Positions 1-29,634 are shown, counted from the stretch's first letter. The stretch is DNA of 29,634 nt from a virus (IMGVR_UViG_3300025646_000225:1-29634), one strand, 5' to 3'. A program made the numbers and translations. Notes: generated by a model not told the origin, from the sequence alone.

Positions 1-99
1 GGTAATACCGTGCAGGTCATGGTCCCAATCAAGTATGCACCAGCGTGTGCGAACGACAAGCATGGGCGCAAGCCTGTGACGATGGAGGAAATCAAATGA
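1..99 (+). CDS. 3' end of an unidentified early gene (truncated by window edge)
   Basis: Frame 1 is open from the first base to a TGA at 97-99, giving 32 residues that end VTMEEIK. The start lies outside the window. The last codons carry the Shine-Dalgarno of the next gene (GGAGGA at 85-90), and the stop overlaps the next start as ATGA at 96-99, the same arrangement used by the following genes. This supports it as a real, co-translated gene. Too little is visible to assign a function. Confidence 0.7.
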   Translation, partial: GNTVQVMVPIKYAPACANDKHGRKPVTMEEIK

Positions 100-662
100 T
101 AGATCAATGCGGAATCGCAGATCATGAGGACGGATGCCTATGTGATGTGATCATCACGGCACCCGTCACAATCATGCCCGAGGTGTCCGACCTGTGGATG
201 TTGCAGGAGGTGGCGGAATACTTTGATTACAGTATCCCGTGGACCCCAGACAAACTGCTTGATTTGTTCGAAAGGCTGTTGATCCTGCATGATAAATGGA
301 TTGATGGTGGCTACGCCAAATCGGTGAATAACAACGGGTCAATCACTGGACGATTGAATCAAGAGACTCATTTCCAATACTGGAAAAGAGTCAAAGAGTC
401 CGTCGTTGACCACTACCATTCCACCAATGGTACCATAGCAGACACAATCAAGTCACTAGGGTTGACGATTGACGATTACAACACGGCGGTATCGTACAAT
501 CGTGGTCGTCGGTCCTACACTTGGGACGATGTGAATGCCATAGTTCAGGATGTGCAGGATGGTATGAGCCTGTATAAACTGTGTGAGAAGTGGGGACTGA
601 GTGATCGTGGTGCTGGCAAGTGGTATCATGAGAACTTCCGAATCAAGGAGGAAAACAAATGA
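96..662 (+). CDS. Hypothetical early protein with C-terminal HTH-like region
   Basis: Encodes 188 residues. I chose ATG 96 over an upstream in-frame ATG at 45 because GGAGGA sits at the right distance before 96 and the start forms an ATGA overlap with the preceding frame. The N-terminal third is acidic. The C-terminal ~70 residues (around TWDDVNAIVQDVQDG, then LYKLCEKWGLSD) have the helix-turn-helix look of a DNA-binding domain, but I cannot name a family. It ends in KEENK, encoded by the bases that also form the Shine-Dalgarno of the next gene. It is first in a run of small genes ahead of a recombination nuclease, so a role in early takeover or regulation is possible but only inferred. Confidence 0.75.
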   Translation: MIDQCGIADHEDGCLCDVIITAPVTIMPEVSDLWMLQEVAEYFDYSIPWTPDKLLDLFERLLILHDKWIDGGYAKSVNNNGSITGRLNQETHFQYWKRVKESVVDHYHSTNGTIADTIKSLGLTIDDYNTAVSYNRGRRSYTWDDVNAIVQDVQDGMSLYKLCEKWGLSDRGAGKWYHENFRIKEENK

Positions 663-880
663 AACAACGAGTGAACTTCACGGCGATTGCTGAGAACGAC
701 AAGTGGTTCGGGATTGAACCCGAACATTGCCGTGACTTCAGCATCGACCTGAACCTGTATCATGACGGGGACGACACCTATGTGGTGGTGTATCATCGCT
801 ACGATGACGACCCCGACTTCATGCAGGAACCGTACCTGACAATCAAGATCGCAACACCGAACAAGGAGGAAAACAAATGA
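659..880 (+). CDS. Small acidic hypothetical protein
   Basis: Encodes 73 residues, Asp/Glu-rich (for example HDGDDTYVVV and HRYDDDPDF), with no Cys pair, membrane segment or recognisable motif. ATG 659 overlaps the previous stop as ATGA and is preceded by AAGGAGG at the ideal distance. Like its neighbour it ends in KEENK, and the DNA there (862-882) is identical over 21 bases to 644-664. Early phage genes of this size often encode host-interacting proteins or DNA mimics; nothing here proves that. Confidence 0.7.
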   Translation: MKQRVNFTAIAENDKWFGIEPEHCRDFSIDLNLYHDGDDTYVVVYHRYDDDPDFMQEPYLTIKIATPNKEENK

Positions 881-1107
881 AAGAAACATTCACCTACTCA
901 GGCGACCATGAGTACGCCACATGGCACAAGGGCGTTGAGTGTGCCATCTGCCGAATCAACGGCGGCGAGCACGCCGAGGCTGTCGGTGTCATCATCGACG
1001 CCATCGGCCCCGATTCAATCGTGGCACCCGACACGATTCAAGTCACCCCAGCCTGCGAGGAATGCGCCGACGGCACCTTCGTCCGATTCGCAAGGGGAGG
1101 ATGGTGA
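877..1107 (+). CDS. Small hypothetical protein with two Cys pairs
   Basis: Encodes 76 residues. ATG 877 is in an ATGA overlap with the previous gene and has AAGGAGG upstream. The protein contains CAIC (about residues 22-25) and CEEC (about residues 60-63), a spacing compatible with one zinc site built from two CxxC knuckles, although the intervening ~35 residues are not a named ribbon that I recognise. The stop TGA (1105-1107) overlaps the next ATG as TGATG. A second long frame over 908-1174 is a shadow: it lacks a ribosome site. Confidence 0.7.
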   Translation: MKETFTYSGDHEYATWHKGVECAICRINGGEHAEAVGVIIDAIGPDSIVAPDTIQVTPACEECADGTFVRFARGGW

Positions 1108-1304
1108 TGCACACAGAAAAATGTCAAGTGTGTGGCCGAGTGTGTCACGACCTCGCCACCTACATTCATCATGACTGCGAACCGTACAGTTGGCTGGATG
1201 ATTCCGAACCAATCGCAGGCCGTGACTATGATGATACGGTTGAACCAATCACGATTTGCTTTGACCGATTCGAACCAACGGAGGATTATTACGATGAGGA
1301 CTGA
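1107..1304 (+). CDS. Small Cys/His-rich hypothetical protein, likely zinc-binding
   Basis: Encodes 65 residues starting MHTEKCQVCGRVCHD. I chose ATG 1107 because GGGGAGG at 1094-1100 lies six bases upstream and the start overlaps the previous stop (TGATG); the frame is open further upstream but without a ribosome site. CxxC plus CH and a later HHDC could form a small zinc finger. The C-terminal half is very acidic (ending TEDYYDED). Its 3' end overlaps the next gene by 11 bases. Function unknown. Confidence 0.65.
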   Translation: MHTEKCQVCGRVCHDLATYIHHDCEPYSWLDDSEPIAGRDYDDTVEPITICFDRFEPTEDYYDED

Positions 1305-2115
1305 CGACGAGAACAAGCGCATCTATGTGCGCCAATCATGGCTGGGTGATCTGATGATCTGCCCACAGCGTGCCAACCTTGCGCTGACCATGCCCATGTT
1401 TCGGTCAGGATCGGACGCCACCGCCATCGGCACTGGCGTCCACTCCGCAATCGAATGGGCGCTACTGCGCTACCAGAATCATGAGGAGATTGTGCTGGAC
1501 GACATGATTGAAGTCGCCCAACAGCAAGTTGCCGACGAACTGTCCAAGCCAATCAAACTCACACGCATCTCCGACAAGCCCGACACCATCCCCCCCTCTG
1601 TGGCCGCTATGGTCACAGGGTGGGTGGAAACCATTGCCCCTCAGGTTGAATGGTTCGGACGAGTCGAACACAAGTTCAAGTATGATACGGGACAGGTGGC
1701 CGTGAACGGGTACGCCATCTGGATGGAAGGAACAATGGACTACATCACACCTAGTGGTGTGATCTGGGATTGGAAAACCGCAAGCCGTGCCTACAATGAA
1801 TCAGAGAAACAGAAGAAAGCGCACCAGCCTACTGTTTATTGCGCTGCTGCCGTATCAAACGGGCTGGCTGATGGAGCCGAACAAATCTTTAGGTTCGGTG
1901 TCATGGTGCGTCAGCAATCACCCAAGCCTCAGGTCGTGGAGGTGACACGCAACCGTTCGCACTATGATTTCCTCCACCGTCAAGCCAAAGCCGCAGTCGA
2001 TCAGGCAGTCATCTCGTCAGGTCAACGTGACTGGTTCATGAATGACCAGCATGTGCTGTGCTCATCGACATGGTGTGATTACTGGTCGATCTGCAAGGGT
2101 TCTCACCTGCCGTAA
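1294..2115 (+). CDS. Cas4/RecB-like PD-(D/E)XK nuclease with predicted 4Fe-4S cluster
   Basis: Encodes 273 residues from ATG 1294, which has ACGGAGGA nine bases upstream. Seen: an N-terminal Cys in LMICPQRANLAL (C23), H50 in GTGVHSAIEW, acidic D149, the core IWDWKTA (D159, K161), QPTVY (the QxxxY motif, about 178-182), and three C-terminal Cys in CSSTWCDYWSIC (256, 261, 267). One N-terminal plus three C-terminal Cys around a RecB-type nuclease core is the signature of the Cas4/AddB iron-sulphur nuclease group. Such phage enzymes resect DNA ends in recombination-dependent replication or degrade host DNA. No cas1/cas2 or CRISPR array is nearby, so a CRISPR role is not indicated. It precedes the helicase-primase-RusA block, fitting a replication/recombination role. 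Confidence 0.88.
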   Translation: MRTDDENKRIYVRQSWLGDLMICPQRANLALTMPMFRSGSDATAIGTGVHSAIEWALLRYQNHEEIVLDDMIEVAQQQVADELSKPIKLTRISDKPDTIPPSVAAMVTGWVETIAPQVEWFGRVEHKFKYDTGQVAVNGYAIWMEGTMDYITPSGVIWDWKTASRAYNESEKQKKAHQPTVYCAAAVSNGLADGAEQIFRFGVMVRQQSPKPQVVEVTRNRSHYDFLHRQAKAAVDQAVISSGQRDWFMNDQHVLCSSTWCDYWSICKGSHLP

Positions 2116-2136
2116 CTAGCCGTGATACAATTTGAT
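2116..2136 (+). promoter_or_regulatory. Predicted extended -10 promoter (early)
   Basis: TGATACAAT at 2123-2131 is an extended -10 element (TGn plus TACAAT), just after the stop of the nuclease gene. No good -35 is visible. A start site is expected near 2138, where an ATG also lies. The same layout (TAA stop, AACTnG, TGATAnnATT, then ATG) recurs at 4733-4758, which strengthens both calls. Confidence 0.5.
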
Positions 2137-2137
2137 C

Positions 2138-2272
2138 ATGCCTCAGGGGTCAGCCGACGCCGTTCGGTTGATGCGGATTCCTCCCGTCGGCTGGCCCCAA
2201 GTTCCCAACTACCCGTCATCCCGACGGGACCGAGCATCTGAAGGAGATGCAAATGAATATCAGCAAGGATGA
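2138..2272 (+). CDS. Possible leaderless 44-residue leader peptide
   Basis: ATG 2138 sits six bases after the predicted -10 box and opens a 44-codon frame (MPQGSADAVRLMRIPP...) ending in TGA 2270-2272, inside the next gene. Its codons run through the two hairpins described separately, so translating it would unwind them. It overlaps the start of the downstream gene out of frame. Leaderless starts are common in Actinobacteria. The alternative is that this is simply an untranslated structured leader; I rate that slightly more likely. Confidence 0.3.
   Translation: MPQGSADAVRLMRIPPVGWPQVPNYPSSRRDRASEGDANEYQQG
2146..2198 (+). ncRNA. Long stem-loop in the leader of the replication operon
   Basis: Bases 2146-2159 (GGGGTCAGCCGACG) pair with 2185-2198 (CGTCGGCTGGCCCC) over 14 base pairs with a single G-U wobble and a 25-base loop. 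It begins about eight bases after the predicted transcription start. No U-run follows, so it is not a standard terminator. It may be a cis-acting regulator, an mRNA stabiliser or a small RNA. I do not recognise a known riboswitch family. Confidence 0.6.
2212..2228 (+). ncRNA. Second short hairpin of the same leader
   Basis: CCCGTC (2212-2217) pairs perfectly with GACGGG (2223-2228) around the loop ATCCC. It ends 12 bases before the Shine-Dalgarno AAGGAG at 2241-2246. Together with the long stem upstream it makes nearly the whole gap between the nuclease gene and the gene starting at 2253 a folded element. Confidence 0.5.
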
Positions 2273-2702
2273 GTCAATCATCACTCAGGTTGCCGCAAAG
2301 ATTGCGGCTGATCTCACCCCTACGGGGGATGATATCAACCTGAACATCACCAACTGGCACGCCGCTTTCGAAGCGGTGCTGGACGGAATCAAGGCGGCGC
2401 ACAACATCGACCCTGCGCAGGCTGTCGCCAACGCATTCGGTGGCACCGTCGCACCTGAGCCTGTCCCCCAGTTCACGGCACCTGCTCAGGCTCCGACGAA
2501 CATGACGGTGCAGGTGCGTGGCACCCAGCACGGACCTCTGCCCGACTGGCTCGCCTCCCAGTGTGCCGCCGCTGGCGTTACCGCAGTGTTCGACAACCGT
2601 GACCGCCTGTCGCAGAACCCTAAGCGTCCGTGGTTCAAGTCCGCTGACGGCACCAAGAACGCCAAGGGTGACGACTTCGCTTTCTGGCCGCCGAGGAACT
2701 GA
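2253..2702 (+). CDS. Hypothetical phage protein with conserved-looking C-terminal domain
   Basis: Encodes 149 residues. ATG 2253 is preferred to ATG 2247 because AAGGAG at 2241-2246 abuts 2247 but is six bases from 2253. The N-terminal half is helical and Ala-rich, then comes a Pro/Ala linker (PEPVPQFTAPAQAPT), then a compact C-terminal region with PDWLASQCAAAGVTAVFDNR and KRPWFKS...DFAFWPP. That aromatic C-terminal pattern resembles small proteins of other environmental phages I have seen, without an assigned function. Its place directly before helicase and primase and behind its own promoter would suit a replication accessory or DNA-binding protein; this is inference from position only. Confidence 0.75.
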   Translation: MNISKDESIITQVAAKIAADLTPTGDDINLNITNWHAAFEAVLDGIKAAHNIDPAQAVANAFGGTVAPEPVPQFTAPAQAPTNMTVQVRGTQHGPLPDWLASQCAAAGVTAVFDNRDRLSQNPKRPWFKSADGTKNAKGDDFAFWPPRN

Positions 2703-2707
2703 CACTG

Positions 2708-3793
2708 ATGGAATCATCCCTCATCGCAGAGCGATGGGCGATGGTGGAGCGGGGCGAATCAATCGCCCCGCTCCACTCATCTTCAGGGTTGAATCATGAG
2801 AAGCCAGCCCTGTATCGCCCACTAGCAGACGCCATCCCCGACTATGTGCATTGGGCGCAACATCCCGATGAACGAATCTACTTTGGATTCAATGACCTAG
2901 ACATGCAGGTCAGGGGTGTGGCCCCGTCCGAGATGTGTCTAATCAACGGGTTCTCCCACTCAGGCAAGACTCTGTTCTTGTTGCAGATTCTGGTGGCGAA
3001 CCGTGACAAAGTGGTCGTCTACTTCTGTCCTGACGAGCCACGCACGTTGACTCTAATCAAGTTGGCGTGTCTGGTTCACAAGGTACAAGGCCGTGAACTT
3101 GAAACAGGTATCGCCAACAACGATCCGAAGTCGATTGAAATGTTGGAGCAGACAGCCCGTGAATGGTTCCCGAACCTTGCAGTGTTCGACCAGTTCATGA
3201 ACCTGAGCGACATGGAGAAATCAATGATTGAGGTGGACAAGCACCTCGGTCAGCCACGCTTGATGGTGTTCGACTATCTGGAATTGTTGACAGGTGACGA
3301 GACTGTGCCTGCCAAAGCGAACACAATCAAAGCGTTCGGCAAGCGGCACAACATCCCGTTGATTGTCCTCCACCAGTCATCACGCACCGCAGGTGCGGAC
3401 GGCAAGAAGCAAACCATCTCGTCAGGTGCATACGGTGGTGAACAGCAGGCATCACACATCATTGGCGTGCGACGCAAGAAGTTCGAAATCGAATCACAGA
3501 TCGCAGATATCATTGAGAAACTAGACAAGTCGTCCGCATCTGAACGCATGTTGGAACGCCTAGACCTGTTGCGATACGAACAACAGTTGCATGAGAACAC
3601 GGTGACAATCAACCTTGTCAAGTGCAAGCGGCAGGACGCACACCTGTTGGACGACATGGACTACGAGATTGAGGCAGGCACGGGCCGCCTGCTACGAATC
3701 AACGGATTCTCGCAGTCGCCCAGCGAATCAACCACAGCACCCACAGACGACGCCTCGCAACTAGCGGTGCAAGATTTGTGGGACGACTTCTAA
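2708..3793 (+). CDS. DnaB-type replicative helicase (RecA-fold ATPase)
   Basis: Encodes 361 residues. Seen: Walker A GFSHSGKT (residues 81-88), a catalytic acidic residue in YFCPDEP (about 110), Walker B LMVFDYLELL (185-194), and the sensor/arginine region VLHQSSR (about 221-226), in the order of the DnaB C-terminal domain. The region before Walker A is only ~80 residues, so the usual DnaB N-terminal primase-binding domain is absent, as in many phage helicases. An acidic tail ends LWDDF, a type of C-terminus sometimes used to bind partners. It likely unwinds the replication fork with the primase encoded 27 bases downstream. The start is five bases after the previous stop, with GAGG inside the previous gene as a plausible ribosome site. 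Confidence 0.9.
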   Translation: MESSLIAERWAMVERGESIAPLHSSSGLNHEKPALYRPLADAIPDYVHWAQHPDERIYFGFNDLDMQVRGVAPSEMCLINGFSHSGKTLFLLQILVANRDKVVVYFCPDEPRTLTLIKLACLVHKVQGRELETGIANNDPKSIEMLEQTAREWFPNLAVFDQFMNLSDMEKSMIEVDKHLGQPRLMVFDYLELLTGDETVPAKANTIKAFGKRHNIPLIVLHQSSRTAGADGKKQTISSGAYGGEQQASHIIGVRRKKFEIESQIADIIEKLDKSSASERMLERLDLLRYEQQLHENTVTINLVKCKRQDAHLLDDMDYEIEAGTGRLLRINGFSQSPSESTTAPTDDASQLAVQDLWDDF

Positions 3794-3820
3794 CAACCCA
3801 ACCCAGCACAGGAGGAAACT

Positions 3821-4735
3821 ATGCTGACCATGACACCCGACACCACCGCAACTGTGGACGCATTTGTGAGATTGTTCCGTGGCCGTGGCGATGTGTACGG
3901 ACACGACGAAGGCCGATGCGTCAAATCGAAAATCACTGACGACCACTGGGTCGATCACCTGAACGGCACCTCAGGCATGGGTGTATACCCTGCCGTGCCG
4001 ACACCTGACGGTGCGATCTGCGCATGGGGTTGCACCGACATTGACGTAGAGGACTACGACCAAGCGTTGCTACTGCAAGCCACGTTGTATCAGGCCGCCA
4101 TCGTGTCATGGATTGAACGGTCCCGATCCAAGGGATATCATGTCTGGATTTTTGTGGACCGCCCCATCGAAGCGGAAGCAATGCGCAACATGCAGTTGCT
4201 CGCCCATCAGGTGTGCGACATGGTACCCAAAGAAATCAACCCGAAGCAGACGGATGTTTCGCTAACCAAGTACGGGAACTATGTTCGCCTCCCCTATCTG
4301 GGAGGGCTGGTGGAAACACCAGTCCGTCGTGTCATCCTTGATATGAACGGTGCTCCGATGCCGCTCGTTGATTTCGTGCGGGAAGCAACAATCAATATCA
4401 ACACGCCCGATATCATCCGCAGGGTCGCACGAATGTATGAGCCGCCTGCTCAACAGCATGTCGTGTTCAACGTGTCCGACCCGTCCACCGACCTTGCCGA
4501 AGGACTACGACAGATCGGTGGGCTGGGCTATGTGATCTGGCGTGACGGCCCCCTGCAGGGCCGTGACCGTAGCAACACGTTGGCCCGACTCGCCCACATC
4601 TGCAACGAATCAGGCATGTCAGCGTCAGCGTGTGCGATGGTGATTCGTGACGCCGACCGCAGGTGGGGCAAGTTCCACGGTCGTGCCGACTGCGACGAGC
4701 AAATCGACAAGATGGTGCGCCGAGCCTACGGGTAA
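3821..4735 (+). CDS. Archaeo-eukaryotic-type (AEP) DNA primase with PriCT-like C-terminus
   Basis: Encodes 304 residues from ATG 3821, with AGGAGG just upstream. Seen: the metal-binding pair in CTDIDVED (D73, D75), the nucleotide-binding motif SKGYHVWIF (H107), and KYGNYVRLPY (about 150-159), in the order of AEP primases. The last ~60 residues (DRSNTLARLAHICNESGM onward, ending DKMVRRAYG) look like a PriCT helical domain found after phage primase cores. It would make primers for the DnaB-type helicase encoded immediately upstream. Whether it also polymerises DNA cannot be told from sequence; no separate DNA polymerase is in the window. Confidence 0.87.
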   Translation: MLTMTPDTTATVDAFVRLFRGRGDVYGHDEGRCVKSKITDDHWVDHLNGTSGMGVYPAVPTPDGAICAWGCTDIDVEDYDQALLLQATLYQAAIVSWIERSRSKGYHVWIFVDRPIEAEAMRNMQLLAHQVCDMVPKEINPKQTDVSLTKYGNYVRLPYLGGLVETPVRRVILDMNGAPMPLVDFVREATININTPDIIRRVARMYEPPAQQHVVFNVSDPSTDLAEGLRQIGGLGYVIWRDGPLQGRDRSNTLARLAHICNESGMSASACAMVIRDADRRWGKFHGRADCDEQIDKMVRRAYG

Positions 4736-4736
4736 C

Positions 4737-4755
4737 TGGAATGATATGATTCAAT
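4737..4755 (+). promoter_or_regulatory. Predicted extended -10 promoter giving a near-leaderless RusA mRNA
   Basis: TGATATGAT at 4742-4750 is an extended -10 box, five bases before ATG 4756. There is no Shine-Dalgarno before that ATG, consistent with a leaderless or near-leaderless transcript. The surrounding bases (AACT, TGATA, ATT, then ATG) match the promoter at 2116-2136. No clear -35 is seen. Confidence 0.45.
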
Positions 4756-5124
4756 ATGCCCCGCCGCAAATCAAATAAAAGACCGTTCACGTTCACGGTT
4801 GATCAACGCCCAACCGTGAAAGGACGCCCCCGTCTAGGCAGGCGAGGCAGAGTGTTCACACCTGCACGCACACTGGCGGCAGAAGCGTACATCAGTGAAC
4901 TGTATACGAAACTCAGAGGCCCGTACTATGACGGGCCAGTGATGATTGAAGCAATCTTCCGCACCACAGAAACAGAAGTGACGATAACCCCCATTGATTC
5001 AGAACACACATCGAAACTCAGAGGTGACACCGATAACTATTTGAAGTTATTGTTGGACGGATTGAACGGCATCGCTTTCGAGGACGACAAATGTGTGATG
5101 ATTGTCCGAGGAGAGAAACGATGA
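4756..5124 (+). CDS. rusA: RusA-family Holliday junction resolvase
   Basis: Encodes 122 residues, the usual size for RusA. Seen: KGRPRLGRRGRVFTPARTLA near the N-terminus (basic, DNA-contacting) and the acidic active-site block GDTDNYLKLLLDGLNG...FEDD (D91/D93, D101, D110/D111), matching the three catalytic aspartates of RusA. The enzyme cuts four-way junctions and would resolve recombination intermediates before packaging, working downstream of the Cas4-like nuclease. The gene ends in an ATGA overlap with the next one. No ribosome site precedes the start; see the promoter entry. Confidence 0.9.
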   Translation: MPRRKSNKRPFTFTVDQRPTVKGRPRLGRRGRVFTPARTLAAEAYISELYTKLRGPYYDGPVMIEAIFRTTETEVTITPIDSEHTSKLRGDTDNYLKLLLDGLNGIAFEDDKCVMIVRGEKR

Positions 5125-5573
5125 CGTTCGATTATAAAGATCAGAACTGGGTTGGCCGATATCAAACAATGGGAAGCACCGCCGAGAAGGCATTCCTAGA
5201 ACAATATCCGCACGCTCACCGCCTAGGAATCGACAGACCAGACTTCCCTGTCGCACGCCTACCCGTGTTCTACAGGCAGGCACCCGACTTCCTGCTAGCC
5301 GACGGAGCCTACGAGGTGATGGGCGTATCATCCCGTGCGAAAGAACCCACCTTGAAAGTCAAGTTTGAAAAACTTGACAACCTCAGACTGTGGGACACGT
5401 TTGGAGATTGCTACCTGTGGGTATGGGACTCATACCGAAAGCGGTCCACATGCGAACGTGTGTCCGTGTGGTCGCTATTGCTGGAACGAGAAGGGACCGT
5501 CGATAGGTTCCCCGACAACCAGAAACCTTACTGGAGTTTGCCAATCGAACTGTTCCCCGAGAACAGTGGATAA
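5121..5573 (+). CDS. Hypothetical protein, possibly PD-(D/E)XK-fold
   Basis: Encodes 150 residues. ATG 5121 is chosen because GAGGAGAG precedes it and it overlaps the RusA stop (ATGA). The stretch APDFLLADGAYEVMGV (about residues 55-70) has the spacing of a PD...ExK nuclease core, but the position where a Lys is expected is Met-Gly, and a Lys-rich segment (LKVKFEKL) follows ~12 residues later. The next segment, DTFGDCYLWVWDS, looks like a buried strand. If it is a nuclease fold it may be inactive or use a migrated Lys. Position after rusA hints at DNA metabolism. Confidence 0.7.
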   Translation: MTFDYKDQNWVGRYQTMGSTAEKAFLEQYPHAHRLGIDRPDFPVARLPVFYRQAPDFLLADGAYEVMGVSSRAKEPTLKVKFEKLDNLRLWDTFGDCYLWVWDSYRKRSTCERVSVWSLLLEREGTVDRFPDNQKPYWSLPIELFPENSG

Positions 5574-5596
5574 TCTGAATCATCTCCCAGCGATCC

Positions 5597-5622
5597 CATC
5601 ATCTCCGATTGAGGAGATGATG
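5597..5622 (+). promoter_or_regulatory. Perfect hairpin covering a ribosome binding site and start codons
   Basis: CATCATCTCC (5597-5606) is the exact reverse complement of GGAGATGATG (5613-5622), with loop GATTGA. The 3' arm contains the Shine-Dalgarno GGAG and the ATG candidates at 5617 and 5620; ATG 5623 follows at once. When folded, it should block ribosome loading on the sigma-like gene. Opening could depend on temperature, a protein, or ribosomes finishing the upstream gene, which stops 24 bases earlier. Confidence 0.6.
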
Positions 5623-5886
5623 ATGGTGCAAGGAGAAGTGAATCATCCGACAACTGATTGGCTGGCAATAGAACAAATCGATGACGCCCTCAATCAACTA
5701 GAACAACCGTATCAACTGCTGTTACGGATGGTGTTCTATGATCGGTACACCTACAATCAGATCACCGAAATGATGGGCTACTCATCCAAGAGTGTCACAT
5801 GGTACAATGTGCAGAAAGCCATCAGGCTTCTGAAAGAAGCCATGCTGGCACACCCAAACATAAAAGAGAAATATGTTGACAGGTAG
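5623..5886 (+). CDS. Sigma-region-4-like HTH protein
   Basis: Encodes about 87 residues. Three ATGs lie in a row (5617, 5620, 5623); 5623 has the best spacing to GAGGAG at 5611-5616, and GTG 5638 after AAGGAG is another option. The segment LNQLEQPYQLLLRMVFYDRYTYNQITEMMG, then SSKSVTWYNVQKAIRLLKEA, has the pattern of sigma-70 region 4: a helix, 'Y-T-Y-x-x-I' turn, and a recognition helix followed by a basic helix. Region 2 is absent, so it is not a full sigma factor; it could be an anti-sigma/appropriator-type factor, a promoter-recognition subunit, or a terminase small-subunit-like HTH protein. Its start is hidden in a hairpin, so its synthesis looks controlled. Confidence 0.6.
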   Translation: MVQGEVNHPTTDWLAIEQIDDALNQLEQPYQLLLRMVFYDRYTYNQITEMMGYSSKSVTWYNVQKAIRLLKEAMLAHPNIKEKYVDR

Positions 5887-5893
5887 GAGATTC

Positions 5894-6400
5894 ATGTTAG
5901 CCAGCGAAATCAAAACATGGAACGACGCCGCAAGATACGAACTAGAGTTCCATGACCGCAACGCCGTTCACGCATCCGATTACGCTATTGATTCAATTCG
6001 CACCCGCGGGCCACGATTGATTGAGCAAGCACAGCCAGAGGAACTGGCGCAAAGCGGTGCTCAATGGAGGCTGGGACATTTCATTATCAGCACCGGCACG
6101 TTGGCGTGCCGTGCGTTGAAAGACAGAGGCCAATGGGATATCGACCAGATGGTCAACCTGTTGTGCAACAAGCAACATGATTACGGTACGGGAAACATTC
6201 TTGCTTTCGGAATCATGGGGATCGCTGTCCGCATGTCCGACAAGATTGAACGACTAAACAACCTGACCAGAAACATATCATCCAACCCAATCCCCCGCAA
6301 CGAATCATTGCTAGACACACTCATGGATATCGTAGGGTATGCTGTAGTCACAGGCATGGTAATCGCAAATCATTTCACCTTGGAACTGGCAGATGAATAA
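5894..6400 (+). CDS. Nmad1/MazG-like nucleotide-metabolism protein
   Basis: Encodes 168 residues from ATG 5894 (AGGAGA four bases upstream; an ATG at 5873 lacks a ribosome site). Seen in order: NKQHDYGTGNILAFGIMGI, then VRMSDKIERLNNL, then ESLLDTLMDIVGYAV. The set KxxDYG, G(I)xxRxxDKxxRL and ExxxDTLxDxxxYA is the all-alpha NTP-pyrophosphohydrolase pattern of the nucleotide modification associated domain 1 family (formerly DUF1599), in which the acidic residues bind magnesium. Such proteins accompany phage base-modification or nucleotide-pool genes. The N-terminal ~85 residues are not recognised. It overlaps the next small gene by eight bases. Confidence 0.7.
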   Translation: MLASEIKTWNDAARYELEFHDRNAVHASDYAIDSIRTRGPRLIEQAQPEELAQSGAQWRLGHFIISTGTLACRALKDRGQWDIDQMVNLLCNKQHDYGTGNILAFGIMGIAVRMSDKIERLNNLTRNISSNPIPRNESLLDTLMDIVGYAVVTGMVIANHFTLELADE

Positions 6401-6545
6401 GAAAGAAGTCGTAGAACTAGAAGCAACACTGGAATCACTGAAAGCAGAAGTGGAACGTCACGGCCTGCCACGCAAACACCTGCTGGATATCCACAACGCA
6501 ATCAGATCATGCCGTGCCATAGCGGAAGCAAAGAGCAGAAAATGA
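6393..6545 (+). CDS. Small coiled-coil-like hypothetical protein
   Basis: Encodes 50 residues, MNKKEVVELEATLESLKAEV and on to AEAKSRK. The start ATG 6393 overlaps the end of the previous gene and the stop (6543-6545) overlaps the next ATG as ATGA, so it fills the gap in a continuous chain of coupled genes; this is the main reason to believe it. The N-terminal 25 residues show heptad spacing of Val/Leu and are predicted to be a short coiled coil. No Shine-Dalgarno is obvious. Function unknown. Confidence 0.6.
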   Translation: MNKKEVVELEATLESLKAEVERHGLPRKHLLDIHNAIRSCRAIAEAKSRK

Positions 6546-6790
6546 CAGAGCACTTCGATGAATCAGAACTGGACGAGATTGGAAGAATGCTGGACATCGC
6601 TCACCGCAAACTGGAAAACGGATTCGAAATCGGATTCGAAATCTCCCAGTACGACGCCGAACTATTGATTGACTGCTGGGACGACGCCACCTCGGGCGAC
6701 ACCACAGCCGTCTACATGCTGATGGCAGAGATGGGTAAACTGATTGAAGTTCTCAGGGACGCCATCGAACCAGACTTCCAGCCTGAGTAG
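6542..6790 (+). CDS. Small acidic hypothetical protein at the end of the early arm
   Basis: Encodes 82 residues from ATG 6542 (ATGA overlap with the previous stop). Strongly acidic and probably helical (ESELDEIGRMLDIAHRKLEN, MLMAEMGKLIEVL). A 12-base direct repeat gives the internal FEIGFEI. The last codons CCT GAG TAG are also the first bases of the tRNA gene, so the protein's C-terminus and the tRNA acceptor stem constrain each other. Function unknown. Confidence 0.65.
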   Translation: MTEHFDESELDEIGRMLDIAHRKLENGFEIGFEISQYDAELLIDCWDDATSGDTTAVYMLMAEMGKLIEVLRDAIEPDFQPE

Positions 6791-6853
6791 CCCAACGGCA
6801 GAGGCGGCGCACTCAAACTGCGTACAGTGTGGGTTCGAATCCCACCTCAGGCA
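6781..6853 (+). tRNA. tRNA with CAA anticodon (reads Leu TTG), short variable loop
   Basis: A full cloverleaf of 73 bases: acceptor stem GCCTGAG (6781-6787) with CTCAGGC (6846-6852), a three-pair D stem (6790-6792 with 6803-6805) with loop GG at 6797-6798, anticodon stem GCGCA/TGCGT (6807-6811/6819-6823) with loop CTCAAAC, variable loop ACAGT, and T arm GTGGG-TTCGAAT-CCCAC. Discriminator is A6853; CCA is not encoded. Anticodon 6814-6816 is CAA, so leucine by the code, with the A73 expected for leucine. Unusually, the variable loop has only five bases, whereas leucine tRNAs normally have a long variable arm. It overlaps the stop codon of the preceding gene and ends five bases before the convergent endolysin stop. 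Confidence 0.9.
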
Positions 6854-6857
6854 CGAA

Positions 6858-7886
6858 TCAGGATGACGCCTGCAAGTCCACCAGCACATGACATGGTGCG
6901 CTGGTGAACACGTTGATATGCCCATCCACAACAGGCACCCAACTGGTGTTAGCAATCGTCTGACCTGCACCCCAGTTCACGTTGCTGACAACAGGCATGT
7001 TGCCAGCACCCCAAGCAGTCAGCCAACCGCCACCACCCTGATCGATCACCGTGATGTTCACAAACGCCGCATCCACAGCATCCACACGGATACGACGGGA
7101 CTCACCCCTAGCATGTGCGCCAGCATGACGGGAATCGTAAACCCTGACTGGCGGTACAACCATTCTCATCTTGAAACTCCGATCATAATTGATTGACGGC
7201 GGGACAACCTCAGGCTTCTTCCTATCAACAACGAACCTGTCCCATGATTCGCCCCGCATGATATTCAAATCAAGATGCGTCGATGACGTACCGTACACAT
7301 GGCCCCTGAAATTACCTTCGGCAGAGAACTGCCAAGCATCCCACTGTGACCAGTCCTTCGGCACCACAGGCTGCTTGTATCGCATCGCATGATCAGCCCA
7401 CTCACTCGGATCATGCGGCACATCAGGCACAGAATAACGAGCAAGCCACAACGGGCAATGCCCAACAACCGCACCCTTCACGGCAGGATTCCAGAACCAT
7501 GCCGCCGTATAAATAACAGGCGACATACCCAAATGTTTCTCAACCAGACGCACACCCTGCGTTATCGACCTGCCAATATCCGCAGGCGATTTCTCATCGC
7601 CATGCTCAACATCAATCATCGGTATCAACGACGCACCCATCTGGCTGTGGGCCGCCAAAAGTTTAGCGACCTGTTCCTGAGCGGAATACTTCGGACGCCA
7701 GAACGTATACAAACCAAACGGTAGCCCGACCCGTCGGGCGTTCTCCGCATACTGATCCAACTTCTTGTCCTTGGTCAGCCCGTTATACGCACGCATATAC
7801 ACGGCGTCCACACCAGACGCCGCCATCACATCCCAATCAATCTCGCCCTGCCACTTGGAGACATCAATAAATGTTTTCCAACTCAT
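6858..7886 (-). CDS. GH25 muramidase endolysin with C-terminal actinobacterial-type domain
   Basis: Encodes 342 residues. Seen: DVSKWQG at the N-terminus (D8), PMIDVEHGD (D92, E94, the catalytic DxE), and WDAWQFS near residue 195, giving a complete GH25 lysozyme of ~220 residues that cuts the glycan of peptidoglycan. The last ~100 residues (VRVYDSRHAGAHA, FVNITVIDQGGGGWLTAWGA, NVNWGAGQTIANT, HVLVDLQA) form a beta-rich domain that strongly resembles one repeated in secreted proteins of Actinobacteria, with the RVxDTR...NVTVxxP...SNLNW...DVxG pattern. It probably binds the host wall. The start overlaps the stop of the giant upstream gene (ATGA), after GGGAAG. No signal peptide is seen, so release needs a holin. 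Confidence 0.9.
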   Translation of the reverse strand: MSWKTFIDVSKWQGEIDWDVMAASGVDAVYMRAYNGLTKDKKLDQYAENARRVGLPFGLYTFWRPKYSAQEQVAKLLAAHSQMGASLIPMIDVEHGDEKSPADIGRSITQGVRLVEKHLGMSPVIYTAAWFWNPAVKGAVVGHCPLWLARYSVPDVPHDPSEWADHAMRYKQPVVPKDWSQWDAWQFSAEGNFRGHVYGTSSTHLDLNIMRGESWDRFVVDRKKPEVVPPSINYDRSFKMRMVVPPVRVYDSRHAGAHARGESRRIRVDAVDAAFVNITVIDQGGGGWLTAWGAGNMPVVSNVNWGAGQTIANTSWVPVVDGHINVFTSAPCHVLVDLQASS

Positions 7887-10800
7887 CTTCCCACGCCTTT
7901 AGCGGCGTACTCCATACGCCGCAACTCGCCCTGAATCTGCTCAGGAGTCAACTGCCCATACGGGATACCAAGATACGTTCCCAACGTCGTCCAGAAATCA
8001 CGCTCCGCATACCGTTGAGAACCACCAATGGCCTGCTGGACAGGGGACTCTGGCCCCTGACCAGCGGCACTCAAACCAGACTTGAGATAACGCTGCAACT
8101 GTTGCAACGGCGGCAACAAACCGGGACCAACTGATTGGGCGAACCGCCCGATCTGGTAGCCGTCATCAGTGAACTCGCCACTCACATCACCGCCAGTCAA
8201 CCCGAACAACTCGGTCAACACCGCAGACGGGATGTCAGTCACCCCAGCCTTCTGCGTCTTGGTGCCGAACGGTGTGTCAAACGCCAACGACTTCTGAGTC
8301 AACCCTTCGACGGCGGTGCGAATCAACGGGTTCGACTGACCCAACAGACGTTGCGGAACTAGCAACTGTTCCAACTGCTGTTGCAAATCAATCTGCGGCA
8401 AATCGGGATTCAAATATCTGCCGTCACCCAACTGCAACGGTTCACGTTCACGCAACCACACGGGCCAGAACTGGTAGTCAGATGCACGCCCCGCGGTCAA
8501 CTCACGCAAATCATTGTACCGTTGATACATTCCAGGTCGTGTAAATTGATTGATGATTTGCAGCGACATGTTGCGGCTAGCGAAAGTCCAGAACGGGATG
8601 ACCAACTTCGCCACCTCATCCAAACGTGAAGTGTCCGAATAGTCGAAATGGTAACGGATGATACGAGCAGAGTTCTGATCCAACGTGAAGCCACGCTCCA
8701 CACCGTCAATTGCCATCGCCATACGGCCCCAGATTTCAGCCTGCTCGTTGCGCTTCTGGAACCAACGAGTGTAAGCATTGTTGTAGATGCGGCTGGACTT
8801 ACCACGAATCAACGGCATCACTTCATCAATGGCTTGACCGCCACCCGAACCGACCACAGCACGGAACGCCTCCTCAAATATGGGGCGGTCCGCTGCCGAC
8901 AACGAATCAAATGCTGCATCCAAACCATTGCGATAATACTCGCGGGCAAACTTGAAAGTCTTAGCCTGTTGTAATGGGGTAATGCCAGCAACAAGGTTAT
9001 TGAATGCTGCAGTCATAGCGTTACGAACAATGAACCCCGGCGTTGAGATGGCATACGCCTTGAAGAAACGCTGATACTCCAAATAGGATTTCATGAAAGC
9101 GTTCCACTCTTTGGGGTCTTGCAACTTGCGGACACCCAACGTCATCTCGTCGTACAGTTCACGGGGAATCTGCACACCGAGCCGTTCAATCTCAACCCAG
9201 CCATCCAAAATATCTTTGACAACTTGGCCGCCAATATTTGAATTAGCGATGTTGTTCACCACGTTCTGTTGGATAACAATGTTCGCTTCCTTCTTGGCAA
9301 GGTCTGCTTCCAAACCGAACAACTGGGTGAACACTCTGTCCCAAGCCTGACGTTGCTTGTCCGTGAACTGGACGGTCTGTAAATTATCCAACACGCCTTG
9401 CACCCTGTTCGCCCACTCTGTCGCACCCTGACGGGCAGCGCCAGCAGGCGGAGCCGAATTCAAAGCATCACGAATGTCGTTGATTTCTTTCTCGTACAAC
9501 GGACGCACCGACTGCTGCCAATCATCTTGCGAAACAAACGCAGCCTCCGCAGCCTCGAACCGTGTGGCCGCCGCCTCAACCTTGCGTTCAGTTTGCTTGA
9601 TTGATTTGAACACAGGATCAGATTGAATCTCACGTTCCATATCGGAACGTGCCTTGTTCAACTTGCGTTGCTCGGAACGCAACTCCTGACCAGCCTTGCC
9701 ACGGGTGACAGGTTCACCCGTCCCGATATCAACACGTTCCCTGCCACGGGCAACATTGACACGCTGTTCAATTGCTTGACGAGCACGAGTTTCACCGCTA
9801 CGCAACGTGCCGATTTCACGGCCCGCTGCCGCCGCAGCGGCACGGGCCTCCGTGTCAGCACGGGCTGCCTTCTCCAACTCGGGATCGATCTGCTGGCCTC
9901 GGGCAATCAACTGCTCACGTTCCTCCGCAAGCCGCATCTCCGCATCCAGCGGAGTGGAAGTCACCTGAGTGGTCGGCTCCACAGCGGCCACAGGTTCGGG
10001 GGCAGCCGCAGCAGTCGGCTGACTGACAGCCGCATCCAACTGGTCACGTTCAGCCTTCGGAATCTTCGCCCACGACTCAGGCTTCTTCACCCCAGCAGAC
10101 TGTGCCGCCTCAGCCGTGTACCGCAAGAACAACTCGGGATCAGCAGACGCAGCCTGCTGCACATTCCTAGAGAAATTATCGGTGCCGATACCACCAGCCG
10201 CACGACCAACAGCGAACTCCACTTCCATCTGGAAACGATCCAACACCTCAGCGAAGAACGGGCTTCGTGAAGCACCACGACCAGCAGCCAGCGCACGCTT
10301 CACCAACTCGGCCTTCTCACCAATGTCAGCAACATCATCCAAACGAGACAAGAACTCGTTGATTGTGCCAGCCTTCTCCGCCTTCTTCGCATCGGCAATC
10401 AACTCGGTGATTGCCTCGGCACGCTTCCTGTCGCTAACCCAAACGCCACGACCCAACGCATCCCTAGTTGAATCGTCTGTGGTCGCCTCAAAGGTTTGAC
10501 GAACCGCAGGTGCGGCAGACGGTGCAGGCGTAGGCGCAGCCGCAGCCGTCGGCTCAATCACGGTGCGTTGCGGAACAACATCATCCCAAGCCAACGTGCC
10601 ATCAGCAATGCCAGCAAACACGTTGTCAGTGGCACCACTATAAATGTTCCACGTTTCCGTCGGGTCCATCAAAATCTTGGTGCCACCCAACTGGACATCA
10701 GGAATCGACACCATGACACGGGCTGCTTCGGGGCCAGCATCAATAGATGCGGCCCCACGAATCATGTCATCAACAAGAGCGATCACAGTGTCGGGATCAA

Positions 10801-13800
10801 GAGGTTCGGTAGCGTCAGCCAAAGCAATATCGACAGCATCAATCATCGCAGCCAAATAGGTTTGAACAATCTCGTCGCTGGTTTCAGCAGACCTGCCCCA
10901 ACCGTGAATCGTTTGAATCAACGGGGCCAACTGCTCGGGGACACGGGGATCAATCTCGGTACCCAACGGCGACTCCATCAACCTGCGGACCTCAACCGTG
11001 ATCCAATCGGCGTACTCCTGATTGCCAGTCAACTCGGCAATCACCTCGCCAGCCGACTCATCCAACGCAGTCAACACACGTTGCATATCATCCAACCTGC
11101 TGGACAAATCATACGTCTGCTCAATGTCTGCCGCAGGAATAGCAATCGGATCAGGTATATCGCTCGCCTCAGGGTAAAACACTGCGGCCCCACCGTCAGG
11201 CAAATCCTGCAAATACTGTTCAGACGTATACACCACACCGTCAGGTGCAACCTCGGAATCAAAATTGATTTCCGACAAAGCACGCAACCGTGTCGTCCTA
11301 GTGTTGATGCTCTCAACCGACTCGGTAATCTCGCTGGCCTCCACACCCAGCCGCTCGGCACGCCGCTCGGCGGAAGCCTGACGGCGTTGCGCCCGTGAAC
11401 GGCGAGTTTCCAACGCCTTCAACTTGGAAGCAAACTTGTTTTCCCTGCGCTCCAACACCTCGGCAGCCAACTGGCGGATATCCGACGGACGCTTCTTGCG
11501 GTTCGGGAACATCTTGGAATGCTGCTCCAACAGATATTGGCGTGCCGCCTCCTGCGCACCCTCACCACGACTGATCGCATCCTCAATAGAAGCAACACGC
11601 AACTCCAAAGCGGTAATCATATCTTCCCAAGAGCCACGAATATTCGCCGTCTGAGCATCAGCCTGTGTCCGCAACACCTTCAACTGTCCAGCAAGATTCG
11701 ACAACTCCTGTTGTCGTGCAGCAACAGCCTGCTCCGCCTGCACCCACTTGTCATCAGAGCCACGCAACACCGCTTCAGCAATCTCAACCAGTTTATTGCC
11801 AGCCTTCTTCTCGCCACGAACAACAGCATTGGAGATTCTGCGAATCAAACCTTGACGTTCGTTATTCAACGTGTTCAAGGTGTCTTGCGCTTCCTTCAAC
11901 AAAGTCTTATCAGGAATAACCTTCTCCAACACGGGACGAATAGCATCCGTCCCATAGTCAAACAACCTGTCAAAGTAAGCGACACGGGCAGCCTGATTCG
12001 AAATGCTGTCAATATAACTAGAGACAACCTCAGCCGAATCAGTCTCAAAGAAATCAAAATCAGTGTTCGTCTTACGCCGCCAAATCTCGTTGATTTCCGC
12101 AATCGAACCAGTCTGGAGTTCTTCATCTAAAAACTTTTCGCCAGCAATCAACTTACGCATACGCAACGGGCCGCCACCCTGACGCATCTCCCGAGCACCA
12201 ACCCCAATCATCTCCTGAACCTGAGACATCCACGGAGTCTTATCAGTTGCCTTCGTAGTACGAATCAAACGATTCATCTCGGGCGTAACCTTATGGAAGA
12301 AATAGTTATCAATAGACGGGATATCAATAGCGTAATTAGGATTCAAACCATACTTAGTTCGGAACCCGTCCATCCGCATGTTATACAACTGGCGCATTTC
12401 CTCAAACGCATCAGTTACTCGGTTCGCCAAATCCTGAGCCTCAGCAGGCAACTGCCTTGTGGTCGCTGTGGTACCCGGCTCAATCAACGTAGCGATATCA
12501 TTCCTATAGGGAGACTCAGCCAACTCTTTCAACAAGCCACGATAACGAGAATTCAACACAGCAGTCGTGATGCCCGCCTCACGGCGGGCAGCCAACGAAC
12601 CAGCATACTGGAGAACAGCGGTACGGGCCTCACCACCAGCATCATTCCAACCCCTGTTGCGTGCAGCCGCAATCAAATTGCGGCGAGTACCAACAGTGGC
12701 CAAAGCAGGAACACCACCCCTAGGACCGATCTTCGACAACACATCACCAACACTGGCACGGCCACGGGCCACAGTGCCGCCCACAGCACGGGCAGCACGA
12801 CCCGTGCCACCAAGCACCCCCTGAGAACCCCACGCCCAAGCAATACCCTCAGGTTCCAGAATGCCAGCCTGAACCAACGCCTGACGTTCAGACCGCTTCA
12901 AACCCCACTCACCCAAACGATACAACCGTTGCGGATTCTCCAACAAACTGGGAACAGCCCTGACAGCATCATCCTGCAACAGTCGTGCCGTCAAAGCGGC
13001 ACGACCAGCCTGACCAGCCCACTGCCCCGCCCCAAACGTCACATACGACAACGGATCAGTTAGACCCTGAAACGTCAACTCTGCTCCAGCATCCACAATA
13101 AACAAACCGCCGTTGATCAACTTGTCAACCCACCCAACACCAGTCGGCTTATTCACCTTGTCCCGAATGTTTGGAACAGTCAACATATAATTAGGGTCTT
13201 TGACTTTCTCCTGCCACGACCTGCGAGTGCTGATCCTTTCGGACGGCAAACGGAAAACATCACGCCCACCAGAAGGCACAGGAGTGACATCAACACTGGC
13301 CTCAGACTCAGGGATAGGGCCACGACCAGCGGCAGCACCATACGCACCAGAAACATCAAGCGCCGCACCAGAACCAATCATCCCCAACGCTTCAAACGGC
13401 TCAGCAAAAGTTGCTTGAACCCCCCGCGCTCCAACAGGCAACCATCCCAAACCCTCCATGATTCCCTTGCCAGCAAGACCCAGAACCTTGCCAGTCAACC
13501 CCAGCCCCGGCAACGTGCCACCACCAGCAATCGTGGACAACTGCTCAATCAATCCCTGCTTGCGCTCAGGGGAAACACTGGGATCATCAACGATTCGTTC
13601 ATACTGGGTTTGAATCACATCCTGCACATCGGCAGGAGTAACCGTGTCATCTTTTACCGCAGCCGCAGGCTGCACCCGAGGAACCGAAACATCACCAGAC
13701 GACGGAACAACAGGTTGATAGCCACCCGAATCAACAGGCTGCACGGGAGCAGGCTGACCAGTGGGCTGACTCGCAGGCTGACCAGTAGTAATGTCAATCC

Positions 13801-13864
13801 ACCCGTCATCCTGACGGGGCATCTGCTGTGGACGCCTACTGAAAGGCGATCTGGTGATAGGCAT
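7883..13864 (-). CDS. Giant internal virion (ejection-type) protein
   Basis: Encodes 1993 residues, a fifth of the window. The N-terminus is Pro/Gln-rich; residues ~110-350 contain Gly/Ala hydrophobic stretches (LPGLGLTGKVLGLAGKGI; GLTDPLSYVTFGAGQWAG) that could insert in membrane. The middle holds long Ala/Arg/Glu coiled coils (e.g. ETRRSRAQRRQASAERRAER) and Pro/Ala linkers (PTAAAAPTPAPSAAP). Residues ~1600-1850 contain an aromatic block (YAISTPGFIVRNAMTAAFNN; VIPFWTFASRNMSLQ) that I associate with very large virion proteins of environmental phages. Position between other Ala/Gln-rich proteins and the lysin matches T7 gp14-gp16 or P22 gp7/16/20 ejection proteins. I see no lytic transglycosylase or RNA polymerase motif. 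Start forms a TAATG overlap. Confidence 0.85.
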   Translation of the reverse strand: MPITRSPFSRRPQQMPRQDDGWIDITTGQPASQPTGQPAPVQPVDSGGYQPVVPSSGDVSVPRVQPAAAVKDDTVTPADVQDVIQTQYERIVDDPSVSPERKQGLIEQLSTIAGGGTLPGLGLTGKVLGLAGKGIMEGLGWLPVGARGVQATFAEPFEALGMIGSGAALDVSGAYGAAAGRGPIPESEASVDVTPVPSGGRDVFRLPSERISTRRSWQEKVKDPNYMLTVPNIRDKVNKPTGVGWVDKLINGGLFIVDAGAELTFQGLTDPLSYVTFGAGQWAGQAGRAALTARLLQDDAVRAVPSLLENPQRLYRLGEWGLKRSERQALVQAGILEPEGIAWAWGSQGVLGGTGRAARAVGGTVARGRASVGDVLSKIGPRGGVPALATVGTRRNLIAAARNRGWNDAGGEARTAVLQYAGSLAARREAGITTAVLNSRYRGLLKELAESPYRNDIATLIEPGTTATTRQLPAEAQDLANRVTDAFEEMRQLYNMRMDGFRTKYGLNPNYAIDIPSIDNYFFHKVTPEMNRLIRTTKATDKTPWMSQVQEMIGVGAREMRQGGGPLRMRKLIAGEKFLDEELQTGSIAEINEIWRRKTNTDFDFFETDSAEVVSSYIDSISNQAARVAYFDRLFDYGTDAIRPVLEKVIPDKTLLKEAQDTLNTLNNERQGLIRRISNAVVRGEKKAGNKLVEIAEAVLRGSDDKWVQAEQAVAARQQELSNLAGQLKVLRTQADAQTANIRGSWEDMITALELRVASIEDAISRGEGAQEAARQYLLEQHSKMFPNRKKRPSDIRQLAAEVLERRENKFASKLKALETRRSRAQRRQASAERRAERLGVEASEITESVESINTRTTRLRALSEINFDSEVAPDGVVYTSEQYLQDLPDGGAAVFYPEASDIPDPIAIPAADIEQTYDLSSRLDDMQRVLTALDESAGEVIAELTGNQEYADWITVEVRRLMESPLGTEIDPRVPEQLAPLIQTIHGWGRSAETSDEIVQTYLAAMIDAVDIALADATEPLDPDTVIALVDDMIRGAASIDAGPEAARVMVSIPDVQLGGTKILMDPTETWNIYSGATDNVFAGIADGTLAWDDVVPQRTVIEPTAAAAPTPAPSAAPAVRQTFEATTDDSTRDALGRGVWVSDRKRAEAITELIADAKKAEKAGTINEFLSRLDDVADIGEKAELVKRALAAGRGASRSPFFAEVLDRFQMEVEFAVGRAAGGIGTDNFSRNVQQAASADPELFLRYTAEAAQSAGVKKPESWAKIPKAERDQLDAAVSQPTAAAAPEPVAAVEPTTQVTSTPLDAEMRLAEEREQLIARGQQIDPELEKAARADTEARAAAAAAGREIGTLRSGETRARQAIEQRVNVARGRERVDIGTGEPVTRGKAGQELRSEQRKLNKARSDMEREIQSDPVFKSIKQTERKVEAAATRFEAAEAAFVSQDDWQQSVRPLYEKEINDIRDALNSAPPAGAARQGATEWANRVQGVLDNLQTVQFTDKQRQAWDRVFTQLFGLEADLAKKEANIVIQQNVVNNIANSNIGGQVVKDILDGWVEIERLGVQIPRELYDEMTLGVRKLQDPKEWNAFMKSYLEYQRFFKAYAISTPGFIVRNAMTAAFNNLVAGITPLQQAKTFKFAREYYRNGLDAAFDSLSAADRPIFEEAFRAVVGSGGGQAIDEVMPLIRGKSSRIYNNAYTRWFQKRNEQAEIWGRMAMAIDGVERGFTLDQNSARIIRYHFDYSDTSRLDEVAKLVIPFWTFASRNMSLQIINQFTRPGMYQRYNDLRELTAGRASDYQFWPVWLREREPLQLGDGRYLNPDLPQIDLQQQLEQLLVPQRLLGQSNPLIRTAVEGLTQKSLAFDTPFGTKTQKAGVTDIPSAVLTELFGLTGGDVSGEFTDDGYQIGRFAQSVGPGLLPPLQQLQRYLKSGLSAAGQGPESPVQQAIGGSQRYAERDFWTTLGTYLGIPYGQLTPEQIQGELRRMEYAAKGVGR

Positions 13865-14913
13865 TACTGTGAGGCTTCCAGAACTCCGATACCCAACAAT
13901 TGTCTCATAGCGTCTTGGAAAGGTGTGCGACCCTTGGCGGCCAACGTGCGACCAGCACGGGCCGCACGCAACCTAGCAGTATCTTCCTCCGCACCAATGA
14001 TTGCCTTCAACGGATCAACCTGAGCCTGACGGGCCAACACACGCTGAGCACCAGACGGACCAGACACATCCGCAATCGGACCCGGCATCGCAGATGCCGG
14101 TCCGCCAGACGGCTTCGGCTTGAATGGTTCACGCCTAGCAGCCAACATTGATTCAGCCAACGTCCTAGTCGTGCCACGCTGCGTCGGCTTACGCAACGCC
14201 AACACCTGCTCGGGAGTGAACTCGTACTGCTGCCCCGGCGCAGGCAACTGCGCCAAAGCGGGCAGCCCAATCTCCGAGAAATAGTCACGACGCAACTGCT
14301 CGTAATCCAACGGTGCTTGCTCAGGCAGAGCGGCCACAGCCTGATTGTATGCCGCCAATTCCTGCTGATAATCCCGTTCAGCCCGTTGATTGAAGTCACG
14401 TTCGTTAGCGAGAATCTTCAAATCTTCTTCCAACCCAGCAGGTAACTGGACCGCAGGAGCCAAACCGAATCTTCCCGTGGTTTGCTGACCGCCACCCAAA
14501 GCGGTTTCCAAAGCAGCCAACTCGCCCTCAGGGTTACCGCCAAATAGATACACATTCAACAACGTCGTGTTGATCAAATCCAGTAACTCAGGATCATTCT
14601 GTGTGGCCGCACGCCACTTGTTCTGAATCTGCCCGACAATGGGGGTTTCGATAGGGGCAATGGGAGGCAACAACTCTGATTGTGAAGCAGCATAATCACG
14701 TTCAGCAGCCTGCATGGCTTGCAGCAAATAGTTGCGCAAACCTTCAGCCAACACCTGCTCATTCACCACACCGCTACCGACACCCAAAGCAGGAGTCAGC
14801 AACGCTGACAGATCGGTGCGGCTCAACCCCTGTTGAACAGCACTGATCGCATCAGGAGACAGGCTCGTAGGAACCTGCGCTGCCAGTAGTGCCGCCAACA
14901 TTTCTTCGTTCAT
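13864..14913 (-). CDS. Probable internal virion protein
   Basis: Encodes 349 residues rich in Ala, Leu, Gln and Pro, predicted mostly helical (MLAALLAAQVPTSLSPDAIS; RNYLLQAMQAAERDYAASQ). There are repeated Pro-rich turns (LPPIAPIETPIVG) and a C-terminal basic segment (RLRAARAGRTLAAKGR). No known domain is recognised. The start ATG overlaps the stop of the gene before it (TGATG), and its stop overlaps the giant gene's start, so the three are translated as a unit. Composition and position suggest an ejection protein partnering the giant protein; this is inference. Confidence 0.8.
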   Translation of the reverse strand: MNEEMLAALLAAQVPTSLSPDAISAVQQGLSRTDLSALLTPALGVGSGVVNEQVLAEGLRNYLLQAMQAAERDYAASQSELLPPIAPIETPIVGQIQNKWRAATQNDPELLDLINTTLLNVYLFGGNPEGELAALETALGGGQQTTGRFGLAPAVQLPAGLEEDLKILANERDFNQRAERDYQQELAAYNQAVAALPEQAPLDYEQLRRDYFSEIGLPALAQLPAPGQQYEFTPEQVLALRKPTQRGTTRTLAESMLAARREPFKPKPSGGPASAMPGPIADVSGPSGAQRVLARQAQVDPLKAIIGAEEDTARLRAARAGRTLAAKGRTPFQDAMRQLLGIGVLEASQ

Positions 14914-15953
14914 CAGCCACCCGCCTGCTTCAACTCGTAATCAAGAATCTCATCCTCAATAGCCTTCCGTGCAGCCGCCTCAGCGTTAGCGATCCGCTGT
15001 GCTTCAGCCAAACGGACAGCCTCCAAGTTGCGCAATCCTTCCTGCTGCATCAACACGCTGGCCGCCTGACGAGCGGCACGCTCAGCCTCCAAAGCAGAAG
15101 TCATACCAGACGAATACTGTTGGCTGGCAGCCAACTGCTGCGCCAACAACGCCTCATTCAACATGCGAACAGCGTCCACATCGGCACCACTTGCACCGAT
15201 AGCCTGAAGATAATTCATGCCAGCCGCCGCAGGAGTCTGCGTCTGCTGGACAATGAACTGGAACGCAGCCTCAGGATCAATCTGTGCTAGGCGTGCTAAC
15301 GCTTGTGCGCTGGCATCATCAATCGACTTTCGACTGGCCGCTGCGGCAGCCGCCAAAGCGGCACGCATCGGATCATACTGGGCTGACACACCAGCCAAAC
15401 GATCACGCAACAAATTGATTGCACCCGAATAGTCAGATCCAGCAGCGGCACCACCACCACCGCCACCTGAACCACCTGCACCACCAGCACCACCTGCACC
15501 GCCAGCCAAACCAGCAGCAATAGCGTTCTTCGTCCTAATGTTTTCAAGGGCCGTATCAAATTTTTCCAGCCACGGATCGTACAAACGCTCGTATTGGGTG
15601 GAACCCTTGCCGCCAGCGAACATGCTGGACATTGCGCCACCCAAACCGCCAGTTGTCAGTCGGTCCTGCCCACCATACTCGCGTTTCAACGCCTGTTCGA
15701 ACGCATCCACATCGCCCAACGACGGAGCAATCTGGCGGGGAGCGGGACGGCTCAGGCCACGATCCGACGGGGGACGATTCTGCTGGCTGGCATAACGTCC
15801 AGCAGTACCACCAGTCCGCTGACGCTCCAACTCGGCAGGGCTAGTCGGCGCAGAACGAACTGGAGTAGGGCGCTTCGGAATAGTTTTCTGCTTCTCGTCG
15901 TCAATCTGCCACGGTTGCCGCCTGATACGACGACTCAACATCCCATTAGCCAT
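14913..15953 (-). CDS. Probable internal virion protein with Gly/Ala linker
   Basis: Encodes 346 residues. The first ~90 are basic and Pro-rich. A low-complexity Gly/Ala hinge (GLAGGAGGAGGAGG and on, about residues 150-172) separates this from a C-terminal Ala/Gln/Glu-rich coiled coil (AAAAAASRKSIDD; ALEAERAARQAASVL; IANAEAAARKAIEDE). Such basic head plus flexible hinge plus coiled coil suits an internal core or ejection protein that contacts DNA, but no family is recognised. It is directly coupled to the next internal protein gene. Confidence 0.78.
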   Translation of the reverse strand: MANGMLSRRIRRQPWQIDDEKQKTIPKRPTPVRSAPTSPAELERQRTGGTAGRYASQQNRPPSDRGLSRPAPRQIAPSLGDVDAFEQALKREYGGQDRLTTGGLGGAMSSMFAGGKGSTQYERLYDPWLEKFDTALENIRTKNAIAAGLAGGAGGAGGAGGSGGGGGGAAAGSDYSGAINLLRDRLAGVSAQYDPMRAALAAAAAASRKSIDDASAQALARLAQIDPEAAFQFIVQQTQTPAAAGMNYLQAIGASGADVDAVRMLNEALLAQQLAASQQYSSGMTSALEAERAARQAASVLMQQEGLRNLEAVRLAEAQRIANAEAAARKAIEDEILDYELKQAGG

Positions 15954-15959
15954 AACGAA

Positions 15960-16196
15960 TCAACGCCCCCCCAAATCAATAGCACGACGACGGGACGCAC
16001 GGGTAGTGCGACCCGACCCACGACCTTTCTTCTGAGCCTTAGAGCGTGGATGCAACTGGTCAACGGCTTTTTCACCAGTCCAATAAGTCCGACGCTTCTG
16101 CGTCCTGTAAGTAGTCTTGCCTGAGCCACGGCCATAACCGTAACTAGAAGGAACAGTTCGCCTAGCGGGCTTCGACCAATCTTTGTCATCTCTCAT
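15960..16196 (-). CDS. Small Arg/Lys-rich basic protein
   Basis: Encodes 78 residues, dense in Arg, Lys, Gly, Ser and Tyr (RGSGKTTYRTQKRRTYW; RSKAQKKGRGSGRTTRASRR), with no hydrophobic core. Protamine-like composition suggests DNA or RNA binding inside the virion. The start has an AGGGG element upstream, and the gene is sandwiched between virion genes. It is one of three such basic proteins encoded in the late arm. Confidence 0.72.
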   Translation of the reverse strand: MRDDKDWSKPARRTVPSSYGYGRGSGKTTYRTQKRRTYWTGEKAVDQLHPRSKAQKKGRGSGRTTRASRRRAIDLGGR

Positions 16197-16204
16197 AATA
16201 ACCC

Positions 16205-16645
16205 CTAACTGAACAAGCCTGACATCGGCGCATACTGACGCAAAGTTTGCGCATCAGAAATAATCTGCTGCTGCCTAGACAACTGCAACTGATCCAAATA
16301 ATCCTGCAAATCCTGTGCCGCCTGCTGACGTTGCAACTCCAACCGTGTCTGCTCAGCCTGCTGCTCCGTAGCAATATCACCCAAACGCTGCTGCTGAGCG
16401 CCCACAAAGTCCTTCATGGCACGCTGGAAAACACCAGACCTGCCCAACCCGCGGGCCGTGAAACCAGTGATCTGAGGGGCCGCAGCCTGACGGTACGCCT
16501 TGGTAACATCACGGGTAGTGCGTTCCGTCCGTCTAGCCAAATCAGTCAAACCCAACTGGGTTTGCAGATTTGATTGACGAGCACGCCGACGAGCGCTGGC
16601 CTCAGCCAGCCCATAATTGGTGTCAGCAAAAGAAAAATCGGCCAT
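16205..16645 (-). CDS. Coiled-coil virion-type protein
   Basis: Encodes 146 residues from ATG 16645 (a GTG directly before it is in frame). Gln/Arg/Ala-rich and almost wholly helical: RRARQSNLQTQLGLTDLARR, then QQQRLGDIATEQQAEQTRLE, then QDLQDYLDQLQLSRQQQ. Gly-rich FTARGLGRSGVFQRA in the middle is the only non-coiled part. It has no Shine-Dalgarno but follows a copy of the TAGAACG-TAT promoter-like motif that ends at its start. Composition is like T7 gp14-type internal proteins. Function inferred from position. Confidence 0.75.
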   Translation of the reverse strand: MADFSFADTNYGLAEASARRRARQSNLQTQLGLTDLARRTERTTRDVTKAYRQAAAPQITGFTARGLGRSGVFQRAMKDFVGAQQQRLGDIATEQQAEQTRLELQRQQAAQDLQDYLDQLQLSRQQQIISDAQTLRQYAPMSGLFS

Positions 16646-16667
16646 CACATATACCTAGTTCGTTCTA
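16643..16667 (-). promoter_or_regulatory. Late promoter-like motif, copy 1
   Basis: Reading the - strand from 16667: TAGAACG, seven bases (AACTAGG), TATATGTG, then ATG of the coiled-coil protein. It lies in the only sizeable gap between the gene ending at 16682 and the one starting at 16645. Three other copies share the boxes and the exact spacing. Confidence 0.65.
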
Positions 16668-16681
16668 TAGTTATCCACAGG

Positions 16682-17056
16682 TTACGGTAAACACAGGACA
16701 TGCACCTTCACATCAGTGTTATTACGGTTATTGCCGCTAGTAGCCACAAGAAAATGGAGACCAATATTCGTATCATCCACTGAATCAATGTGGAAGGCCC
16801 CCTGATTATGTGTAGTAGAATCGACAAATGCCTCGGTGACCTGCACCACTGACGGTGTAAACGGGGCGTTATGCGGAAAAACCAACTCCCCAACCGCATC
16901 CGTAGTCCCCTCATAAACAAACCAATGCCCCACATTGCTAGAGAAATAGCGGCGCAAATATTCGGTCAACGACAAGAAGATGTTGCGCAACGGCAACTGG
17001 TCAGGGCCACGCAAACTGGTGAGTTGCGGGGCGAACCACGGTTCGTCCCGCCTCAC
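16682..17056 (-). CDS. Small putative virion protein after the nozzle gene
   Basis: Encodes 124 residues with a GTG start that overlaps the nozzle stop as GTGA. N-terminal half: PWFAPQLTSLRGPDQLPLRN and a helix (SLTEYLRRYF); C-terminal half is beta-rich (HWFVYEGTTDAVGELVFP; GLHFLVATSG). It resembles no family I can name. Coupling to the nozzle gene suggests a tail-associated or decoration role, such as a needle or plug component. That role is a guess from position. Confidence 0.7.
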   Translation of the reverse strand: MRRDEPWFAPQLTSLRGPDQLPLRNIFLSLTEYLRRYFSSNVGHWFVYEGTTDAVGELVFPHNAPFTPSVVQVTEAFVDSTTHNQGAFHIDSVDDTNIGLHFLVATSGNNRNNTDVKVHVLCLP

Positions 17057-18759
17057 GGCTTATAACCCCGTGGATTATATTTGAACGTGATGCCGTTCAC
17101 ACCCCACTTCGCTGAATCATTACTAGACAACTTCAACTGCACGGCACGACCCAAACCCAAACTGTTACCACGGGACACCTCAGACCCGAACGTCTGAACC
17201 CACTGCGACGGAGAACCCGCACCAGTAAACCCCTCGGCAGGCACATCAAACTGTCTCTTTAGCGTCAACGAATCCCAATCACGGTACACAGCAACCGACA
17301 AATCATAGGCAGCATACTCGCGGTTCAACACAAACTCAGGGCGACGCCAGAACTTCTTTGAATGCGCCGACCCAGCATCCTGCCACGACGTAACATAAAA
17401 AGAACTGAACGGGCTGAAATAACCCAACACGTTGTCCGTATACAAATTGCGATCAAAATAAAACACCTGCGGCTTCGTCGGATGAACAAACAACTCCTTA
17501 GAGTTGTTGTTCGAATCAACAAACAAAGCACCAGACCCCAACCCAAACCCGTCAGCAATCTGATATTTCGTCCAAGCACCAGACTTATCCAACGTAGAAT
17601 CCCACACATACGTCGAAGTCACATCATCAGACTGGGTTTGACCATCCCACTTCACATCGGAATCATCATACCCAACACCCAACGAATCAAACGTCAAACC
17701 TCCACCGGCATAAAGAATGCCGGTGTCGCGATAATTGACACCAATCATCGAATACGTTTCCGCACTGGTAGACACACCAGTCGGCAACGACACATACACC
17801 TTGCGGCCCACAGCAGACACACGCACCGCGGCCAAAGCAGTATCATTGAACTCGTTTGTGTCAAACAACGGGCGCAACTGCTCAAACATATAATCAACAG
17901 TGCGACCATCGTACACAAACAAACCGTTCTGGCCGTCAAAGAAATACAACCCAGTTTCTGTGGCCGCTATGGCACTGGGGTTGACACAACCAATATCTTC
18001 AGTGACGGTAACAACTTGGAAAGTGTCGTCACTGTAGCCATAGATCGCATAAATAGCGTGTTCTTTGAACACGACAATATGCCCGTTGAACGACACCAAA
18101 GCAGTAATCCCACGGCCACCGCCAACAACATCAATATAATCATCTTCACGCCACGACTCGGGGAACAACGGGTGAGAGAACCTAACCCTGTCGGGATATG
18201 ACGTACCGTCCTCGCCAGTGTACGCCACCCAGTTCCTGTCAATATGGAACGTCACATGCCTGCATTGCGGCATGTGACCAGTAGACGGTGACAACAAATC
18301 ATTCTGCCAAGCACCAGTACCATTAGCAGTCAACGCAGTCTTAGTGGTCCCGTCCCATTTGTGCGCACCAGAACCACACCCACAAGCAACATATGCCACA
18401 TCTTCATTGCCGTCAGACCAACTGGAAAACACTGCACCAAACGGACTGGAAGCCGTGCTGATGGTCGTATCAGCGAACGTCCCATCGCTGGAATAATAGA
18501 CGGTATCGTTAGCCGACAGCAACATTTGCGGAGTGTCGGATTCCCAAAACCACAGGTTCTGCGAAGTTCCCCAGTTCTGCGGCAACACGCCAGCCACATT
18601 CGTAGAACCCCATCGTTGAAGTCCACGCCGTTGAAACACGCCGCCCCGAGGATCAATGTCCACATTCAACAAGTCAGGCGACTCGTTGCTGTTTAGATTG
18701 AACACATCGGCCCGAAGATTCAGGCCGCCTGTGAAATCCTCAATGGCGAACGCACGCAT
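17053..18759 (-). CDS. Tail nozzle / packaged-DNA stabilisation protein (P22 gp10 / T7 gp12-like beta-propeller)
   Basis: Encodes 568 residues from ATG 18759, one base after the adaptor stop; an in-frame GTG at 18798 inside the adaptor gene is a less likely start. The N-terminus FAIEDFTGGLNLRADVFNLN and DLLNVDIDPRGGVFQRRG, followed by repeated beta blades (NGHIVVFKEHAIYAIYG; ATETGLYFFDGQNGLFVYDG; AVGRKVYVSLP), matches the propeller-type nozzle proteins of podoviruses. These form the hexameric tail end below the adaptor ring and retain packaged DNA. Gene order adaptor then nozzle is as in P22 and T7. Two perfect hairpins fall inside it (18251-18278; about 17704-17726). Confidence 0.82.
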   Translation of the reverse strand: MRAFAIEDFTGGLNLRADVFNLNSNESPDLLNVDIDPRGGVFQRRGLQRWGSTNVAGVLPQNWGTSQNLWFWESDTPQMLLSANDTVYYSSDGTFADTTISTASSPFGAVFSSWSDGNEDVAYVACGCGSGAHKWDGTTKTALTANGTGAWQNDLLSPSTGHMPQCRHVTFHIDRNWVAYTGEDGTSYPDRVRFSHPLFPESWREDDYIDVVGGGRGITALVSFNGHIVVFKEHAIYAIYGYSDDTFQVVTVTEDIGCVNPSAIAATETGLYFFDGQNGLFVYDGRTVDYMFEQLRPLFDTNEFNDTALAAVRVSAVGRKVYVSLPTGVSTSAETYSMIGVNYRDTGILYAGGGLTFDSLGVGYDDSDVKWDGQTQSDDVTSTYVWDSTLDKSGAWTKYQIADGFGLGSGALFVDSNNNSKELFVHPTKPQVFYFDRNLYTDNVLGYFSPFSSFYVTSWQDAGSAHSKKFWRRPEFVLNREYAAYDLSVAVYRDWDSLTLKRQFDVPAEGFTGAGSPSQWVQTFGSEVSRGNSLGLGRAVQLKLSSNDSAKWGVNGITFKYNPRGYKP

Positions 18760-18760
18760 G

Positions 18761-19435
18761 TCAGAATTCCAGCGAACCCCAACGATGCTTCCGTCCACCA
18801 GACGACAGCACCACAGGGGAGTATGATTCAGGCTTCATAATATCCCGACGCAAAAACGCCACACCATCATTGAATGCACGCTCATACTCTGCCGCCATCT
18901 GCGGCGCTTCCTGCGCCCTGTAGATATGCGACACCGCATAATAGACCAACGGCAAATCAAACCCGTCAGGCCCATCAACCGTACCCCCACTAGTAATCCA
19001 ATCATTAGGATTCCTGTAGGCACGAACCTTCAACGTGTAAACACCGCTGGGTTGTGGGAACAGATGCAACTGGTCAGCCCAGAACGCCACAAACATAGGG
19101 CGTCCCGGCGCATCAGACGCACCAATATAATAGTCCTCCGCCATATCATACGAAATCCACTCCAACCGAACATTCACCTGATCGACCAGAGAAACAATCT
19201 CACGAATATCATCATCCGTGTAATCATTGATCGTATACGACCGTTGATTCGCCACTGTGTTGAATTGGAACGACACCTCCAAATGAGGCCAACGTCGCTC
19301 CAAATCAATAATCCTGTTATAGCCGTCCTGAATATACAGATTCAACAAGGCGTCCGACACATCATCGGACTCGGTTTCTGTGATCGCTCTGGCATTGTCA
19401 CGAATCTGCGCTAGAGTCAACCTGCTCATCGCCAT
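18761..19435 (-). CDS. Head-tail adaptor (P22 gp4-like)
   Basis: Encodes 224 residues from ATG 19435, with GGGTGGT seven bases upstream; ATG 19429 is an alternative. Helical N-terminus (LTLAQIRDNARAITETESDD; LNLYIQDGYNRIIDLERRW) followed by a beta-rich centre (SYTINDYTDDDIREIVSL; WADQLHLFPQPSGVYTLKVR) and a C-terminal helical pair (AAEYERAFNDGVAFLRRD). This is the layout of phage adaptor proteins that dock under the portal. It overlaps the upstream zinc-finger gene by 38 bases and lies one base before the nozzle gene. Confidence 0.82.
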   Translation of the reverse strand: MAMSRLTLAQIRDNARAITETESDDVSDALLNLYIQDGYNRIIDLERRWPHLEVSFQFNTVANQRSYTINDYTDDDIREIVSLVDQVNVRLEWISYDMAEDYYIGASDAPGRPMFVAFWADQLHLFPQPSGVYTLKVRAYRNPNDWITSGGTVDGPDGFDLPLVYYAVSHIYRAQEAPQMAAEYERAFNDGVAFLRRDIMKPESYSPVVLSSGGRKHRWGSLEF

Positions 19436-19664
19436 CGACAACACCACCCTTCTTCTTGAATGACCTCAGATGACCCATACAGTATTCCGTGCCTTTGGCA
19501 CGCATACCCTCACAAGTATCCTCATTGGCCGTACATTTGTTCCCCCTGCCCACATACGGTGCGGACGGTGCCGCAATGCGAGCACCGTCCATATGCGCCA
19601 AACGAGCGTCCACAGCGGGACGACCGTACAAACTATGGGCTGGAACTGCCTGAATATTACTCAT
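19398..19664 (-). CDS. Small zinc-finger-like protein
   Basis: Encodes 88 residues from ATG 19664, directly after promoter-like motif copy 2. The centre has CTANEDTCEG, then EYCMGHLRSFKKKG: C-x6-C, ten residues, C-x2-H, a compact zinc site, followed by a Lys-rich patch. Similar small Cys/His proteins with a terminal CxGH occur in many actinobacterial phages. The C-terminus is acidic. It heads the adaptor-nozzle gene block. Role unknown; nucleic-acid binding is possible. Confidence 0.7.
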   Translation of the reverse strand: MSNIQAVPAHSLYGRPAVDARLAHMDGARIAAPSAPYVGRGNKCTANEDTCEGMRAKGTEYCMGHLRSFKKKGGVVDGDEQVDSSADS

Positions 19665-19686
19665 CACCTATAGGCGATTCGTTCTA
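19662..19686 (-). promoter_or_regulatory. Late promoter-like motif, copy 2 (closest to a T7 promoter)
   Basis: Reading the - strand from 19686: TAGAACG, seven bases (AATCGCC), TATAGGTG, then ATG of the zinc-finger protein. TATAGG after TAGAACG gives the best resemblance to the T7 consensus. A second GCCTATAGG lies just upstream (19694-19702), but that is explained by the coding end of the basic protein gene. Confidence 0.68.
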
Positions 19687-19687
19687 G

Positions 19688-20248
19688 TCAGTCCCTATAG
19701 GCCCGATCATCCTTGTAACGCCGATTGCGGGAAGCGGCACGATCACGCTTCTTCTCGGTAGCCATAGCAACAGTGCGGGCAGCAGCCTTCTTGGCAGCCC
19801 CACGCCTGACAGCAACCTGAGTACGACGGCGACCAGCATCAACCTTATCAACGCTGACAAGCCTAGCCTTGGAAGCAGCCTTCTTCTGGGCTGCACCCTT
19901 GCCAGCACCAGACTTCTTCTTTGGCGACATGGCAGGCGAACGACCAGCCAACGGACCAGCAGAACCAGTAGACTTCTTGCGAGGCTTCACACTGCTGGAC
20001 CCACCGCCAGCCTTCTTTACGGGGGCAGTACGAGCAGTCCGACCAGCAATCGTAGACGGGGCTTCGCCGGGACGACGCTTTGATTGCGGCTTTGTCTTGG
20101 CCCTTGGCGGAGCCTTCGGAGCATTCATCATCTTGCTGTAACCCATAGGATTAGCAGCAACCTCAATCGCCGCCTTACCCAGACGCTTGGCAATCGACTT
20201 CTTCTTGCCAGCCGAATCATAATCCTTGTAACCCTTACCCTGAGGCAT
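19688..20248 (-). CDS. Histone H1-like Lys/Ala-rich basic protein
   Basis: Encodes 186 residues from ATG 20248 (TAGGTGA upstream). Begins MPQGKGYKDYDSAGKKKSIA and then becomes a long basic low-complexity stretch of Lys, Arg, Ala, Pro, Ser and Gly (RPGEAPSTIAGRTART; GAGKGAAQKKAASKARL; RGAAKKAAARTVAMA), resembling the C-terminal tail of H1 or bacterial histone-like tails. It probably binds DNA non-specifically. Being encoded two genes after the capsid protein, it may be packaged with, or help condense, the genome; this is inference. The 3' end touches promoter-like motif copy 2. Confidence 0.75.
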   Translation of the reverse strand: MPQGKGYKDYDSAGKKKSIAKRLGKAAIEVAANPMGYSKMMNAPKAPPRAKTKPQSKRRPGEAPSTIAGRTARTAPVKKAGGGSSSVKPRKKSTGSAGPLAGRSPAMSPKKKSGAGKGAAQKKAASKARLVSVDKVDAGRRRTQVAVRRGAAKKAAARTVAMATEKKRDRAASRNRRYKDDRAYRD

Positions 20249-20250
20249 GA

Positions 20251-20475
20251 TCACCTACCCTTCCGTCGGCCAGCAGCCGACTTTTTGCGTGGAGCGCCAC
20301 CCTTGAACGCAGTGCGACCACCAACAGTTTTTCTCGGATACTTCTCAGGATAACGGTCAGGACGAGTAGACTGAATGCTACGACTATAAGAACGTACAGC
20401 CCTAGTGTAAGCCCGAACAGGAGCAGCCAAAGCGTCACCGATATCTCCCAAATCAATAGCAGGTTTCTTAGCCAT
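20251..20475 (-). CDS. Small basic protein downstream of the capsid gene
   Basis: Encodes 74 residues. The N-terminus (AIDLGDIGDALAAPVRAYTR) could be an amphipathic helix; the rest is basic (RPDRYPEKYPRKT; GGAPRKKSAAGRRKGR). The start has AGGGG five bases upstream, and that element lies inside a hairpin (see 20481-20500). Its stop is three bases before the next start. Possibly a head decoration or DNA-binding protein; no family recognised. Confidence 0.72.
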   Translation of the reverse strand: MAKKPAIDLGDIGDALAAPVRAYTRAVRSYSRSIQSTRPDRYPEKYPRKTVGGRTAFKGGAPRKKSAAGRRKGR

Positions 20476-20480
20476 GTTAT

Positions 20481-20500
20481 CCCCTGAATGCGATCAGGGG
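20481..20500 (-). promoter_or_regulatory. Hairpin over the ribosome site of the gene after the capsid gene
   Basis: On the - strand CCCCTGA (20500-20494) pairs with TCAGGGG (20487-20481) around loop TCGCAT. The 3' arm holds the AGGGG Shine-Dalgarno of the gene at 20251-20475. Bases 20497-20500 are shared with the large hairpin just upstream, so the two folds exclude each other. Confidence 0.5.
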
Positions 20501-20524
20501 GAGAGGGCCGAAGCCCCCTCCCCC
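20497..20524 (-). terminator. GC-rich hairpin with TTCG tetraloop after the capsid gene
   Basis: On the - strand a 5' arm GGGGGAGnGGGC pairs with GCCCnCTCCCCC around the very stable C(TTCG)G loop; one mismatch. It begins about 20 bases after the capsid stop codon. No T-run follows, so it may stabilise the 3' end of capsid mRNA or attenuate downstream expression rather than terminate fully. This would make capsid protein more abundant than the products downstream. Confidence 0.65.
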
Positions 20525-20543
20525 AGAATCAATTGTTGATTGA

Positions 20544-21485
20544 TCAGGCGGTGCGGCCCGTCAACTTGCCCTGCTTCGCACGGTTGCGGCAGGTCAAGTT
20601 TCCGTAGCACATGATCAGAGCGTAACGGGCATCCAGATTCTCAGGACGCACGAAATCGGTCTGCTCAAACCACTTGCCCGAGTGACCAACGAGGGTCAGG
20701 TACTTGCTGTTCAGGAAATACATGACACCCGCCTGACAGTGAACGTCGTAGGTGACGGGAGCCGACTTGAACAACAGGTTCTGGAACCCAGCGTCAGCGG
20801 TCTTGGCATCGGTGTACCGCAACTGCGGCTGAAGCAGCGACTCGTACTTCTCAAAGAGAGTCTGAGTCGTCAGCACCATGTCGGGATGGTCGTTACCAAC
20901 CGACACCGAGTTGTAAGCGGTAGCCATGGCAGCGAGGGTGAGAGCACCAGCGGTACCCTCCTCGTAAGACTGCCAGAAGGAGTTGCCAACGCCAGTGGCG
21001 TCAATGCCACCGACGGTGCCAGCCGAATCAACCAGAGCCGCAAGCCCCAGCCAGTCCTTGCCCGAGTTGCCAGTGCCATCGGAGAAGAACATCTGGTTGA
21101 AGCCCTCACGCATCGACTCCTCGGCCTGCATGATCTTGGCCTCAAGAAGATTGATGATAGCAGCCTCGCCGTTGTTCTTGGCTTCCTCAATGCCCGAGAT
21201 AGCGATGGACGCAGCGTACTGCTTCCAATCGTACTCGGCAGCCGACATGCCTTCCTGAGCGGTCAGCGAAATGGTGTCGTAACCCGAGTACGAACCGACG
21301 GTGCCGTTGAGGCCGTAAACCAACGGCTCCACGATCTTCGTGCCGCCGTCCAGCATGCGGACACGGCCCTTGTCCATCAGGAAGTTCGTCAAAGGACGAG
21401 CAGTGAAAATGTTGTCAGTCAACTGATCCCGATAGTTGGCGAGAGTAGTCGAAAGCAACGAATCAAAATTGGCGTTACCAGCCAT
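20544..21485 (-). CDS. Major capsid protein
   Basis: Encodes 313 residues from ATG 21485 with GAGGT upstream. The N-terminus (ANFDSLLSTTLANYRDQLTD, NIFTARPLTNFLMDKG) and the segment after it (GGTKIVEPLVYGLNGTVGSY) have the look of HK97-fold coat proteins with the N-arm and spine helix region (AAIINLLEAKIMQAEESM). The C-terminal part (DMVLTTQTLFEKYESLLQPQ; PVTYDVHCQAGVMYFLNSKY) matches the A- and P-domain pattern of this family. It follows the scaffold gene, precedes a strong hairpin and uses a narrow codon set typical of a highly expressed gene. Size and order after portal and scaffold support the call. Confidence 0.88.
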   Translation of the reverse strand: MAGNANFDSLLSTTLANYRDQLTDNIFTARPLTNFLMDKGRVRMLDGGTKIVEPLVYGLNGTVGSYSGYDTISLTAQEGMSAAEYDWKQYAASIAISGIEEAKNNGEAAIINLLEAKIMQAEESMREGFNQMFFSDGTGNSGKDWLGLAALVDSAGTVGGIDATGVGNSFWQSYEEGTAGALTLAAMATAYNSVSVGNDHPDMVLTTQTLFEKYESLLQPQLRYTDAKTADAGFQNLLFKSAPVTYDVHCQAGVMYFLNSKYLTLVGHSGKWFEQTDFVRPENLDARYALIMCYGNLTCRNRAKQGKLTGRTA

Positions 21486-21518
21486 GATGTTACCTCAATT
21501 CTAAAGAAACGGAACGGA

Positions 21519-22304
21519 TCACATACCCATCTGTTGCTTGGCAAGCGCCCAAGCCTCATGGATGGAACCGACCTTCCCCACAGGCTGATCCGAAGGACCG
21601 TTCGCAGAAGCACCACCCTCAATGAAAGCGGCCTCACGCTTGGCATCCACCACCTGCTGATTCTGGTTAGCCAAAACCTGCTCGGCAGAAGCCTGCGTTT
21701 GAATCTTCTGCATCAAACGATCATAAGCAGTCTGCTTGTAGACCGCCTCCAGATCGGTTGTTCCCATCCGCAAAGCGGCGGTAACAACTTGCTGTGCATC
21801 AAAGTCATCGTATGTGGATTGTAGACGAGAAATTTCCCGCTGCAACTGCTCGTTAGCACGCTCTGTCTCATACTGCTGTAGGCGCTGCTCGGCTTCCCAC
21901 ACACGCTGCTCCAAAGGATCATCGAACTGTGGGGTTTCGGGCTGCGCATCCGCCACCATCTGCTGGGCTGCTGCTACCCCGTAATGACGGGACAACACCT
22001 GCAAGGTGCCTTGCGGATCAGATTCAAGAGCCTGCTGCAAAGTCTGCGCAAACTGGAACTGTTCCCGTTGAGAAGCCAACTCTTGAGTCTTGCGAGTATA
22101 ATCAGCCTGACGTTGATATCCCTGAAGCGCCTCACTGAAAGGCACATCCAGTTCTTCACCATCAACCTTGACCTTGACATACTTTCCATCGAAAGCAGTC
22201 GGATCAACATACTCGTAAGACGGAGAATCAACTTCTCCTGTTTCTACTCCCGTGGTTTCCCCGACAGATTCGGGACCAACTTCAGTAGTTTCAATTTCAG
22301 ACAC
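21519..22304 (-). CDS. Scaffolding / capsid assembly protein
   Basis: Encodes 261 residues with a GTG start at 22304 (AGGAG upstream). Acidic N-terminus (EVGPESVGETTGVETGEVDS), then KYVKVKVDGEELDVPFSEAL, then a long Gln/Glu-rich coiled coil (TQELASQREQFQFAQTLQQA; EQRLQQYETERANEQLQREI) and a short C-terminal helix (SIHEAWALAKQQMG), which is where scaffolds usually bind coat protein. Position between portal and major capsid genes is classic. It would shape the procapsid and then exit. The leader contains promoter-like motif copy 3 and a normal ribosome site. Confidence 0.85.
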   Translation of the reverse strand: MSEIETTEVGPESVGETTGVETGEVDSPSYEYVDPTAFDGKYVKVKVDGEELDVPFSEALQGYQRQADYTRKTQELASQREQFQFAQTLQQALESDPQGTLQVLSRHYGVAAAQQMVADAQPETPQFDDPLEQRVWEAEQRLQQYETERANEQLQREISRLQSTYDDFDAQQVVTAALRMGTTDLEAVYKQTAYDRLMQKIQTQASAEQVLANQNQQVVDAKREAAFIEGGASANGPSDQPVGKVGSIHEAWALAKQQMGM

Positions 22305-22336
22305 AAAGTCTCCTATCCAGAGTCCACTCAGGTTGC

Positions 22337-22361
22337 TCTACTATATAGAAAATGCGTTCTA
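22337..22361 (-). promoter_or_regulatory. Late promoter-like motif, copy 3 (before scaffold-capsid)
   Basis: Reading the - strand from 22361: TAGAACG, seven bases (CATTTTC), TATATAGT. Unlike the other copies no start codon follows at once; the scaffold GTG is ~37 bases further on behind an AGGAG. This copy separates the promoter signal from any start-codon signal and argues that the motif is transcriptional. Confidence 0.66.
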
Positions 22362-22365
22362 AAAA

Positions 22366-24141
22366 TTAGATCATAGGCGGCATGGGCGCACCCTCGGGGG
22401 GCTGCCCAGCCGCCAAAGCCGCCAACATCATAGGATCAATCGGCGGAGCACCAGCACCCATAGCACCCATAGCATCCACAGGAGGGGCGGGCATCGGAGG
22501 CGCACCCATCGCCATCTCGTCAGGCTGTGGCTGCTCGGGGGTGGTCATAAACATCTCGGGGTTCTTCACACCAAACCCGAACTGCAACACATAGGCACCC
22601 AACTTGGCTACGTCAATAACACCAGCGGAAACAAACGGTGCCATAGCGTCCACCATCTGCAATGCAGACTGGCGACGGTACGCTTCGTTAGTCGGCTGGG
22701 TTGATCCAGCCGCCACCTCGAAATCAAACTCGCCGTCAATATAGTCACGGTCAAACGTGACCCACATCGGCTCGCCATCACGGGCAGTGATGCGAGCCAC
22801 CTGCTCGCCAGTCATAAACTGCTGGGCCAACTGAAGAACACGGCGACCCAACTTGGCGATACACGTTTCGATGACGGCCAACTTGTCCGCAGTCCTAGCG
22901 TTCTGCGCATCCTGAATCAACGCCGCCTCGGTAGCGGTGCGGCGAATCTCCGATACGCCGCCACGCATAAACTCGGTGACACCAGAAATCAATTCGATAT
23001 CAGTGCGAATCAACTCTGATTGATTGTAGAACTCTGGCGGGTTGATTAGCGCGGGGAACGGAGCAACCGCATCAGCCAACGGCATGTCGCCCTGCACAGG
23101 GACCATCACGTTATCTTCATCCGATTCCAAAGCGGCACGACCGTTTGAATCAAAGTTCGTTTCACGGTACAAATACTTGCGGGCATACCGTTTGCGATGA
23201 TTCATCATCTGGGTGCGAGTTTCATTCAACTCACGTTGCATCGGCTCAATTGCTTCCAAATCGCCCATCGGGTAGAAACAATCAGGGATGTCATAGTTCC
23301 GCAACATGACAAACGGATGACCGAACGCATACGGCTGCTTCTTCGGCTTGATCAAGAATGATTCGCCACCATCAGCAAACACCGACACCGTGTTGTTCTT
23401 CAAATCATAAAACTCGTACACATCGGCATAACCTTCGTCCTTGTCATGAATCTTGCGGGACGAAGGATCATCAGTGTAACGGGCATACGAAACCGCAGGC
23501 ACATCCTCACGGGCATTCTTGGCGTACCGTTTATCTGTACGGACATCATTCAACGTGCGACGAACACGATGACAAATCCACTTGGCATCATCCATGCTGG
23601 TCGCATCAGGGTCAACGAACACATCGAACGGAGAAACACGCTCTACGAACGGCTCATCTTTCGTGACCACCAAAGTCGTGCTAGTGACATTCTCCTCAAC
23701 ATTAGCATCCGACACATCTTCAAAGTCACCGACACGTTCCTCCTCAACATAACGGTACCCGACCTTCAACCAGCCGTGACCAACAATAAGAAAATCTTTG
23801 ACAGCGGAACGGAAATGATCTTTGAAGTTTCGGTGCCGCCACCAATAGTTCACCACCGCTTCAGCAATAACAGCCTGACCTGCATTATCAGGATTCACAG
23901 CATTCACCGTGATCTTCGGATAGTTCACCGAAATCGACGGGGCAATCACGTTCACCGTAGAGAACGCAAGGTTTACCAAAATGCGATCTTCCTCGGCGTA
24001 ATGCTCGTAATGCTTGCCTTGATACAAGTCCACCAGACGACGCCAAGTATCATCATAATATTCCTCACGCCGCCAACGCTTAGACTGCGTAATCTTCTTG
24101 CGATATTTCGCAAGAATCTCGTTATTACTAGGGCGTGCCAT
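22366..24141 (-). CDS. Portal protein
   Basis: Encodes 591 residues from ATG 24141 (TGATG overlap with the holin-like gene; an open extension upstream has no ribosome site). Helical N-terminus (NNEILAKYRKKITQSKRWRR), then VNLAFSTVNVIAPSISVNYP and VKDFLIVGHGWLKVGYRY, typical of podovirus/siphovirus portal cores. Further on come FVERVSPFDVFVDPDATSMDD and ELISGVTEFMRGGVSEIRRT, familiar portal signatures, then a Met/Pro/Gly-rich tail (MGAPPMPAPPVDAMGAMGAG). Forms the dodecameric DNA gate. Position between terminase and scaffold supports this. Confidence 0.9.
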   Translation of the reverse strand: MARPSNNEILAKYRKKITQSKRWRREEYYDDTWRRLVDLYQGKHYEHYAEEDRILVNLAFSTVNVIAPSISVNYPKITVNAVNPDNAGQAVIAEAVVNYWWRHRNFKDHFRSAVKDFLIVGHGWLKVGYRYVEEERVGDFEDVSDANVEENVTSTTLVVTKDEPFVERVSPFDVFVDPDATSMDDAKWICHRVRRTLNDVRTDKRYAKNAREDVPAVSYARYTDDPSSRKIHDKDEGYADVYEFYDLKNNTVSVFADGGESFLIKPKKQPYAFGHPFVMLRNYDIPDCFYPMGDLEAIEPMQRELNETRTQMMNHRKRYARKYLYRETNFDSNGRAALESDEDNVMVPVQGDMPLADAVAPFPALINPPEFYNQSELIRTDIELISGVTEFMRGGVSEIRRTATEAALIQDAQNARTADKLAVIETCIAKLGRRVLQLAQQFMTGEQVARITARDGEPMWVTFDRDYIDGEFDFEVAAGSTQPTNEAYRRQSALQMVDAMAPFVSAGVIDVAKLGAYVLQFGFGVKNPEMFMTTPEQPQPDEMAMGAPPMPAPPVDAMGAMGAGAPPIDPMMLAALAAGQPPEGAPMPPMI

Positions 24142-24317
24142 CAGGACTTGATATAGGTTTGGGCGACACGACCAACAAGGTTCCACACCGCAATCGCACC
24201 AGCGATAGCGGCAGCCTTGAAGAACGACACATCAAACACGGCGGCAGTCAACGGCGAAGCAGTAGCACCCGCAACAAACGTAGCAACCGCCCTGTGGAAA
24301 GCATCCTTATAGTTCAT
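24141..24317 (-). CDS. Holin-like small membrane protein
   Basis: Encodes 58 residues: MNYKDAFHRAVATFVAGATA, then a hydrophobic region continuing FFKAAAIAGAIAVWNLVGRV and ending QTYIKS. Two possible membrane segments (about 10-27 and 33-50) joined by a short loop, with Ala/Gly-rich faces, as in small r1t-type phage holins. The start overlaps the previous stop (TGATG; GGGAG upstream) and the stop overlaps the portal start. Paired with the neighbouring membrane protein it would form pores to release the endolysin. Holin is inferred from size, topology and partner; a membrane protein of other function is possible. Confidence 0.65.
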   Translation of the reverse strand: MNYKDAFHRAVATFVAGATASPLTAAVFDVSFFKAAAIAGAIAVWNLVGRVAQTYIKS

Positions 24318-24517
24318 CAGTTCTCCCTATCTAGATGCCACTCAATGTGGTCATCCAATCGGCCATCAATCTTATCAACCTTATAATCAATGCGATGCAA
24401 CAGTTCACTGTTGCGAGCATGATCCTTATTGTTTTCCCGTCGTGTCTTTTCAATCAACGTGGCAATGATGCCACTGGGGGCCAACACGGCCAACACGATC
24501 TGCAACCAAGACGCCAC
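24317..24517 (-). CDS. Membrane-anchored coiled-coil protein (holin/DUF2746-like)
   Basis: Encodes 66 residues from GTG 24517. One N-terminal membrane helix (WLQIVLAVLAPSGIIATLIE) followed by a charged helical tail (HRIDYKVDKIDGRLDDHIEW). This single-helix plus coiled-coil layout matches small proteins found in actinophage lysis regions (DUF2746- or BhlA-like). With the two-helix protein next to it, it may form a two-gene holin system. No clear Shine-Dalgarno. It lies far from the endolysin gene. Confidence 0.65.
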   Translation of the reverse strand: MASWLQIVLAVLAPSGIIATLIEKTRRENNKDHARNSELLHRIDYKVDKIDGRLDDHIEWHLDREN

Positions 24518-24523
24518 GGCAAA

Positions 24524-24739
24524 TCAATTCACACGTTCTGGCACCACGCCATTGGCCTCAGCATTGCCAAGGATATCACGTTCCCGCTCCCTGAGGGTCG
24601 CACCATGAAAGTTGTCCCTACCATAAGTAAATCCAAGGTTCACCGACTTCACATGACAGCCGAAACAAATAGCCCCCCGACGAGGAACCACATCAAACGT
24701 GAAGGTTCGGCCACAATTCTCACAGATCAAAGTACCCAT
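24524..24739 (-). CDS. Small zinc-ribbon protein
   Basis: Encodes 71 residues from ATG 24739, immediately downstream of promoter-like motif copy 4. Contains CENC (residues ~6-9) and CFGC (~26-29): two CxxC knuckles ~16 residues apart, a zinc ribbon. The remainder (NLGFTYGRDNFHGATLRERE) is charged. Similar ribbons occur in phage packaging or small regulatory proteins. It lies just after the terminase gene. Role unknown. Confidence 0.7.
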   Translation of the reverse strand: MGTLICENCGRTFTFDVVPRRGAICFGCHVKSVNLGFTYGRDNFHGATLRERERDILGNAEANGVVPERVN

Positions 24740-24761
24740 CACAAATACCGATATCGTTCTA
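24737..24761 (-). promoter_or_regulatory. Late promoter-like motif, copy 4 (after terminase)
   Basis: Reading the - strand from 24761: TAGAACG, seven bases (ATATCGG), TATTTGTG, then ATG of the zinc-ribbon gene. It sits in the 24-base gap after the terminase stop codon. No Shine-Dalgarno is present before this ATG. Confidence 0.62.
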
Positions 24762-24763
24762 AT

Positions 24764-26356
24764 CTAGCGCATATTCGACCGATTCCGCACATTGTAAGAA
24801 GAAATCGGCACCCGTCCCGGCGATTCCTCCGTCATCAAGAACTGTTCCCACCAAATCAAACTGTTCGTAGGGATCGGGGTACCAGCATCATACTCAGGCA
24901 ACCAAACATACTTCAACATCTGATTAGCAATAGCCAGCGATATCACACGGTCATCGTGTGGGCTGCCCGTCATCCTACCATTATCCTTGCGCACATAGGT
25001 ACGCAACTCCCCAATAGTCATGCTGCACAGAATCTCCAATGATTCCTCACGGATAGCGGCAGCCAACTCGTCAATCATCAACGGCTTAGAGGTGGCGCTA
25101 GTGCGCCACCCCAGAATGTCAGTAGGTTTCGCCCGAGCCTGAGCAAGTCGGCGCTGCTTATAAATATTCTTATAGCCGTACCGTTGAATAGCCTTCAGCG
25201 TGGTTAGACCGTGGTTGTTATTCTCAACGCCCAACAGGGCGTTGTTGTAAAATGAACCCAACTCTGCCAGCAACGCACCAAACAAATCGGGGGCAATGTG
25301 ACCATGCCAGTGAGCGACCACAAGACCGCTGTTGGCATCGATCACATGGGCGGAACTGAAGTCGCCGTAAGATAAACCTTCGGCAACGTCAGCCCCCACA
25401 ACGTACACGCCGTCCTCAACTGGTTCTTCCCACATGCGGAACGGCCCCTCGGATGCTTCCTTCAAACCATGCCATTCGTCGTTGTCATAAATGAAATCAC
25501 CGACAGCGGGTTCCGCAGGTTGAATCATTGCCAACACATCAACATCAAACACAGGGTTACCTGATTTGATAAACGCTTCCTCAGGCAACCTAGGGTACTC
25601 TTGATGCAACTGCCACAACGGTGTGGTCCGTTGCTTGACCTCGTACCATGCTTCGTCACGGTCACCAGCAGACCACGGGAAAAACAAACCTTTGAACAAG
25701 TTGGTTCCCGTCTGGGAACCAACCCACATCTGGTGAAAAAAGTTGCCGGAACCGTTGGCCGTGGACAACGTGATGATTCGTCCGCCGACATCAGCAATCG
25801 GCTCAATAGAAGCCCACGCTTCCTCCGAGTTCGGTAGGAACGCCATCTCGTCCACGATCACCAGATACACCGATTCGCCACGGGCAGGATCATTGCTGGA
25901 CGGTAATGATTCGACAGCCGATTCGTTATCAAACACCATCTTCAACTGGTGGTCCGTGATCTGCGATGGGCCACGTTCCTTCATCCATTGCGGTAGCCAA
26001 CGATATCCATACTTGGATTTTTGCAATAGTTTGGCGGCCTCACGCTCCGTCCGACTTAGCATGACAATAAACCTGTCAGACCAAAAAAACACAAGCCAGA
26101 AAGCGTATGCCGCCGCAAGCGTTGAAAACCCTATCTGACGGGCCTTCAGCACAATGTTGTAGCGGTTGTTGTGCCACGCTTCAATGGTTTGCTGTTGGGC
26201 TTCCCGCAACTCAAACAATATCCGACCCCGTTCAGGGTGTCGGATAAACCAGTAGTTCTCACAAAAATAGAAGAACCCTTGGACTTGTTCGTCGGGGGTG
26301 TCGCCACCTTTGCAGGAACGCCATTCACGTTCCAACAACAGTTCGTTTAGTTCCAT
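24764..26356 (-). CDS. terL: Terminase large subunit (packaging ATPase-nuclease)
   Basis: Encodes 530 residues. Seen in order: ATPase Walker A-like LKARQIGFST (70-79), Walker B YLVIVDEMAF (164-173, D169/E170), coupling motif TLSTANGSG (196-204), then the nuclease: GADVAEGLSYGDFSS (D323), GVENNNHG (E378) and SPHDDRVISLAIA (D468/D469). All parts of a working TerL are present. It cuts concatemeric DNA and drives it through the portal. No small terminase subunit is recognisable in this window. The start lies six bases after the Gly/Ser-repeat gene. A perfect 10-base-pair hairpin (25700-25723) lies within it. Confidence 0.93.
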   Translation of the reverse strand: MELNELLLEREWRSCKGGDTPDEQVQGFFYFCENYWFIRHPERGRILFELREAQQQTIEAWHNNRYNIVLKARQIGFSTLAAAYAFWLVFFWSDRFIVMLSRTEREAAKLLQKSKYGYRWLPQWMKERGPSQITDHQLKMVFDNESAVESLPSSNDPARGESVYLVIVDEMAFLPNSEEAWASIEPIADVGGRIITLSTANGSGNFFHQMWVGSQTGTNLFKGLFFPWSAGDRDEAWYEVKQRTTPLWQLHQEYPRLPEEAFIKSGNPVFDVDVLAMIQPAEPAVGDFIYDNDEWHGLKEASEGPFRMWEEPVEDGVYVVGADVAEGLSYGDFSSAHVIDANSGLVVAHWHGHIAPDLFGALLAELGSFYNNALLGVENNNHGLTTLKAIQRYGYKNIYKQRRLAQARAKPTDILGWRTSATSKPLMIDELAAAIREESLEILCSMTIGELRTYVRKDNGRMTGSPHDDRVISLAIANQMLKYVWLPEYDAGTPIPTNSLIWWEQFLMTEESPGRVPISSYNVRNRSNMR

Positions 26357-26362
26357 AGAAAG

Positions 26363-27004
26363 TTATTGCGGTACAGTATACGGCTTCCGCTTAGACCACT
26401 TGGGGGGCAGAACAACCAGCAGATCCAAAGATTCGCCAGCGTTCTTCCACTGCGCCAAAGAATACGTCCCGTTGCCAGAACTGGTAGCAGTCTTGAACGT
26501 GGTCGTGAAGGCATCCACAGACGAACCGCCCACACCAGCCCCACTAGCGGTACGCAACGACGCTTTGGCAGACACAATGCTGTGTCCACCGACACCAGAC
26601 CCGCTGGCCGTTTCAACAGCGGTACGCAAACTTGTAGCCGACTGAGAACCTGCACCAGAACCAGTAGCGGCATCGACAGCGGTACGCAAACCAGTAGCAC
26701 TGTCACCGGCTGTGGCACCGCCACTGCCGGTGGCAGTACGGGGAACAGTAACAACACCAACACTGGTGGAGGTTCCTGTGCCAGAACCGTCTGCGGTACG
26801 GAACCGTACCTTCAGACTGGTGGTGGAACTAGTGCCAACACCACTGCCGCTGGCAGTTGCGTTGACAACAACCGCACCCTGATACGAAGAAGTTGTTGAA
26901 CGGTAACCAATGTTCGGATCGGTGTATGCGTTCAGTACCTCAACGCCTTCAAACGTGACGTTGATTTGATCGTATGTGTTGGTGTCGTCATAAATCAACG
27001 ACAT
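26363..27004 (-). CDS. Gly/Ser/Thr-rich tandem-repeat protein
   Basis: Encodes 213 residues from ATG 27004 (AGGTGA upstream, two bases after the previous stop). After a 45-residue start (IYDDTNTYDQINVTFEGVEV) it consists of about six imperfect repeats of 20-24 residues on the pattern TA-x-GSG-x-G-x-x-S-x-x-x-LRTAV. The last is followed by a conserved tail (LLVVLPPKWSKRKPYTV). DNA of the repeats also recurs: GCGGTACGCAA in + orientation at 26547, 26619 and 26679. The repeats look like beta-strand/turn modules of a fibre or adhesin. It sits between fibre genes and terminase; surface exposure is inferred. Confidence 0.72.
   Translation of the reverse strand: MSLIYDDTNTYDQINVTFEGVEVLNAYTDPNIGYRSTTSSYQGAVVVNATASGSGVGTSSTTSLKVRFRTADGSGTGTSTSVGVVTVPRTATGSGGATAGDSATGLRTAVDAATGSGAGSQSATSLRTAVETASGSGVGGHSIVSAKASLRTASGAGVGGSSVDAFTTTFKTATSSGNGTYSLAQWKNAGESLDLLVVLPPKWSKRKPYTVPQ
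26547..26689. repeat. DNA repeats inside the Gly/Ser-repeat gene
   Basis: Three copies of GCGGTACGCAA at 26547-26557, 26619-26629 and 26679-26689, 72 and 60 bases apart (multiples of 3). They match the LRTAV turn of the protein repeat. In-frame spacing means copy-number change by recombination would keep the gene open. Confidence 0.6.
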
Positions 27005-27006
27005 GA

Positions 27007-27363
27007 TCAATCACCTACGTCGATCTGAACCCAACTAACAGTGTCCTCATCCCAAACATAAATCGGTCCGTCATCAGGATACGCAACGGGAGCATCCCAC
27101 AGACAAGTTGTTTCGTTCAGCACCCATGACGGATAAGGCTGTGGCGGAATAAAAGCATCACGACCCTCATCGTAGGTGTAGCCGATTCCCGCATAGTTCT
27201 TTCGAATGTTGCCGTTGTATGAAGTGCGGACACAACGCTGGCCGTGGAACTCTCCATAAAACGCTTCCCAATCAGAAACGTCGTCAACAATTTCGTATTC
27301 ATGGCGACCAACAATCACATCAGTCACAATGTTGTCATCATCTAGAAATGCGTAGTGTGCCAT
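27007..27363 (-). CDS. Conserved tail-region protein of unknown function
   Basis: Encodes 118 residues from ATG 27363 (TAATG overlap with the Gly-rich gene). The order MAHYAFLDDDNIV, WEAFYGEFHGQRCVRTSYN, RKNYAGIGYTYDEGRDAFIP, PYPSWVLNETTCLWDAPVAY and YVWDEDTVSWVQ is a pattern I know from many marine and freshwater phages, where it accompanies tail fibre genes and has no established function. It is small, acidic and aromatic with no signal or membrane segment. It could be a fibre cap, chaperone or adhesin tip. Confidence 0.75.
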   Translation of the reverse strand: MAHYAFLDDDNIVTDVIVGRHEYEIVDDVSDWEAFYGEFHGQRCVRTSYNGNIRKNYAGIGYTYDEGRDAFIPPQPYPSWVLNETTCLWDAPVAYPDDGPIYVWDEDTVSWVQIDVGD

Positions 27364-28136
27364 TAGGACCAACTCACATTCCCAGAACCAGAAGTAATAG
27401 TTGTAATTTTTTCTGCACCAGACGTAGTGGTCGAACCGCTAACGCCAGCACCCAAAGAAATAGTGTAACTCACTGGGTAGCGAAGAATAACTACGCCCGA
27501 ACCGCCAGAACGCCCTGCGCTGTTATACCCAAATTCGCCATCACCGCCACCCCCACCGCCACCTTTATTGGTCGCACCAGAAGCATTAGAGTTGCCGCCG
27601 CCACCATTGCCGCCAGAATAACTGGCGGACGGGTAACGACCAGCGGCACCACCACCAGCATAATAAACACCGTAAAACGCCGCACCGGTACCACCGTTTC
27701 GTCCAGTAGCAGCCGCACCTTTACCTCCGCCACCACCAGAATTGTTACCAGCGTTACCCTGCCCAGAAGTACCAGCCGCCGAACCACCGTTACGGAAACC
27801 ACCACCACCAGAACCACCAACAGTAGCGTTGCCACCACGGCCCGCACCTCGGCCACCACCACTGTTGCTAATTGTATTGAAAGTGGAGGTTCCACCGTTT
27901 GAACCGTTAGCCAAAGCAGGAGCGCCAGCACCTCCGCCACCTATGGCAACAGAGTAATTGGTGGAAATAGAAAGAGTGAAAGTTCCTGTACGCATACCGC
28001 CAGCACCGCCACCGCCGCCGGAACCAAGCGAATCGTCACCAGAACCACCACCACCGCCACCAGCAACAACCAGATATTCAACCTCTAACGGCGGACGACC
28101 AGCGCTGGCAACACCAGCAATAGTAGACAGACGCAT
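27363..28136 (-). CDS. Glycine-rich tail adhesin
   Basis: Encodes 257 residues. After RPPLEVEYLVVAGGGGGGSG it is dominated by glycine tracts (SGGGGGAGG, AIGGGGAGAP, NSGGGRGAGRGG, GNNSGGGGGKGAA) separated by short aromatic/Asn stretches, ending at GGSGVVILRYPV and a Ser/Thr-rich tail. This is the glycine-rich domain of phage fibre tips, likened to the polyglycine-II helix sandwich of the Salmonella phage S16 adhesin. It probably touches the host receptor, with the variable loops between glycine runs setting specificity. Start and stop overlap neighbours (TAATG on both sides). Confidence 0.8.
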   Translation of the reverse strand: MRLSTIAGVASAGRPPLEVEYLVVAGGGGGGSGDDSLGSGGGGGAGGMRTGTFTLSISTNYSVAIGGGGAGAPALANGSNGGTSTFNTISNSGGGRGAGRGGNATVGGSGGGGFRNGGSAAGTSGQGNAGNNSGGGGGKGAAATGRNGGTGAAFYGVYYAGGGAAGRYPSASYSGGNGGGGNSNASGATNKGGGGGGGDGEFGYNSAGRSGGSGVVILRYPVSYTISLGAGVSGSTTTSGAEKITTITSGSGNVSWS

Positions 28137-28657
28137 TAGGCGCTCAAATCACCAAGAGCCAACCAGTTATTTGTGGTGCGCTTGATCAACGTCACACCAC
28201 ACCATTGGGCAGACAACTTCAAATTGCCGTCCTTGGATCGAATTGTAACACCAGAACCAGCCACCAGCGTCGTCTGACCAGCACCAGCCTGCACAACTAG
28301 AATTTGTGTACCGTTGGGAAAAGCCACTGACGAATCTGGCGGAATAGTTAGTGTGTTTGCGGAAGCGTTGCTCATCTCCACCAATGTTCCTGCATCAGCA
28401 AGAACCAACGTGTAAGGTGTACCACTTTGCACTGCCCGTTGTAATTCGTTGATGTTTTCAACATCAGTCTCCAACGCATCAATCTTATAATCATGCGAAG
28501 TCGCAACCGCAGAACTATTGACACCAACCTTGGCTTGTAGTGCTTCAATAGCGTCATTAGCGTCAGCATGTTGGGTGTCATGCGGCGGACTATCAAGAGT
28601 GTCAACTGCGGTTGGATTCGTAAACGAATCCAATCCTGATGGGAAACTGGTAGCCAT
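28136..28657 (-). CDS. Tail fibre protein with shared N-terminal anchor
   Basis: Encodes 173 residues; AGGAGGT precedes ATG 28657, which overlaps the previous stop (TGATG). N-terminus MATSFPSGLDSFTNPT, SPPHDTQHADANDAIEALQA matches the start of the protein at 28872-29558 (about 24 identities over 38 positions). A short coiled coil follows (DYKIDALETDVENINELQRA), then a C-terminal beta domain (TPYTLVLADAGTLVEMSNAS, LTIPPDSSVAFPNGTQILVV, GVTIRSKDG) common at fibre ends. The likely trimer anchors on the virion through the shared N-terminus. Confidence 0.8.
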   Translation of the reverse strand: MATSFPSGLDSFTNPTAVDTLDSPPHDTQHADANDAIEALQAKVGVNSSAVATSHDYKIDALETDVENINELQRAVQSGTPYTLVLADAGTLVEMSNASANTLTIPPDSSVAFPNGTQILVVQAGAGQTTLVAGSGVTIRSKDGNLKLSAQWCGVTLIKRTTNNWLALGDLSA

Positions 28658-28875
28658 CAGTTACCTCCTGAGGGCGGATCAGGGAAATTTGCGGTAGGAC
28701 CAGCAGTCCAAGTAGCAGGGAAGTCACGCAACTGCTGACGGTACGTTTCCCATGCTTGTTTGTCGGTGGGCGCGTCAGGCAAGACCGCCCAATCAGATGC
28801 GGCGAGCAACCGGTCACGCATTTGTCGCATCTGAGTTTGTTCATCCCCAAACGTGCCTGTTAGATAACAAATCAT
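28657..28875 (-). CDS. Tail fibre assembly chaperone-like protein
   Basis: Encodes 72 residues. The core QTQMRQMRDRLLAASDWAVL, PDAPTDKQAWETYRQQLRDF matches the short phage tail-assembly-chaperone pattern (RxxRdxLLaasDWt.lpDap...WaxYRqxLRdlP) found next to fibre genes. It lies between the two fibre genes that share an anchor, overlapping both starts (ATGA, TGATG). It probably helps fold one of them or caps a fibre. Confidence 0.75.
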   Translation of the reverse strand: MICYLTGTFGDEQTQMRQMRDRLLAASDWAVLPDAPTDKQAWETYRQQLRDFPATWTAGPTANFPDPPSGGN

Positions 28876-29558
28876 GTTCCGATGTCCTCTACGATGATGT
28901 TGGTCGTGTACGCGGCAGAGGAGCCATACCGTGCTTGGTTGGTGTTGGTGTAAACACCAATGTTCAAGTAAGTTGATGATGTGCCAAGTTCGGCAGAGGT
29001 CAATACAGTGGTTTTCTCTGCGGACCTGTCGTAGAACAAAGAGTTGGAATAGCCCGATGTGTAATAGACCTCCAACAAAGTTCCTGCCGAACTGGTGCCA
29101 GTACGCAAGCGAACTTCAATATTTCCGTCGCCTGTGATCTTTTCGATGTAACCAACATTGAAGGTCACTTTGTATTTTCGTCCAGCAATCGGTGTAAATG
29201 GGCCAACCGTTAGTGCGGTTGCTTCGGCACCTGCGTTGATACCACCGTTTGCAGTTGAAGTGTTTCTGGAATAGGCGACAATACCACGGGGCATCGAATC
29301 GCCTGCCAGTTTGATATCAGTTGTGGAGTTGATATCGCCGGTCACATCCAACTTGTACGACGGCGACACATTCCCAACACCAACACGCTCATTCGCATCA
29401 TCAATATGCAACGGCGCACCATCCAACAACGCCGTTTCAATCGCCTCAACAGCATCATTCACATTCGCATGTTGAGCGCTATGGCTGGGGCTGGATAGCG
29501 AATCCGAACTGGTCGGATTCGTCAGCGTGTCCAGACTGGCAGGAAAGTTCGTTGCCAT
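28872..29558 (-). CDS. Tail fibre protein with S74-type shaft sequence
   Basis: Encodes 228 residues. Anchor: MATNFPASLDTLTNPTSSDS, SAQHANVNDAVEAIETALL. Shaft: ERVGVGNVSPSYKLDVTGDI, the repeat type of fibres that carry a peptidase S74 chaperone, but no chaperone domain follows; the protein ends in a beta-sandwich (TPIAGRKYKVTFNVGYIEKI; EVRLRTGTSSAGTLLEVYYT; YLNIGVYTNTNQARYGSSA). It likely forms a receptor-binding or decoration fibre. Start is two bases after the truncated gene's stop at the window edge; only a weak ribosome site (TTGGAC) is seen. Confidence 0.8.
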   Translation of the reverse strand: MATNFPASLDTLTNPTSSDSLSSPSHSAQHANVNDAVEAIETALLDGAPLHIDDANERVGVGNVSPSYKLDVTGDINSTTDIKLAGDSMPRGIVAYSRNTSTANGGINAGAEATALTVGPFTPIAGRKYKVTFNVGYIEKITGDGNIEVRLRTGTSSAGTLLEVYYTSGYSNSLFYDRSAEKTTVLTSAELGTSSTYLNIGVYTNTNQARYGSSAAYTTNIIVEDIGT

Positions 29559-29559
29559 A

Positions 29560-29634
29560 TCAGTCCAACGTCAAAGTCAGGCTGGTGATCTGGAACGTAT
29601 CCCCCGCCTCCAACGAAGCGCTGGACGTTAGAGC
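29560..29634 (-). CDS. 3' end of an upstream tail gene (truncated by window edge)
   Basis: The - strand is open from the window edge to a TGA at 29562-29560, giving 24 residues ending GDTFQITSLTLTLD. The alternating Thr/Leu/Ser pattern fits a beta-strand at the end of a fibre or baseplate protein. It ends one base before the next gene's ATG, so it belongs to the same late operon. Confidence 0.65.
   Translation of the reverse strand, partial: ALTSSASLEAGDTFQITSLTLTLD

Follow-up and report, generated by a model that had tools for sequence, protein, structure and literature searches.

Spaced copies of a short element, TAGAACG followed after seven bases by TAT, precede the late genes of the phage studied here and most probably serve as phage-specific late promoters (probability about 0.85, judged from the sequence and its conservation). 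At roughly even odds, their specificity would come from a small early protein resembling region 4 of σ factors that works with the host core RNA polymerase. The window, i.e. the whole stretch of DNA that was analysed, is one linear IMG/VR record of 29,634 bases (IMGVR_UViG_3300025646_000225) with two convergent arms: replication genes (PD-(D/E)XK nuclease, DnaB-like helicase, AEP primase and RusA) are encoded on the plus strand, virion and lysis genes on the minus strand (Table 1). A tRNA-Leu (CAA) gene, the sole match of an Rfam scan, sits exactly where the two arms meet. Gene starts were called mechanically, save where a conserved protein fixed the start.

The phage belongs to an abundant, uncultured aquatic group with hundreds of public contigs, of which we found no cultured member. 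Its GH25 endolysin indicates a bacterial host. A host search among cellular genomes returned one MAG contig only, a related phage contig (L126, PAYF01000019.1) binned in a Euryarchaeota MAG; this contig is probably mis-binned, since the phages encode a GH25 endolysin. For this group, the boxes described below provide a testable late-transcription switch, promoter letters specific to each clade for use in annotation, and a single candidate protein of ~100 amino acids.

TAGAACG boxes at the heads of late gene blocks

The first-pass annotation had described four copies of TAGAACG-N7-TAT on the minus strand, confined to four gaps between late genes. All four are present at these places with zero mismatches, and no further TAGAACG occurs in the window on either strand. 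That the copies lack a matching –35 element was likewise borne out by a sequence logo, which shows no conserved –35-like block in the 40 nt upstream. The number of copies is in itself unsurprising: shuffled sequences contain the 7-mer 1.85 times on average, and 16 of 100 shuffles reach four. The signal lies in position and conservation. Three copies end two bases ahead of a GTG-ATG start pair; with start-proximal positions making up ~2.9% of the minus strand, three of four copies would fall there by chance with a probability of ~1e-4. The fourth is located between the portal and scaffold genes, ahead of the leader of the scaffold gene. As had been proposed, the copies divide the late genes: they are spaced and promoter-like, stand where late blocks begin and, in the group, are nearly confined to the late strand. 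A hairpin inside the box was considered as a general feature and rejected, as it is present in some copies only.

Table 1. Features of the window discussed in the text, in order of position.
Feature	Position	Strand	Remarks
Early/replication arm	45..6790	+	no TAGAACG box in the window
Second possible DNA-binding early protein	45..662	+	variable C-terminus; weaker candidate
σ-region-4-like early protein, ~106 aa	5566..5886	+	GTG start at 5566 picked by eye; listed ORF 5365-5886
tRNA-Leu (CAA)	6781..6854	+	
Late arm	6858..29558	-	packaging, virion and GH25 endolysin genes
1993-aa virion-region protein	7883..13864	-	
Box ahead of gene 16205-16648	16651..16667	-	exact match
Box ahead of gene 19398-19667	19670..19686	-	exact match; relatives keep it
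Scaffold protein gene behind the leader	21519..22304	-	PHROG 3927
Scaffold leader, TAGAGCAACC-N5-GGACTCT	22319..22340	-	possible 5′-terminal hairpin of scaffold mRNA
Box ahead of scaffold-gene leader	22345..22361	-	exact match
Zn-finger gene	24524..24742	-	start codon fixes geometry
Box TAGAACG-N7-TAT ahead of Zn-finger gene, terminase/portal interval	24745..24761	-	exact match; kept in clade A

Conservation of the box and geometry of late gene starts

Several hundred related contigs were gathered by a capsid-protein scan. In near relatives, a motif search recovered TAGAACG at matching gaps with the gene order kept, while neighbouring bases vary. The box at 16651..16667, for example, is retained in G002 (431+), L010, L019 and L063. 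The scaffold gap offers an unselected check, as its loci were found via the leader, independently of the box, and TAGAACG is present in all 15 loci of the clade that contain the leader. The reported seven-base gap followed by TAT stood only in part. It is exact in all four window copies, but the complete TAGAACG-N7-TAT is restricted to the window and its nearest relatives, the TAT columns are 52-67% identical within the window's clade, and in relatives a loose AT-rich box lies at no fixed distance.

In related clades, the matching gaps contain GGAAC[AG], GTAAC[AG] or [TC]GAACG (TTGAACG, GCGAACG); ahead of the Zn-finger gene, other clades have GTAACG, GGAACA or TTGAACG instead of the window's box. 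AAC is the invariant core and GNAAC the form shared group-wide. The version of the box is largely uniform within a phage and changes together between clades. In an unbiased test, we counted all 6-mers shortly ahead of gene starts in the three main clades, and the box ranked first in each: TAGAAC (16/82 vs 2.0 expected, log10 p –9.7), GGAACA (51/385 vs 8.3, log10 p –23.8) and TAACGA (29/148 vs 3.2, log10 p –18.7), with two GTAAC sub-clades agreeing when taken separately. Among the distinct sites adjacent to a start or leader, 151 of 163 are on the late (capsid) strand, and the helicase lies opposite to the capsid strand in 31 of 31 contigs. Taken together, this strand bias and the clade-specific uniformity are as predicted for late promoters whose specificity is set by a factor acting in trans. 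No GNAAC box was found in the most distant relatives, whose σ4-like protein is divergent, so that the proposed link between box and protein applies to the clades studied.

At most sites (79 of 124), 15-17 nt separate the end of AAC from the ATG; the scaffold leader TAGAGCAACC follows AAC after 13-16 nt. This shared position of start codon and leader suggests a transcript start there or slightly upstream, and late transcripts should be nearly leaderless. The Zn-finger gene constrains the start further. Its methionine stands at a constant offset ahead of the first Cys in all clades, which excludes a classical ECF –35 element with a start ~30 nt downstream for this gene. The leader arms TAGAGCAACC and GGACTC are nearly invariant, even across clades with different boxes, while the loop varies in length (45 distinct leaders); the leader possibly forms a 5′-terminal stabilising or protein-binding hairpin.

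Relatives carry extra copies beyond those of the window, some of which are oriented towards the other arm and lie at the divergent end (G001 1365-, G004 14643+, G002 20890-). Directly past boxes facing the opposite arm, we also observed a conserved pair of G-tracts, GGGGGGG-ACTATA-GGGGGGG or GGGGGG-AACCTACGGA-GGGGGG, often followed by a hairpin (G009 31502-, G029 661-, G027 7484-, G018 29211+, G046 1271+ and G047 3182-; variants in G025, G026, G028, G038, G039 and G041). By analogy, this arrangement recalls promoter-plus-G-tract replication primers.

Candidate reader and competing explanations

Either a phage polymerase or a phage σ factor had been suggested to read the boxes. The polymerase was not found (see below), whereas a σ-like factor fits better, and its best candidate would be the early protein encoded at 5566-5886. 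This protein matches Sigma70_r4_2 just below the cut-off (E 2.8e-5) and DUF1492 only at E 0.026. The PDB neighbours of its AF2 model (pLDDT 84) are region 4 domains of ECF σ factors, at high probability and with weak E-values (best 0.016), and include Mtb SigL and E. coli σE region 4 bound to –35 DNA. An ECF-type region 4 is thus present by structural model and by a sub-threshold Pfam match. Homologues occur in 31 of 36 grouped contigs, that is, in every contig spanning the region; the other five do not cover it, since the neighbouring helicase is missing there too.

The class of the recognition helix matches the class of the box in 31 of 31 contigs. Both classes track the phage tree, and the box classes require the minimum or a near-minimum number of changes on every gene tree, so a test based on independent switches of box and helix had none to count. 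The match is therefore consistent with coevolution and is not independent proof of it. On this evidence, we consider it about an even bet that the σ4-like protein reads the box. In the sequences, a GNAAC box (TAGAACG in the window's clade) lies ~15-17 nt ahead of the first codon of a late block, or 13-16 nt ahead of the scaffold leader, with a loose AT-rich box downstream and one box version per clade at all sites. In the proposed mechanism, the σ4-like protein would bind the AAC box as ECF σ region 4 binds GGAAC, replacing or sitting beside the host σ factor's own region 4, possibly alongside a σ2-like partner. The host core RNA polymerase would then initiate just past the AT box, either on the start codon or a few bases before it, so that late mRNAs would be nearly leaderless. 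The start codon is too near the box for a usual –35 element, which counts against a region-4-bound box in the classical –35 role and leaves the mechanism inferred. Against it also stand the failure to find a σ region 2 in 25 contigs, the weak E-values of the PDB matches and the missing GNAAC box in the most distant relatives. A more specific version, in which a stand-alone region 4 ("mini-sigma") redirects the host polymerase from an AAC box ~15-17 bp from a nearly leaderless start, is tentative; compared with ordinary two-box promoters, the box would have moved towards the start by about a helical turn or more. If the protein works as proposed, it would be a minimal σ-like device acting unusually far or near relative to ordinary start sites and would bear on how phages can reuse σ region 4.

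In several phages, the σ4-like domain is fused to a MazG-like protein of the PHROG 1485 type (L094:8980-9789 -, L101:3177-3950 +, L107:7852-8661 +, L296:8434-9249 + and others); in the window, the MazG-like protein is a separate neighbour. A second early protein, encoded by gene 45-662, was considered as box reader and set aside for its patchy distribution (21 contigs, with most GTAAC-clade phages lacking it) and the lack of any match in a structure search. Its family shares the N-terminus (CLCDV...W) and differs in the C-termini among clades. The protein may be a second regulator.

Among the alternatives, a single-element late promoter resembling those of phiEco32 (tAATGTAtA) or of T4 late genes has perhaps one chance in four. 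Here, TAGAACG itself would be a –10-like box, read by a divergent phage σ2-like protein with the host core polymerase and starting transcription 6-8 bp downstream; the σ4-like protein would be a co-activator like T4 gp33, or irrelevant. A start at this distance falls upstream of every start codon (PMC8948821), and a single element agrees with the missing –35 block. On the other hand, Sigma70_r2 (σ region 2) matched nothing in 25 contigs in a search that recognised 10 of 14 controls and that a divergent domain could escape, and the invariant AAC core is closer to an ECF –35 box than to a –10.

The proximity of most copies to start codons would also suit an operator, an RNA-processing site or a translation signal, and we regard such a non-promoter role as improbable. 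For the scaffold copy, ~57 nt and a leader with a ribosome-binding site separate the box from the start codon, some copies face the other arm, and in relatives a terminator-like hairpin just upstream of the box often closes the preceding unit. Slightly less probable still is that the box is read by an alternative σ factor of the host, without need of a phage factor. Mtb σH recognises GGAAYA (PMC6411747), so that the GGAACA of one clade equals the mycobacterial σH –35 consensus, and the endolysin speaks for a bacterial host. Yet a host ECF σ factor requires a –10 element ~17 bp past the box, i.e. inside the genes, where the start codon follows AAC by 15-17 nt and the logo contains no conserved box downstream of AAC, and the letters of the box change by phage clade, at all sites.

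T7-like promoters, suggested by the superficial likeness of TAGAACG-N7-TATAGG to TAATACG-N6-TATAGGG, are very improbable, as the single-subunit RNA polymerase family (PF00940) matched none of 29 records, none of 8 in a repeat that included T7 as a positive control (detected at ~1e-109) and none of five genomes with end repeats (G002, G024, G025, G038, G042). Nor is there a rigid, contiguous consensus of ~20 bp extending to the start site: conservation is limited to the 7-mer, its distance to the AT-rich box varies, and the shared core is GNAAC. A virion polymerase within the 1993-aa protein was rejected, since this protein has no DxDxD or HDS motif and its one chance-like DxxGR is missing in the G002 and G008 orthologues. 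The sole very large protein of G002, a genome of 34.4 kb taken as complete by its exact 110-bp end repeat, is likewise free of polymerase motifs. PHROG and Pfam searches gave no match for the 1993-aa protein, whose versions in relatives have 1538 and 1794 codons.

Comparison with known systems

Because the group fits none of the T7-type, full ECF and Ltr systems, we call these elements a variant of phage-specific late promoters; open-access papers contained no description of them that we could find. With T7 promoters, the boxes share a superficial likeness of letters and the placement at block heads, and differ in the missing single-subunit RNA polymerase and the variable TATA distance. Ltr, RinA and ArpU of phages of Gram-positive bacteria recognise a series of repeated sites that lies well ahead of a single late promoter (PMC13123087). 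They resemble the proposed system in that a small early DNA-binding protein activates late genes with the host RNA polymerase, whereas the boxes described here occur singly, at several gene starts that are apart from one another.

ECF σ factors such as Mtb σH share the region 4 fold and the AAC/GGAACA box, AAC being the –35 box of ECF σ factors (PMC8103513). The present system differs from them in that no region 2 was found and that the distance from box to start is too short for a –35. Region 4 is also encoded as a separate small protein in the split σ factor SigO-RsoA of Bacillus subtilis, for which, in contrast to the phage protein, the region 2 partner is known (PMC8103513).

The late promoters of phages phiEco32 and 7-11 are the closest functional relatives. 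The middle/late promoters of phiEco32 (tAATGTAtA) are read by phi32_gp36, a protein without region 4 homology (PMC8948821). They share with the boxes described here one short element at late block heads, no –35 block and an expected start 6-8 bp downstream, a distance compatible with the geometry observed; the letters differ, and here only region 4 is recognised. Late promoters of Salmonella phage 7-11 (GTAAtg-N16-aCTA) are recognised by the phage σ factor SaPh711_gp47 together with host RNA polymerase (PMC8948821). Spacing to the AT box is 16 in phage 7-11 vs ~8 here, where the start codon is almost immediate and the candidate factor consists of region 4 only. In both systems, several late blocks are preceded by a GTAA-type upstream and a CTA-type downstream box, the phage factor (here a candidate) contains region 4, and the gene set is podovirus-like.
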